From Grifola frondosa (taxonomy: Eukaryota > Basidiomycota > Agaricomycetes > Polyporales > Grifolaceae): a stretch of 64,000 bases of DNA. The notes below the pieces were generated by a model. It had not been told where the DNA came from. It saw nothing but the letters and a program-made list of their open reading frames with translations, and ran no database searches. Below, piece after piece: positions 1 to 64,000 of the stretch (positions within the stretch are counted from its first letter, which is position 1; every line of letters begins with the position of its first letter). The DNA lies in NCBI GenBank assembly GCA_001683735.1, contig LUGG01000013.1:1426001-1490000 (forward strand). The letters run 5' to 3'. The position numbers and the translations under genes are program-made.

Positions 1-3000
1 AACTCGGATTGACAATGGAGGCTGCAGCGATTGCTTGATAGTAATCAACATGGTTGTCAATCATTGAGGTGAAAAGTCAGTTGATTTCAATGTTGAGACA
101 GATGATCTCTTCGCAGGCATGCTTCACATTGAAGTACATGTTCATTGCCTCATGATGATGATGTTGAGCCCACAGCAATGCTCGAATGTTCTGACATGCA
201 TCATGAAGCAGGTCAAATTTAGCAAGGGTCACCATGTCCATGACATAATTCCATGCAAGCTGAGGGCGAGGAGGGGATAGCGCTGCCATGCGAGCATTGT
301 ACTCCACCAATGCTTTCTGGATAGCCTCTGCACGAGCTTCAAGAGCTTTGCCAATTTTTTCATGCATCTTGTAACCTATATAAAGTATGTGTGTTGACTG
401 GAGGAAAATTGAATGATATCGCTCACTGACACCACTCATCCCCAGCTTGGTGAGTTCGAATAGTCACTGCACCACAAGGTGCTCGAGGTTGTTGAGTGCA
501 ACATGATACTCCTGCTGCTTCAACTCAGCCAACATCTCCTCATACTGCGACACACCCGGCAGCCACCATTCCACAATGTTCAGCTCACTTTCCAGCACAC
601 ATATTTCTTCTTCAATTGCATTGACACATGACAGGGTGGTGCAATATGATGACAAGATCTTCTTCGAGGTCTTGTCATCAAAGCACTTTGGGTTGTTGAT
701 GAGCTTCTCATATTTAACCTTAGCAGCTCCAGATCTCAAGCTATAATCATGGGAAATCAGCCAATATAGAGAAGTGAAAATGAAATTACTCACTTCGCTG
801 TCTCAAGATGATGCAATGCTTTGAGGTAGTCAATCACCAGTGCAACTTCTGAAGGTTCTGACTTGAGCGATTGGAGATAGACACATTCTTCCTGAAGGTA
901 TGCCTCATAATCAGCTTGAGTGGTCTTCAATTCCTTCTCGAGAATTTGCACGGTATGAGTTCTCTCTTCTATGATGCTGAGTGCCTGTTGATAATATTGA
1001 AGATGAAATTTCCTATTTACATGTTAGAATAGTAGATACGAAAAACAATAACCCACTCACCCACTTCAGCATGTTTCTGCTCATCCCAGAAGTCAAAAAA
1101 CTGTTTGATTGCCAGGTGGCGATGGAAGACAGATGCTAATCAGGTGCCAGGTGCAAGCGGGTTTGACTCGGAGAAGAGTCGCTCACAGCCCTCAAAGTCT
1201 TCTTTTCCAACACCTTCCATATACATGGGGTGTCAATAGACTTGACAGCCATGATTATGGCTATGGCCATGAAATGGCAGCATGATACCAGTGATACCGA
1301 CCATCTTCATGAGTGTTGCCAAAGAACTATTTATGAGAGTCTTCAAAAATGCACATGCTATGTTATACCCAAGTCCAATTTTGTCCTGGAACATGCTGAT
1401 CAACTTGTCGACTATCGCAAGAGGATATTTCATACTACAGAAGACAAGCATCAGCAACAAAAAGGTCATAATCACAAGAAAGTAAATATATGCACAGTTC
1501 ACCACTCCGTATCATATTGCATATGGTGAGAAGTTGACCATGGCGACAGAGACAAACAAATACACCTGTGACAGCAAATAGGGCAAACATCTTTTTTTCG
1601 CTTCTGGTCCTGTATTCCTCCAGTGCTCCACACAAATTGTCATTGGTTCATTCCCACCACTGTCAATGTTGACGTCAAGCCAAGTGTCGTCATCATCGTT
1701 GTCCATGGCGGGGTCCACGGTAAATGAACCGCTGGCTGCCACCTGCTGTTTCTGTATATTGCAATCAGTAGGAACCCAAGTACATATTATGCATGTTGCA
1801 TACCTTTGATTGCTTCACTTTGTGCTTGAAGTGATCAACATCTGCTGAAAGCATCCATAGATCTAACCGTCCAAGCCTATTGTCATGTCGCGAGGTTCCA
1901 CCATGAAATGTGTCATCTATAAGCTTCAGGGATGAATTTCCGTCCATTGTTGCCAGAAAAGCGAACGTCAGTGGTGGTTCACCTTCCAGAGCATGTAAGC
2001 ATGGGGCACACACATTGCACATATGCCAATTGGGGGTGTCACAATGGAGCACAGTGGCAACATGCTTGTCAATGCTGTGAAGGATGTCGAGGTAGATGTC
2101 AAAGGCAATACTAAGTTGGTCGACAAGCACGCGTTGGTAAGGGACCTAACAGTATTCAGATGAAATGTCAAAAATGTAATAAATATGACTCACTGAATGA
2201 AGATAACACAGTGTGTGAACCATGCCTTGAATGCTCAAGCGCGGGCAAGCATCACATAGCTGCTGGTATGCTTCGAGCACCTTGAAAGACAAGGCTACAG
2301 TCGGCTTACGGGGTGCAGTACTGAGATAGCCATGCCTAACAAGAGTTGTGTTGATGCGTACCATCGGAGAGGATGGTTTGAAGCTAAGATCAGAACAACC
2401 TACGCAATTAAAATTATGCCATAAATATGAATGTGAAATGTACTGAAAAAGTCCACCACAAACATACTCCACCTCTCTACTTCTGACATCAATGTACATT
2501 CCTCACCATGCTTCCACGACAGGTATGCCACAACCAAGTCTTCGAGTTGTTCCTGCCATTCCTGGTTCCACAATGCTGTCTGGTCCTTGCAAGTACGAAT
2601 ATCCTTTCATTTTCTGTAAATGGCATAAGCATGCACTAAACAGCACAATGCAGCATACATACCTTTTCGTTTGCGAGTCCTCGAAGATCTCTCTGCATAG
2701 CTGCTCCTCCCCTCCTGCATGGTAGTGTTGCTGCAGCTAAGTCAGGCCTAAATGATATATGACTCATAACTTGGGTAATTGTTCATATATCATAGTGAGC
2801 TTACATTCATTTCGTAGCCTATATATAGACGCATACCTTTGCCAAATACATGTTACACCTCATATTGATGGAGATATAGCCAAAACGCTGATTGCAAAGT
2901 CCGACTTTTTAGTCAGCTTTTTTTTACCAATGTAACTGAAATTGAAACATATTAAAGATAATTATGCAAATGGTGGTGTTACATTCAAATACATATACAT

Positions 3001-3455
3001 CTTAGCTATTAATTTCAATTAAGACCATGTCATTATCTGCAAAATTCATGTCAGAATATCTAAAAAGCTGAAACAGGTGGAACTAAGCCGTGGCAACACT
3101 ACTGCATGGCTGAGAAACATCACTTCCTCACCAGGAGGTAGCAAATTAAACCCGTCATTGTATGCATCCCCTGCATCATCCAAATGGATGAAATCCAGGT
3201 TGATATCCATGAGATGCTGGCGGTCAGTGAAGCTCATGGCTATACATAGAAAGTAAGTATTGCAATAGTAGATTAGAGTGCATGATATGTACCCCCAAGC
3301 TGTGCTGCATGTAGCTTGGCCACCTGGTCATGTCATTTTTGAGCATCACTCAAACGATGACCTTCTGTTTGAACATGGGTTCCAAGGGTGCCACCATACC
3401 AAATCTTGACCTTCTTAGAGATGTAAGACTTGCTGGTGAGTTTAAAGCCAGCCAT
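1..3455 (-). pseudogene. KDZ (Kyakuja-Dileera-Zisupton) transposase, decayed
   Basis: Minus-strand fragments in several frames read as one KDZ transposase, the DNA-transposase family expanded in agaric fungi. In protein order: N-terminal segment (3455-3110), a helical segment around VVAYLSWKHG (near 2500), the cysteine-rich part (2499-1765, with CNVCAPCLHALEGEP and MDGNSSLKLID), then VCLCRHGQLL (about 1540), GLGYNIACAF (about 1370), PFHGHSHN (about 1255), DFEGCERLFS (about 1180) and the helical C-terminus (793-77). These match family motifs I know; no search was run. Short introns (e.g. near 2610-2665) are visible. The gene runs off the left edge. It is broken by stops, e.g. TGA at 1140-1142 where CGA (Arg) is expected, and by a MITE at 2723-3101. 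Family call is firm; exact exon ends are not. Confidence 0.82.
2723..3101 (+). mobile_element. hAT-type MITE, family M1, copy 1 (379 bp)
   Basis: Ends are TAGTGTTGC and GGCAACACTA (inverted), flanked by a perfect 8-bp duplication CTGCATGG at 2715-2722 and 3102-3109. An 8-bp duplication and a TAGTG end fit the hAT superfamily. No coding capacity. It sits in the KDZ reading frame. Three further copies occur at 54164, 58906 and 60679. Confidence 0.93.
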
Positions 3456-3480
3456 AGCATCGAGATGAAAGCATAGGTAG

Positions 3481-3690
3481 AATTGCCATCGCAGTGAGGG
3501 AAGTAAACAAGGAAGAGCAATCGCCGTCACAGTGGGGGAAATAAAGGAGGCAAAGAGTGAAGGTAATCGTCGTCACAGTGAAGGAGATACAAGAACTAAT
3601 GAGGCCTGAGAGTAATTGCTGTCACAGTGGGGAAAGTGGAAGGGACAACAAGTGAAGGTAATCACCATCGCAGTGAGTGAAGTAAAGGAG
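3481..3690 (+). repeat. Degenerate tandem repeat, about 5 units
   Basis: Units start near 3481, 3518, 3564, 3613 and 3659. Each carries a variant of AATYGCCRTCRCAGTG followed by a purine-rich GGGAARTAAAGG stretch, with a period of about 37-49 bp. No promoter or coding role is evident. Confidence 0.7.
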
Positions 3691-3990
3691 ATCAGTGGGT
3701 GCCCAAAAGTTGAACATCGATATTATACAAGGGAGCAAGGCACCACGATGGTGCCACCATCCACAAGAAAGCTAGGTCTCCAGATCGAGGCAGACCCGGA
3801 CCAGGGAGGGATTCCTTTGGAATGGTCAAGCACCCTGCTACAAGTGTTAGTCAACAGCAGTATGGTTTTCATAAAATCTATGCCGATTTCCTTCCACGCT
3901 ACAACACAGAGTGCATCTGCAATGGTAGTATTGTTCAACTTCTGGCCTTACTCTGATCTGACTACTTTTCTCATGCTCACATAGGTTTCT

Positions 3991-4371
3991 GTGCACAGGC
4001 TTTATAAGGCAAACATTGATACTGCAATTTCAACTCATTGCTTGCAGAAGGCTTCTGAAGAGCTCAGTGCTCTGCAGCCTATGCTTAAGCTGCTGAGGAC
4101 GTTGCATGTACCCTTGAATGATGCCTTGCAAGTTGCAAGGACCTTCAAGTCCATAGGCATAAAGGACATAGCGTGGATGCATATATTTGCACACATGGAC
4201 CAGCGTAACGATCTTCTGATGAAGATGTTCAAGCGTGGTGAACTGTCAGTGGTGGAGATGTATTTGATGAAGCATCAGCAAAATCTCAATTTAACTTATC
4301 ATACTTTTTGTCTCTTAATTGCTCTTAAATGCACTTATAAAAACCCTTATGAGATCTCTTTTATCTCTTAA
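3991..4371 (+). CDS. Unrecognised helical ORF fragment
   Basis: An open frame of 126 codons with a plausible helical composition (e.g. ALQVARTFKSIGIKDIAWMH). I do not recognise it. Its last 33 codons or so run into an inverted-repeat element that starts at 4272, so the native C-terminus is missing. The region just upstream (3690-3990) has an open frame on the same strand but no recognisable domain. It may be an exon of a host gene cut by the element, or chance. Confidence 0.25.
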   Translation: MHRLYKANIDTAISTHCLQKASEELSALQPMLKLLRTLHVPLNDALQVARTFKSIGIKDIAWMHIFAHMDQRNDLLMKMFKRGELSVVEMYLMKHQQNLNLTYHTFCLLIALKCTYKNPYEISFIS

Positions 4372-4488
4372 TTGCTCTTTTTGTTCTTAATTCAGAAGAA
4401 AAAGAGACATAAGACCTAAAAAGTAAGTTCATAAGAGTTAGTTTGAGAGAACAAAGTATGATAAGTCAAATCGAGATTTGGCTGATGC
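4272..4488. mobile_element. MITE-like inverted repeat (217 bp)
   Basis: The left end GCATCAGCAAAATCTC and the right end (reverse complement GCATCAGCCAAATCTC) pair over about 36 bp with few mismatches, extending through ACTTATCATACTTT. The middle is AT-rich with repeats of CTCTTAATTGCTCTT. No clear target duplication longer than 2 bp (AA) is visible, so the superfamily is not assigned. Confidence 0.7.
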
Positions 4489-5224
4489 AAGGAGATTCTG
4501 AATAGGTGCAAGAAAGAGAGGAAATAGTAGCGAGCTCGAATGATATGGTTTTTGTGTTTGACTTGTACTACTAGGATCTGAGATGTGTCCATATACAGTC
4601 CTCACATTATGCATTCATCAAATGCTCCGAGTGTGTGAAGTGTTCAAGCCAGTTGGGAATGTTCTATCGTATGAGTGTGTATCCGCTAGGACGCGGTCGT
4701 GTGTATTGCTCGGGGAATAATTACAAAATGACCATGCAGCACGTACATTAAACTCTCAAAATGTGGGCAATAATTGGAGAAATCCACACAGCAGAGGAAT
4801 TCAGGACCCTAGAGAGCTGCATAACAATCAACGGAGATCGCCACCGTAGTTTCTCCGCGTCAGGGCGCCTAGAGATGACACCATAGAGATTGACATATGT
4901 ACGGAGGAAATCGATAAGTTTCGAAAGGCACGGTCAATATCGATGGAGTGCCGCATGCCTAACGGTGCAGTTGAGACATGACTGGGCTGATGATTAGCAC
5001 ACCTCTCAGTCACTTGCGTCCGTGACACACAGAAATCCGGCGCCGGGCGGCAGGATACTTCGTTCTCACAAGCCCGGACCGGCCGAACAAGTCAATTCTC
5101 ACATCACAGTACTGTTTCTAACAGACCCGGGGCCGGTAGTAAATAATGCAAAATAAAGTCTTACTCAACTACATCCACACCATATTCATATAGTCAGATC
5201 ATAATCAAGATGCTGTGTTCTCAT
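4489..5224. other. Unassigned intergenic sequence
   Basis: No supported gene or repeat was seen here. Short open frames exist but have no recognisable domain or splice structure. Confidence 0.5.
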
Positions 5225-5460
5225 TCAGGTTCCAAGATCGACAAGATTAAATTAGGGCACTGACGATGTCCGGGAGTTGTTGTTGGCTGCTACAGCAATC
5301 GATCAGCCGGCAAATACATGAATGCCGTCGGCGACATCAATGCCGGAGAGACAAATGCTGATGGTCTATTCCGGAAAAGATCCCGTCCGGCTGAATAAAA
5401 AACCCTGGAATCAGTGTCATCTAGCTTCATGGTGATGCATTCCTCTGCGTCCATGGATGG
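5225..5460 (+). repeat. Dispersed repeat R1, copy a
   Basis: Matches 18935-19170 in the same orientation. Shared blocks include GATTAAATTAG, GATGTCCGGGAG, GGCTGCTA, AATGCCGTCGGC, ACAAATGCTGATGG and ACCCTGGAATCA. The two copies are diverged by substitutions and small indels. No long open frame. It is probably a fragment of a larger mobile element. Confidence 0.75.
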
Positions 5461-7467
5461 GCTTGTAATCATGTGAGTTGAAATATGACCAGAAGTATTT
5501 GACATTCTGGCATGGCAGGGCCATCTAACTTCTAAATTCTCATCATGATCACAATGAAAGAATTGCTGGGTGGTAAAATGGGTCACCAGATACTGTAGTT
5601 CTCAATTGGAATGACCAACTGTGCGTTTATGAAATCAATTGTGGAGGATGCATCTTGGGCATGAGAATTTGCCGAATTCGCACTATGCCGGAAAGTCTTT
5701 CTAGCATGTGACATGAGAAAAGACAGGATTCAAGAACAGAAGCATTCTCGCAGGATATCGTCATGTGGAACGCGATCTTCATTACCATTATCGGTCCATG
5801 TATTGTGCTAAATGTATCCGTGTGATGGTTCTTCCGGTGCACATGCTGATCCACCGGAAGACTTAGCCGGGATACTAGATTCGTGAATGCCCACACCACA
5901 TGCTCTACAGACATGAAGATCTTCGACTACCCCAATTATAGTAAAGAGTTTAAATCCGATGATGATGAGAGCGTCTTGGCCCATGTCCAGTGCTCGGCAG
6001 AGGCTATCCTCCGTCACAAGTTAGTCTGCCTGCAATTGTATTCTGTAAACGTCAATATTGAATAGCGACAACGTCTCGTCTTCCTTATCATCCACGCATC
6101 ATGTCGCACTTTAGCCAGCACACCAACCGGCTTTTCCTGACATCAAGCTTCGTTGGATCCAGCTGATGTGCGGTCAAGAAACATATGTCCGCCATGAGCC
6201 CGAATGAGGCCGGGAAATATAATTTCTCCGATCCTGTATTGTTCGTATGTATTTGTATTCAGAATACACATGATCTCTTCAGTGTGACTCGCCATTCACA
6301 CTTCGCGGGATCATCCTCCGGCAATTCAACCAATACTTATGATGTGTTCAGTTATGGATGATATGTTCCATGAACCACTACTTACGTTGTGCATAGATCC
6401 TATGGTCAATTCATTGTTTGATCCATCTTTCGTTCTGCCCGGGATGTGTATGTTCTCCACCTTGGCTAATTTCCCTTCCACACAAACCCACCTTGTGCTA
6501 GATGTCATTTATATCCTGTGAACAGTGTGTCCTCTTCATCGAAATATCTGTGCACTTGTCTTGTTGTCATGATCTTGACAAATGATCTCATGTGAGTCGG
6601 CAAATTACTTCCGCCAGCAATTCATGTTTGCCGCCTGGATAACTCGCGGTCAGACATTTGTCTCGCGATAGAGTTGAATCCGGTTGGAATCATGGATATA
6701 ATACCATATAACATCCAAATTCCATTTCCCTAACATCGCAGTATATTTCCTCGTCGCCGGAGTCGACAAGAAAGTATTCTAACACGGATAAGATAAGGAT
6801 AATTTCAGCCGGTAATCTAGCGAGATAGCTGGTAAATGATTCGAGAACCCATGCGTCAATCTTTCTACACCATGATCTCTGTGTTGTGCATATTGAGACC
6901 ATAGCTTATTCAGTCATCGTGACAAACTATCATGCTGAAAAACGTATATCCGATCCCATCTGGCTGTGGTGAGTGCAACTTCCTTTGCTTACTTAATGCG
7001 TTAGTCTTTGATTTTGTAGATTGACACGCCTTCAGCCCTATTGCATATGATTGTGACTATGCAACCGTCTGACCATGTCCAGCCCAATTGGAGTGATCGT
7101 TTGCGCGCTGGTGCGAATGAAAAGATCGCCGTTGATGCAGACGACAAACGGAATAACTTCAAACCAAATGCGGTAATGCTTGATTAGTCCGCAGAAGGCC
7201 ACTCAGGTGACGAAATATGGAATTGATTCCGGCATCCTTGTCTTCAGGCTTTCCCTCATCGGAGCCTGTTCCGGCAATCTCCCTGTGAATTGAGCCTGGA
7301 CCAGAACCCATTCTGGAGGGGAAGCATTCACTCATGCTCTATCGACGGCGAACATGACTTAGTTTCCCATTCAGGCTAAATGCCTTTCGACCATATGATC
7401 GTCCATCTGGCCAATTCTATAGTTAGCCGTGGGATGCGTTTTCCCGGGATACTTAGCCGGTTTGGCT
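5461..7467. other. Unassigned sequence upstream of the 155-aa gene
   Basis: About 2 kb with frequent CCGG and GCCGG words and no supported gene. All open frames are short and unlike known proteins. It lies between repeat R1a and the TATA box of the 155-aa gene, and may be part of the same mobile unit. Confidence 0.45.
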
Positions 7468-7475
7468 TATATATT
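7468..7475 (+). promoter_or_regulatory. TATA box of the 155-aa gene
   Basis: TATATATT lies 43-50 bp upstream of the ATG at 7518. The broken paralogue at 17860 also has a TATA-like CATATATACT upstream at a similar distance. Confidence 0.6.
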
Positions 7476-7517
7476 TCGCTAGCATTCGCGAGAGAGCGGA
7501 ACCCCTTATCATCCACC

Positions 7518-8078
7518 ATGAGAAACTTCACGGAAGCCTCCAAATTTTCCCCCTCCCCACTATTCTGCGTCATGGTCCGACTGTCTGCATCCATGATCCT
7601 TGGTATGGAGTAAGTACACAAGCCTCTGACGTATGACCTAGCTGATATGATTACAGGGACGGACCATATCAAGACTGGTTCCTTCGTCCCAAGCGCGACA
7701 TCATGTACATGCATCGCGTCCACGAGCTTGTCATCACCGATGCGATCGACGTGTTAGCCCACTTCGAGGTCATGCGCGGATTTGCCGAAGAAATTGACAG
7801 CAACCACGACATAAAAAATCGTGACATTTGGACGACATACATCAGGTTTGCGGTGGCAAAGGCATTCGCCACCCACGTGATGGTGAGTCTGTCGTTTTAA
7901 AACATAGCGACCGCCTTATGTTGGATAGATTGTTCCCGGAGAGCGTGGGTGTGCGCAGAGGGCAGAGGATGAGGTGGGTGGTGTAGCAGATTGGTCGGAT
8001 GGACGTGCAGGGAATGCAGAGCAAGCTGGCCCCTCCACCCCAACTCCCTTTCGCTCCGGCAAAGCTGTCCGGAAGTAA
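7518..8078 (+). CDS. Small three-exon gene, unknown function, 155 aa
   Basis: Exons 7518-7609, 7657-7882 and 7929-8078 are joined by two GT-AG introns of 47 and 46 nt and give an uninterrupted 468-nt reading frame. The product starts MRNFTEASKF; exon 2 encodes DGPYQDWF and then a long helical stretch (MHRVHELVITDAIDVLAHFE...FAVAKAFATHVM); exon 3 is polar and low in complexity (GPSTPTPFRSGKAVRK). A TATA box lies about 45 bp upstream. A broken paralogue at 17860-18390 has the same exon layout, which supports the splice model. I do not recognise the family. It may be a repeat-borne gene, since both copies lie near R1 repeats. Confidence 0.72.
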
Positions 8079-9380
8079 TTTCTGACGCCATTGTTTTCCT
8101 TATTGTAATTGTATCTTAACTTGAGTGCAATGCGATAGGTTGTTTTGTTCCATACTGCAGCTCTGTTTCAGCTAGTGGATATGCCACCATTTCATGTTAT
8201 AAAGAGTTTTAGAATCAGCTGTCATCCTGTGAAGAACCGCAGGACCATCACAATCGCATATTGTACAATCATATTCGATGTCACAGGCTCTCCGCTGTAC
8301 CTTGGTTTATTGGAGCAGTCGCTGTGAGAATTTTACGCGTGGTGTTAAATCAAAATTCCTGACATTACATACCGGCAATGTGTTGCCCGCCGGCTAATGG
8401 CGAACATTCGGCAAATAACTTTTCACGGCACGATGTAATCGGCAATCCGTTGTCTCGCGGCTTAATGGCGAAATTGTTTTGGGAGGGAATACAATGATGG
8501 CCGGTATTCAGTCTTAACATGGCTTTGATCAACCTCATCATGTCACTCCTCAAAGTAGATTTTTGTCAGAACGGGGAATATGATAACTGGGTTACCATAT
8601 ATCCTCACCATTCCGAGGAAGGATGTCCCTCATTTTACCGATATTCACCAACAAACACTTCTAACATGGATGTCATAATTGTGATTTGAGATATACGCTG
8701 TATCATCGGCTGCCGGAGATTGTATATGTATTGGAAGAATACGTAGCAGTATGAATGTGGAAGCGGGCAATGGCGTTACGGCTTAATACATCTATCGTGC
8801 ATGTCAATTTGCTCGATTGGATCTGGATCATTTTAATCACGTCGCGTTTACGCCGGTGCACAATGCCGACAAGAATTATTTCGATGATGACAATGTTTGT
8901 AGGTTCAATTGGATTTTCCATTTCTCACGTTTGACTGCAATGAATATGCCCCCCATCAGCAAAAACTCCGGAAGCCGAGCAGGCCATACATGAACGTGCA
9001 CCGGCCCCAATCCGGTGCACTAAATATATTTTTCCTACCTGAGCAGGCAATGCACACTTGTCGCTTGGCAAGAGTCGCCAGACAGTGCTAGACAGTGCAC
9101 TATGTGCCCGGAGGCATGCAACCGGAGCCCGGCCTGTCTAAGTCGACGCTATTCGTCTGATAAGACAGGGCCAGGCACCATACCATATCGGGCCAGGCCT
9201 GCTATCTTACCAGATGACTTGGTGCCTATCTGGCATTCCCTTGCCTGGCGTTGCCGGACAATAGTCTGGTCTTCCAATATTGTTTGCTTCAACGGTATAT
9301 TTTATTAATCATGTTGGCAAAGTACAAACCAAAATGAGTAATGTATGATAAATACGGATGGTCAAGTGAGTTTAGAGATA
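8079..9380. other. Unassigned sequence
   Basis: No supported gene. The part at 9000-9290 is richer in GCCAGGC / GCCTGG words than its surroundings but shows no terminal repeat or coding signal. Confidence 0.45.
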
Positions 9381-10806
9381 ATGTGGCATGTGGGAGGACA
9401 AGCAAGATACAAATCAAAGGGCATGTATCACTTCACCAGCTGGGGGAGAGCAGCCCCACGAGCCCGCACGCGAGGTGCTGCGCGTGGAGATGTTTGTCGG
9501 GAAGAAGTGCACGGATTCGCTGGCATCGGGCGGCGCACATCCGAAGAGGCATATGAGCTCCACCTCCGCCTTGAGGGAGTATAGGGATCTGTACCGGAGG
9601 CAGCAGATGCATCTTATGGAACGAGCGTGTGGGCTCGGGCATCTTCGAGCACAGTGGGACCCGAAGTGTGGTGGCGCGACGAAGAGGAGACGGGCAGAAT
9701 GCCTGCACAGCGGGGGAGACGATGGTAAAGGAATGGGATGGCGGAGCGTGTGCCGCAGACTACACAGAGCAAGCTCGGATGTCTGCAAGCCGTACGCAGA
9801 GATAGGGGATGACTACAAGCAGGGAGCAAGTGATGAGAACCCGGCGCACGTACCTATAGCCAACGGTGCATATGCCCGTGGTCACGGACATGCATTGGAT
9901 GGCGGCGGGAAGCCGCAGGTCGTCAAGGCAGTCGACTTGAAAGCAGAATACACAGCGCTCGACGGCCGACGCGCTGTGCTCGATGAGCGAGGAAGCTAGT
10001 TTGAAGGAAGAAGAAGCAGCATACGCACCTAGGTCAGCCAGCTCCTCGCCCCAACGACAACGACGGGCATACCAGGGACGATGCGCCTGCCCTGTACTCC
10101 TGCGGCACCTCGTTCCCGTGCGATGTACCTCCCTCCGCGGACGGCGACGTGCGGCTCATGCAGCGTTGCCAACCGTCCAATCCGCGCGCTCCCATTACTC
10201 CTACTGGCACCCGCCACCCCATCCATCGCAGCCTTCACCTCCACTCCCTCGCACATGCCTCCCGCGCCCGCCGACGCGTAGTATTGCCCGGGCGAGTACT
10301 CGCCGCTGTCGTCATCCGAGCCGCGACCAAAGTCGTACTCGTCGTCGAACTCGGGCGAGGACGCGCGCGGGTTGTGCAGCCCGGACGTCGACAGGCGCGA
10401 CGCAAGGCCCTGTAAACTCTTGGCGGGATGTCACCTGCAGCACCCGGCGTGAACGCAAATGCGTTCGCGTGCAAGTTCAAGAAGGAGACGGCCGTACCAG
10501 CCCCGCGCATGCGATCGACACAGGCACAACGGACCGCGGCGCGTGTGTGTTGCGTGGCGGGGAGCTGAAGACGGGCGCATTGCAGTGCGCAGGGCTGGCG
10601 AGCATGGAAAGCGAGTGTTGGTGGCGCCGTTGGACCGCGACGCGGCCACCTTGAGCGCGCGAGTCTGAAGTGCAAGTGCGTCGTGTTGTGCACATTGCAC
10701 AGGATAACCTGGATGAATCGCGCGCGCAAGCTGCTCGATTGCGATGACAACCGCAGTAAAGTCAAGGAGGTCGAGCCGACGGAACGTAGAGAGGGAGCGA
10801 GAACAG
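9381..10806. other. GC-rich, CpG-rich island with gene relic
   Basis: Composition changes sharply to CpG-rich. Long overlapping open frames on both strands (203 and 223 codons plus, 212 minus) are expected from GC-rich DNA and cannot all be genes. The most protein-like reading is minus strand, about 10500-10029: FLNLHANAFAFTPGAA, then after a possible short intron an acidic stretch ASSPEFDDEYDFGRGSDDD and SGEYSPGQYY. The first motif loosely resembles a PAM2 peptide (LNxxAxxF), but this is weak. The high CpG suggests it has escaped the CpG loss seen in the repeats, as a young insertion or former host exon would. Confidence 0.45.
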
Positions 10807-10972
10807 ACGTAGTGTGCTTCAGCTGTGGGGAATAGATGGAAACAGCTGCATTATGTACCTGTAGAATATGCACACAGACGTAGTTACAAGATCATAAGTA
10901 TCTAGACAGGAAACTGAGTGGGGAGGGAATACGTACTGTGCTTCAGCTGTGGGGAATAGATGGAAACAGCTG
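10807..10972 (+). repeat. 41-42-bp direct repeat, two copies
   Basis: The block at 10807-10848 (ACGTAGTGTGCTTCAGCTGT... to AAACAGCTG) recurs at 10931-10972 with one visible mismatch, 124 bp apart. Each copy contains a pair of CAGCTG E-box-like palindromes (one imperfect). Its meaning is unknown. Confidence 0.8.
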
Positions 10973-11073
10973 AAGCACCTAGCTACGGAGCGTGCAGTAT
11001 ATGTGAGCGGCAACGAACTAGGATAAACTATTCGAAAAAGGAAATGTGAAATATCGGCCTCCCGACTCCCGAC

Positions 11074-11784
11074 GTGATGGCGCGTGGCTTCGCCGTGCTT
11101 GAACTACAACAGGAAGCTGAGTCATTCCCGGAAGGTATAAAGATCACAGATCCACCAAAGATCAAAGAGGATCATGCAGAGAACCTTCTACAATATTGGC
11201 AGGATCAACAGAACGATCCGGCTATTGTTAATGTTTTCCGGTTCTCTAATGCTATAATCGACGGCGAACGAAAACTGGCAAAGTGCACAGTATCCGAAGA
11301 TGCTGACACTACGGCATTTGCAGGTATTCACCCTCCACGAAATTCATGGAATATCCCATATGTCCTACCTTATGATGGAATATCAAGGAGATGTCTGTCT
11401 ACAGAATATTTTAAGTTTCAGTGGAGTTTCCAGCTCATAACACTGCACCTTATACGAGAAATTCGGATGCAAGTGAAATCAACGAGATATGCCATTGAAA
11501 GGCAACGTGTTCGATCGCTATCCGACTGCGAGATATGTGCTCTTGCCTTTCTCGTACATTTCAATCCACTTTCACGTGGCTTCCCGAGCCGTTTTCATGT
11601 AAACTTTCCCTTTATCGGAAAGGATCAAGAAAGGCTTGGAAAGGCATGTTTTTCGATTGCTTGTCGGCACATGTCCGACCAATTCCTGGCCCTTGGCAGG
11701 CTACCTGTCTTGATGCGGGAAATTGGTGATATATTTATGATATCCAGCTATCAGAAATTCTCCAGATATTCCCGATCCAGGTAA
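11074..11784 (+). CDS. Repeat-associated ORF, 236 aa, unknown function
   Basis: Single open frame starting MMARGFAVLELQQEAESF. An N-terminal block LLQYWQDQQNDPAIVNVFRF resembles FVKFWVDQDNDGIRSLIIEE in the broken frame at 12413-12916, so two related units lie about 1.4 kb apart. There is no recognised domain. The C-terminal half looks less protein-like and an unannotated intron or frameshift is possible. The context (repeats on both sides) suggests an element-borne gene, but that is inference. Confidence 0.4.
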   Translation: MMARGFAVLELQQEAESFPEGIKITDPPKIKEDHAENLLQYWQDQQNDPAIVNVFRFSNAIIDGERKLAKCTVSEDADTTAFAGIHPPRNSWNIPYVLPYDGISRRCLSTEYFKFQWSFQLITLHLIREIRMQVKSTRYAIERQRVRSLSDCEICALAFLVHFNPLSRGFPSRFHVNFPFIGKDQERLGKACFSIACRHMSDQFLALGRLPVLMREIGDIFMISSYQKFSRYSRSR

Positions 11785-12412
11785 GACCATATGGGAATAT
11801 CCCGAGCATTTCGCATAGCCCAATACTCGCGAATGCCCGCGTGTGAGGACCGGTCAATGATCAGTGCTCTGCCCCGATCATGGTAGATCGTATCGGAAGG
11901 AACCCATTGAATCATCCATCATCGAATAGAGCGGTGGGTCCTATGCGAAATACAGGTAAAAACAGAGGCATCATCGTCTGAAGTGGGGACTCCGAGCCAG
12001 AACCAATCGGTCTTACCGACTTACCGCGCGAAGATGCCGAATCTTCTAGGAGAGGACGATCGGCGATCTCGTAAAAATGTCCGGAGAATTACAGCTGCGA
12101 GGGACCAGCTGCCATCAAGGGCTGTGAGTACGTTAGCTAACCGTCGGCGTTTCCTGTTGGCGTTGTCCGATGAAGCCATGTATCAGACATTAATCCGGGT
12201 AATCGTGGAGAAGTTGGTGGGTAAACATGTCTGCACAAGAGTTGAATGATCTGATGTCGTAAAACAGGAACTACACGATTGCCCGGAAATATGAACATAA
12301 TTGTTACCGGCAGAATTTCACCTCGCTCCAGCTGGAATCGACGATGTGGTTGCATTCTGGATGAGCGAAATCCAAGAATGTGTTGCTGGAAAGAAATGGT
12401 GCTTGATAGAAG

Positions 12413-12916
12413 ATGCTGTCGAAGCTGCAATCCACACTCATCCTCCGAGACCTTCACCGGATCCAATTTTCGTTCGACGATCCTGACGTTGACACACACA
12501 ACGGAGATATTCCTGTGCACGTCAGGAATACACCGCACTCATTCTCTCAGGTCTCGGCTTTATCAGAGTTATATGGACATTTTGTCAAGTTCTGGGTCGA
12601 TCAGGACAATGATGGGATCAGATCTCTGATCATTGAAGAATCGCAAACGCATATCCCGTCGACCACGGATAATTCATTGATACTTAATACCTCTTCATTT
12701 GCCGGACCAACATCAACCGGCGATACTTCGCCGCGCAACTTAAATGCATCGATAGGAACCAGGCCGCGAAGATCGATCCTACCATCCATATCTCAATTCC
12801 ATGACGATAATCACAGACGCATACCTGACACATACGCCACTACGCCACCTCGAAAGTGCTCACAAAGCCGAGGCTTTCCATCCGCAGACCAGAAGCCAGA
12901 AACCGAATGCTTCTGA
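12413..12916 (+). pseudogene. Fragment related to the ORF at 11074
   Basis: Open frame of 167 codons containing FVKFWVDQDNDGIRSLIIEE, which aligns with LLQYWQDQQNDPAIVNVFRF of the 11074 ORF. The remainder is Ser/Thr/Pro-rich. Neighbouring short frames (11983-12249, 12279-12629) are probably pieces of the same decayed gene or shadows of it. Confidence 0.4.
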
Positions 12917-13859
12917 CCTTTACTATGCTGACGGTCAACAGCGATGCTCAGATTATCCCCACTGAGGACGTGTCAGCCAGCTAACATTTCGCCGTCGGGG
13001 GAAAGATCTCCGGTGGTCGAACTTCGGAAGGGCAAGAAAAGAGTTCAACCTCAATTTATCGTTGAGGTCCCAATGATCAGTTGTAGATTGAAGCGGATTG
13101 CCGATGGCACTCCATTGGATCGTAGATGAGCAGATACTAAGGAGGAGCAGCCTCTGGCAAAAGGACGACGAAGAATGGATTATCCGGCAATACTCACTGC
13201 TACTGGTGCTCAAACAAGGAGCATGACAAAAAGGCCGCAGGTACTCTTCTGCCTTCGAAGACGGTACGAAGTCTCGCCGACGCAGATGGATGGTCTATAT
13301 CCTCCCTACAGTGCCTGACATATCTAATACGGTGCTTTGAGAACGTATGCAGTATAAATCACCTGAACTACTAACAGGAATATAAGAATTAGATGAAGGT
13401 AAAGAAATATGACAAATATGTGGGACGAAACCAAAAAGTTTAGGCACCCATATTCCAATCCTGGAGTCGCTGTTTATGCACCCTTCTCACCTCCATGACT
13501 TCCTCCCATGTAAGCAAATCTTTCTCCGTTTCTGGAAACGCTGCGACCATCCCGTGGATCGAGTCCATCGATTGACCATTTCCGCGTTCTCTGACCATGG
13601 ACCATATTGCTGCTGCCTCCCTTTGCCACGTCTGGAGTCGATCATGTCTGCACGACACCATTGTAAAGATTCGGCGCGAACTCTGGCGAGATCCTCAAGG
13701 CTAATGTTGGTTATTCCAGGAACCTGGTGCGCCCACCAGCTGCACGATCCACTCTGTCCCACTCCACTTTTTGATTTTCCTCGGGAGAGTCTCGTCGAAA
13801 TAAAAGAACCTCTGGACTCTCGCTTCTGTCTCGATGACCGTCCGGAAGAGTCGTCATCG
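12917..13859. other. Unassigned sequence
   Basis: Short frames on both strands (e.g. 13476-13937 plus, 13487-13762 minus) with no recognised domain. I see no supported gene. Confidence 0.4.
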
Positions 13860-14400
13860 GAAACGTTAGAATATTCACCGGCGTGGTGTGAATTAGCCGG
13901 TTGTCATTACCCGACGGCAATCTGCCGGCGGTGCTGAGATTAGTATATTCTTCCGGTGGTGAATTTGTACTCCATCCTGGATCAGTATCATGAAGGGTGG
14001 TAATACGGCTGTGCTGGGATCGAGTCGTAATTCGACGTATTTTTCAGGAGGCGACTGTGTGCCAAGGTGGCAACGATGTGTGAGCATGAGAGTGGTGAGA
14101 TAACCGTGTATAACGTTCCACCGGAGAATCTGTCCTCCAATCGTTATCGGGCATGGTAGGCGCAGACTGCGGCAACGGTCGATATCGGTCAGATGGTGAA
14201 TTCGTCCGCCATTCAAAGGTGGAAATGTCTTCATCCATATTGTGTAATTGGCCGACATATTGTGCCGCCGGCGAATATGTGCGGCACTCGATGTCTCTGT
14301 CGCGTTCATCGTCAGCATTGATGATGTCACCAGATGCTTGGTTGTTCCAAGTTTGCAAATTGGTGTAACTTTCCCGTGGTGAGGTGCAAATCCAATCATT
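13860..14400 (-). pseudogene. Protein with repeated Trp-x-Thr-x-Ser-Pro-x4-Tyr motif
   Basis: Read on the minus strand with one or two frame changes, a short motif recurs at least five times: CTSPRESYTNL, YSPAAQYVGQL, WRTNSPSDRYRPL, WRTDSPVERYTRL, WSTNSPPEEYTNL. Spacers of 13-30 residues are polar and acidic. No known repeat family is recognised; such S-P-x-Y repeats suggest an unstructured, possibly phosphorylated protein. Frame breaks near 14040-14060 make it a pseudogene or a fragment with an undetected intron. Confidence 0.5.
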
Positions 14401-14844
14401 GGCTGTTCAAAAATAGAAATAAACTTCAATGTATAGAAGGAATTCTGGATGAAACAAATACCTTCGTTCGATAAGGCTATTCAAACCATGAGAATGATTT
14501 TTATGAACCAGCAAAGATTAACCCACTAGGAATTGTCGTGTTCACGTCATTATTAGTGACCAACATCTGAAGATAGTTCCCAAAGGTGGCCAGAGAACAG
14601 GTTTTCGGATACTTGTTTTAAGTGTCCGAAAGTGATGGTTGGTGAGAGGAATGCGCAGGCATCAGTATTTCAGCGATCGCCTGCTCGCGTAAGCTAGGTC
14701 ATTTGATCTAGCCCTCTTCTCGGCAAATAATGCTCCAGGTCATGTGATAGAATTGACGTGGTCAAATATCGTGCGGGGTTTCCCTTTGGCCCCAAGTTGC
14801 GCCAAAGTGACAAGTCTCTTTCTTCAACTGCTTCTTTTGGAACC

Positions 14845-17354
14845 ATGGCCGCACCCTCCGATTCCTCGAACCTGATTACCCAGTTCGACTCTTTGGCCGC
14901 AGACCTTTGTGCGGCATTTGCCATTCGACCAAAGCGTGATCAACCTAAGTATGAGGAGTTCACTTGCACGTGATGGCAGCGTCTCGTGAGTCCCTCATAG
15001 GATTACTCAGGGTTTTCCGGCAAAATTGACTTTCCGGAAATATTTGAACTAGTTTCGACTTTATAACCTTGCCAAAGCCGCACGAAATGAGGGCGTCGAA
15101 GTGCGATTTCCACGGGTTCTCTTCAGCGGTGCCGTGGAGGCCAATGGCGCATTTCTTTCGAAAACTGAAAGGTCAATAGAAAATGTCCGAGCAGACGATC
15201 CCCGTTGCAGGGACCAGTGGGCCCATCTGGACGATGAGCCGGTCTCCACGAATGTGAATGGATGGTGGCTGCAATGTTCGTCGTCATCTAGCTCTGGTTG
15301 CATTCGCTAACCAACTTTCAGATATTCCGGGAAGACGATTGAGTGCGCGAGGCCTTCCGGGATTCTGCTGTCGAGTGGGGAGTCGCGGGTCCAACTTGTG
15401 ACGGCAAAACGTGCCAGAGTTCATTCGATCGATGGCGCGGAAGCAGTTTGCGCTGACTTTGAATAGGAAATTGTTTGCGAGAAATGCAAGAAGGACGGTA
15501 AACCATGCTATCTCATTGAAGCGGATTCTCAGGCGACAACATGCGCGTATTGTCGCTGGCTGAAGAATCCCTGCTCGTTTCCCCGAAGGATGAGGCAAAC
15601 ATGACTGGCCGACGTGCGAAGAATGCGAAGGAGAAACAAATGAAGCGGCAGGCCGATGCCAGAGCTTCTCGTGAAGGCCGTGGAGATCCAGCGCCGGAGC
15701 GCGACGTACAGTGGGAGCAGCACTTGAAACTTCGACTTTGGCAGAAGCAGGCTAAAGACAAAAAGCCGGTGGAAAAGAAGGTGCAGAAGAAACCCCAGTC
15801 GACTGAAAGCAAGGCGGAGGTCATGGGTACGTTATCCCCTGTCGCTCTCGTCTTGTGCTCAACTTCGTAGCCTATGTGCTAATTCCTAACTATATCAAAG
15901 CCGCGAAGACAAAGCCGGCAAAGGCATCGGCTAAGCCATCGACGGCAAAGTCTTCCTCTCCGGCTAACAGCTCCCCGGCTAAACGTGCGGCGAAATCTTC
16001 TCCGGCGAGCCACCGGCAAATCCTCGCAGCATCACGCCGTCCTCAACCGCCTCCACAGTCAGGCCGGCGACAGTTGGAAAGGACGTCCCAACGGTGCGGA
16101 TCCGCCCCATGCCGCGTAAGGTCACCACGCCCAAAGACTCCCCTCCACCTGTGACTGTACCCACCTGCAATGTCAAGGCAGGACGGCCTGCTGAGTCCAC
16201 AGTGAGCAAACCATCCACTATCGAAGGGAGCAATACCACCGGCAACACGGATTTGGGCAGAAAGGCTACTCAGGCGCAGACGTCTCAGTACGATAGGACT
16301 CGTGGAGTGCCTGAGGAGGTGGGCAAGAAACACCCAGCTCCACGCCCGATCCAAGCAGACCTTCCTGGTGGTCGCCAGCATGCACCAAATGGCCGCATGA
16401 CGGCGACACCTCGTGCGCCTCAATTCACGAGTCCTGCCCTTGAGGATGTGGACAGCCCTTGAGGGCAGCGGGTCGGAGACCGAGGACAGTGACGACGAGG
16501 ATTCAGACGACATCGAGGCGATGTCTCCCGTGAAGGTGGTGGAGATGTTCATTCATGGCAGGATCACGAAGAAGCAGCACCGACGTGTTGGCATCCGGTT
16601 TGCTGATCGCCTTGACAAGGCCCTCGCGTATATGGAAGAAATGCCATTCAGAATGGACGCAGTGGAGGAGACACTGAAGGGGAATGGACGTGGAGGACTG
16701 CCAGGACTGGAGCAGAAGATGGATGTGATCTCCGCAAAGATCGATGCGAGGGACGCGATAGTCCAGACCAAGATGGATGGGATCATCACGAACGTGGACG
16801 CGCTGCGGTCCAAGGTGGACAAGTCAGCTGAGGTCGCGGGAGAAGTGACGAAAATGTCGTCCGCTTTGACGACCTTCACCGCGGATGCCAACGGTCAACT
16901 CACGACGATTGCTAAGTCGACTGCCTACATCCATGAGCATAACGTCGTCACGACCAACCTCACCGAATTGAAGGATGCGAAGAATGCGGAAGCCATGGCC
17001 ATACTTAACCGCCAACAGGAGACGGCTGTGGCGGTGATTGAAGGACTCCGCAAGCAAGTCGTCGACCTCACCCTTGCGAAGGTGAAGCATCCGGGTGAGG
17101 CAGAAGCGAGGGATCACCCCACCAAGATCGACAAGGCTGTCGGCAATGATTTCGATGTGGGCGGCGAAGTTGCGCGGCAGAATGAGAAGGCGGCAATCGA
17201 GACTGCCGATGATGGACAGAAGGCCGCCGGCGATGTCGCCGGTAAGGATTGGAGGGGACCGCCGAGAAAGCCGATGAAGCGTTTGCCGACTGGTGTCCGT
17301 GATGGACTGCTTTCCCTCGCGAACTTCACAAGCGCTGTGCTTAGATTCATTTGA
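14845..17354 (+). pseudogene. Zn2Cys6-like / coiled-coil protein gene, broken
   Basis: Starts MAAPSDSSNLITQFDSLAAD; a TGA at 14971-14973 (CGA expected) interrupts exon 1. After an intron near 14985-15052 it continues FRLYNLAKAARNEG. Around 15470-15575 the frame encodes a cysteine cluster with the spacing C-x2-C-x6-C-x11-C-x2-C-x6-C, the classic Zn2Cys6 pattern (CEKCKKDGKPC ... CAYCRWLKNPC). A Lys/Ala/Ser/Pro-rich linker follows (15550-16150), then an acidic stretch and a long helical, coiled-coil-like C-terminus from 16413 (ISAKIDARDAIVQTKMDGII) to the stop at 17354. The architecture parallels the genes at 56767-58132 and 59850-62082. Not a typical transcription factor; it is more like a repeat-borne, gag-like or DNA-binding protein. 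Confidence 0.6.
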
Positions 17355-17859
17355 TGTAATTGCATTCAGCTGAGTTGCAATCTTACTCGCAAGGTTTCAT
17401 CTTCTGGTCAACCCGGTGTCTGTGCTGGATGCGTTCGCGTGAGATCAGATAGGAAGATGGCCGTTCGTCGTTGGCCTGGGCGGATAATCGTCATATAATA
17501 AGGAAATTGTAGATTATGGGCAGAAGATCGCGGTCGGAAACACTGTGCTAGACTGCAGTGGTCCTGGCTGTTGGTCTGGACTTGGTCTAATTGGAATACT
17601 TCCGGGAAACTGTCCGCAACGTGTGACACCGGCAAACAAGATAGAAGCGTTCGCGCTTGCTGGGCCAACGGCGAATATCGTTTAACTTGCCATTATCGGT
17701 AAATATTGATGAGCCATCTGATCACCGTTCTCATACGTTCTAAAGTTATCCGTGAGATGATTCTTCCGGTTGTCGCTCCGAGCTCCGGTGTGACTTAGCC
17801 GTTGCGCATATATACTGTACTACGTATTGCTCCCCGGCACCTCCCTACCTTCCTCCCAT

Positions 17860-18390
17860 ATGAAAAACTACACCAATGCATGGAAATTCGAGCCGGATAT
17901 GACTTCACCGCTGTCGTCCGCACCTCCATCATCCAGATCCTGAGGACGCCGTGAGTCTTGTATCTCATATTTCATATTAATGTTTCGCGGACTTGGCTCG
18001 CTCTGGACAGTGGGGGCCCTTACCATGACTGGTTCATGGAAGGTGTGAGGGACACGCCGAGGTCGAAGCAGTTGGAGGAGCACATCTTCGTCGACGGGCT
18101 CAACATCCTCCGCCACTATGAGGGGATGCGGCGGCTCGCTGAGCAGATCACAAGCAGGGCAAGATCTCCCACGCGAACGCGGCGGTCTGGGAGATGTATG
18201 TGACATTTGCAGTGGCGGCGGTGTTCGCCCACTACGTTGATGTGAGTCCGTGATTGTTGATCGATACTGGTATACTAACGGCCTTTAGATCATTCCCAAT
18301 GAGGGTGGCTCGGCAGAGGTGCAGGCCGTCACCGCCACGGGACAGGTCGACGAGGAGAGTGGAACGCAGGAGGGCGGGCGTAATCACTAG
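17860..18390 (+). pseudogene. Broken paralogue of the 155-aa gene
   Basis: Begins MKNYTNAWKF (compare MRNFTEASKF). Exon 2 encodes GGPYHDWFMEGVRDTP and ILRHYEGMRRLAEQI, exon 3 starts IIPNEGGSAEVQ after a GT-AG intron (compare IVPGERGCAQRA). One frameshift lies in exon 1 and one near 18150, after which the frame resumes as AAVWEMYVTFAVAAVFAHYVD minus its first residues. Same three-exon layout as the copy at 7518-8078. Confidence 0.7.
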
Positions 18391-18934
18391 GACATTAGAC
18401 CCTCAATCTCGCCTCGCCTCTATGGAGGCAAATGTCTGCGCCGCTGATGTATTTCGCCATGGTCATGTATCGCCACAGCTGTACCAAATTCATTTCAATG
18501 TTGTCCAGCCACATGCACACCATTCAACCAGGAATCTACCTGGTTATGCGAATGCCCCCTCATCAGTGGTTGAGATCTCACATGTGCATGCATCTGGGAT
18601 GCTGCAGATCACATGTATCATATTCAGAATATCACCTTCACTGTATTCGCTATGGTCCTGTTCGCATTCTTATCGGTTTGCCGCTGACAATTGAAAGACT
18701 CGAAGGCCTTTTTTCCGGCTGAAGAGCGCGTTCGGATATTTGAACAGTGGTGAATTATGTGTGGTATGTATGGTTTGCCTGTGTGGTTGACATGGATATG
18801 GAAGCTTTTCGTGTGTCTCTCATTATGATCGGCATACTCAAGAATACAAACAGGCCTAGTCAGTGTAAGGATGGCAAACAAGGGTTGCATGAAAATAATA
18901 TTTCAAGGCTATTCAAAGGATGCAAACTTCCGTC
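18391..18934. other. Unassigned sequence
   Basis: No supported gene. The piece GAATGCCCCCTCATCAG resembles GAATATGCCCCCCATCAGC at about 8942, downstream of the 7518 gene, so the repeat unit probably extends here. Confidence 0.4.
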
Positions 18935-19170
18935 CTAGTTCAAAGATTAACATGATTAAATTAGCACACAAATGATGTCCGGGAGATGTTGTCCGGTGGC
19001 TGCTAAAGTAATCAATTCGCCGCAGGATGCAGCAAATGCCGTCGGCAAATGTGTGAATACCACCGCCGATATGAATGCAACAAATGCTGATGGAGGCGAC
19101 CTTTGGAAAGGATCCTGTCTGGTTGAACGAACAACCCTGGAATCATCTTGCTTCATTATGATGCATTCCT
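18935..19170 (+). repeat. Dispersed repeat R1, copy b
   Basis: Diverged copy of 5225-5460 (see R1a). In this copy it lies downstream of the F1-type gene (17860); in the other it lies upstream of it (7518). Confidence 0.75.
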
Positions 19171-19189
19171 ATGCTCACTTTGAATCTTT

Positions 19190-20690
19190 GCCCCAGTCCA
19201 TGCGTGCACATCAGCAAAATACCCCCTAGCATACCAGAGATTAAAATATAATATAATGTAGAATAAGATAATACCAGATTTATCTTACCTGCCAGGACAT
19301 ATACGGGACCCTTGAGCATTGGCCAGAATGCCAATCCTACCGGAGGTTAGGTGTACTCCCGGCCAGAGATTACAAGTGCATACAAGATGAGCACCGCTAA
19401 TATGTCTCATCTTATTTAAGGTTCAATTTTGAATTCAACTTTAAAACATTAATATTGTATTGCACGCATGATTTAAATACATTCTGCAGCCCCCTGCCTC
19501 CCCCGTCCCTGGTGCTGTCCGCTCCTCGGATTGAATGGGCTGAAGTGCTACATGCCACTAAGGTATGCTCCCTCATCCAGTCCAGGGGCGGCAGCTTTGG
19601 CATTGCACAGTGAGGCGACACTCGACTCCGATGCCGATCGCCGCTGAGCGTTTGGCAGGTGGGCGCGGCACCACATTCGATACCCACACCAGGGTCAGCG
19701 CGAAGCCTGTCCAAGTGACCGAGCGAGTGTCTCAACTCAGAATGAAGAAAGGACGGTGTCTCGACTCACCGGCGTACCCGGACGCCATGAGGAACATGGC
19801 GACATAGCGGCTGCCGATGGACATCGTGGTGACGCCAATGATATAGCTGACAACGACGTCTCACCACGGACGCAGATGTAGAAATCGTGCTTACCGGTCT
19901 TGTCTGTCACGAGAGCATGAGTGGCGAGCAAGTGGAGAGAGCAGGAAAAGCATACCTGCATGCAAGACATTCAAACAACAGACAAACATGGTGACGATCC
20001 ACGGGGGTCTGGGGGAAGAGAAAGTGAGTAGGAGGGTGTGTGTGCTGGAGTGTGGAGTGCTCACGCTGCAAGAACGAGTGTGATGATTGGGGAGAAGTTG
20101 ATGAATCCCAGTCCCAGGAGTTGGCCTGCAGAACCTATTAAAACTGCACAATTGACAAGAAGCGACGTTGCACACCTCTGGAAGGCCGACGCAGATGCAG
20201 GTGAGGAGGATCCCGGCATAGTTTCGGCTGATCTGTCACCGGGTCAGCTGTGCGGTCCCTTGGGATGAGAATTGGGTACGCACTCCGGCGAGAGCGCTTG
20301 TGAGGCCCCAGATGACGACGCAGATGGTTATATAGTAGGATAGCCTGCATATAAACAAGATTAGTGTATAACTCGACAGTGAGAGGGAATACAAGATGCC
20401 TCGAAATGCGAATTAGGTGTCTAGACACACACAAATGAGATGAGTGTTTCACGTGTTCGTGCGAGGACTTATCATGTTGGACGGAATTTGCGCGGGTACA
20501 TAGGATGCGTAAGGCACCGCCAGAACGGTCGCGTATTATATATATGTGGCGACGGGTGAACACACGATACCAGTAGCATCGGCGCCACCACTCACCGGTC
20601 AATCCTAGGCCTTGCGTCAGACCTTTCAACTTTGCAGACGGAACTGCCGTTCACTAGGTAGAATCATGAGTTCCCCAGAACATAACTGCC
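19190..20690 (-). repeat. Left arm of a large inverted repeat
   Basis: Reverse complement matches the plus strand of about 38525-40662. The match includes non-coding tail sequence (GGACCCTTGAGCATTGGCCA near 19308; its complement near 40541) as well as the MFS relic. The arm is about 1.5 kb here against 2.1 kb on the right because of different internal deletions. Confidence 0.85.
19620..20690 (-). pseudogene. MFS transporter relic (DAL5/allantoate permease type), copy 1
   Basis: Minus-strand pieces read as a fungal anion:cation symporter of the major facilitator superfamily: KLKGLTQGLGLTG after TM1, VPAQIPSNM, then TICVVIWGLTSALAGV and AGILLTCICVGLPE (TM3-4), then directly QLLGLGFINFSP and PPWIVTMFVCCLNV in the C-terminal half, and MSIGSRYVAMFLMASGYAG near 19800. 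TM5 to about TM7 are missing, as is the N-terminus. Short introns are still visible. The other copy (38366) keeps a different subset. Confidence 0.8.
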
Positions 20691-21033
20691 TGTTCCTCTG
20701 CCTTCGCCGCCGCGTCCAGTGGAGAAAGGTCACATTGAGGACGTTCGTTTCGACGTTGGGAGCACTCCGGGGTCGTCGTATCGTAGCACTCGAAATTTTC
20801 GTACACAGCAGGGGGTTGCTCGGGACTCAAGGGTCTAAAAAAGTCTTCGTGTTCGCGTCGTCGATGTACCACATCAGCTGGAACACCATCAACGGCGAAT
20901 CTAGCGTCCCGGACGTGAACGAAAAGACCACGTACCAATCACCTACGAGTCCATTTGGAACCCGGTCATCTGCACCGTGTCCTGCCCGAGTGCCATTCCC
21001 AACGATGACGCATATGCCGTTCAATTTGTACAA
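20691..21033 (-). pseudogene. Unrecognised coding fragment joined to the MFS relic
   Basis: A protein-like frame on the minus strand (CVIVGNGTRAGHGADD, DWYVVFSFTSGTLDSPLMVF, WYIDDANTKTF) leads, after a stop near 20828, into a frame that ends where homology to the other MFS copy begins. It replaces the MFS N-terminus present at 38366. I do not recognise the family. It may be a different host gene fragment joined by rearrangement. Confidence 0.35.
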
Positions 21034-21049
21034 ATATTAATCCGCGCGC

Positions 21050-21709
21050 AGGACCCGGGCAACTTCCCTATATGTTTCTCCATTTTTTGGCCCAAAATCG
21101 GCCTCAAATATGCAACATTTTGGCGGTCAAATATGCTAATTTCGACAAGGATTTGTCACATCATCACTGTATGTCACGTTACGTCATATTACATCACAAC
21201 ATTGAGAGAGGGCAAGATGTCTCTTAACATCCAGTGCGGAGCTCGCTGCTCGCACAAAGTGGCAGAATGTAAGTACTATGCATCCGTGAAACTTAGGCAT
21301 AGTATGTAACCAAACAATAGGCTATCCGGGCAAGCTACTGGCATTGATATGCTGTGACCTGTCTGGCAGGTAAGTATCTTGATGAGCTTTGCCCGGGTAG
21401 TAGGACAGGTCTTAGGTCTTGTGCAACAAGCAGTATGTTGTGAATCTGCTGAACATGAGAATCCAGTGCTAAGGCAATGTTTTCGTAGCAAAAGTTGATA
21501 CTGGTGTAGATTTAATGCATACAAAAGTCCCTTAAATTTGACTGAAAATATTCGATCGGTCCAACAAATATGCTAAGTATAGATAAGAATATTGATTTTT
21601 GCGGTCTCTCCGAGGGTTAAATATGCAAAAATGCATAAGAAAATGGCCATTTTTGGCCTCTCAAATATGCTAATTTCGGAGAAACATATAGTGGAGTTGC
21701 CCGGGTCCT
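21050..21709 (-). mobile_element. hAT-type MITE, family M2, copy A (660 bp)
   Basis: Ends are AGGACCCGGGCAACTT and the inverted AGTTGCCCGGGTCCT. Same length as copies B and C and in the opposite orientation. Flanks (CCGCGCGC and CTGCATGC) do not form a target duplication, unlike copies B and C, so one flank has been rearranged or lost. The 82-codon frame inside is not a transposase. Confidence 0.9.
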
Positions 21710-22009
21710 CTGCATGCACACGGGTAAAATTCCGCATGCACATGCATCACATCTGCACACATGTGTCACATCCGCACACATGGTGTGACACAACAACCTG
21801 TTCATTCTATAGCATCGTTCAAAGTTAAAATCGCCTGCATCGGCTACATTCGGCTAGTCGCTTAAAGCCAGATTATTATTGAGTGAAAATCAAACGATGA
21901 GGAGATGGCAATACACTGCAGATTGATACGGTCGTCTGATCTCTCCGATCCGAAGTTTAGGGCTATTTGGATGAGTGACTCACGAGGTCACATCACGATA
22001 TGCCTACTG

Positions 22010-22669
22010 AGGACCCGGGCAACTCCACTATATGTTTCTCCGAAATTAGCATATTTGAGAGGCCAAAAATGGCCATTTTCTTATGCATTTTTGCATATTT
22101 AACCCTCGGAGAGACCGCAAAAATCAATATTCTTATCTATACTTAGCATATTTGTTGGACCGATCGAATATTTTCAGTCAAATTTAAGGGACTTTTGTAT
22201 GCATTAAATCTACACCAGTATCAACTTTTGCTACGAAAACATTGCCTTAGCACTGGATTCTCATGTTCAGCAGATTCACAACATACTGCTTGTTGCACAA
22301 GACCTAAGACCTGTCCTACTACCCGGGCAAAGCTCATCAAGATACTTACCTGCCAGACAGGTCACAGCATATCAATGCCAGTAGCTTGCCCGGATAGCCT
22401 ATTGTTTGGTTACATACTATGCCTAAGTTTCACGGATGCATAGTACTTACATTCTGCCACTTTGTGCGAGCAGCGAGCTCCGCACTGGATGTTAAGAGAC
22501 ATCTTGCCCTCTCTCAATGTTGTGATGTAATATGACGTAACGTGACATACAGTGATGATGTGACAAATCCTTGTCGAAATTAGCATATTTGACCGCCAAA
22601 ATGTTGCATATTTGAGGCCGATTTTGGGCCAAAAAATGGAGAAACATATAGGGAAGTTGCCCGGGTCCT
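22010..22669 (+). mobile_element. hAT-type MITE, family M2, copy B (660 bp)
   Basis: Ends AGGACCCGGGCAACT / AGTTGCCCGGGTCCT, perfect 8-bp target duplication GCCTACTG at 22002-22009 and 22670-22677. Nested inside the Harbinger element, so it is younger than that insertion. Confidence 0.95.
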
Positions 22670-22774
22670 GCCTACTGTTTGCCTGGCGACTTCGTACCTT
22701 CTGCCCCTTACCCACGTTTCACCTCCACATCTCTCTACCTCGTTGACTCCTCTTCTTGTAATTACCTTCACCAA

Positions 22775-25095
22775 ATGGACGACGAAGACGGCCATGACGA
22801 AGACTTCGACGACAACGAACTGCACGACTTCGGTGTTGGTTGGGACGATCGGCAAGATGTGGATGATAGAGACGATATAGACGATGGGGACGATGGAGAC
22901 GATGGTGATGAAGTCCGAAGAAGGCGGCGGGGGAAGGGAAAGGACAAGGGGAAGAGGAAGGAGCGGGGCAAGAACATCACCTGGAAAGGTACTGCCCGTA
23001 TTGATCGCTTACTCGATTGGCTTGCAGCGCACCCCACCGAGATGCGACAACTCGCTGGGGACTCGGTGAAAGACGCAAAGGCCGAGAATCGCCAGAAGGT
23101 GACGAATTCTGCGCCCCGAAGTCGTATTTTCAAGCGAATCGCCGAATTTCTGTTCTCCTCTGACCCCGATCCTCATGTTGTCACTGATTACAACGACCAT
23201 CCCACCCGGTATGTCACTTCCGTCGAGAATCAGTACACCTCGTAAGTTTACATGCACGTGCAGGGTTCATCAATCCTCATGGTATATTAGACTTCGCCAG
23301 AGATATCGGAAGGCGTGTGGCGAGTTTCGTTCTACTGGCAATGGCATCCTGGCTAGTGATCGTCTGCGTGGAGACCAGTCTTTGTACGGTAAGTTACAAT
23401 TCCCTTATTTTTTATTTATTGTATTGACATTCACGCAGATAAAATCGTTCGAGAGTTCCCACATTTTCCGAAAATGGATGGACTTTTCAACAAGATTCCC
23501 AATTTCAACCCGATCGTCGGGACATCAGAGCCGGCTCAGTCGCTCTCAAGCCAATTTGCTACAACATTTATGGGGAAGTCTTCTGGCGGTAAGCTAGTCC
23601 AATTCGCGTCGAAACAATTGCTTATTTGGGAGGCCGCGCAGGTGGTGACACTCTGGGTGGTGATCACGCTGGCAGCGTGCCATTCCAGACTGCGGGGATG
23701 ATGTTCTCAAGTGACATCCCGTTTAGCTCCGATGCTGCACTTTTCTTCAATGACCTTGGTGCTTCGTCCTTTGGTCCTCCATCTGCTCAGCAGAGCGGGC
23801 ACAACAACTTTGGTGACCTCTCAATGATCGACATCGATGACGCTGACATGCAGCGCATCTTCGACACCGCCATGCAGTCTACTATCGGCGGTACTGATTT
23901 CCAGCCTCCTCTTGATTCCACGATGCAATTTGATCTCCAGCGCACCGGTCCCACATCCTTCGTCGGTGGCGCCGACTCTATGTTTAATATGTCACCTCCT
24001 ACATCTTTCGTCAGTCGCCCAGATATGTCTCTCCCCTCTCCTGCCAGCGCTAACCCACAGCGCACTGGTCCCACATCCTTCGTCGGCGGCGCCGACTCTA
24101 TGTTTAATATGTCACCTCTTGCATCTTTCGTCAGTCGCCCGGATATGTCTCTCCCCTCTCCTGCCAGCGCTAACCCACAGCGCACTGGTCCCACATCCTT
24201 CGTCGGCGGCGCCGACTCTATGTTTAATATGTCACCTCTTGCATCTTTCGTCAGTCGCCCGGATATGTCTCTCCCCTCTCCTGCCAGCGCTAACCCACAG
24301 CGCACTGGTCCCATGCCTTCTGGCGCCCACAGCCAATGTCTGACATCTAATCGCTCGCATTCTACGCCTTCCCTCATCTCATCGACCTCTTTGGGCTCGT
24401 CTTCAGCCTCATCCATGCCTTCTGTCACTCGCCAGCGTGACCTTTCACCTGCTCGTGGTCGCTCCAAGCGACAGCAGAGCGCGTCTTCGCAACGTCTTGC
24501 AAACAAACCATACCTGCTTTCCAGCTCGTCGTCAAGTAAATCTATTCCAGAGAGTATCTCAGCCTTGGTGTCGGGGGCGAAGGATGCGTTGAAGAGTTAC
24601 AGTGACTCGAACGTCAACAGGGTCGCGGTGGAGTCGCGCGCAGTGGAGCTCGCAGCGCGGGATCGGGTCCATCAGCGTGAGGCAGAGAAGGAGCAGCGTG
24701 AGGCAGAGAGGAAGCAGCGTGAGGCAGAGCGTGCAGAGCGTCAGCAGGAACGCGAGCATGAGATTGAGTTGGAGAAACTGGAGATGCGAAAGGAGGAACT
24801 CGGTCTCGAGCGCGAACAAATTTCACTGCGGCGTGAGGAGATAGCCTTCGGGCACAGCCAGGCACTGCTCAAGATGGTTGAGTCTGGCGTGGATCTCAAC
24901 GTCCTGTTGCGGGCGGTGAGGCCTTCGGGTGGTGTGGATCAGTTGCTGCCCCTCAATCCACCATCACAATCGCTTCCCACTGGCTCATCGTCACTCGCCT
25001 CTGGCTCGTCGTCACTTGCTGCTGGCTCGTCGTCGTTCACGTCTCATAATACTGGTTGCGCGTCGGACTTTTTTGTGCAAGATCACTTGCAGTAG
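22775..25095 (+). CDS. Harbinger accessory protein (Myb/SANT-like plus coiled coil), 722 aa
   Basis: Exons 22775-23241, 23291-23388, 23439-23588 and 23642-25095 join with phase-consistent GT-AG introns into one open frame of 722 codons. The N-terminus is very acidic, then a basic patch (RRRRRGKGKDKGKRKERGK) precedes a helical domain (ITWKGTARIDRLLDWLAAHP ... LRQRYRKACGEF), the position of the DNA-binding trihelix/SANT-like domain in Harbinger partner proteins. The middle is Ser/Pro-rich with a 3 x 40-aa repeat. The C-terminal third is a long coiled coil (EAERKQREAERAERQQ). Family knowledge: this partner binds the transposon ends and helps the transposase. It appears intact. Domain naming is by architecture and context. 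Confidence 0.8.
23938..24297 (+). repeat. 120-bp coding tandem repeat, 3 units
   Basis: Three nearly identical 120-bp units (starts 23938, 24058, 24178), each beginning CAGCGCACYGGTCCCACATC and encoding a 40-aa repeat that begins QRTGPTSFVGGADSMFNMSP. A partial fourth unit starts at 24298. Units 2 and 3 are the closest, which indicates a recent duplication. Confidence 0.95.
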
Positions 25096-25187
25096 TTTGT
25101 ATTCAGCACCGGAAGATGTATGATTTGTGCGAATATGATTTATTGTGTATCAATATTCAATTGTAAGGTGAAAATATAGCTGAAAAA

Positions 25188-26791
25188 TCAAGGAGACTCC
25201 GAAGATTGTGAGGCTAAAAGTGCATGCATAAGTTCCTCCCGGAATTGTTTCCCATCAGAATAATCAGTATCGCCTGCATCTGGATATTCTTCGAAAAACT
25301 CGTGTTCACGAACACGATAGGCTGGCGGGTTCCCCTCTCGCAACATCTCTTTCCTCCAGTCCTCGTCGTTATTTACACCTTCAAAATCAATGATAAGATT
25401 ATGTAAGATGAGACAGCATCGGATCCATGCGATCGCCCATTCGTGCCATTTCTTCGAACTGATTTGAATGCGCAGCTCACGCATCGATTGAAACCGTCCT
25501 TTAAGGCAAGCCAATCGCGTGCTCCGTGCGAACACGAATCGATGACAGGTTGCGGTTGAACGTCTTCTGATCAGCGGTGAGAGCTCCGTTTGTTGGCTTC
25601 TTGAATGGAGTCACACACCTTTTACAATAGGTTAGCCAATAAATAATAATAATTTACTGACTTACCATGTTTCCGACGGATATGCCGAATCGGCCCAAAT
25701 CCATTCACCAGGACCGAGAAGACGATCGTGTTCACGATACATCCGTGTCATACAGAATGCTTCGCTATCATGCACACTTCCTACGTTTCCAGCCGCATAA
25801 TCGAGGAAACGCCCTGTAGGAAGAAATGTGACAAGCTGAATATAAAATATAAAATTAATTGTTAGTATATAATCTTACAATTATATTACATACCTGTGTA
25901 TTTGTAGACGGTGCTCCATTTTTCCCGAAGAATGCATCTCCGAACCATGCTGGCTTTTCGAATAGATCCGATAGCGTGCCGTCTGTGCCTAGATATCCAT
26001 TTCGCCACCTCTCACAACCGACTCTGCTTACAACCCATCGCTTTGCCGCTTCTATCTCATCCGCAGAAGGCCAGCGAAATGCTCGGTTATGCTGGTCGAT
26101 AAGCGCCACCATTACCCGTTTTGTGCAGTTGTCCACCGTACCTGAATTTCATCAGCATATATCTACTTTTAACTAAAAATATCTTGCCTGTGGATACACC
26201 AGCCCATTCAGCAATATCACCCAATGTGACGTTGCCATACCTGCCAAGCCGATAAAGCGTGACGGCAAGCTGATCTCGGACCGGGGCCTGAGAATTGTTC
26301 GAGTTATTTTTGAAAACTTGATGGTTTTCAATTAGCGAAAGAATATGTTCGAATGTAGCCGGAGCCATTCGCACAAGACGCCGGAAATCTCTCGGGCTAT
26401 AATCAGCATGCCAAAATAGTAACGGAAGGTGTGACATTTTAGGAATCGGTTTTCCGGGATTCAAGACACGTCGATGAAGAATGTCGTCACGGAGCGCGGC
26501 ATATGATTGCATAAGCTGCTCGAGGGATTCAATGGCATCGGTTATCAAGTGCTCATGAAATACCGTGGGAGGGTGAAAGTCAGCGGGAATTGCAGCATGT
26601 GGGGGAATAAACTCATCCGGCTCGAACTGATCGAGCATTTGTTCAAGCGTGAGAAAGGGCGGTGGCGGGGTGAGTTCCTGCAGCATTTCCATACTGAGAA
26701 AGCATATAAACGGGATGATGGCGGCGCCAATGGAGTTGTCGACGGTGTACAGCCAAAGCTCACGGTCAGTGGGGGATCGTCTAGGAGCCAT
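25188..26791 (-). pseudogene. PIF/Harbinger transposase (DDE_Tnp_4), one frameshift
   Basis: Exons on the minus strand: 26791-26188, 26141-25894, 25835-25666, 25618-25188. Intron 1 has a GC-AG boundary; the others are GT-AG. The N-terminal helical region contains a helix-turn-helix-like segment (VTLGDIAEWAGVSTG), followed by the nuclease domain: first Asp in LGTDGT, second Asp in GSVHDSEAF, Glu in RVRTEHAIG. The C-terminus has the family motif LKGRFQSMRELRIQI and CCLILHNLI. The only defect seen is a one-nucleotide frameshift between HAIG and LKGRF (about 25500-25510). Otherwise it is full length, so the element is young or this is a sequencing error. Confidence 0.85.
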
Positions 26792-27061
26792 GATGGCGAA
26801 GTTGGGGCGGATTGAGGTATATATACAGCTTGTAATCATTTTCGCAACTTAGTCGGTGCGACACCTAAGACAAAATAACTTCGACTACATTCAAAGGACT
26901 GATCTCCCCGAGATTCCTAGGCAAGTTTGCCGAAATTAATGCGCGGGTGCTTCGAACTTTGAACGATGCTTATGATTGCTTATGCTTATGCTAACCTTCA
27001 ACAGTGATCTACCATCCACGATGTTGACCCCGGCTACCACCGTCTCCTCGCTCAAGTCATC

Positions 27062-27226
27062 GTGCATGCTCCTCTTACCACACAGCAGGAGTGCTCTAAA
27101 GTGGGACCATCGGATGTGACTGACAAGTCTCCTTCAGAATGGAACGTGGAAGAAGTCGTCCTGTGGCTGAAGTCCAAAGGCTTCGATCAGGGTAGTCTCA
27201 TAACCAGCCGTTATAGTGGTAGTTGT
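27062..27226 (+). pseudogene. SAM-domain gene fragment
   Basis: The frame contains SEWNVEEVVLWLKSKGFDQG, the N-terminal half of a sterile alpha motif (protein-protein interaction domain). It is cut by the MITE at 27227. The sequence after the MITE keeps an open frame only briefly before a stop, and the rest of a SAM fold is not seen. Confidence 0.55.
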
Positions 27227-27886
27227 AGGACCCGGGCAACTCCACTATATGTTTCTCCGAAATTAGCATATTTGAGAGGCCAAAAATGGCCATTTTCTTA
27301 TGCATTTTTGCATATTTAACCCTCGGAGAGACCGCAAAAATCAATATTCTTATCTATACTTAGCATATTTGTTGGACCGATCGAATATTTTCAGTCAAAT
27401 TTAAGGGACTTTTGTATGCATTAAATCTACACCAGTATCAACTTTTGCTACGAAAACATTGCCTTAGCACTGGATTCTCATGTTCAGCAGATTCACAACA
27501 TACTGCTTGTTGCACAAGACCTAAGACCTGTCCTACTACCCGGGCAAAGCTCATCAAGATACTTACCTGCCAGACAGGTCACAGCATATCAATGCCAGTA
27601 GCTTGCCCGGATAGCCTATTGTTTGGTTACATACTATGCCTAAGTTTCACGGATGCATAGTACTTACATTCTGCCACTTTGTGCGAGCAGCGAGCTCCGC
27701 ACTGGATGTTAAGAGACATCTTGCCCTCTCTCAATGTTGTGATGTAATATGACGTAACGTGACATATAGTGATGATGTGACAAATCCTTGTCGAAATTAG
27801 CATATTTGACCGCCAAAATGTTGCATATTTGAGGCCGATTTTGGGTCAAAAAATGGAGAAACATATAGGGAAGTTGCCCGGGTCCT
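27227..27886 (+). mobile_element. hAT-type MITE, family M2, copy C (660 bp)
   Basis: Ends AGGACCCGGGCAACT / AGTTGCCCGGGTCCT with a perfect 8-bp duplication GTAGTTGT at 27219-27226 and 27887-27894. Nearly identical to copy B and in the same orientation. Confidence 0.95.
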
Positions 27887-28162
27887 GTAGTTGTGCATGG
27901 CAGCTGCGTCACCGGAAGAGTCCGGCGCAGAACCAATCGGACATCAAAAAACCCCAGCACACCTACCACCTATAACATCTGGTGACTTTGATATAGATGG
28001 GGGGGGGTATGGTCATGCTTTGTGACTGAGCGCGTCAAACTCGTGCACTTTTACGGACTTGTCGGATTCCCGCTCACCTGCTGGCATGTACTGTACTTGT
28101 AACTTCAAGAATAAAATGGCATTGATTGAACTCTTTCATCTGCTACCTCTTCATCTGTTCTC

Positions 28163-29610
28163 ATGGCCTCTGCTGTGGGGAAACTGCCCATGAGGGTGCC
28201 GAGTGCCTCTAGCTTGCCATGACCAGATGCCACACCCACTCACCAGAATGCACCAAACGAGTCCGATGCCCACAGCCGCCAGGCTGCCAAGTCTGCATCA
28301 ATACTTGCAGCTGTCCGCGAGAAGGCCAGGCAGACAAGGGACTACGATTATATCAAGACACGCAACAATATAATTCAAACCTTCTGCACTGCCTTTGACG
28401 ATAAGCAGCCATATGGCTGGCAGGTCGATGTCGCGGAGGCCATCTTACTGGGCCTCGACTGCACCGTCATAGCTGGAATGAGTGTGGGCAAGACGATGCC
28501 TTTTGCAATGCCATTACTTGCGGACGAAACCAAGGAGAAGATGGTGCTCATTATATCACCATTAAATGAGCTTGAACAAGATCAGGTACGCAACAGCACT
28601 ATTTCTACTCTATATTGCTAACAAAATCCTCTTCAGGCTTGCCGGTTTAAAAAACTCGGCCTCACTGCAACCGCAGTGAACAGCGAAGTCTACAACACAA
28701 AGTTACATTAGGTGCGTCCGTATTCTATATATTTTATTTAATTATTGAATACATTCATTTACAGGAGCTCATCGCCAAGAAGCATCATGTCATGCTCACA
28801 TCACCAGAGATGTGTCTTGAGCACACACAATTTTCGCAGCTGCTGCACTCCCCCGAATTCATGAAGAATATAGCAGCAATCATCATCAATGAAGCGCACT
28901 GCATCTTGCAGTGGGGTGACAATTTCCGCAAGAAGTATGCCGAGCTCGAGAAACTACGCTCGTTCATTGCCCTCCATGTTCCACTGCTGGCGACTTCGGC
29001 GACGCTGCCCCCGCTGGTGCTTGAAGATGTACAATGCAAGTTGGCCTTCAACTTGAATACCACGTATCTCCTCAATCTTGGCAACAATTGTCCGAACATC
29101 ACCCCACTCGTCTATCGCATGAAGGGCGCAGCCTCCTCGTACCCACTGCTTGACTTTCTTGTACATGGTGCAACACCCGATACGACCTTTCAATGCATAA
29201 TTATCTTCGTTCAAACCCGCAACCTTGCACAGCAGATTTGCGAGCATCTTTGCAAATCTGTTCACCCAGACATGCAAGAACAAATTAATTTTCTTCATTT
29301 AATGTGCATGCAAAATGCTCGTTGGCGAGTCATGCGGAACTTCCAGTGTGGCAAGATCAATATATTGTGTGCAACTGAAGCTGCAGGCATGGTGCATAGC
29401 AGACAAAATCATACATTTGCAGCAGAATATGCTCATACAGATACAGGGTATGGATAGACCAAATCTCGACTTAATAGTGCACTTCCGCAGCTTTGTCTTG
29501 CGAGTTGAGCAGTTTCCGGTCCGGGAGCTTCTCGTGAATGCAAGACTGGCTGTAGGAAGCTTGGAGTCTTGCAATGTCATTCTCTTTAGCAGGACTGGTA
29601 TGTGATTTTC
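28163..29610 (+). pseudogene. RecQ-like DEAD/DEAH-box helicase relic
   Basis: From ATG 28163, the first exon carries a Walker A-like AGMSVGKT and VLIISPLNELEQDQ (ends 28585); exon 2 starts 28637 (ACRFKKLGLTATAVNSE); exon 3 from about 28767 has LTSPEMCLEH, the box II variant IINEAHCILQWG (Asn in place of Asp), LLATSATLPP (motif III) and IIIFVQTRNLAQQICEHL (motif IV). Downstream QGMDRPNLDLIVHF matches the motif V/VI region after a frameshift. Stops include TGA 28220-28222 (CGA expected). RecQ-like genes of this type are highly multiplied in agarics. It lacks the usual C-terminus. Confidence 0.75.
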
Positions 29611-29649
29611 CTCGTCGTCCTCAATTGATTTCATTCTCAACATGATCCT

Positions 29650-30597
29650 TCACATTTCTCTGACAAGGAATTGAAGCTGAGATTTTCTTGACATAGTCCC
29701 AAGTTGCATATGGTCCAATTGCCACGAAAATATACTGTTTTCAAAGTACATCCGAAATTCATTGCAGCAACATTCAGTGCTCACCTTGATGTCACGTATA
29801 TTGTGTTCTTGCACCAGGTCGATAGGCATCCAGTCATCAGGGAGTCCAGTGAAGTTAACAAGCCAACAATGTTGTCGGACATGATCTCTGTATGGTGCGC
29901 ATATCAAAATTGTGGCCTGTGTTTGGAAAAATTACTCACTTAAGGTCATCGGGCCATTCTCGCTGCAGACCCTGGAGGAGCTCTAGGATCTCTAAGGCAT
30001 AATTCGGATTTCGGCCACCCACGAAGTGGAACAACAACTGCAGAAGCATGTCTTCCATGGTTCCGATGTCTCCACACTTCATTGCATCACGCAGAAGTTT
30101 GTAGTCGAGTGTGTCGTGATTGAACTGGACCATTTGGCGATGAAGTGAGTCTTGTGTTTCATTTATGTTGCTTTGCGCTAATGCATCCAGATCAACCAAT
30201 GCATCGGTCGATGCATGCTTCCTATGAATGCATTCAGCCAACTTGAAGAGCTCCTCGGCACTGTGTTCTCGCAAGTCTTTGAGCTTGTCGGCCTTCCCAA
30301 CAACATGCCAGAGGTCATGAAAGTGAGCCTCCATTGTATGGTCTAGTGCTTCTTCAAACATATGATGAAAAATCCCTTGAGTTGCTGTTGACTTTAGCCC
30401 CTTTCACTCTAGGATATCGAACACATGTGGCACAAGTCCTCGGCTGGCACAAGTGCCATAGTACTGTGAGTGAAGCGAGTTTTCGACTGCAAACAGCAGA
30501 TGAAACCAGCCAAAATTCTCCACAAGATAGTCCATCCGGTCAAAGGAGTTATAGTCATCGCAGCGCATGTCTGCCAAGCCTCAAAGCCTCGACACGG
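29650..30597 (-). pseudogene. DUF6589-type protein relic
   Basis: The minus frame reads YLVENFGWFHLLFAVENSLH, GLVHMFDILE, a stop, KGLKSTATQGIFHHMFEEAL, EAHFHDLWHVVGKADKLKDL, then an intact stretch ending YALEILELLQGLQREWPDDLK, and after an intron RQHCWLVNFTGLPDDWMPID. These match DUF6589, a fungal family of unknown function that is strongly expanded in agarics. The 5' part is cut off by the LTR at 30598. It lies tail to tail with the RecQ-like relic. Confidence 0.75.
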
Positions 30598-32208
30598 TGT
30601 CGTATTCTTCTGGCGATCGGTATGAAACAACACACTTTTCACCAAACAACCAAAAGGCTATCTGACTAGAGTAATATTTGTTTTATAGTCGAGGGGTTAT
30701 TTCCCAGATAGGACGGGTGCACCGAGCATAACAGGGTTTCCTACTTTTCCAGATAGAGGCTCAGTCAAGTCCGGTTGCACGAAGACACACTATATCACAG
30801 GAGACTCTGAAAATGCTCTGTGAAGTATCCTACGGTACTTGGTTACTCGCAGTATACCTGTGGGGAACAAGAAAAAGACTAGGCTAGACTCAAATAGTCT
30901 GCCTCGTTAGTATGCTTCTAACTTCTTTTCAAAGTTACTGCCTTCTTGCAGTACTTTGACTTCAATACTGATTCCGCTTGCTGATTAGGAATGCTCCTGG
31001 ACTTCTTTCCAGAGACTTATACTCCGTAATCACTTACAAGATGGACTTCCCAAACTCAATACAAACAACCAATTTCTCAAACTGACGGTGCATACCTGAT
31101 GTCCTTTATGACAGGATTGCCTCCACTGTCCTAACAAAAGTCTACCAATCTTCCTACCTAACCTTGTGCTTCCAGAATCTCTTGCATGGACAGTTGACAA
31201 TTCAGGGAATACTTTACAAACAGGTAAGCCTAGACCACACACTCAAGTGGGCCTTAAAGTCAGAGAAAGAAAATCTGATTCAAAGCTAAGGTTGGCTGAG
31301 GAACGAGAGCTTTGGGGTGATGATCAAAAGATTGATCGATTAAAAAAAATGGATGGGGGGCCCCTCGTTCGCTCCAGCTTATATACTCTACAGAATGTTT
31401 CTGGAAAGTTCTATTCTATGGCTGACTAATACTTCTTCTGCTTACCAATCCACTCCAAATGCTTACCAATCCACTAAATTTTCTGCTGACGAATTGCATT
31501 TGGAAGTTGCTGGAAGCTTCCTTGACCTGCTAGCACATTCTACACAGGTCTCTCTCCTTCTGGAGAATTCTCCCAGGTTCCATGAGTTTCTAGGGTGTTC
31601 TTCATGATTCTATGATACTCTGGAGTCTACTGAAATATTCTAGCAGATTCTCCAGGTTTCTGTATTCTTCCAGGACAATCTGGAAGGGGAATTTTCGATT
31701 AAAGTCTTCTTTTAAGACTATAATCTTCTGGGAAATTCCAGGACCTTCTGTCCTTCCAGGATATTCCAGGATATTCATCAGCAAGGGGCCACAAGTCTGC
31801 TCAACTAAGCAGAAATGACCACAGTACGTCTTTGCTGACACAATTCTGATTACAAGAGGTGAACTGAGCGAAGTGCAATATGTGATGGGAGATGAATGTG
31901 ACGGATAAGGAAAGGGAAGAAAGGGGATAAGCCGTGATGTATTATGACCTTGACCTTCTTGACTGTCCCTAGACTCCCTGCAACTGCTGCTGCCACAATC
32001 GAATGTCTCCTGGGAAAATGACTGTGTTTGATTGGAATGTGACATAGTCATTATCCGGCTTCAATGCTCCTGTCATCCAGCGCGCTGTCTGGGCTGCCCA
32101 ATTCCATGCTATCGTTCCATTCCCTGCATGCTTTCACATGTGTGGGTAGTGCAGACACTGGTCAATGAAATTGCCATGTCCGAGTACCAATCCAGATTGG
32201 TGCACGAG
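30598..32208 (-). mobile_element. Long terminal repeat, family L, copy i
   Basis: Starts TGTCGTATTC and aligns with the LTR at 47992-49759 over its whole length except about 150 bp of indels. It ends TGCACGAGA where copy iii ends TGCACGACA. On the minus strand a purine-rich tract (GTGGGGCGGA) directly precedes the LTR, as for a 3' LTR of a minus-strand element. Copy i carries many CpG-to-TpG/CpA changes relative to copy iii. The minus strand of its 32100-31960 part resembles the 3' end of the ORF at 32400-32843. Confidence 0.85.
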
Positions 32209-32399
32209 ATCCGCCCCACAGTTACTCGACCGTCCCTGGTCGACTTTCTTCTATCTTCTACTTCTTTGTGACCGATTCCTTGTCCGGTGGCCTATTGGCT
32301 CATCGTTTACATCAGATTCACCATCATCTTGACTTTTGGAGTAATGCAGACTGAGTGCTGATCATGGGAGAGGGAAGAATGTGTACATCATAATGTGAC

Positions 32400-32843
32400 C
32401 TAGTTCTTCCATCCATGTCCTATGTAGATCAGCAGGAAATCGTCCATCAGCCTCGCATCTCCTGCTCGTAGCATCTTCTTCGGCAACTGAACTATACCAT
32501 CATCTGGCTTCAACATTCCTCTGCAATGAGCAATGTTCCAAATAATCCATGCCTCTAACCACTCAAACATGGCCAACCTGGAATAGGGAATCCCAACTGC
32601 AACCTCCTGGCTGCCTGTATAATGCTCCACTGCGACAATGAGCTGGGTCTCCTGGAATTGAAGAGTACGGATGATTTGTCCAGTGAACTCGATGTTGGGT
32701 CCCATAAGATGAAGGGGGCTGGAAAAGTAGACTCGGGTGGGGTAATCCTGGTCTGAATCGAGGGTGAGAATATGTTTGCGAGATTGTCGCTGCACTAGGT
32801 AGTGAGGGATTTGAGTGTCACGGGCATAAGAAAGTGTTTGCAT
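32400..32843 (-). CDS. 147-aa ORF with its own TATA box, unknown function
   Basis: Uninterrupted frame starting MQTLSYARDTQIPHYLVQRQ, with a beta-rich core (IIRTLQFQETQLIVAVEHYT) and a helical C-terminus (WLEAWIIWNIAHCRGMLKPD). TATAAATA on the minus strand (32899-32906) lies about 60 bp upstream of the ATG and the leader is pyrimidine-rich. It sits between a purine tract plus LTR copy i and another small ORF. The LTRs encode a decayed version of its C-terminus (LKPDNDYV against LKPDDGIV), so it probably belongs to the same retroelement family. No domain recognised. Confidence 0.6.
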   Translation of the reverse strand: MQTLSYARDTQIPHYLVQRQSRKHILTLDSDQDYPTRVYFSSPLHLMGPNIEFTGQIIRTLQFQETQLIVAVEHYTGSQEVAVGIPYSRLAMFEWLEAWIIWNIAHCRGMLKPDDGIVQLPKKMLRAGDARLMDDFLLIYIGHGWKN

Positions 32844-32901
32844 GGTTGTGACAGAGGGAAACAGGAATGCCTGGGAAGGACTGAGTAGTATTGTGCTTTA
32901 T

Positions 32902-33207
32902 TTATAAGTATGAGCACATGATCATGTCCCTAGTTTGATGTCCCATGTCATGTGACTTGCTGATGACAGGATGTGCAAAATCGGTGTTATTTTGCCATGT
33001 CCAGGTACCAAACACTTTTGGTGCGTGACAACGTCGCATGTTCCGCATCATGTCTTCCATAACTTCCTTCCTTGTCCTATTTTTCTTCGGCTGTCTTCTT
33101 CTTTCCCGTCTCTTCTCTATCTGACCCATTCTCTTCATCAGCAGTTTTATGAACTTTTTTCGTAAGACATCATCTGCTAGTATGCCTTCCAATGTGGTTG
33201 GGGTCAT
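32902..33207 (-). CDS. 101-aa basic ORF, unknown function
   Basis: Starts MTPTTLEGILADDVLRKKFI, followed by a very basic helix (EKRRERRRQPKKNRTRKEV) and MRNMRRCHAPKVFG. A TATA-like ATATATAA on the minus strand (33255-33262) lies about 50 bp upstream. Its stop overlaps the TATA box of the next ORF downstream. It may be a small nucleic-acid-binding or nuclear protein, or part of the same element as the 147-aa ORF. Confidence 0.4.
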   Translation of the reverse strand: MTPTTLEGILADDVLRKKFIKLLMKRMGQIEKRRERRRQPKKNRTRKEVMEDMMRNMRRCHAPKVFGTWTWQNNTDFAHPVISKSHDMGHQTRDMIMCSYL

Positions 33208-33585
33208 ATTGAGGAAAGATAAGTGGGTGCTTGGTCCGATGGATGGATTTCAGCTTATATATCCATCCAGGATGGATGAATAAGCTTTCCACAACCTTCC
33301 TGAACTTAACAGAGAGTACTACACATTTTCCCAGAATTTTCTGGTACTTGCAAGTAGGCTCCAAGGTATTCCTCTACTGATCATAGGCCTATAAATGGCC
33401 ACTCCTCTCAATTTATCATTCTTGAAGCTTCAGGACTGATCCTAATAAATTCGTCGACCTGAATAACTCTAGAAACATCCTTCACATCACCTGCAGAATG
33501 TGTTGTGGTCTTGCACAGCGAGTATCGAGTTTCTTCGTTGTTCAGCCACTTCGAACAGCGCGGAAGTCACGTGATCGTGAACCGC

Positions 33586-35516
33586 GACGCGTCAACAGCC
33601 AAATCGGGCTTGACGCGTCAAGTTCGTGCTCTGCTGGCACTTTGAATACTGCTTCTTCAAACCTCTCTATCTCCCCGGCGCTTGACTTTTGTTTATTTCG
33701 TATCTGCCTATCCGGACGACGTTCGTCTTTTGCAACCACGGGACGCGCAACTGCGTCCGCACTTCGACTTCGTCGTGGAAGACCGTCCCGGTGAGTACAC
33801 GTATACCTTATTCTTATTGTTATTTTCTGCCGCGTGGTTTCTCTTTCACAGGTCTCTTCACCGCGTCGACAGCGGACCCTTCAGTGGGTCTGCCACGGGG
33901 ACTCCTGCACGACGCCGCGTGGGTTCTCTGCGTACCGGCCACTGTCCTGCTTTATTCCATTTCTCGCGGGTCCTTACTTCCTCGAATCCTCTTCCTGATG
34001 CTGTCTGTCAATCACAGCACTTCATCTACTACCTCTCTGGGTCGCGTCACCGCAGCCTGTCCGATACTTTTCTCTGGTTCGCGCTCGTCTGGACCTTGTC
34101 AACACGATGCCGCTATCCGCGCGGTCTCTCTGCCCGCGCTGCGTCCTTCTCAGCTGCTTGTGACTCGATCTCTCTGTCTGATGAACCTTTTGACGACATC
34201 AGGCTGTGCGTCCCGCGTAGTGCGCGCGCTCTGCGCTCGTCGTCTCGTCCACCATACCCTGCCGGTTTCTTCTGACTTCTTCCTGTCCTCGTGTGCTTCT
34301 GGCTTCGACGCGCTCGATGCCGTCTCTGTGTCGGGGAGTTCTGGGATCGATCTCGCGTCTCGTGCCCTGTCGGCCATCTCCTGGTCATCCACCTCACTTC
34401 TAAGTAAGTCCAATCTCGTCGTGTTTCCTCAACTCATAGGCCGCGCTCGATCCCGACGCGTCACTCGAGGGGTGACGCGTCGCGATCAGCGCGGGCACGT
34501 TCTTGGTCCCTTCTGACGCGTCTCTCTTCGATGCTAACACTTCTCGTCCCTTCCAAGAACTTCTTGTGCTCGCGGGGCATGCCTATGCATGCCTCCCTTC
34601 AATTCTTCCCTGTCTGTGCCCTCGGGCTGCGCTCACTCGTTGAGCACCCTCAAACCCGTGAGCCTTCTCGTTTCTTCTCGTAACACCTCGTCAGCTGATC
34701 ACGGTGCCGACGCGTCGCGATGCAGACGCGTCGTGCTGTGTCACGCCTGTTCTTGGGTCATCCTGCAAGGCAGTGACGCGTCGCGTTCAGTGCTGACGCG
34801 TCCCTTCGGACTACTGATGCGTTCTCTCCGCTGTCTCTTCACAGACTCATCTTCATCGTTTCATCGTCTCCGAGGTATGTCCACGCGTTGCCCTCCCGCA
34901 CACATTTGAGTAGTACTAATACCTCTTGCAGCGCTGGTACGTCTCGCAAGGGCTAGCATGATGGTACGGGAGCGCGTCGGGTGAGTTCCTCGTCCCTTAA
35001 ATACCTTTTCTCTATTTGCTGAATCCAAATAGATCCTTTCTCGAACCTCCGAGCAACATGTCGATCAGCCGATCGTGTTCTCGTGAGTACCACCTCAATC
35101 TCGTGACAGGGCTGACGCGTCGTTCAAGGGCTGACGCGTCGCGTCGCGTACGTTCTGGTACGCGCACGTCACAGCTTGCACGTAAGGTTATTCCGGTATG
35201 TTCTTCCTGTTTCTCGGTGATCGAGATCCTGCTGACCCCTTTTCTGTAAGTAGGGTCCTCTCCCATGACCTCGTGACGAACGCGACGTGTCAGACGCGTC
35301 GCATCGCGAACGTTCCACTACGACGCGCGTCGCGTCTTCCGGTACATCCTCGCGGCCACGGGATCCTTCCATCCGCTTCTTCGTCCTTCGCACCCTTGGG
35401 CTGCACTGACCGCGCGCCCTCGATCATTTCTGAAGGTGCGTTTTCCATAACCTTCTCCTCATTTCGTGAACCATCTGACTCTTTCTCGTGCTGACGCGTC
35501 GCGTCTGGGACGCGTC
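33586..35516 (+). promoter_or_regulatory. Cluster of 14 GACGCGTC palindromes
   Basis: Exact GACGCGTC occurs at 33586, 33612, 34455, 34474, 34515, 34709, 34725, 34775, 34795, 35114, 35133, 35293, 35493 and 35509. I found only one further exact copy in the window, at 60182. Many are followed by GCG. The core ACGCGT is the MluI cell-cycle box bound by MBF (Mbp1/Swi6) in fungi. Several copies come in pairs about 16-20 bp apart. Confidence 0.8.
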
Positions 35517-35691
35517 ATGCAGTCTCATGACATCGATCCTCTCGGGGAGGCTGTGTCCGCGCCCTCAGCTGACCGTCCTCGACGTCCCCGAACCTTCTCG
35601 CGCGTTCGGGCGCATACGCGTCGGGTGCGCTCTCCCCATTTCTATCCCATTCTGTACTGATCTGGTGCCTTCTCGGACAACGTTCGCGTGG

Positions 35692-35699
35692 TATAAAAG
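35692..35699 (+). promoter_or_regulatory. Strong TATA box downstream of the GACGCGTC cluster
   Basis: TATAAAAG is followed by a CT-rich stretch suited to transcription start. It lies about 180 bp after the last GACGCGTC. No convincing coding sequence follows; the first ATG frames are short and Arg/Ser-rich. Confidence 0.5.
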
Positions 35700-37164
35700 C
35701 TCGCGAATGTTCGTCCGCCTCTGCAGCTTCTCGTCTCCTATCTTGACCTCCTACCTCTCGGAGAGCGCATACACTCGGCCATGCGCTCGCCGCTGCGCTC
35801 AACGACGTTCATGCATGCATGGGCAGCGCGCTCGACTTCGTCCTCAACTGCGCTGGGTCGTCATGCGGGTATGCATCCTGCTTCATCAACACCCGTCGCG
35901 CACCATCCGTGATGCGTCGTCGTCGGGGTGCTGGCTGGCCTAGGTGCGTATGTTCCTGCTTCTTCCTTCTGCTTATGTTAATCTCCTCACTCATTAGGCA
36001 CGGCGCGTCGGCCGTCGAGTGCTGTGTGTTCAGCTCTCGAGACGATCGCTTTGATGGCCTGCGGCTTCCCGCCGCTATCCCATGCTCGTTCGCAACTGTG
36101 GGCGCGTGTGCGACACGCTGCGGGTCACAGGTATGCGCGTCATGTTCTTCGTCACTTCTCTCCATGCTAGAACTGATCCTTGTCTTGGTGTACAGTCTGC
36201 AGATATCCGTGCTCAGTCTGCGCAGTCTGCAGCACTCGTCCCACTGTTCCCTTCCTTCGTCGTCGTCTCTACTTGCTGGGCAAGCATTCGGCCTGCTCCA
36301 CCTCGTCGCGTCACCACGCTTCGGGTCCTAGTGCGCTTTCCGCGTTCAACGACGCCCGAGTGGGTGCATCCGATGCATAACCAGCTAAGTATCTTCTTCT
36401 TCCACCTGCCTACCATCTCGTAACTGATCCTTCCTGACAGTGCCCTACGCACTGTGCACTATCTGCCGTCGGGCATGCATACTGCATCCGCGGCACCTGC
36501 GACGTTCATCTCGTCGGCACGCCTACGTTGCCCGACTGGCCTTCGCCCCACAGTTAGAATAAACGAACTGTTGGGGCACCTACTCAGTTCGTCTTCCTTC
36601 TTCGTTACTCTGCCTCCTGAATTTGCTGACTTAATTTCTCTCGAAATTAACAGCAATATTCATCTTCATTTTCCCGACGGCTCGCTTATCTTTCCTTGTC
36701 CGTAGTTGTAACTTCGTATCGGGACTGTAGACTCTATTCCTGTATTCTCGGATAGTCTTCCCGGATGCGAACCAACTGAAATCTTGCAATTCACCGTATG
36801 ATATCAAGCCATTCGTCTGCCTAATTCGTTCGTGGTATTTCTGCGAAACGACTCCTTCCATGTTGGCTTGGTCAAATACCCATCTTCATCCGGCAGCCAC
36901 TTCAGCAAATTGTCCTATTCCTCATATCAATACTTAAGTGACCATCCGATCGGAACTATCCTCGATCGTGTCACTGCTCGCTTGCTTGTCCATGACGTTT
37001 CGGCTTGATAAGTCAAATTAATGACTCGTCCATAATGCTTGCCACGTTAAACTTCGATTCCTTTGAAGGCTAGATCTCTGGATGATCTCGAATCTCATAT
37101 ATCAAACCCCGCTCTTCAGGGTGCCTAGTTCCCTTGTTTTGGTGCTCATCATGCACCTCCGGAA

Positions 37165-37767
37165 TAGTGTTGTGCGGGCCCGGCTTCAGGCCGTCAAGCC
37201 GGCCAAGCCAAGCCCTAAGTAGGCCGAGCTGAGCCGAGCCATGAAGGACGGCTTGTGAGGGCTTGTGGCCTGGCCTAAGGGTCAAGCCGGCCAAAGCCAA
37301 GCCGTCAGGCCGGGGCTTTTAGTATGTAGTAATTCACCTCACTGAAAAACATTTACATTAATTTTGGAACCTCAAGATGAAGTTTCGCTGCAGGTTTTCG
37401 CAATAAACCCGAAAACTTGTTGATTCTCGGTCACAATTCCCAATTTGGCTGCATACCTTCCTAATTAGGGTCTGCAGCAAGGTGATATTGCGATTTTCGA
37501 AACATTTTCGCCATTTTTTCACTACATTTTCACTAGCTATATCTACAGGTTATTACATCCAATATTGTAATACCACTGCAGGACATTTTTGGATTGGATA
37601 CTGAAGAAAAGAAGTTGTACAAAAAAGCCGGGGCCTGAGCCAAAGCCAAGCCCCGGCTTAGGCTTTCGACGGCTCATGGCCCGGCCTGACATTCAAACGA
37701 AGCCGGAGCCGTCTGAAGCCGGGCCAAAGCCGTGGCTTTCAAGCCAAGCCGGGCCCACACAACACTA
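37165..37767. mobile_element. hAT-type MITE, family M3 (603 bp)
   Basis: Ends TAGTGTTGTG and CACAACACTA, with the inverted match continuing through GGGCCCGGCTT. Perfect 8-bp duplication CTCCGGAA at 37157-37164 and 37768-37775. Both subterminal regions are dense in AAGCC/GGCTT repeats, as expected of transposase-binding sites in hAT elements. The inside has no coding sequence. Confidence 0.95.
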
Positions 37768-38171
37768 CTCCGGAATTCTTGGTGTATCCTTGTTCTGCTA
37801 TCCTAAATCGGTACTGGCCAACCATCAGCAAAAACTCGCCCCGCAGGTACCCAATGTAGGCGCCTGCAAGATACCGCATGTGGGCAAGAGGCGACAAGCG
37901 ACTACACGAGGCTACCAGACGCCTGCATATGGCCGGAGGCTACAAGAGGCTGCACGCGTCCAGTGCGGCCATTGTAATCCCTGTAGATACATTACCATAG
38001 CTTATATATGTATATTTATTATAAAAGTGTGAATGCGAATAAGCCCCAATATTTTTTGCTGCGAAGATGTGAGCCAGTTCCCTCCTATTTGCCAAATCGG
38101 GGCATGGACCTTCCGAATTCGGTGATTACCTTCTCTAATCGGCGACGGTTTCTTCTCAAGTGCTTTCCCTT

Positions 38172-38210
38172 TGACGTCACGCTCTCTTTCGATCTTGGGA
38201 GTTATATAAA
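38172..38210 (+). promoter_or_regulatory. CRE site and TATA box of the MFS relic
   Basis: TGACGTCA (38172-38179), the bZIP/ATF-CREB palindrome, lies 24 bp before TATATAAA (38203-38210). The ATG is at 38366, so a 5' leader with a possible intron (ending at CTCTCCCAG) separates them. The promoter looks preserved although the gene is dead. Confidence 0.6.
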
Positions 38211-38365
38211 AGGCATCTCTTTCGGGACGTGCATACATCGACCCAACTCCCACTCTTCTCCCTGCCATACCACTCCAAATAGATTTTCTCATATACACTG
38301 ACAGGTCCCCGGGCATGTAAAATGCTCGCGACTGCTTTCTTCTTCCCTCATTTCCTCTCCCAGAC

Positions 38366-40240
38366 ATGTCGCAGAACGAGCTGGAGAGCATCAACGCGCA
38401 GGAGAAGGACGGCGTTCTCGTGGAGCATGTTGAGCCGAAATCATCGCCGTCGGCAGACCCGGTCATGATGGAGGACCGCGAGCTGCTCGCGGTGGACGTG
38501 AGGCTCCGGCCTTGTGCGAGAGGGACTCACGATTATACCTAGCGAACGGCAGTCACGTCTGCGAAGTTGAAAGGTCTGACGCAGGATCTAGGATTGACTG
38601 GTGAGTGTTGTCGCCGATGCTACTTGTATCGTGTGTTCACGCGTCGCTGCGGATATACAATGCGCGACCGTTCTGGCGGCGCTTTACGCATCCTACGTGC
38701 CCGTGCAAATTCCGTCCAACATGGTAAGTTCTCGCACGCACGCGTGAAACACTCATCTCATTTGTGCGCGTCCAGATACTAAATCGCATTTCGAGGTATC
38801 TGGCATTCCCTCTCACTGCAAGTTATATACTAATCTTGTTCATACGCAGGCCATCCTACTATCCCGGCGCGATATACTTGCTTTTGCGGTGGTACACACG
38901 CAAGGTAAGCATTTCAGCCTCAACATGACACGTATTCAGGTATTGAACTATGGCAGGAACTTGCATTCCGATCGGCGATACTGTACGGGGTCTGCTGATC
39001 TCCAATGCACTTGGAAGCGTGAGGTCATGCCTTTTGGTTGTTTGCGCGGTCTGATCTTCCGTCAGCTTATGGCTGCTGGAATTCTGTCGGGAATGGAAGG
39101 TAAGCTAGGTATACGAGCCTAGAGATGGTAAGAACAACGATAATAAGCCTCCGCACTACTCTAAATACTCACTATTCTTTCGTTTCTAGGTTGTTCTACA
39201 TAGAGGTATCCTCCATAATATCACATCGCCTGTGCAATCGTTCTCTTAGATTGCATTCATCAGGGATCCATCACCGTCTGTCTTGGTTTCCTCAACGTGT
39301 ATGTAATGTCGAGCTGTGTCATCCTGCCTTAAAACTGATCCCTGTACCAGCTTCCTATTGCCCGACTACGTTCGTCTAACCTCTCAGCCAGTGTCTGTAT
39401 ATACTGACGGGTAGACTGCAGCCCCACAACACGTGCTGGCTCACGCCTGCACAGCGGAGACTCGTGCAAGTCCGGCTCGCAGAGGACGCAGGCGAGGCCG
39501 GCGAGGATAGCTCCACCGAATCGTAAATAACGCATTTTCGTCCTGCGTGGTCTCATTTCTGACAATGCAACTACACAGGGCATTCACGGGGCTGATCATG
39601 GCTCTGAAGGACCCGAAAGTGCCAATATTTGCAGTCATGACCTGCGCACAGCTTCTGGGACTGGGTTTCGTCAACTTCTTCCCAACGTAGATCGATATCT
39701 GGTTACTTTCATTCGATACTCACTAAAATTTACTTTCAGGATCGCTGGCACGCTCAGTTTCTCTACAACCATCACACTCCTCCTTGCAGCGTGAGCACCA
39801 CACACTCCAACACATGCACCTTGTCACTCACTTTCTCTTCCCCAGACCCCCGTGGATCGTCACCATGTTCGTCTGTTGTCTGAATGTCTGGCATGCAGGT
39901 ACGCTTTTCCCGCTCTCTCCACTCACTCGCCACTCATGCTCTCGTGAACAGACAAGACTGGTGAGCGCTACTTCCATATCTGCGTCCGTGGTGAGGCGTC
40001 ATCGTCAGCTACATCATCGGCGTCATCACGATGTCCACCGGCGGCCGCTATGTCGCCATGTTCCTCATGGCATCCGGGTACGCCGGTGAGTCGAGACACT
40101 GTCCTTCTTTCTGAGTGAGACACTCACTCGGTCACTCAGACAGGCTTTGCGCTGACCCTGGTGTGGGTATTAAATGTGGTGCCGTGCCCACCTGCCAAAT
40201 GCTCAGCGGCGATCAGCATCGGAGTCGAGCGTCGCGTCGC
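38366..40240 (+). pseudogene. MFS transporter relic (DAL5/allantoate permease type), copy 2
   Basis: N-terminal cytoplasmic segment MSQNELESINAQEKDGVLVE, then a deletion of about TM1, then AKLKGLTQDLGLT, VPVQIPSNM, ILNRISRYLAFP, PSYYPGAIYLLLRWYTRK (TM4-5), ILSGMEG, LTPAQRRLVQVRLAED, TGLIMALKDPKVPIFAVMTC, LLGLGFVNFFPTIAGTLSFS, PPWIVTMFVCCLNV, YIIGVITMSTGGRYVAMFLM and ALTLVWVLNVVPCPPAKCSA. Several GT-AG introns are in place. Frameshifts, the missing TM1 and TM3 and a truncated C-terminus make it non-functional. This family imports ureides, nicotinate or related anions. Confidence 0.85.
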
Positions 40241-40662
40241 TGTGCAATGCCGAAGCTGCCGCCCCTGGACTGGATGAGGGAGCATATCTTGGTGGCGTGT
40301 AGCACTTCAGCCCATTCAACCCGAGGAGCGGACAGCACTAGGGATGGTGAGAGGCAGAGGGCTGCAGAATGTATTTAAATCATGCGTGCAATACAATTTT
40401 AATGTTTTAAAGTTGAATTCAAAATTGGTAATCTAAATAAGATGAGACAAGAGATTATCAGTGGTGCTCATCTTGTATGCACTTGTAATCTCTGGCCAGG
40501 AGTACGACTAACCCTGGCATGCTCCGGTAGGATTGGCATTCTGGCCAATGCTCAAGGGTCCCGTATATTTCCCGGCAGGTAAAATAAATCTGGTATTCTC
40601 TTATTTAGCATTATATTATATTACATTCTCTGGTACGCAAGGGGGGATTTTGCTGATGACCT
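38525..40662 (+). repeat. Right arm of the large inverted repeat
   Basis: Matches the reverse complement of 19190-20690. The homology extends past the MFS gene into AT-rich tail sequence (GATTTAAATAC/ATTCTGCAG region and the GGACCCTTGAGC block), so a segment larger than the gene was duplicated. Confidence 0.85.
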
Positions 40663-41145
40663 CCTCCCGATATTTCTTTATCCCTGAGTGTGCACCGGAG
40701 ACATGGTTCTTGACCTCATGTACACGTGTTCTGACTTCCTTACTAATCCTGTTCCATCCACAGACGGACTTCCAGCATCCCATGCCTCCTTGGCTATGTC
40801 CTGGTAAGATCCTCCAAATCTGTGCAATGGCTAAACTTGCTAACTTCCTAAATCGTGTACTTCTTTGAGTGTCCCATGTTCGTCCCTGCCACTGGATACC
40901 ATATCGGTGGGTCCCAAATCCTTCTTCATCTGCTATCTTGACACCGGAACATTCCGAATTTAAACTTTCCAAACTTCTTTTCCGATAGGCTTCTCGAGCA
41001 TCTATCGGACCGGTTTACGTCATTGTCCTTGATGTGAGTATACATCAAAATAAATGATGTAAAGACGTCATCCAGGATTTCTTTTATAGCTGGGCACAAG
41101 CCTTGATCGCCGTTTAGTCTTCTTCTTTCCTTTCCATCACCACCA
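40663..41145. other. Leader and promoter region of the 48-aa gene
   Basis: A minus frame (40616-40972, 118 codons) overlaps the inverted-repeat arm and is not supported. TTTTATAG at about 41082-41089 lies about 60 bp before the ATG at 41146, with a CT-rich start region between them. Confidence 0.4.
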
Positions 41146-41406
41146 ATGCCTATAGAGGTGGGACTTCCAATTACGCATTTCCCCCTTCCCGCATTATTAA
41201 CCTGACTTGTTCCTAGTTGAACAGTACTGTTGGTTACCTAGATGAGACGGGAACGGTTACTGGGAAAGTGATCGAGGTGGAAATTGTGGATGTAAGCTTC
41301 TTCTTCATATCTGCTGTGATCCTATCCGTGCTGAAATGTGCCGTAGGGTATGAAACGTGTTACCATCCAGGTTGATGGTAAACCAGTTCCCATGAAACTT
41401 CCGTAA
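41146..41406 (+). CDS. 48-aa three-exon small protein gene
   Basis: Exons 41146-41157, 41217-41291 and 41347-41406 are joined by two phase-0 GT-AG introns of 59 and 55 nt, each with a CTGAC/CTGAA-like branch site, giving a 48-residue frame with a TAA stop. The product begins MPIELNSTVGYLDETG and continues with alternating beta-type residues (GKVIEVEIVDG, RVTIQVDGKP), like a small SH3/Tudor-type barrel. A TATA-like box and CT-rich start lie upstream, and AATAAA follows about 20 bp after the stop. Each exon is too short to be found by ORF length. No family recognised with certainty. Confidence 0.6.
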
Positions 41407-41609
41407 GTCGAATTTCGCCCTTGAATAAATACTGCTTATCCTTCGCTTCCATTGTGCTGCAACGGTGTTTCCCGTCCATCGCACGTGAGAATGATGTACC
41501 TAGAATTAGATGGATACGTCATTGAACCTGATCGATTGTCCATTTGCCTGATTTAACCTGTTCAAATTCTTTCCAAACACAATATCACTTTGAATTGGAG
41601 AGGAAGAAT

Positions 41610-44606
41610 TTAGGCCGAGTGGTCTGACTCGATGTCGGACTGATTGTCTAGAGTGCGACACTCTATGGGTCCACAGTAATCTATGACTTCATACCATTTC
41701 CCATTCGGATATCGGTTATACCGTGCATTCACTTTCAGCTTGCGCTTCCGACGAGGTGCCATGACCACATTGGATTTATCTGCCAGAGCCGGCTCGTGAT
41801 TATCTGATGCCTGAGAATCGGAGGGTAAGGGATATGTATCCTCAAATTTTCCTTCCTGAATTTCATTCCTCAGAAACAATATTTTCGCTGTCTCAGGTAG
41901 GGGCCCTGACATTTCTTCAGGTATGTCTGGTTCGCTGTCTGAATCCCATATTTCTAGAGCTTTGTGACCACCTCTATCGGAATATCTGGTAAAAATCACT
42001 TTCTCAGATGATCTATGCCTTTTCTGTGATGTGACTGCTGTCTTCGATTTTTCAGCCTTCAATGACTCCCTCTTTCTCCATATGTCCCATGCTGGATTAT
42101 CGGCGAGTTTTCCAACCCGTTCGACCGGTACATCTTTATTCGTATGCCAGATGATGTCCGGGTCCAGCATGATAGGCGTAATGTATTCATCTGCATATTC
42201 ATTCCGAATACAAATTCCATATTTGTTGCTCATCCTTATGGCAGTAGTGTGACAAGGAGCAACAGGGGGAGATCCTGGTGTAGTCACAGGTTCCAATATG
42301 TCCTCATCAATTGGTACCCATAGCTGCTGTCCATTGACAATCTCACATCGGTGAGTAGCTTCTGCGGGAATCTTCTGGATTGATTTCGGTGCGTCCATAT
42401 CGGAGAGTAAAGGCTGATCTTTAATTTGATCTTCCTTTTCCTTCAACTCTCTTCCCTTCAATTCCCTTTCCCTGGCCTTCCTTTCCTCAAGTCTCTGTGT
42501 CGCCAATTCTTTTTTCTTGGCTATCCTTGCTATGTCTGCCCTCATCCAATCCCATACTTTCTTTTCAATGAGTTTGCCTACCCGAGTGAGTGGTTCATTC
42601 TTATCCGAAACCCATGTTATGTCTGGATCCAGATCGAGTGGAGTAATCCAATCGTCTGCAACTTCCCGGTCAACACATACTCCATGATCATCATCTAGCC
42701 TAATGGCTGTCGAATAACATTCCAAGCATGGTGGAGATCCTGGACCATTCATGGGTTTAAAGTTATTTTGATCCAGTGGTATCCAGATTCGCTGACCAAG
42801 TACCATGCCACATTTATGAGTGGCTTCAGCTGGGATCCTTCGAACAATCTTTGGCACTTCGGGTTTTGAGATCTGAATATCTGCACATAATCCTTCATTC
42901 TTTTTCTCCAATTCTCTGGTTCCTGATTTTGGCATATCAGTTTCTATAGTCTGAGTCTCAACTTCGACTGTAGAAGGTGGGGGCTTATCTGCCTCAGGCA
43001 AATAAATCATCTGAAATATGCCATGACCACTTTTCTCGACTCCATCAATGGATACTTTGACGTCACGTAACAAGAACAAGTCTTCTTGGATTCCTATATT
43101 TGTACTCCAATTATCTCTCATTATGAGATAATCAGATTCACAAGATGAGATGAAACCTAAGATAGGCTGAAGTGGTCCACGAGCATGACCATATTGGGCA
43201 CAATATTTGAGCAACAAGTGCTCATACAAGGTGCGTGATATGTAATCGTGGATATTCACAGCCTGCTGATGACCTAGAGCATGATTATTCTTATAACGTA
43301 GACCATCCCAGTGAACTGCATTCCAATTATTTGGAGATACTGGTTCAGTCGGAACCTCTGGGCTTTCTTGGATTTGAGATTCCTGATGATTCAGCAAATT
43401 CTGTACATTGCCTGCCTCCATTAAGGATTGTATACCTTTTGAGTCGCTGAAATTTAGAACAGGTAAAGGATCCTTGCATTCCTTCATGGCTTGAATGCTG
43501 GCACATAATGGAGCCTTCTTTGATAGGGCTGCAGTTTGCGCCTCCATACTGGTAACAAGCATTCCAAAACTCTTCTTTCCATCTTCTGAGCTTATCTCCA
43601 CATAGACTCCATCTGGGCTATTCCGTATGAGAAGGTTGTTGCGCCTTTGCCATGGCTGACCAAATAATGCTGGTACTGCCAAACCTTCGACAACATAAAG
43701 ATCGGCATGGGTTACTACTGATCCAAGCGAAATTTGCACTGGCCATATTCCATAATATGACAGTGGCTTTCCAGATACATCTGATAACTTCATCGGAATT
43801 GCCTTCTCCTTGCTTCCTCCCAAGGTTTTCCAAATATCGGCTGAGATACAATCGAGTTGTGAACCTGTATCAATAAGGAATGGGATTACACAATCGTTAA
43901 GTCGCACTGAAACTGTAATGAGTGGGGGTAGGGTAGACATAAACCATTTCGCCATTTGATCTGGGAAGGTATGTGGCTTTGCAACTTCAGCTCGGAGCAT
44001 CGTGATTAGTCCTGGTTGATCCATTTGAATGCAACAATTCTCGAGATTGGTAGAAGAAGTTGGTAGCATCTTAACAATTGCTTGACCGTATACTCCTCCT
44101 TTCTTATCAAAGAATTGTACATCCCTTAACAAGAAGGTTCGCCCATATGGTCCTAGCTGATAATCCTGAAATTCAAGGCCATGTTCTGCCAAAAGCATAC
44201 ATGGGCCTGATGATATTGGCTTCAGGTTATGGTTCTGAATCTTCAACTTCTGGGCTAGACTATTGTATAAGGCTTCATCCAGATCATTATCTGATGAATC
44301 ATCCACATGGCTTGAGCTCGGAATTGTACTTCGTCTCTTTGAGTACAATTTAAATGCTTCCTTTGCCTGTAGAGTTTCCATATCTTCTGCTTCATCAATA
44401 TCGGCATTATTTCCTTCTGAAGACTCTGACGATGTAGAGTTCGCTTTGTCACTATCTGCATCATCAGGAAATTCTACCTCCTCTGTTGAGTCAGTGTCCT
44501 CCTCAGATGAGGTATCGCTGATATCTGCCAATTCAGGAAGGTCCAAATCATCCTCCTCAATTTCTTCAACCTTTGCATATGGCTCTGTCTTGTTCCATTC
44601 CTTCAC
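41610..44606 (-). CDS. Second protease-containing part of a gag-pro polyprotein (998 codons)
   Basis: Open for 998 codons. It really starts upstream: the listed first codon is GTG and the frame is open back to the end of the gag ORF. Acidic N-terminus; FLLRDVQFFDKKGG at about residue 165 and again FLLRDVKVSIDGVEKS in the middle; a retropepsin-like domain with FLIDTGSQLDCIS (about residues 240-255) and VPALFGQPWQRRN. The C-terminal third holds two copies of a roughly 100-aa domain: IPAEATHKCGMVLGQRIWIP... and IPAEATHRCEIVNGQQLWVP..., each with PGSPP, TAIR, LDPDI and RVGKL. No reverse transcriptase, RNase H or integrase. One nucleotide is missing at the junction with the upstream gag ORF. It is well preserved amid dead elements. 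Confidence 0.7.
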   Translation of the reverse strand: MKEWNKTEPYAKVEEIEEDDLDLPELADISDTSSEEDTDSTEEVEFPDDADSDKANSTSSESSEGNNADIDEAEDMETLQAKEAFKLYSKRRSTIPSSSHVDDSSDNDLDEALYNSLAQKLKIQNHNLKPISSGPCMLLAEHGLEFQDYQLGPYGRTFLLRDVQFFDKKGGVYGQAIVKMLPTSSTNLENCCIQMDQPGLITMLRAEVAKPHTFPDQMAKWFMSTLPPLITVSVRLNDCVIPFLIDTGSQLDCISADIWKTLGGSKEKAIPMKLSDVSGKPLSYYGIWPVQISLGSVVTHADLYVVEGLAVPALFGQPWQRRNNLLIRNSPDGVYVEISSEDGKKSFGMLVTSMEAQTAALSKKAPLCASIQAMKECKDPLPVLNFSDSKGIQSLMEAGNVQNLLNHQESQIQESPEVPTEPVSPNNWNAVHWDGLRYKNNHALGHQQAVNIHDYISRTLYEHLLLKYCAQYGHARGPLQPILGFISSCESDYLIMRDNWSTNIGIQEDLFLLRDVKVSIDGVEKSGHGIFQMIYLPEADKPPPSTVEVETQTIETDMPKSGTRELEKKNEGLCADIQISKPEVPKIVRRIPAEATHKCGMVLGQRIWIPLDQNNFKPMNGPGSPPCLECYSTAIRLDDDHGVCVDREVADDWITPLDLDPDITWVSDKNEPLTRVGKLIEKKVWDWMRADIARIAKKKELATQRLEERKARERELKGRELKEKEDQIKDQPLLSDMDAPKSIQKIPAEATHRCEIVNGQQLWVPIDEDILEPVTTPGSPPVAPCHTTAIRMSNKYGICIRNEYADEYITPIMLDPDIIWHTNKDVPVERVGKLADNPAWDIWRKRESLKAEKSKTAVTSQKRHRSSEKVIFTRYSDRGGHKALEIWDSDSEPDIPEEMSGPLPETAKILFLRNEIQEGKFEDTYPLPSDSQASDNHEPALADKSNVVMAPRRKRKLKVNARYNRYPNGKWYEVIDYCGPIECRTLDNQSDIESDHSA

Positions 44607-44692
44607 AACTGTAGCATATACTGCTGAGTCTGCAGAGGTTGATGGGGAGACTAGTAACTCTGATTCCGGGTATCCATTTTGGCCTCGGAATG

Positions 44693-47041
44693 TTAATATG
44701 TTCCATCATCTCTTTCAGCAATTCCAACACCATTATCCTGCTGCCAAGGTCTTCCTAATAGGCCATCAAATGGGGGATCAAATGCAACATATGCATTGAT
44801 ATTGGTCTCAATATGACCAATCTTTAGCGGTATGTTCTCCACTAATCCTAGTAATTCGCCTCGGCCTCCATTTGCATCACTCATAGATATCGCTTTCCTT
44901 TTATTCATCGGCAAATGAACTGTAGATTTCCAGACCTTCTCACTGATAATATTCAGCTGAGAACCAGTGTCCACAATAAATGACACAGGTTTTCGGTTAC
45001 ATTCCATGAAAAGCCGAATCAGTGATCCACAGGTCGCAGTGACCAAATTCGAAGTTGGCGCTGGAATTACGTCTGTCTTCTTAACCCGAAGAATATTCTG
45101 CAACTGCTGAGCAACTTCCTTGGATACTCCAACAACCTCTCCCACAGATAAGGTGAGTTGAGTGTTAAGTATCTTGTTAAGAACCGATGCAGGATCCACT
45201 TCTCTGCTGATCACAGAAGTACGTGCTGCTGATCGAGCATGTTCTGTCACTTGCTCCCTGTTAGGCTCATTATTGGACATAGCTGGGTCATCCAATATCT
45301 CCACATCATTGTCTGGATTGAAATTCCTCGTCTGTACATCAATTGGAGTTAATTTCTGCATTGGTACCTGAGGTACTGCAGAAATCTCGGGCCGACTTGT
45401 TGAAGCAAGGTGAGGTGGTGGACCCTTTTGCTGTGGCAACACCTCTCTTTGCTTTCCCTTATATTCTGTGCTTCCCTGATATCCATCTCTGATTTGATTG
45501 TGGTAGGAACGAGTTTCCCGAGGGACCTTCTCTACGGGGAAGACCAAAACGTCGGACTCGTCTTCCTCATCCATTTCTTCATCATCAGAGACCTCATCAC
45601 ATACAAGGTAATTCACCTCTGGGGCTATCCGCTTAATTGCCTGCATCCAATTCTCATCTGGGTTTCGAAAAACTGGTATACCATTCTTCATGGTAAACCT
45701 TCCTCGATAGTCCTTTAGGAGAAGACCCTTTGTCATCATTTCCTGTAGGCGAGGACAGTTGCCCATAATGTGACCAGATTCTCCACATCCAAAGCATCCT
45801 ATTGAAGGTGGTCGAGATGAGAGAAAGCGATTTGGATCTGGCCTGCTGAACTGAGTCGGTGGAGGAGGTATGTCAACTCTATTAATCCGAGGTCGTGGCA
45901 GACATTCTGCAGCTAAAGGATTTAGCTGTGAAGCCTGAAGGTATAATAATCCATACTTCGGATCCTCCACGGACAAATTCTTCATTTGCATGATTAGTTT
46001 GTCCATTTCGTCCTTGAGCTTATTTGGGTGTGGTCCTTTCATCACCTTTCCCAAAGGTTTACCCAATTTGCTAGACTCTCTCCGGGGTGTTCCATGACTA
46101 ATAGGAACTTCATCTTCATCATCATCATCATCATCATCATCATGTGCAGACCTTGCCTGGAATCGGACCTTCTTTCCACCTTTGGCTCTGGCTGCACATC
46201 TCCTTGTATCTGCAATCCTTTCATTTCCATAATCTTCATCATCTGAATCATCATCGTCAACCAGATCATGATCATAGATGTCTTCAGATCCTAATCTCTC
46301 TGTATCGAATCTGTCAGATCCTAACAGATTCTCTGCAGCACTTGAGATTGCTTCTGGCTCAAATGGTTGTGACATATCATGAAGTGGTTCTGTCAAAATA
46401 ATCCTAGCCTCCAGCTGCTTGCGGAACAGGGTGTAAATTCCAGTCCACAGGTAGTAGGCATAGTCGAAATCACTGATTTTCCTTTGCCCTTTCAACCATC
46501 CAGCAATGCGGATAAACTTCCTTAAGTATCTCCACCAATCCTTCAGATCGTATATCTTTTCTCGCCTAAATTGGGCAACAAAGGCCTGAAGATCCTTCAA
46601 GCGGAACCTCTTTGACTCGAGGTCAGCATTGAAGTATATCTCGATATTCGCCTTTAATTGATCCCAATTTCCATTCCTGAAACTGGAGAAACCCTCAATA
46701 GTTTCTCGTACCGTACGAGAACAGTAATCTGTGACTGTTTCGCATTTCTCCTCTGCCGTAAGCCTGTGTAGCGTGGCCAACTTCTCAAAGTGGCGAAGGA
46801 AGGGCCTGACTTCTGCAGAATCTCCCTTAAAATGCGTAGGTGCAGTCTTGGTGCCTTCGACTGGCATGTCCATGACTGACCTGGTGTTTGAAACTGATGT
46901 GAACTGGCTATCCATCATAGGACTGCCTATATTCGAATTCTGGGTTCCGGTATACATGACTCCTGAACACGTATAACCGTGGGTGTGATCACAGAGATAT
47001 ACCACTCGTGTGATGACGTATGCTTGACAACTTTTCTTCAA
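44693..47041 (-). CDS. Ty3/gypsy-like Gag-protease ORF (782 aa)
   Basis: Gag capsid-like helical region (residues about 60-230, e.g. PTHFKGDSAEVRPFLRHFEK), acidic runs of Asp at about 300, zinc knuckle CFGCGESGHIMGNC (C-x2-C-x4-H-x4-C, about residue 405) and a C-terminal retropepsin FIVDTGSQLNIIS with FDGLLGRPWQQDN. It ends RDDGTY then a stop. In the -1 frame the text continues LTFRGQNGYPESELLVSP, the usual continuation of this protein family, into the next ORF. So the two ORFs were one polyprotein, split by a one-base deletion near 44695. No other stop exists in 5.4 kb. The likely real start is a later Met near SPMMDSQFTS. Confidence 0.8.
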   Translation of the reverse strand: MKKSCQAYVITRVVYLCDHTHGYTCSGVMYTGTQNSNIGSPMMDSQFTSVSNTRSVMDMPVEGTKTAPTHFKGDSAEVRPFLRHFEKLATLHRLTAEEKCETVTDYCSRTVRETIEGFSSFRNGNWDQLKANIEIYFNADLESKRFRLKDLQAFVAQFRREKIYDLKDWWRYLRKFIRIAGWLKGQRKISDFDYAYYLWTGIYTLFRKQLEARIILTEPLHDMSQPFEPEAISSAAENLLGSDRFDTERLGSEDIYDHDLVDDDDSDDEDYGNERIADTRRCAARAKGGKKVRFQARSAHDDDDDDDDEDEVPISHGTPRRESSKLGKPLGKVMKGPHPNKLKDEMDKLIMQMKNLSVEDPKYGLLYLQASQLNPLAAECLPRPRINRVDIPPPPTQFSRPDPNRFLSSRPPSIGCFGCGESGHIMGNCPRLQEMMTKGLLLKDYRGRFTMKNGIPVFRNPDENWMQAIKRIAPEVNYLVCDEVSDDEEMDEEDESDVLVFPVEKVPRETRSYHNQIRDGYQGSTEYKGKQREVLPQQKGPPPHLASTSRPEISAVPQVPMQKLTPIDVQTRNFNPDNDVEILDDPAMSNNEPNREQVTEHARSAARTSVISREVDPASVLNKILNTQLTLSVGEVVGVSKEVAQQLQNILRVKKTDVIPAPTSNLVTATCGSLIRLFMECNRKPVSFIVDTGSQLNIISEKVWKSTVHLPMNKRKAISMSDANGGRGELLGLVENIPLKIGHIETNINAYVAFDPPFDGLLGRPWQQDNGVGIAERDDGTY

Positions 47042-47056
47042 TAACTATCTTTCCTC

Positions 47057-47074
47057 CCCTCGCGGTGGGCTCCA
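47057..47074 (-). promoter_or_regulatory. Putative primer-binding site
   Basis: Read on the minus strand, TGGAGCCCACCGCGAGG starts 8 nt after the LTR end (ACGACA at 47083). A TGG start and this spacing are as expected for tRNA-primed LTR elements. The matching tRNA would end GGUGGGCUCCA; I did not identify which. Confidence 0.5.
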
Positions 47075-47082
47075 ACTCTTCT

Positions 47083-47437
47083 TGTCGTATTCTTCCGGCG
47101 ATCGGTATGAAACAACACACTTTTCACCAAACAACCAAAAGGCTATCTGACTAGAGTAATATTTGTTTTATAGTCGAGGGGTTATTTCCCGGATAGGACG
47201 GGTGCACCGAGCGTAACGGGGTTTCCTACTTTTCCGGATAGAGGCTCAGTCGAGTCCGGTTGTGCGAAGATATGCTATATCACAGGAGACTCTGAAGATG
47301 CTCTGTGAAGTATCCTACGGTACTTGGTTACTCACAGTATACCTGTGGGGAACAAGAAAAAGACTAGGCTAGACTCAAATAGTCTGCCTCGTTAGTATGC
47401 TTCTAACTTCTTTTCAAAGTTACTGCCTTCTTGCAGT
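47083..47437 (-). mobile_element. Long terminal repeat, family L, copy ii (partial)
   Basis: TGTCGTATTCTTCCGGCGAT... is almost identical to the first 355 bp of copy iii and stops at CTTCTTGCAG, where the plus-strand gypsy sequence begins. Its position just upstream of the gag ORF and primer site shows that family L belongs to the gag-pro element. Confidence 0.85.
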
Positions 47438-50400
47438 CTGTCTACCAGACATCGCTATCACAACTTAGTCCGCTCACATCAGTTCCATCTTTCATCACGT
47501 CGCAGTCATCTCCACCAGAATTACAACTACCTCCAGTAGCAGACGATATTCCAGCCCGGTCGCAATGGCCTGAATCTTCCACTCCAGCTTCCACACACAC
47601 TCACGCATCACTTCCACTTCGTTCGGGTCTAAGACTAGGTGAAGATACTTCTATTCTCGATCACGCGACAGAGCTGCACGAGAAATTAGAAGAAGAATCG
47701 CCTATCATTGCGGAACCATCTCAGTTGCAAACCATGGTAGGACCTTGACATCTTCCGCGACCTATCACTCGCAACTACATGAGACAACAGCAGCGTTGTT
47801 CGCAATCAACATCTTCAGTAAACCCTGACACACCTGTATCGTGACCATTTCAGTGAGCGTCACGTCCTCCAGTAGCACCTAGACCAGTCCCACCTGTGAC
47901 AACACAGAACATACCACCTCAGCCTCCTATTCCTCAGCCACCTCCTGTAAATCCACCAGCTCCTATCATGGCAACAGCAATGCCCACGTGCTGTCATATT
48001 CTTCCGGCGATCGGTATGAAACAACACACTTTTCACCAAACAACCAAAAGGCTATCTGACTAGAGTAATATTTGTTTTATAGTCGAGGGGTTATTTCCCG
48101 GATAGGACGGGTGCACCGAGCGTAACGGGGTTTCCTACTTTTCCGGATAGAGGCTCAGTCGAGTCCGGTTGTGCGAAGATACGCTATATCACAGGAGACT
48201 CTGAAGATGCTCTGTGAAGTATCCTACGGTACTTGGTTACTCGCAGTATACCTGTGGGGAACAAGAAAAAGACTAGGCTAGACTCAAATAGTCTGCCTCG
48301 TTAGTATGCTTCTAACTTCTTTTCAAAGTTACTGCCTTCTTGCAGTACTTTGACTTCAATACTGATTCCGCTTGCTGATTAGGAATGCTCCTGGACTTCT
48401 TTCCAGAGACTTATACTCCGTAATCACTTACAAGACGGACTTCCCAAACCCAATACAAACAACCAATTTCTCAAACTGACGGTGCGTACCTGATGTCCTT
48501 TATGACAGGATTGCCTCCACTGTCCTAACAAAAGTCTACCAATCTTCCTACCTAACCTTGTGCTTCCAGAATCTCTTGCCTGGACAGTTGACAATTTAGG
48601 GAAGTGATATGCCCCTTTTGTGACAGGATTACTTCACTGTCCTAATAAAGGTCCAATATTTCCTGCCTGAACTTGTGCTTCCAGAATCTCTTGCCTGGAC
48701 AGTTGACAATTCAGGGAATACTTTACAAACAGGTAAGCCTAGACCACACACTCAAGTGGGCCTCAAAGTTAGAGAAAGAAAATCTGATTCAAAGCTAAGG
48801 TTGGCTGAGGAACGAGAGCTTTGGGGGGGGATCCAAGAGATAAAGAAAAAGGATGGATAATCAAAAGATGGATGGATAAAAGATGGATGATGAAAAGATG
48901 GATGATGGGGCCCCTCGTTCGCTCCAGCTTATATACTCTACAGAATGTTTCTGGAAAGTTCTATTCTATGGCTGACTAATGCTCCTTCTGCTTACCAATC
49001 CACTCCAAATGCTTACCAATCCACTAAGTTTTCTGCTGACGAATTGCATTTGGAAGTTGCTGGAAGCTTCCTTGACCTGCTAGCACATTCTACACAGGTC
49101 TCTCTCCTTCTGGAGAATTCTCCCAGGTTCCATGAGTTTCTAGGGTGTTCTTCATGATTCTATGATACTCTGGAGTCTACTGAAATATTCTAGCAGATTC
49201 TCCAGGTTTCTGTATTCTTCCAGGACAATCTGGAAGGGGAATTTTCGATTAAAGTCTTCTTTTAAGACTATAATCTTCTGGGAAATTCCAGGACCTTCTG
49301 TCCTTCCAGGATATTCCAGGATATTCATCAGCAAGGGGCCACAAGTCTGCTCAACTAAGCAGAAATGACCACAGTACGTCTTTGCTGACACAATTCTGAT
49401 TACAAGAGGTGAACTGAGCGAAGTGCAATATGTGATGGGAGATGAATGTGACGGATAAGGAAAGGGAAGAAAGGGGATAAGCCGTGATGTATTATGACCT
49501 TGACCTTCTTGACTGTCCCTAGACTCCCTGCAACTGCTGCTGCCACAATCGAATGTCTCCTGGGAAAATGACTGTGTTTGATTGGAATGTGACATAGTCA
49601 TTATCCGGCTTCAATGCTCCTGTCATCCAGCGCGCTGTCTGGGCTGCCCAATTCCATGCTATCGTTCCATTCCCTGCATGCTTTCACATGTGTGGGTAGT
49701 GCAGACACTGGTCAATGAAATTGCCATGTCCGAGTACCAATCCAGATTGGTGCACGACAGCGCGGACATCATACTGCACCAGTTTTCGATCCAAAGGAAC
49801 CGTGAACGCTTTTGCGATTCTTTGAAGATCTAGAATATCTCTTTACCATGCTCATGACCACACTGACCAATGAATTGAAGAAGAGACATGCTGTATGGTA
49901 TGCACCCATCGACATTGCAGATATGTGGAATCAATTACCTTCATATGCGGATGCGACAAAGACGTACGAAGAATGGTGTGAGGAGGTCAAAGTGTTTTAT
50001 CCTACTGCCAATGCAAACAGGAAATATACATTGCAGGATCTTGATTTACTTATAGGAGAACGATTGTGATTGGGCATTTCTACAGCGACAGATCTAGGAG
50101 ACTATTACAGGGAGTTTTTCAAGATCACAGAGTTCCTTCGCAGTTGACAGAGACTTTCGACAAGCGAAATTGTGAGGACGTTTTATAAGCCTTTCATGCC
50201 AACTCTCTGGCAGTCTGTACACTCGCGACTCCAACTTAAGTACCCTGACCACAATCCCGATGACTTCTGGCCATTAAGACATATTCTAGATGCCGCACAC
50301 TATGTCCTACATGGCACGCAAGTCGACACACCAGTGCAGGGTACACCTGCAGCTGCGACCACATCCACAGCATTACTGCCAGGCACTATCAAGATGGAAG

Positions 50401-50720
50401 ACTTCACTTCCCTCATCGAAACCATCACTCGCACCATCGCACAAGCCTTCGCAACATCAGCAAACATGGCCTATGCTAATGCACAACCACAGACGTCACG
50501 AGTCTCCAATATTGCGAACACGAATCCAAACATGTCATCAGGAGGTTGTCACTACTATGGAGAATTTGGGCATGTAATAGGAGGGTGTCCGAGAGTCCAA
50601 GAAGATATTGACATGGGTCGCATCCGTCGCAACATCGAGAACAAGGTAGTCCTACCTTCGGGAGCCTTCGTTCCTCGCAATGTAACTGGTGCCACCATGT
50701 GCGATTGCATCCTCGAATGA
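47438..50720 (+). pseudogene. gypsy gag, interrupted by solo LTR
   Basis: The 5' part (47438-47991) encodes a Pro/Ser/Thr-rich N-terminus. After the LTR the text resumes as a capsid: HTAPVFDPKEP, stop, TLLRFFEDLEYLFTML, DIADMWNQLPSYADATKTYE, KYTLQDLDLLIGERL, stop, LGISTATDLGDYYREFFKIT. The zinc knuckle reads CHYYGEFGHVIGGC, so the second Cys is Tyr. Stops at 49803, 50067 and 50145 are each TGA for an expected CGA. Confidence 0.8.
47992..49759 (-). mobile_element. Solo LTR, family L, copy iii (1768 bp)
   Basis: Ends TGTCATATTC and GTGCACGACA (TGTC..GACA inverted ends) inside the gag of the plus-strand gypsy. Flanking GTGC (47988-47991) and GCGC (49760-49763) form a 4-bp duplication with one C/T difference. 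No internal element sequence remains, so it is a solo LTR. Orientation is set by copy ii, which abuts the minus-strand gag. Confidence 0.88.
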
Positions 50721-50726
50721 CATCAC

Positions 50727-51996
50727 ATGCACCCAAACAATCTCGCGCAAGGACAACTTAGCTCGAATGCGAACCCACCAGCAGGGCAAATGATTTTTGA
50801 GATCACTTCTAATCCCAGTGTCGCATCATCGTACCAACTCACGAGAGAAGATCACATCACAGCCTTGGAGAGAGAAATCTTCACACTCAGAAAGGAAAAG
50901 AGACCTTTGATGGTGAGAAATCCCTAGGCACCTTCCAGCGCGACCTCAAGTACTGCCTCCAGTCAATCGCATCGATAATCCTCCTATGCATGAGCCCACA
51001 GAGGCATCGCAGGTTACCAATCCTCCTAGTGTATCAGCACCCGCACCTGTGGCATCATCGACACTGTCACCTGCAATGGTTCCAGCACCTATTCATCCAT
51101 ATTTACAAGCTCACAATGCGACGTACACTCCGCTGCAGGATCGCAACCTGGGAGTACTACCCAAGCCTCCCAAGGACAAAAATGCAGCTTACAAAACATC
51201 TGCGCCTGTTCAAGATTCTAGAATAGCGAAGGATGTCTTCAATAGGTCCATGAAAGCCCTGCTACTTATGCTGACACCTGAAGAACTGCTATCCATCTCT
51301 TCAGAAGTTCACGTGAAATATTGCAATGCAGTAACTCCTCATCACATCCAAACCACGGACAAATCAGTCGCGAGCTATGCAGATATAATCGAGGATGATA
51401 CAGATGAGCTTCCAGATGTCGCAAATTCCTCATCGCACATTCCTCCTGCATTGCAACTAGTCTCGAATGGCCAGCCTCTTCAACCAGGTGTCATGGTCAT
51501 ACCAGATCCCTATGAGACGTACTTGCACAGCCTCAAACCTGGCGAAACACCGGAGGTTTTGACGGTCGCAAAGGAGTCGCATGCCTTGCAATCCATCAAT
51601 GGTCTCGTAGACAACAAAGAAGACGTCGAAGGGATTATAGACCCAGGATCGCAGATCATCTCCATGTCAGAGGAAGTCTGTCACGTGTTAGGACTCATAT
51701 ATGACCCTATCATATGCCTTAACATGCAGTCAGCTAACGGCAAAGTTGATCAGTCTCTTGGACTTGTTTGCGACGTCCCTTTCCAGGTCTCTGACATCGT
51801 CCTTTACCTTCAGATCCACGTCATTCGACAGGCAGCATACGACATCCTATTGGGGCGACCATTCAATGTTCTAACAGAGAGTGTTGTTCGCAACTTCGTG
51901 AACAAAGACCAGACAATCACTATATACTGCCCGAATACCTATCAGACAGTAACAGTCCTGACATTGCGACGAGGGCCCCCACGATTCAAAAGGTGA
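50727..51996 (+). pseudogene. gypsy protease region
   Basis: Open from 50986: Pro-rich linker, then GIIDPGSQIISMSEEVCHVL, where the catalytic DTG/DSG has become DPG, and YDILLGRPFNVLTES, the C-terminal flap motif of retropepsins. The Asp is retained but the motif is altered, so activity is doubtful. Confidence 0.75.
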
Positions 51997-52055
51997 TCAC
52001 AACCATTGTGACACCACGAGACCCATGACCGAAATTTTACAGCGAACTCGAGGAT

Positions 52056-54163
52056 TTGATTCACGATCAAGGAGAGTTGGCTCTAGTTTTGGATTATGAT
52101 ACCCAGTTGGTGCATCCCATTATTTCGTCTTTTTCTGTGATTGTATCCGTTTCTGATATAGAAAACATAAAAAGCACATATCTTTCAGCTTGCAACTTTG
52201 CCTTTGCTTCAGAATCCATTTCTTCTTCACAGATTCAAGATACCACTGGTGCAACAATATTGATTCAAGAAATACAAAACATATCAAGATTTGCAGTTCC
52301 CTACCCTTCGCGATTTTGCACTCTCTCCCATTCCCCAGATAATTGAACTCACTTCCCTCCACGACAAGATTCAACATCTGTGTTCATTACACAGAAGAAG
52401 AAATACAAACCAGTCGCACTCAAAGTGCAACCAGTACTTGCAACACTGCCCAATTGCTTTTGCATCGTATGCAACATTCAAGGAGACCCACTCGCAGACA
52501 TGCCACCCCTTGATCCGAATCCACCTACCTTCGAACCCACAGGAAGATATACACAAGCATGTCACGACATGTTTCGCAAAGCACACAATACAGGATTTCT
52601 CTGGCCAGCAGAACTTGATCTCATCGATAATTTCATGTGCAAACAGCACAAAGGCTTCGCATGGGATGACATGGAATGAGGTCGATTTAGGCAGGACTTC
52701 TTCCCTCCAGTCAAAATTCCTGTCATCGAACACAAGCCCTGGGTTCACGTAACATCCCCATCCCACCTGGGATTTTCAACGAAGTCTGTCGCATCATCAG
52801 GAAGAAAATCGAGGCAGGAGTCTATGAGCCATCCAACTCATCCTACTGATTGCAGTGGTTCTGCATCCACAAAAAGGATGGCAAAGCGTTGTGACTCATA
52901 CACAGTCTTGAGCCATTAAACGCAGTTACAATCCAACATTCGGGAGTCCCACCAATTCCTGAACACATCACAGAGAAATTTGGCAATCGTGCGTGCAGCA
53001 GTATGCTAGATCTTTATGTTGGATATGACGAGCAAGAAATTGCAAAGTCATTGCGAGACCTCACATCCTTTCAGACACCCTATGGCATGTTGCGACTGGT
53101 GACCCTTCCGATGGGATGGACAAATGCAGTACCCATCTTCTACGATGATGTCACATACATCCTACAGCCCGAAATTCCACATATCACAATTCCATACATT
53201 GACAATGTCCCAGTTCGCAGTTCTGAGACACGCTATGAGCTACCAGATGGAGGCTACGAAGTCATCATGACAAATCCGGGCATTCATAGATTTGTCTGGG
53301 AGCACATGCATAGCATCAGCAGGATTGTACAGCATATGTGATACTGTGGTGGTACATTCTCTGGCATGAAATCCCTCCTAGTCGCAGAGGAGACACTCAT
53401 CATTGGTCATTGCTGCACCTACAAAGGCAGACTTCCAGAAGAATCGCGAGTCAAAGCGATCGAAAATTGGGGCCCTTGCAAAGACTTGTCGGAGGTCAGG
53501 GCTTTTCTAGGTACCATAGGGGTTGTTCGCATCTTCATTCACAATTTCTCACAATGCACACATCCACTTGTCTATCTTATGTGCAAAGATATCCCATTCG
53601 AATTCAGTCCACGACAAATCCAAGTGCAAGAGGATCTAAAACAAGCACTCCTCGAGTCCCCAGCCTTGTGCACAATCGACTACACGTCTGACTCTAGTTA
53701 TCCTAGCAGTTGACACCTCATACATCGCAGTCGGATTCCATCTATGTCAATGTGACCTTGAGAACCTGCGAATTCAATACTACAACCGATTCTCATCCAT
53801 CACACTCAATAATCGCGAGTCGCGATTCTCGCAACCCAAGCTCGAGATCTATGGACTCTTTCACACACTACATGCGTTGTGACTGTATTCATAGGTGTTC
53901 GAAACCTAGTCATAGAAGTCGACGCACGCTATATCAAAGGCATGCTACAGAACCCAGACATTGCACCATCCGCAAGCATCAATCGATGGATTGTTGCAAT
54001 CTCATATTTCACTTCACCCTTGTTCATGTTCCCGGCACCAATCATGGACCAGACAGACTCTTGCAGAGACCTAGGCAACCAGATGATGAAGACAAACCTG
54101 AGGATGATTTCAAGGACTGGATAGATCGCATACACGGTTTCGCACACCTCGTTAATCCTCATC
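52056..54163 (+). pseudogene. gypsy reverse transcriptase and RNase H
   Basis: In pieces: KKYKPVALKVQPVLATLP, AELDLIDNFMCKQHKGFAWD, stop, IPPGIFNEVCRIIRKKIEAG, LQWFCIHKKDGKAL, stop, LIHSLEPLNAVTIQHSGVPP, FQTPYGMLRLVTLPMGWTNA, IPYIDNVPVRSSETRY (YIDN in place of the catalytic YIDD) and WGPCKDLSEVRAFLGTIGVV (connection/thumb). RNase H: VDTSYIAVGFHL, EVDARYIKGMLQNPDI and VHVPGTNHGPDRL in shifting frames. Stops at 52677, 52847, 52892, 53339 and 53880 fit CGA to TGA. Confidence 0.82.
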
Positions 54164-54544
54164 TAGTGTTGCTGCAGCTAAGTCAGGCCTAAATGATATA
54201 TGACTCATAACTTTGGCAGATGTTCAGATATAATAGTGATCTTACATTTATTTCGTAGCCTATATATATCCGCATACTTTTGCCAAATATCAAAATGTTA
54301 TACCTCGTATTGATGGAGATATAGCCAAAAAGCCGATTGCAAAGTCTGACTTTTTAGTCAGCTTTTTTACCAATGTAACTGAAATTGAAACATATTAAAG
54401 ATAATTATGCAAATGGTGGTGTTACATTCAAATACATATGCATCTTAGCTATTAATTTCAATTAAGATCATGTCATTATCTGCAAAATTCATGTCATAAT
54501 ATCTAAAAAGCTGAAACAGGTGTGACTAAGCCATGGCAACACTA
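54164..54544 (+). mobile_element. hAT-type MITE, family M1, copy 2 (381 bp)
   Basis: Ends TAGTGTTGC / GGCAACACTA, perfect duplication TCCTCATC at 54156-54163 and 54545-54552. Inserted between RNase H and integrase of the gypsy element. Confidence 0.95.
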
Positions 54545-56116
54545 TCCTCATCCTACACAGAAAGTCACCCGTGACTCACTTGTTTCCATATATGCCCTCG
54601 ATGAACCACAACCAGACTTGCGACAGTCATTGCAAGTAACAGAAGAAGAAGGAGAATCGCAGGACCCATCCACAGATTCCTATGACATTGTACCCCCAGT
54701 ATTCAAGCCATCGTACTCGACCAAAGGCTTCTACTTGTCTGCAACTGGCATAAAACACTCAAGCAACCAGCACAATTCACAGATGCAGACTATGAGACTT
54801 TTGTTAAGTTCGCAGTACAATTCTTCATCAACTCTGACAGACTTTGGAAGCGTGATCCACACGAAGCACACAAACTCGTCAACATGCCTGAAGGACGTCT
54901 CAATATTCTGTGAGCTTGTCACGATGAAATAGGCCATCGAGGAGTCTATGCAATGTGAGTATCTATCTGTGAACGATTCTGGTGGCCTCATATGCTGAAG
55001 GACATCGTGTGGTTTGTTCGCACATGTCTAATTTGCCAACAGCGACAGTCGCGACAGGTTTTCATTCCCCCAGTTGTCGCAATGCCAGCATCTCTATTCA
55101 TGAAAGTTCACCTCGACACAATGCACCTCCCTCCATCAGGTGGTTACAAATATCTCATCCAAGGTCACGACTCCCTCACATTCTATCCCGAATTTCGAGC
55201 ACTTCGTGCAGAGACAGCAAAAACTCTTGACGATTTCATCTTCGAAGATATCTTTTGCAGATGGGGTGCAATCAGTGAGATTGTCACAGACAATGGCACT
55301 GCATTCGTGAAGGCAACCAAGTACCTTGCGAAGAAATATCACATCCACCACATTCGCATTAGCGGATACAATTCATGTGCAAATGGCATCGTCGAGTGAT
55401 CACACTACGATATTCGAGGAGCACTCTTCAAGGCTGCAGATGGAGACCAAAAGCGATGGTTGCAAGTGGTTCACTCAGTATTCTGGGCAGAAAGAATCAC
55501 GGTGCGCAAATGCATGGGTTGTTCACCTTACTTCGCAGCGACAGGAACACATCCTATCATTCCTCTCAACATCTCTGAAGTGACATACCTACAACCACCT
55601 CCCGATTCCATCATGACGACCACAGACCTTATCGCCAGATGCACGATCGCACTTCAGAAGAGACACAAACAGGTCACATGACTCAATTCCAAAGTCTTCG
55701 AAGCATGTGTTGCAGCAGCAGTTCGATTCGAGTGCGAACACAAGACCACAATATGTGATTTCGATTTCAAACATGGCGATCTAGTGCTCATGCGACACAC
55801 GCAGATCGAGAAGTCACTCAATTGCAAGATGCGATCACGGTATCTTGGACCGCTAGTTGTCTTAGCAAGAAATCGTGGAGGAGCCTACATCCTTGCAGAG
55901 CTCGACGGCACAGTATTTGACAGGCCTGTCGCAGCATTCAGAGTCATTCCATTCTTCGTGCGAAAATTGATCGCAGTCCCACAGGCACTACTAGATATCG
56001 ATGAACAGCATCTGCGAGAAATGTGCAAAGTCACATCGCAAGGAGATGATGAAGATATACAAGATGATATGGAGCACGTTGAGGCAGAGGATGAAGAATA
56101 TCTTCCTCAAGAATGA
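54545..56116 (+). pseudogene. gypsy integrase and C-terminal domain
   Basis: Zinc-binding end (ICQQRQSRQVFIPP), then the core with the first Asp in HLDTMHLPPSGGYKYL, the second in EIVTDNGTAFVKATKYL and Glu in NGIVE, followed by a TGA (55397) for an expected Arg. SVFWAERITVRKCMGCSPYF and the GPY/F-like RYLGPLVVLARNRGGAYILA follow. The tail LDIDEQHLREMCK... is acidic and ends at 56116. A further TGA lies at 55679. Confidence 0.85.
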
Positions 56117-56390
56117 ACTTGCGATTCACATACTTTCCACTTATCTATCAGACGTTTTGCATATGCTTATTATTTTTATACTTATAGTGTTTCATGTAAG
56201 TCGCGATAGTCACTGTAACAGTCACGCAAAGGATCACAGGGGTTTTACGGCAATGAAGATCAACTGAGCCTTTCCCCTTGTAACATATTTCTTGTTGAGT
56301 TCACTCATTTACTTGCGATGATTATAATCGCATCACGACTATGATTCTTACTCAGCACTGAGACGATGACTGGGGACAGTCAGAATTTCA

Positions 56391-56405
56391 GTGAGGAGGA
56401 GAAGG
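56391..56405 (+). promoter_or_regulatory. Purine tract after integrase (PPT-like), plus element
   Basis: GTGAGGAGGAGAAGG follows a conserved block ACTGGGGACAGTCAGAATTT. The same pair of blocks occurs at 62345-62297 on the minus strand and, partly, at 59640-59599. It lies 275 bp after the integrase stop. Confidence 0.6.
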
Positions 56406-56766
56406 TTTCAATGCAATGCAATATAAGCAAGTTATGCGGCTTAATTTGTGATTTTTCCTTTACTTATTGCAAGCAGATATTCGTCTAAGGATTCATTTTC
56501 ATTTTAAATATATCCTACAAATGTACAGAATCAAGGAGACTACGACAACAGACTAAGAAAAATCAAGATACTACATATCATACGATGGTTAAAGACGATG
56601 CCAAGGAGATGCATAAAGGGGTAACCAAGACACGATACATATGGCAAATTGCAGAAATGAAGAAACATGGTCCAAATATCCATGCGACATTGTCGCGAAT
56701 GCATCTTCAGATCCTTACTTGTGACTTCCCTCAGATGGCTTCTTCGAACGACCTAGGGACAGGTCA
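56406..56766. other. Unassigned 3' region between purine tract and antisense gene
   Basis: AT-rich, no open frame of note and no terminal repeat recognised. It separates the plus-strand gypsy end from the minus-strand gene that follows. Confidence 0.4.
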
Positions 56767-58132
56767 TCACACGTCACTTGGAAGCCAAAGTGTATACTCA
56801 CTGAGGCGAGCAGAACCAGGCCAAGCATCAGGATCCCCACCAGCGTCTTCAATGATGTGACACAATTCCTGGTTGATGTGAAACACCTCGGTGTCGCACA
56901 CATTTATCTCCATGTCAAGAACGTATCTGTGCTCACTCAGCATGCAATACCGAGTTGCAGCCAAAGGGTCGAGGACAAATAATGGAGGAGCATGCAGATC
57001 AGCAATAGGAGGCTTGCAACGAGGAGCGGGCACTTGCGATGGACCAGCCCTACTCGTCGATGGCACAGTAGAGGACGCAGGAGACTCGAAAAAGAGCAGG
57101 TTGATGTCGGGAGATGGGAGAAATGGCTCCTCAATGAATGGCTCCTCAACAGGTTCAACAGGAGAGGAAGGCCTAGGCGTCACAGCAGGTGGGGCTGTCT
57201 TCTTTCCTTTCCCCTTTACAGCATGCTGGGTTTTCTTGGAGGCTGTTTTTGACAGCAACAATGACTTAGCAGGAGTCTCCGTGACCGGAGCACTTGCAAT
57301 GACTGGGGGTTTTGCAGTTGATAGATGTGTCGCGCAATGAATTACTGGAGCCTTTGGAGGCAACGTCTCTATCATCACCATTGGAAGAGGTGGGAGAGTT
57401 CTCACCACAGCAGCAGCAGCAGCAGCAGTCAATGGTGATGGAATTGAGGTACCAGCTGGCTTGTGAGCTGGGATACAAATCGAACCAGGTGATGCACTAC
57501 TATGAGTGGTAGAAAAGCGGACACCTTGGTGACGGCGAGCACGAGCTGCCAAAATACAAGTCCTTCAAGTAAAAGAATCAAAGAATGGCTGACAAAATGT
57601 ACCCGCAAGTGCATCGCGAGTCAATCCCTTCCACATACAGCCCTTCTTGTCGCATTTGCACCATTCACAAAGCCAATCCAAAGGACGAATTGCACACAGC
57701 AAAGGATGCTGAAGATCATAACAGCAGTCACACTAATCAAGGAGTCAGTGCAATCCCAAGGATACTAACAGATGAACTCACTGGTCCAACCACATCTCCG
57801 ACGTTGACTCCCTGCTTGTTGTGCTTACCAGCACCTCCAGTGATGAGCACATGCTCAATGTGACCATTGTCATCCTCATTGGCCAGCAGCATGAACCCTT
57901 TGTCCTCCACGATCACTCGGCGATGCTTGGAAGGTGATTCCCCCAGTGGGTCCAGTGGTGCCTCGGGTGATCGCGAATCTAACTCATAGCCAGGTAAGTC
58001 TGAAAATACCCCGTCATCATCACTGTTCACGACAAAGGCTGGCACTATGCTGGATGCATACTTGCTCGAGTGCACTGATAAGACTCGAACGGGATCCGGA
58101 CTAAAACCTAGATAATAAACCCACACACACAC
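56767..58132 (-). pseudogene. Antisense accessory gene, copy 1 (Cys-cluster / helical protein)
   Basis: Minus-strand exons: about 58132-57790 (acidic, then KGFMLLANEDDNGHIEHVLI, ends at a GTGAGT), about 57690-57570 (LCAIRPLDWLCEWCKCDKKG then CMWKGLTRD, Cys spacing C-x8-C-x2-C-x6-C), and 57552-56767 (poly-Ala, basic GKGKKTAPP, FLPSPDI, then the helical LDPLAATRYCMLSEHRYVLD). It ends TGA TGA. Homologous by motif order and by the xWxGLTRD signature to 59850-62082. It lies tail to tail with the gypsy integrase. The 5' start is not defined and abuts LTR-like sequence, so I call it incomplete. The function may be nucleic-acid binding. Confidence 0.6.
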
Positions 58133-58139
58133 ACACTCT

Positions 58140-59598
58140 GTATGTAAGGAGGTCGTAGCACGGATCGGAAGTTACGAGGTATGTCGCGAGTGGGCCTAAC
58201 GGCTTCTCGTTTTGGTTCCGAGCTCGAAGTGTGAACATGAATGTAAATACGAAGGGATGGAAAATGGAACTCGGAAGAGGGGACGCAAGGATAACTCAGC
58301 TCTATTCGCGACGGTGTGAGGCCGAATGCGAGACTCGCACGAACTCCTTGTGCTTCTCGGAAATGCAGTCGCAGTGCTTCGGAAACGTAGTCGCAGTCGC
58401 AGTGTAAAAGCTCAATCGCAAAGGGAAACACAGTGAAATGCAATTGCAGTATAACTTGGGGTAGACGCAGCGTGAGACGAGGGTGCGATCTGAAGGCGAT
58501 CACGATGAGTTGCAGTGCTGGAACTGAGCTCTCAACTCGAGGGGGAAAACTTGTCTGAATTCAGTAAAGTAATTACAGGGTATTTATCGACGAGTCCGAG
58601 TCCGAATCATGTGAAAAATGACCATGGACGATGCTCGGAAGCCCGAAGTAGACGTAGCCAAATGCGAAGAAGAGGGTAATGATATGATGAGGAAAGGGTA
58701 GGATTGGGATATATTGAGGAGGCAGGGGAGGGACCAAACGTGCATGAGCTCGTATGAAACGTAGCAACTGCGGTTGAACTACTAGGCTTGCCTTATCCGG
58801 AAGGGAAATGATTGCGATAGCCTCGGGGGTTGCAGTGCGAATCCGATCGCCAATACGATCTCGCCCTGGCCATGCGGACATACCTGAAACGGGTCCAAGT
58901 CTATCTAGTGTTGCCATGACTTAGTCACACCTGTTTCAGCTTTTTAGATATTCTGACATGAGTTTTACAGATAATGACATGATATTAATTAAAATTAATA
59001 GATAAGATGTATATGTATTTGAATGTAACACCACCATTTGCATAATGATCTTGAATGGATTTCAATTTCAGTTACATTGATAAAAAAGCTGACTACAAAG
59101 TCGGACTTTGCAATCGGCTTTTTGGCCATATCTCCATCAATACAAGGTATAACATTCTGATATGTGGCAAGATTATGCGGCTATATATAAGCTACACAAT
59201 GAGTATAAGAGCGCTGTGATATATGAAAAACTGCACAAGTTATGAGTCATATATCATTTAGCCCTGACTTAGCTGCAGCAACACTAAGTCTATCGGGCTA
59301 TTTCGGAGCGATGCCGAAAGGTCCTGATGTCGTACGATGCGGTCTCCATGCGGATCCGGCGAGATCGGACCGTCCGATCGGACTGTCCCGACAGTCTGGC
59401 TCGGTCGATCGCAGATGCGTGCAGTGCGCGTGTGCTCAGCGCGAGGATACTCCGGCGTCTGAGAAGGGCTTCGGCTCGATTAGGAAAGCCGATCCCGATG
59501 GTGCGTGCGGTAGGTGGAAGTGTGGGCTCGCATTCGCATTCGATTGGCCACAATCGCGAAGAGAGTCGGAGATGCGGTAGATGTTGCGTGCGTATCAT
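58140..59598 (-). mobile_element. Probable LTR of the minus-strand gypsy element
   Basis: On the minus strand a purine tract (GTGGGGAGGAGA, 59609-59598) is followed by TGATACGCACGC, as at the start of a 3' LTR. A TATA-like GATAAATACC occurs near 58585, followed by a CT-rich start (CAAGTTTTCCCCCTCGAG). The likely end is near TTACATACA at about 58140, beside a (GT)n run. The MITE at 58906-59286 is inserted in its U3. No second copy is in the window, so the limits are inferred. Confidence 0.5.
58906..59286 (-). mobile_element. hAT-type MITE, family M1, copy 3 (381 bp)
   Basis: Same ends as copy 1 but inverted. Perfect duplication AGTCTATC at 58898-58905 and 59287-59294. Very close in sequence to copy 4. 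Confidence 0.95.
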
Positions 59599-59609
59599 CT
59601 CCTCCCCAC
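59599..59609 (-). promoter_or_regulatory. Second purine tract (PPT-like), minus element
   Basis: Minus strand GTGGGGAGGAGA preceded by GGACGGTCCAGATTTTA. It matches the tract at 62310-62297 (GTGGGGAGGAGGAT preceded by GGACAGTTAGGATTTTA). The two tracts bracket the antisense gene. Confidence 0.55.
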
Positions 59610-59849
59610 TAAAATCTGGACCGTCCCTGGTCCTCGTGTAGGGATGAAGGAAGATCGCGAGTGGCGGGAATTCGGTTGCGAGACATGAGGATGCGCGGGG
59701 AAAGAAGTCGGACATGTGTTGATGGGATACTGATCGCGTGGTGGCCAGAAGGCGTGCGCTTGTTCCACTTAAATGCGAGGAGCCTTGTATCGCGTTCTCA
59801 CGCTCCTTTCTCCCTCTCCTTCTCTCTTTCCACTCCTCTGCTTATCATC

Positions 59850-62082
59850 ATGTCGTCCTCTCTTCCTGCTGAGGTCCCATTCGACGTGCACGCCGCCTAC
59901 ATGGCGTTCGATCCCGCCGAACGCGAGGCATTCTTGGCCGGCTACCGCGAAGAGCTTGAGGAGGGCGTCCAATTAATCCTGGATGCGCAGACGAAAGGCG
60001 ACCTCGAGATAGCTGGGCAAGCATTCATGGGGGCAATCGTAAGTTTGTTGGCTGATTCTTCTGAGAATACAATGGCGAGTAATCTGTGCAGGGTGACCTT
60101 CATCATCTCCAAGCTTCCGAGGCTAATGCAATCGCAGCGGAGGTGCTGGAGATCGTTCGCCCCTCCTTCGCCCATATCTGGGACGCGTCGTGGATGTCGT
60201 GGGGTGCGGAGCTCCTCCCTCAAGCTCCTACGCCAGTTAATCCTGTTCATGCACTTCGCGCGCGACTCGCTGCGACCAGTGCTTCATTGGTACAGGGATC
60301 GGCTTCGTGTTCAGCCTCCGTCCACCCTCCTCCTGCCCTTGACTTGTCCGACATGGCTCCTATACGGGTAAAGGTTGAGCCTGGTGAGGAAGAGCGATCA
60401 CTCACTGAAGCCGCTTCATGCATTGCGGGCGCCGTGATCGAGCTGACAGATAGCGAGGCCGATGCGATGGGGGATGATCCCGAGTCTGAGGAGGACGAAC
60501 TCATGTCCTCGACGCCTCCTGTGACCGCTCCGAACGTGCATACTAGGAGCGCTAAGTCCGCGAAGACTGCGAGGGTCGCGAAGGAGACGAAGGTGGTTGG
60601 GCCGCTGTCTGGAAGCGAGCTGATGGTGAAGCGGGCGGAACACGAGGCTGAGGGTTACTTTCCGCTCGAGGGCTGGGATAGTGTTGCTGCAGCTAAGTCA
60701 GGGCTAAATGATATATGACTCATAACTTGTGCAGTTTTTCATATATCACAGCGCTCTTATACTCATTGTGTAGCTTATATATAGCCGCATAATCTTGCCA
60801 CATATCAGAATGTTATACCTTGTATTGATGGAGATATGGCCAAAAAGCCGATTGCAAAGTCCGACTTTGTAGTCAGCTTTTTTATCAATGTAACTGAAAT
60901 TGAAATCCATTCAAGATCATTATGCAAATGGTGGTGTTACATTCAAATACATATACATCTTATCTATTAATTTTAATTAATATCATGTCATTATCTGTAA
61001 AACTCATGTCAGAATATCTAAAAAGCTGAAACAGGTGTGACTAAGTCATGGCAACACTAGGCTGGGACAGCCAAGGCAATCGGGTTGCGCTCGCCAACAG
61101 GGGTGGTGTTGGTCTTCGTGGTAAGATTCCGACGGAGCTCGGGGCAGTGCGCGGTGCAGTAAATATCATTTTCTTCCTCATGTTCGTCCCTGCTGACTTC
61201 GTATCTAGTGCACCCGTTGCCAGCTCGATCAGAGGCCCCTTGAGTGCTTCATCAACTCTTCGTCTCGGCTCTGCGTCGTGTGCTTCGAGAAAAGCCTTGG
61301 GTGTCGCTGGAACGGGCTGACTCGCGACAAAATTGGTGCGTCACTTTCCCCATGTCGTTTCTGCCACCGCTGACCTGCAATCATCGCTGTAGTGCAGTTT
61401 CCTGAGGAGCCGACGATCGCTTCGAACAGTGCTGCAACTAGTGAGGCCACTATGACTGCCTTGACAGCAGCATGTCGTTCCTCTCGCACTAATACTCACA
61501 CGATGACGAAGGCAGCCTCCGTGCGCTCGACGGCTACTGACAAAAAAGGGAAGGGCGTGGATCGCAGTGGAGCTCATGCCAGTCCCCCGACATCAACGTC
61601 GACTCCGTTCCTTCCATCGCCGGCACCTCTACCTCCGATTTTGACGTGCGGAGCATCGGCTCCTCTTCGCGAGTGACTGGGTACGTGGGGACTCCTCGTC
61701 TGGGTGCTGTGCCCATGGCTAAGTCAGCTTCTACCAGGTCCGTTGCTGGCGACGCGACCTTCGCCGCTCCATTCCATCGTGCGGGTAGCCCATACTCTGT
61801 TGCGAACACAGATGTCCGCACACACCTTCGGTCCATGTGCAACTGCCAGGTCACGGTGGAGACGGACCTCGTGCTCGGCATCGATGAGCTTTCGCGCCTT
61901 GAGAGCAGGATGCGCAAGGAAGCAGCTAACGCGAGTGAGGACATGAGGGGGTGGATCGCTGCGTCTCATCCTTCGGATGCTGTCGCTATCGGTGCATATT
62001 CTGCTTTGTCCGTGGAGGTCGCTCGGCAATGCGAGGAGATTGGAGGCTCACAAAGGAGCTCGAGGACTTGAGGCAGAAGTAG
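59850..62082 (+). pseudogene. Antisense accessory gene, copy 2, split by a MITE
   Basis: Exon 1 59850-60038 (MSSSLPAEVPFDVHAAYMAF, helical); 53-nt intron; exon 2 from 60092 (GDLHHLQASEANAIAAEVLE, acidic EPGEEERSL..., basic KSAKTARVAKETK, EGYFPLEGW) to the MITE at 60679. After the MITE it resumes DSQGNRVALANRGGVGLR, then about 61209-61333 CTRCQLDQRPLEC and LCVVCFEKSLGC followed by RWNGLTRDKI (Cys spacing C-x2-C-x8-C-x8-C-x2-C-x6-C). Then a Ser/Thr/Pro linker (FLPSPAPLPP) and a helical C-terminus (ETDLVLGIDELSRLESRMRK). One or two small frame breaks; stop at 62080-62082. It faces the integrase of the minus gypsy. Without the MITE the gene would be nearly whole. Confidence 0.65.
60679..61059 (+). 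mobile_element. hAT-type MITE, family M1, copy 4 (381 bp)
   Basis: Ends TAGTGTTGC / GGCAACACTA, perfect duplication GGCTGGGA at 60671-60678 and 61060-61067. It interrupts the coding sequence of the antisense gene. Confidence 0.95.
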
Positions 62083-62296
62083 GCGACGGAGGGGATGTCT
62101 CGTTCGCGGCAGAAATGGACTGCCTGGCTCTTTTCCCTTCGCTGTAGCTGTATCTCTGCGTGATCACGATGCAATGTATCTCCCTGTATGCGAAGTCATC
62201 TTAGTGTGTGTTTGGAAATGAAAATGGCTTTTTTTTTTAGACGATGTTCGTATGCGATAAAATCGAAAAATATCGTCAAAATATAGGCGGTATATT

Positions 62297-62310
62297 ATCC
62301 TCCTCCCCAC
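62297..62310 (-). promoter_or_regulatory. Purine tract after integrase (PPT-like), minus element
   Basis: Minus strand GTGGGGAGGAGGAT, preceded by ACTGGGGACAGTTAGGATTT. It corresponds to the tract at 56391-56405 of the plus element. It lies 288 bp after the integrase stop. Confidence 0.6.
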
Positions 62311-62597
62311 TAAAATCCTAACTGTCCCCAGTCAACATTAGAGTGGGTCGGATTCAATCAGATCAAGTGCGGAGAAGAGAATATATAGAAAGGAAGAAAA
62401 TTCAAAAACTTAGCGAAAATATATATATGGGGAAAGGCTCAGTACATCATCACTGCCTGAAAACCCGAAAAGTCTTGCACGAACGTCCGAGGAGTATCGT
62501 GACTTATGTCGTACACTATAAAATTATCATATGAGCATAAGGTGCGAGCGATTGAGTGGAGAGTGAAATTGAAAACGTGTCCGTGAGTATGCGAGTG

Positions 62598-63690
62598 TTA
62601 CTCGGGTGGAGCATCATCTTCTTCGTCGACTTCCTCTAGTCCTGGGTCATCGGGTATGTCTTCATCGTCACCTTGGGAATCAGATTGAAGGAGTTCGCGA
62701 AGTCGTTCATCGTCGATATCGAGGAGTTCGTTCGGGATGACGATCGCTTTGCGAGCGAAGTAGGGAATGACTCGGAATGCTGCGACTGGTTTGTCAAAGA
62801 CTGAACTGTCGAGTTCCGAGAGGATGTATGCGCCTCCCTTGTTGCGCAAAACCACTACGAGGGGTCCTAAGTATTACGCGCGCATCTTGCGATTAAGAGA
62901 CTTCTCGATCTGCGTGTGTCGCATTAGTACGAGGTCGCCACGCTTGAAGTCGAAGTCCTTAATGGTCCTCGCGTGCTCGCGTTCGAATCGGATTGCAGCT
63001 GTTACTCGTGCTTCGTAGACCTTCGATCGGAGGGTTTGGACTTGGTCGAATCACTTTTGCAACGCGATCGCGTGGCATGCGATAAGGTCAGCAGTCGAGA
63101 GGATGGATTCTGGAGCGGGCTGCAAATACGTTGCCTCAGAGATGTCTAGGGGAATGATGGGGTGGGTGCCTGTGACTGCGAAGTATGGTGAGCAACCCAT
63201 GCGATGGCGGACGGTGATGCGCTCAGCCCAGAATACTGAAAACACTACTTCTGCCCATCGCTTCTGATCTCCGTCAGCTGCTTTGAAGAGTGCGCCTTGG
63301 ATGTCGTAATGCGATCGCTCTACAATGCCATTCGTGCGAGAGTTGTAACCACTGATGCAAATGTGATTGATGTGATACTTCTTCGCGAGGTATTCGATGG
63401 CTTTGACGAACGCGGGGCCATTGTCAGTGACAATCTCGCTGAGTGCGCCCCAACGACAGAGACATTCTCGAATACGAAGTCGCTGAGAGTCTTCGAGGTC
63501 TCTTTGCATAGTGCTCGAAACTCGGGATAGAATGTGAGCGAACAACGACCTTGGATGAGGTAATGATAACCGCCCGATGGTGGGAGGTGCATCGTGTCGA
63601 GATGGATTTTCGCGAAGAGTGGTGCGGGGTCACGATGACTGGAGGGATTAGGACCTGTCGCGATTGACAATATAGCATCAACCTGCTACA
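62598..63690 (-). pseudogene. Ty3/gypsy integrase, second element, 5' truncated
   Basis: Reads (minus) CQSRQVLIPPV, HLDTMHLPPSGGYHYL, EIVTDNGPAFVKAIEYL, NGIVERSHYDIQGALF (D, D, E present), VFWAERITVRHRMGCSPYF, then a TGA for Arg near 63055, EKSLNRKMRA, stop, YLGPLVVLRNKGGAYIL, and an acidic tail (GDDEDIPDD) ending at 62598. It is homologous to the plus element but better preserved. Two frameshifts near 63450-63600. Upstream (towards 63.7 kb) it is cut by the satellite array. Confidence 0.85.
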
Positions 63691-63733
63691 ACCGTTGTGA
63701 GTTAGCTGGTCAGGTTGTCAAAAATGCCGTAGT

Positions 63734-64000
63734 ACAATACTGGGCAGATTGTAATATATATTGTATTACAATAGCAGCATTGTAATACAGCTAGGCCGCA
63801 TTTTTTTACAATTAGGGCTGCTTGTAATATTTTTATAGTACAATCTGACCTGATTGTAATACTAGATAATACAATCAGACCAGGTTGTAATTTTCGATAA
63901 AACAATCAGGTCAGATTGTAATATTCAGTAGTACAATCAGGTCAAATTGTAATATTCAATAAAACAACCAGGCCAGGTTGTAATTGTCGATAAAACAATC
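63734..64000. repeat. 31-bp satellite of palindromic units
   Basis: From 63840 the units start exactly every 31 bp (63840, 63871, 63902, 63933, 63964, 63995). Each has the imperfect palindrome ACAATCAGGYCAGRTTGTAA and an AT-rich spacer. More diverged units of 32-34 bp extend back to about 63734. The array runs off the right edge. Confidence 0.92.

Follow-up and report, generated by a model that had tools for sequence, protein, structure and literature searches.

An antisense gene between two polypurine tracts in Ty3/gypsy-type elements of Grifola frondosa and its exchange together with U3

Antisense genes of LTR elements are known from several hosts, and reviews describe their roles as unknown (PMC7264820). 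In fungi, brtn is the antisense gene carried by the Boty-like elements of Botrytis and Sclerotinia (Zhao et al. 2011, cited in PMC7264820 and PMC8365987). Plant examples (aORF-3R) are Grande with gene23, RIRE2, and Retand with TRP28 (PMC11963269, PMC7264820), and the human retrovirus HTLV-1 has HBZ, an antisense gene with a nuclear product (PMC11963269). A variable U3 on conserved coding sequence and recombination among family members have been described for Tnt1 (PMC1838419) and Onsen (PMC5668417).

The elements of Grifola frondosa described here share with Boty the fungal Ty3/gypsy setting and the antisense gene between pol and 3' LTR. The Boty hosts are ascomycetes, however, the comparison is by description and not by sequence, and the passages on brtn in PMC7264820 and PMC8365987 mention neither a double tract nor an exchange of alleles and U3. 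A first-pass annotation of the locus knew of no such gene for this fungal lineage; for fungi as a whole this does not hold, as Boty is in print (cited in PMC7264820), while its statement that antisense genes are known from plants is correct. With the plant aORF-3R our gene shares position, orientation, presence in most copies and a suspected DNA-binding or nuclear role. In contrast to the plant genes, the antisense proteins have a six-cysteine motif and no TRP28 match (PF04195 did not appear in their Pfam searches with E limits of 1 or 10), and bracketing tracts and allele exchange go unmentioned in the relevant parts of PMC11963269 and PMC7264820. HBZ, from a retrovirus of people, is likened by description only. 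In the accounts of Tnt1 and Onsen it is U3 that is named as variable, and an extra gene does not come into it, whereas here gene and U3 swap together: new are near-identical backbones with very divergent antisense alleles that are exchanged jointly with U3.

Two elements in opposite orientation and their purine tracts

The window (the entire stretch of 64,000 nucleotides that was analysed) contains two copies. The plus-strand copy, P (47438-58075), is decayed and interrupted at 47986-49759, and was recognised by DNA matches in pieces (83-92% identity) to the full-length element E13. The minus-strand copy, M, is represented by its 3' part (58076-63668; 95-98% DNA identity to the full-length element E9); it has an insertion after 63668 and continues past the end of the window as far as position 74977 (window numbering). 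A self-comparison of the M region gave mostly satellite signal and was set aside.

The order proposed from the first reading, integrase stop, purine tract and a gene on the opposite strand, was confirmed in both elements at base level, including the stop codons. In P, the integrase end (55046-56116, plus strand, 91% identical to the E13 integrase at C12:1481085-1481672) closes with a TGA ending at 56116 and is followed by 255 nt, tract 1 (56372-56401, plus strand), 365 nt and the antisense stop TGA (56769-56767). In M, the integrase end (62598-63668, minus strand) has its checked stop TAA at 62600-62598, followed by 268 nt, tract 1 (62329-62300, minus strand) and, after 217-228 nt, the antisense stops at 62069-62082. 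The second matching tract claimed for M is also there: tract 2 (59628-59599, minus strand) lies one base from the 3' LTR (59597-58076, minus strand; MITE at 58906-59286), whose ends were set by comparison with a full-length relative that has LTRs of 99.7% identity. The reading of P as a gypsy element with an antisense gene stands, with the amendment that both its LTRs are absent and that the insertion of M truncates the gene at 58076.

The class of the elements is best seen in E9 and E13, which have LTR pairs of 99.7% and 99.9% identity (ends TGATAC...GTATCA), 4-bp target duplications (GCGC and ACGG), a putative PBS and a polypurine tract that adjoins the 3' LTR. In the frames of both, reverse transcriptase precedes integrase, the order of Ty3/gypsy, with domain matches that are below the curated Pfam cut-offs (RVT_1, E 0.00085; rve, E 6.8e-06). 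Despite their nearly identical LTR pairs, both have frameshifts in pol.

Both tracts are kept in 18 of the 21 copies from the same genome, and the two share family-specific bases. In all four copies tested, the best downstream match to tract 1 was tract 2 (25-27 of 30 bases); this exceeds the maxima of 60 shuffles (19-21 bases) and the likeness is thus not due to chance. Tract 1 is conserved and resembles the 3' polypurine tract and is, judged by its sequence, a candidate priming site.

In a sister family with 42% identical integrase, a tract and a probable LTR start follow the integrase directly, and the antisense gene is absent from loci L037 and L038. A candidate cassette in this family (C2:1363191) was rejected; locus L036 stands apart as a fragment that has a tract 2 and an LTR start of its own.

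Structure, distribution and selection of the antisense gene

The antisense gene has three predicted introns and six conserved cysteines, and the intron positions flanking the cysteine exon are preserved across gene models. In M (plus strand), the predicted model consists of exon 1 (59850-60038), exon 2 (60092-61158), the six-cysteine exon (61209-61335) and the last exon (61393-62082). Exon 2 is broken by a MITE of 381 bp with an 8-bp duplication (60679-61059) and the last exon changes frame. In P (minus strand), DNA and protein matches place the rest of exon 2, cut by the M insertion, at 57765-58075 (border approximate); the six-cysteine exon (57604-57732) was found by protein match and cysteine pattern, and an open frame that contains the last exon (56767-57564) matches the antisense protein of E13.

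The gene is visible, at least partly, in 20 of the 21 copies and is thus, like an aORF, a conserved gene between integrase and 3' LTR in most copies. The protein was matched in all 19 cassettes (tract 1 to LTR region) and in P, supporting the earlier interpretation of the gene as part of the element. The one copy without an accepted match is L026 (best E 0.012, not counted). Every copy of the two lineages with an intact 3' end retains the gene at least in part, with a 1.3-kb deletion inside it in L011 and L012. Nor are homologues mostly found in unrelated loci: against these 20 copies stand seven further places in the same genome identified by protein searches. Two of these (L032 and L036) are fragments of the same lineage with tract; the remaining five represent two other types of repeat, one comprising L033 and L035, the other L034 and two more. 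No integrase of the P/M lineage was present within the 5.5 kb examined at L033, L034 and L035.

The cysteine cluster of the first-pass annotation (C-x8-C-x2-C-x6-C) is real but undercounted: the motif has six cysteines, C-x2-C-x8-C-x8-C-x2-C-x6-C. All six are conserved in a seven-row alignment with rows picked independently of the cysteine pattern. The rows of a larger alignment of the cysteine exon were selected by this pattern; there the conserved tryptophan counts as independent evidence and the cysteines do not. The pattern is absent in six of the 22 loci scanned (L009, L011, L012, L016, L023 and L034). The proteins also have basic stretches such as KRRKT.

Fungal Zn2Cys6 factors have the spacing C-x2-C-x6-C-x5-12-C-x2-C-x6-8-C. 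An assignment to this class was rejected, as the first loop of the antisense motif has eight residues instead of six, and neither the full proteins nor the cysteine exon matched Pfam Zn_clus. Searches of a protein collection returned no relatives for one antisense protein (E up to 0.01) or for seven aligned ones (E up to 0.1); they were limited to proteins whose length was 0.55-1.75 times that of the query, which places single-exon fragments outside the search, and scored the 7996 candidates that had the most words in common with it. The collection does contain fungal proteins, because a control query with the sister-family integrase matched 387 proteins, the best 120 of which include Agaricomycetes (Rhodonia, Trametes, Somion, Mycena, Agrocybe). 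Among viral contigs, 38 pattern matches yielded no confirmed one. The predicted structure of the cysteine exon was discarded for its pLDDT of 52 and hence not used in a fold search; no relative in Pfam, PDB or the protein collection backs a DNA-binding fold.

The gene evolves under purifying selection, as the coding sequences show: five informative pairs have dN/dS values of 0.17, 0.27, 0.17, 0.16 and 0.33 and shifted frames of the same pairs give pN/pS above 1, which together indicate selection on the protein. These values come from seven of the 19 cassettes, with L014 trimmed before its frame break and two stops of L027 skipped; outside the range are L024/L025 (dN/dS 1.04 from four differences) and L024/L020 (dS undefined, pN/pS 0.63).

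Exchange of divergent alleles together with U3

The sequences show old, divergent alleles on gag-pol backbones that are nearly identical and have spread recently. Gag DNA is 93-99% identical and integrase is 97-100% identical in 11 copies; in the integrase comparison, from which L011, L016, L026 and P were left out, the apparent 46-48% of L027 is caused by a displaced segment. On nearly the same backbone there are at least six antisense alleles, with dS of about 0.95-2.24 in five pairs (divergence was measured in six of the 15 pairs among six alleles). For integrase, by contrast, nine of ten copies have a dS of 0-0.06 relative to a single reference. The discrepancy is clearest for L013 compared with L024, L017 and L014: antisense dS is 1.24, 1.92 and 2.24, integrase dS 0.019, 0.058 and 0.032.

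In 12 plus-type copies profiled for identity to L013, a set that does not include L022 and P, the values drop past tract 1 and recover in the LTR. One edge of the exchanged block is close to tract 1 and the other within the LTR; it contains the gene and tract 2 as well as the 5' part of U3. In five elements the two LTRs agree with each other in U3 type, as they do in three more in a second comparison and in two more by partial matches. All 13 copies compared have matching U3 class and antisense clade (L011, L016, L026 and P left out; Fisher p 0.0008, with copies that share ancestry treated without a tree and L014 represented by 38 bases only). Allele C is combined with two U3 types, type 1 in L027 and type 2 in both L017 and L023. 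These sequence relations suggest that the antisense gene and the adjoining promoter end form an exchangeable module with a putative control role.

The arrangement is best explained by Ty3/gypsy-type elements with a third gene, which lies in antisense between the two polypurine tracts and starts near the 3' LTR, probably from a promoter in its U3. Exchange of blocks would take place between co-packaged RNAs in the course of reverse transcription: the junction in the LTR would correspond to the first strand transfer at R, and the other would lie near tract 1, where priming or pausing is expected.

A dense TGCGA motif and possible roles of the gene

The word TGCGA occurs 92 times in the gag-pol of E13 (22-24 expected). 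Under synonymous shuffles of stop-free stretches of the frameshifted pol (two overlapping, frame unverified) there were 75 occurrences against 31.2 (SD 4.4, maximum 45 in 200). The excess in the P family is 3.9-fold in gag-pol and 4.7-5.0-fold in the LTRs; it is weaker in M, weak (1.3-fold) in the cassette of L020, and common to all three LTR types. Elsewhere in the window TGCGA is found at 0.6-0.9-fold, and beside L019, outside the element, at 2.8-fold (7 vs 2.5). In gag-pol the strands are unequal (32 vs 60). CpG decay is somewhat lower within TGCGA than elsewhere (41/89 vs 202/345, p 0.04), and conservation between E13 and E9 (21/92, 0.23) is hardly higher than that of control words (0.19). 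Triple TTGCGA clusters (6 sites vs 4 for the reversed control) showed no excess, with none at the P and M copies.

The dense motif recalls anti-silencing by VANC of the Arabidopsis VANDAL elements (PMC5735166). Like the antisense gene, VANC is an element-encoded protein of conserved and variable parts, and it goes with a dense, short, family-specific motif to which TGCGA may correspond. TGCGA may equally have another cause, in view of the CpG decay, the unequal strands, the weak excess in L020, the count beside L019 and the conservation close to that of control words. VANDAL is a plant DNA transposon, however, and binding at TGCGA is only putative. The VANC motifs are described as mainly non-coding, in one orientation and in tandem (PMC5735166), whereas TGCGA is not tightly clustered, has copies on both strands and is also found in gag-pol.

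We consider the chances slightly short of even that the antisense product is a DNA-binding regulator of its own element, in either direction; it would be a zinc-binding nuclear protein with a helical C-terminus that recognises the DNA of its element. Tentatively, anti-silencing of its own family via the dense TGCGA, as in VANC, is the single most likely direction, followed by self-repression, for which we see a small chance. Rather doubtful is the fuller reading of a self-recognition module, with an antisense DNA-binding protein that marks its own element by an element-wide motif, and with gene and U3 swapping as a block because the internal polypurine tract would create a separate plus-strand segment.

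The co-travel of gene and U3 class in 13 of 13 copies and the many alleles on one backbone would also be expected if the protein silenced elements with the cognate U3, with matched types and an advantage for rare ones, as in the immunity regions of lambdoid phages. We consider this unlikely: the U3 beside the gene is probably just its own promoter, so that the coupling can be explained with no recognition involved; allele C pairs with two U3 types; and no type-specific operator was found, the TGCGA excess being shared by all three LTR types. It is improbable, too, that the gene is a weakly or formerly useful passenger, with old block lineages that persist while recombination during reverse transcription homogenises gag-pol, without matching or self-recognition, and with a motif of mutational or codon origin. 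Frequent recombination within LTR families (Onsen, PMC5668417), the variable U3 already reported on a conserved backbone (Tnt1, PMC1838419) and the context dependence of CpG decay agree with such a history, but the alleles are under purifying selection relative to each other and TGCGA exceeds the synonymous shuffles.

A cofactor of packaging, nuclear import or integration, comparable to retroviral accessory proteins and not acting in transcription, is very improbable. It could account for the six-cysteine domain, the basic regions and the retention of the gene in nearly all copies, and the pol frameshifts of E9 and E13, whose LTR pairs are 99.7-99.9% identical, suggest that proteins may act in trans; however, such divergence is unexpected with nearly constant Gag and Pol partners, and antisense expression would part the protein from the genomic RNA. 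An action of the antisense RNA itself, by double-stranded RNA or interference from 3' LTR transcription with the reading frame secondary, has been suggested for other LTR-element antisense regions (PMC7264820) but is most improbable here, given the dN/dS values, the shifted frames and the preserved introns around the cysteine exon.

With many alleles on nearly one backbone in a single genome, the specificity of alleles for U3 types is directly testable. If confirmed, the antisense gene and its U3 would represent a retrotransposon regulatory module that is inherited by exchange, and the internal polypurine tract would be a likely explanation for its movement as one unit.

Gypsy copies in the window and in the genome

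A 1.3-kb query from the integrase (IN) end of M, the minus-strand gypsy element, was searched against the 39-Mb genome (64 contigs, the window lying within contig C12). It matched itself and at least four more copies at 97-98% identity, and at least 15 places at 70-75%, among them the decayed plus-strand element P. For comparison, 19 stretches with copies were taken, the last of them (L027) being a displaced copy, and the upstream part was added for two copies. The full-length minus-type relative E9 (L009 and L029) has LTRs of 1134 bp (pair 99.7% identical) and a 4-bp duplication, GCGC; the full-length plus-type relative E13 (L013 and L030) has LTRs of 1249 bp (99.9%) and the duplication ACGG. 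In both, LTRs start with TGATAC and end with ATATCA or GTATCA, and GGAGCCCACCGCGAGGGG follows the 5' LTR. Both have pol frameshifts despite these nearly identical LTR pairs; the elements may be mobilised in trans, or the assembly may contain indels. Identity to E13 in gag DNA is 93-99% for 13 other copies with loci, 94% for one further place and 90-92% for P.

M runs on the minus strand from 58076 to 74977 (window coordinates), is broken by an insertion beyond 63668, and is itself inserted inside the P antisense gene, with flanks GCAC and GCGC. P is not resumed in the DNA right of M and also has no 5' LTR; thus, the window holds one nearly complete copy (M) and one remnant (P). The interruption of M at 63806-64000, which extends into L028, is a long array of tandemly repeated short units, CAATC...GATTG-rich. 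The window has four copies of a ~380-bp hAT-like MITE (2723-3101, 54164-54544, 58906-59286 and 60679-61059), which has TAGTGTTGC at its ends and is flanked by 8-bp duplications: one breaks the M antisense gene, one is in the M 3' LTR and one in P. Differences between P and E13 (49760-54163 and 54544-56400) are mainly changes of C to T (220) and of G to A (174); together with heavy loss at CpG, they form a deamination signature. Elsewhere, the window has another minus-strand element (41610-47044; long open frames of 783 and 1031 aa) beside a sequence at ~47050-47077 that is complementary to the primer-binding sequence common to the P and M families, perfect inverted repeats of 661-671 nt (21048-21718, 22001-22671 and 27227-27887; the three arms 100% alike) and three tandem 120-nt copies within a 500-aa open frame (23938-24313).

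The antisense gene and its two purine tracts

The opposite-strand gene between IN and the 3' LTR does exist, is conserved and belongs to the element, as the first-pass annotation had proposed: the E13 antisense protein is matched by all 19 cassettes tested (the stretch from tract 1 to the LTR region), by some in part only (59 residues in L011). The E13 gene model has four exons and three GT-AG introns (52, 52 and 59 nt) and predicts a protein of 580 residues (608 if translation starts at an upstream ATG). Four of the 13 modelled copies are free of stops and extra introns (the reference L013, L024, L025 and L020, the L020 model having no start codon); the cysteine exon is uncertain in the L017 model, and the remaining eight are either broken or can be modelled only with additional introns. 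An alignment of seven proteins shows conservation of the six cysteines, of a tryptophan that follows the sixth, and of W..WG further upstream. Family and structure searches recognised no protein family or structure; the best match of the cysteine exon was a RanBP zinc ribbon, obtained for two of 13 rows at E 0.0066. dN/dS is 0.17 for L013/L024, 0.27 for L013/L017, 0.17 for L017/L027, 0.16 for L014/L020 (358 codons) and 0.33 for L013/L014 (332 codons), with a shifted-frame pN/pS of 1.03-1.64 in the same five pairs. The start codon is ~90 (E9), ~170 (L013) or ~230 (L024) bases from the LTR, and for this reason the promoter is probably in U3.

The claim that the M gene is bracketed by two matching tracts also held: tract 1, past the IN stop, and tract 2, at the 3' LTR start, are both present in 18 of 21 oriented sequences, and in all 18 the LTR start ATGATAC comes right after tract 2. 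L016, L026 and P have tract 1 only. Both tracts contain CAGTGAGGAG in plus-type copies and TAGTGGGGAG in minus-type copies (one base off in tract 1 of the minus-type L010), while almost every copy of either type has GGACAGT in tract 1 and GGACGGTCC in tract 2, which tells the two tracts apart; L011 and L012 carry GGAACGGTCC. Tract 1 is identical at 25 of 25 bases in 13 of 13 copies. Amid poorly conserved DNA between the IN stop and tract 1 (for example 56117-56371 and 62330-62597), seven aligned sequences of three lineages share the block GGGGTTTT...ACTGAGCCTTTCCCC; M has GGGTTTT.

A sister gypsy family has a 42% identical IN, for which protein search found named relatives in Agaricomycetes; the host is therefore probably an agaricomycete as well. 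Two members, L037 (C19:34000) and L038 (C7:609200), have open IN frames of ~500 aa in the stretch examined and a similar tract at most ~25 bases past the IN frame end, followed by TGTCAC, probably the LTR. The antisense gene is absent between IN and this tract or LTR, where there is no room for it; the comparison suggests that the gene and a second tract were acquired jointly. Distant homologues of the gene occur in two other repeat types (L033 and L035; L034), with the full six-cysteine pattern in L033 and L035 and no integrase of the P/M lineage in the 5.5 kb examined.

Exchange of the gene together with U3

The 1.5 kb ending at tract 1 are 92-100% identical to L013 in 11 of the 12 copies profiled, L027 being displaced there. 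Past tract 1, identity falls over ~150 bases and lies at 34-81% throughout the cassette. Exceptions are L018, which has the same allele as L013, and L023, which keeps >80% for ~300 bases. Identity is back to 86-100% at ~LTR nt 190-270 in L017, L022, L023, L024 and L025 and at ~nt 770 in L014, L015, L020 and L021; L019 regains it for ~250 bases only and L016 never, and L027 has the reversed pattern, resembling L013 at the LTR start but no longer beyond ~nt 470. IN dS to L013 is 0-0.06 in nine of ten copies (0.21 in L023), antisense dS 1.24 (L024), 1.92 (L017) and 2.24 (L014). Judged by the IN dS of 1.2-1.4 between the plus and minus families, antisense alleles appear to have diverged to a comparable order, on dS values near saturation.

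The U3 falls into three types: type 1 in L013, L018 and L027, type 2 in L017 and L022-L025, and type 3 in L015 and L019-L021, to which L014 was assigned by its first 38 bases. Allele C of the antisense gene was found with two of these, in L017 and L023 versus L027. Both element ends carry the same U3 type in L017, L022, L023, L024, L025, L015, L019 and L020, by the places of U3 matches, and in L014 and L021 by partial matches, so the block was exchanged before these copies last transposed and does not stem from an assembly join on one side. The exchange may have come about by template switching during reverse transcription, a process that junctions at R and near a polypurine tract fit.

A dense motif and the relation to described elements

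TGCGA/TCGCA, a candidate VANC-like dense motif, ranks first of 432 words with an expectation of at least 8. Relative to a dinucleotide model, the 92 sites in E13 gag-pol are a 3.9-fold excess; three LTR types reach 4.7-5.0-fold and cassettes 1.3- to 3.5-fold, and in the M type the excess is 2.2-fold in gag-pol and 2.8-fold in the LTR. L026 has 1.3-1.4-fold, other window parts 0.6-0.9-fold and sister-family stretches 0.7-, 1.1-, 1.9- and 0.7-fold, on 2-12 sites. The excess is present in all three frames and above synonymous shuffles. Several observations count against a simple reading: the strands are unequal, sites are little more conserved, CpG decay is context-dependent and there is a 2.8-fold excess in 3.2 kb beside L019.

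Antisense or extra ORFs have been described in plant elements, in rotifers and as brtn of Boty (PMC7264820, section 5). In a body of literature with few subscription papers, no description of the P/M family appeared among the matches listed for such ORFs in gypsy elements of fungi or basidiomycetes; the earlier remark that no antisense gene was known to be described for this fungal lineage is qualified by the fungal Boty brtn. Among the literature matches listed, we recognised no precedent for an antisense ORF exchanged with U3 and no like case of internal tracts in Ty3/gypsy elements. The anatomy of the antisense gene is of an already known kind; the new part is the exchange, between two tracts, of the gene along with its U3 while the backbone stays constant.
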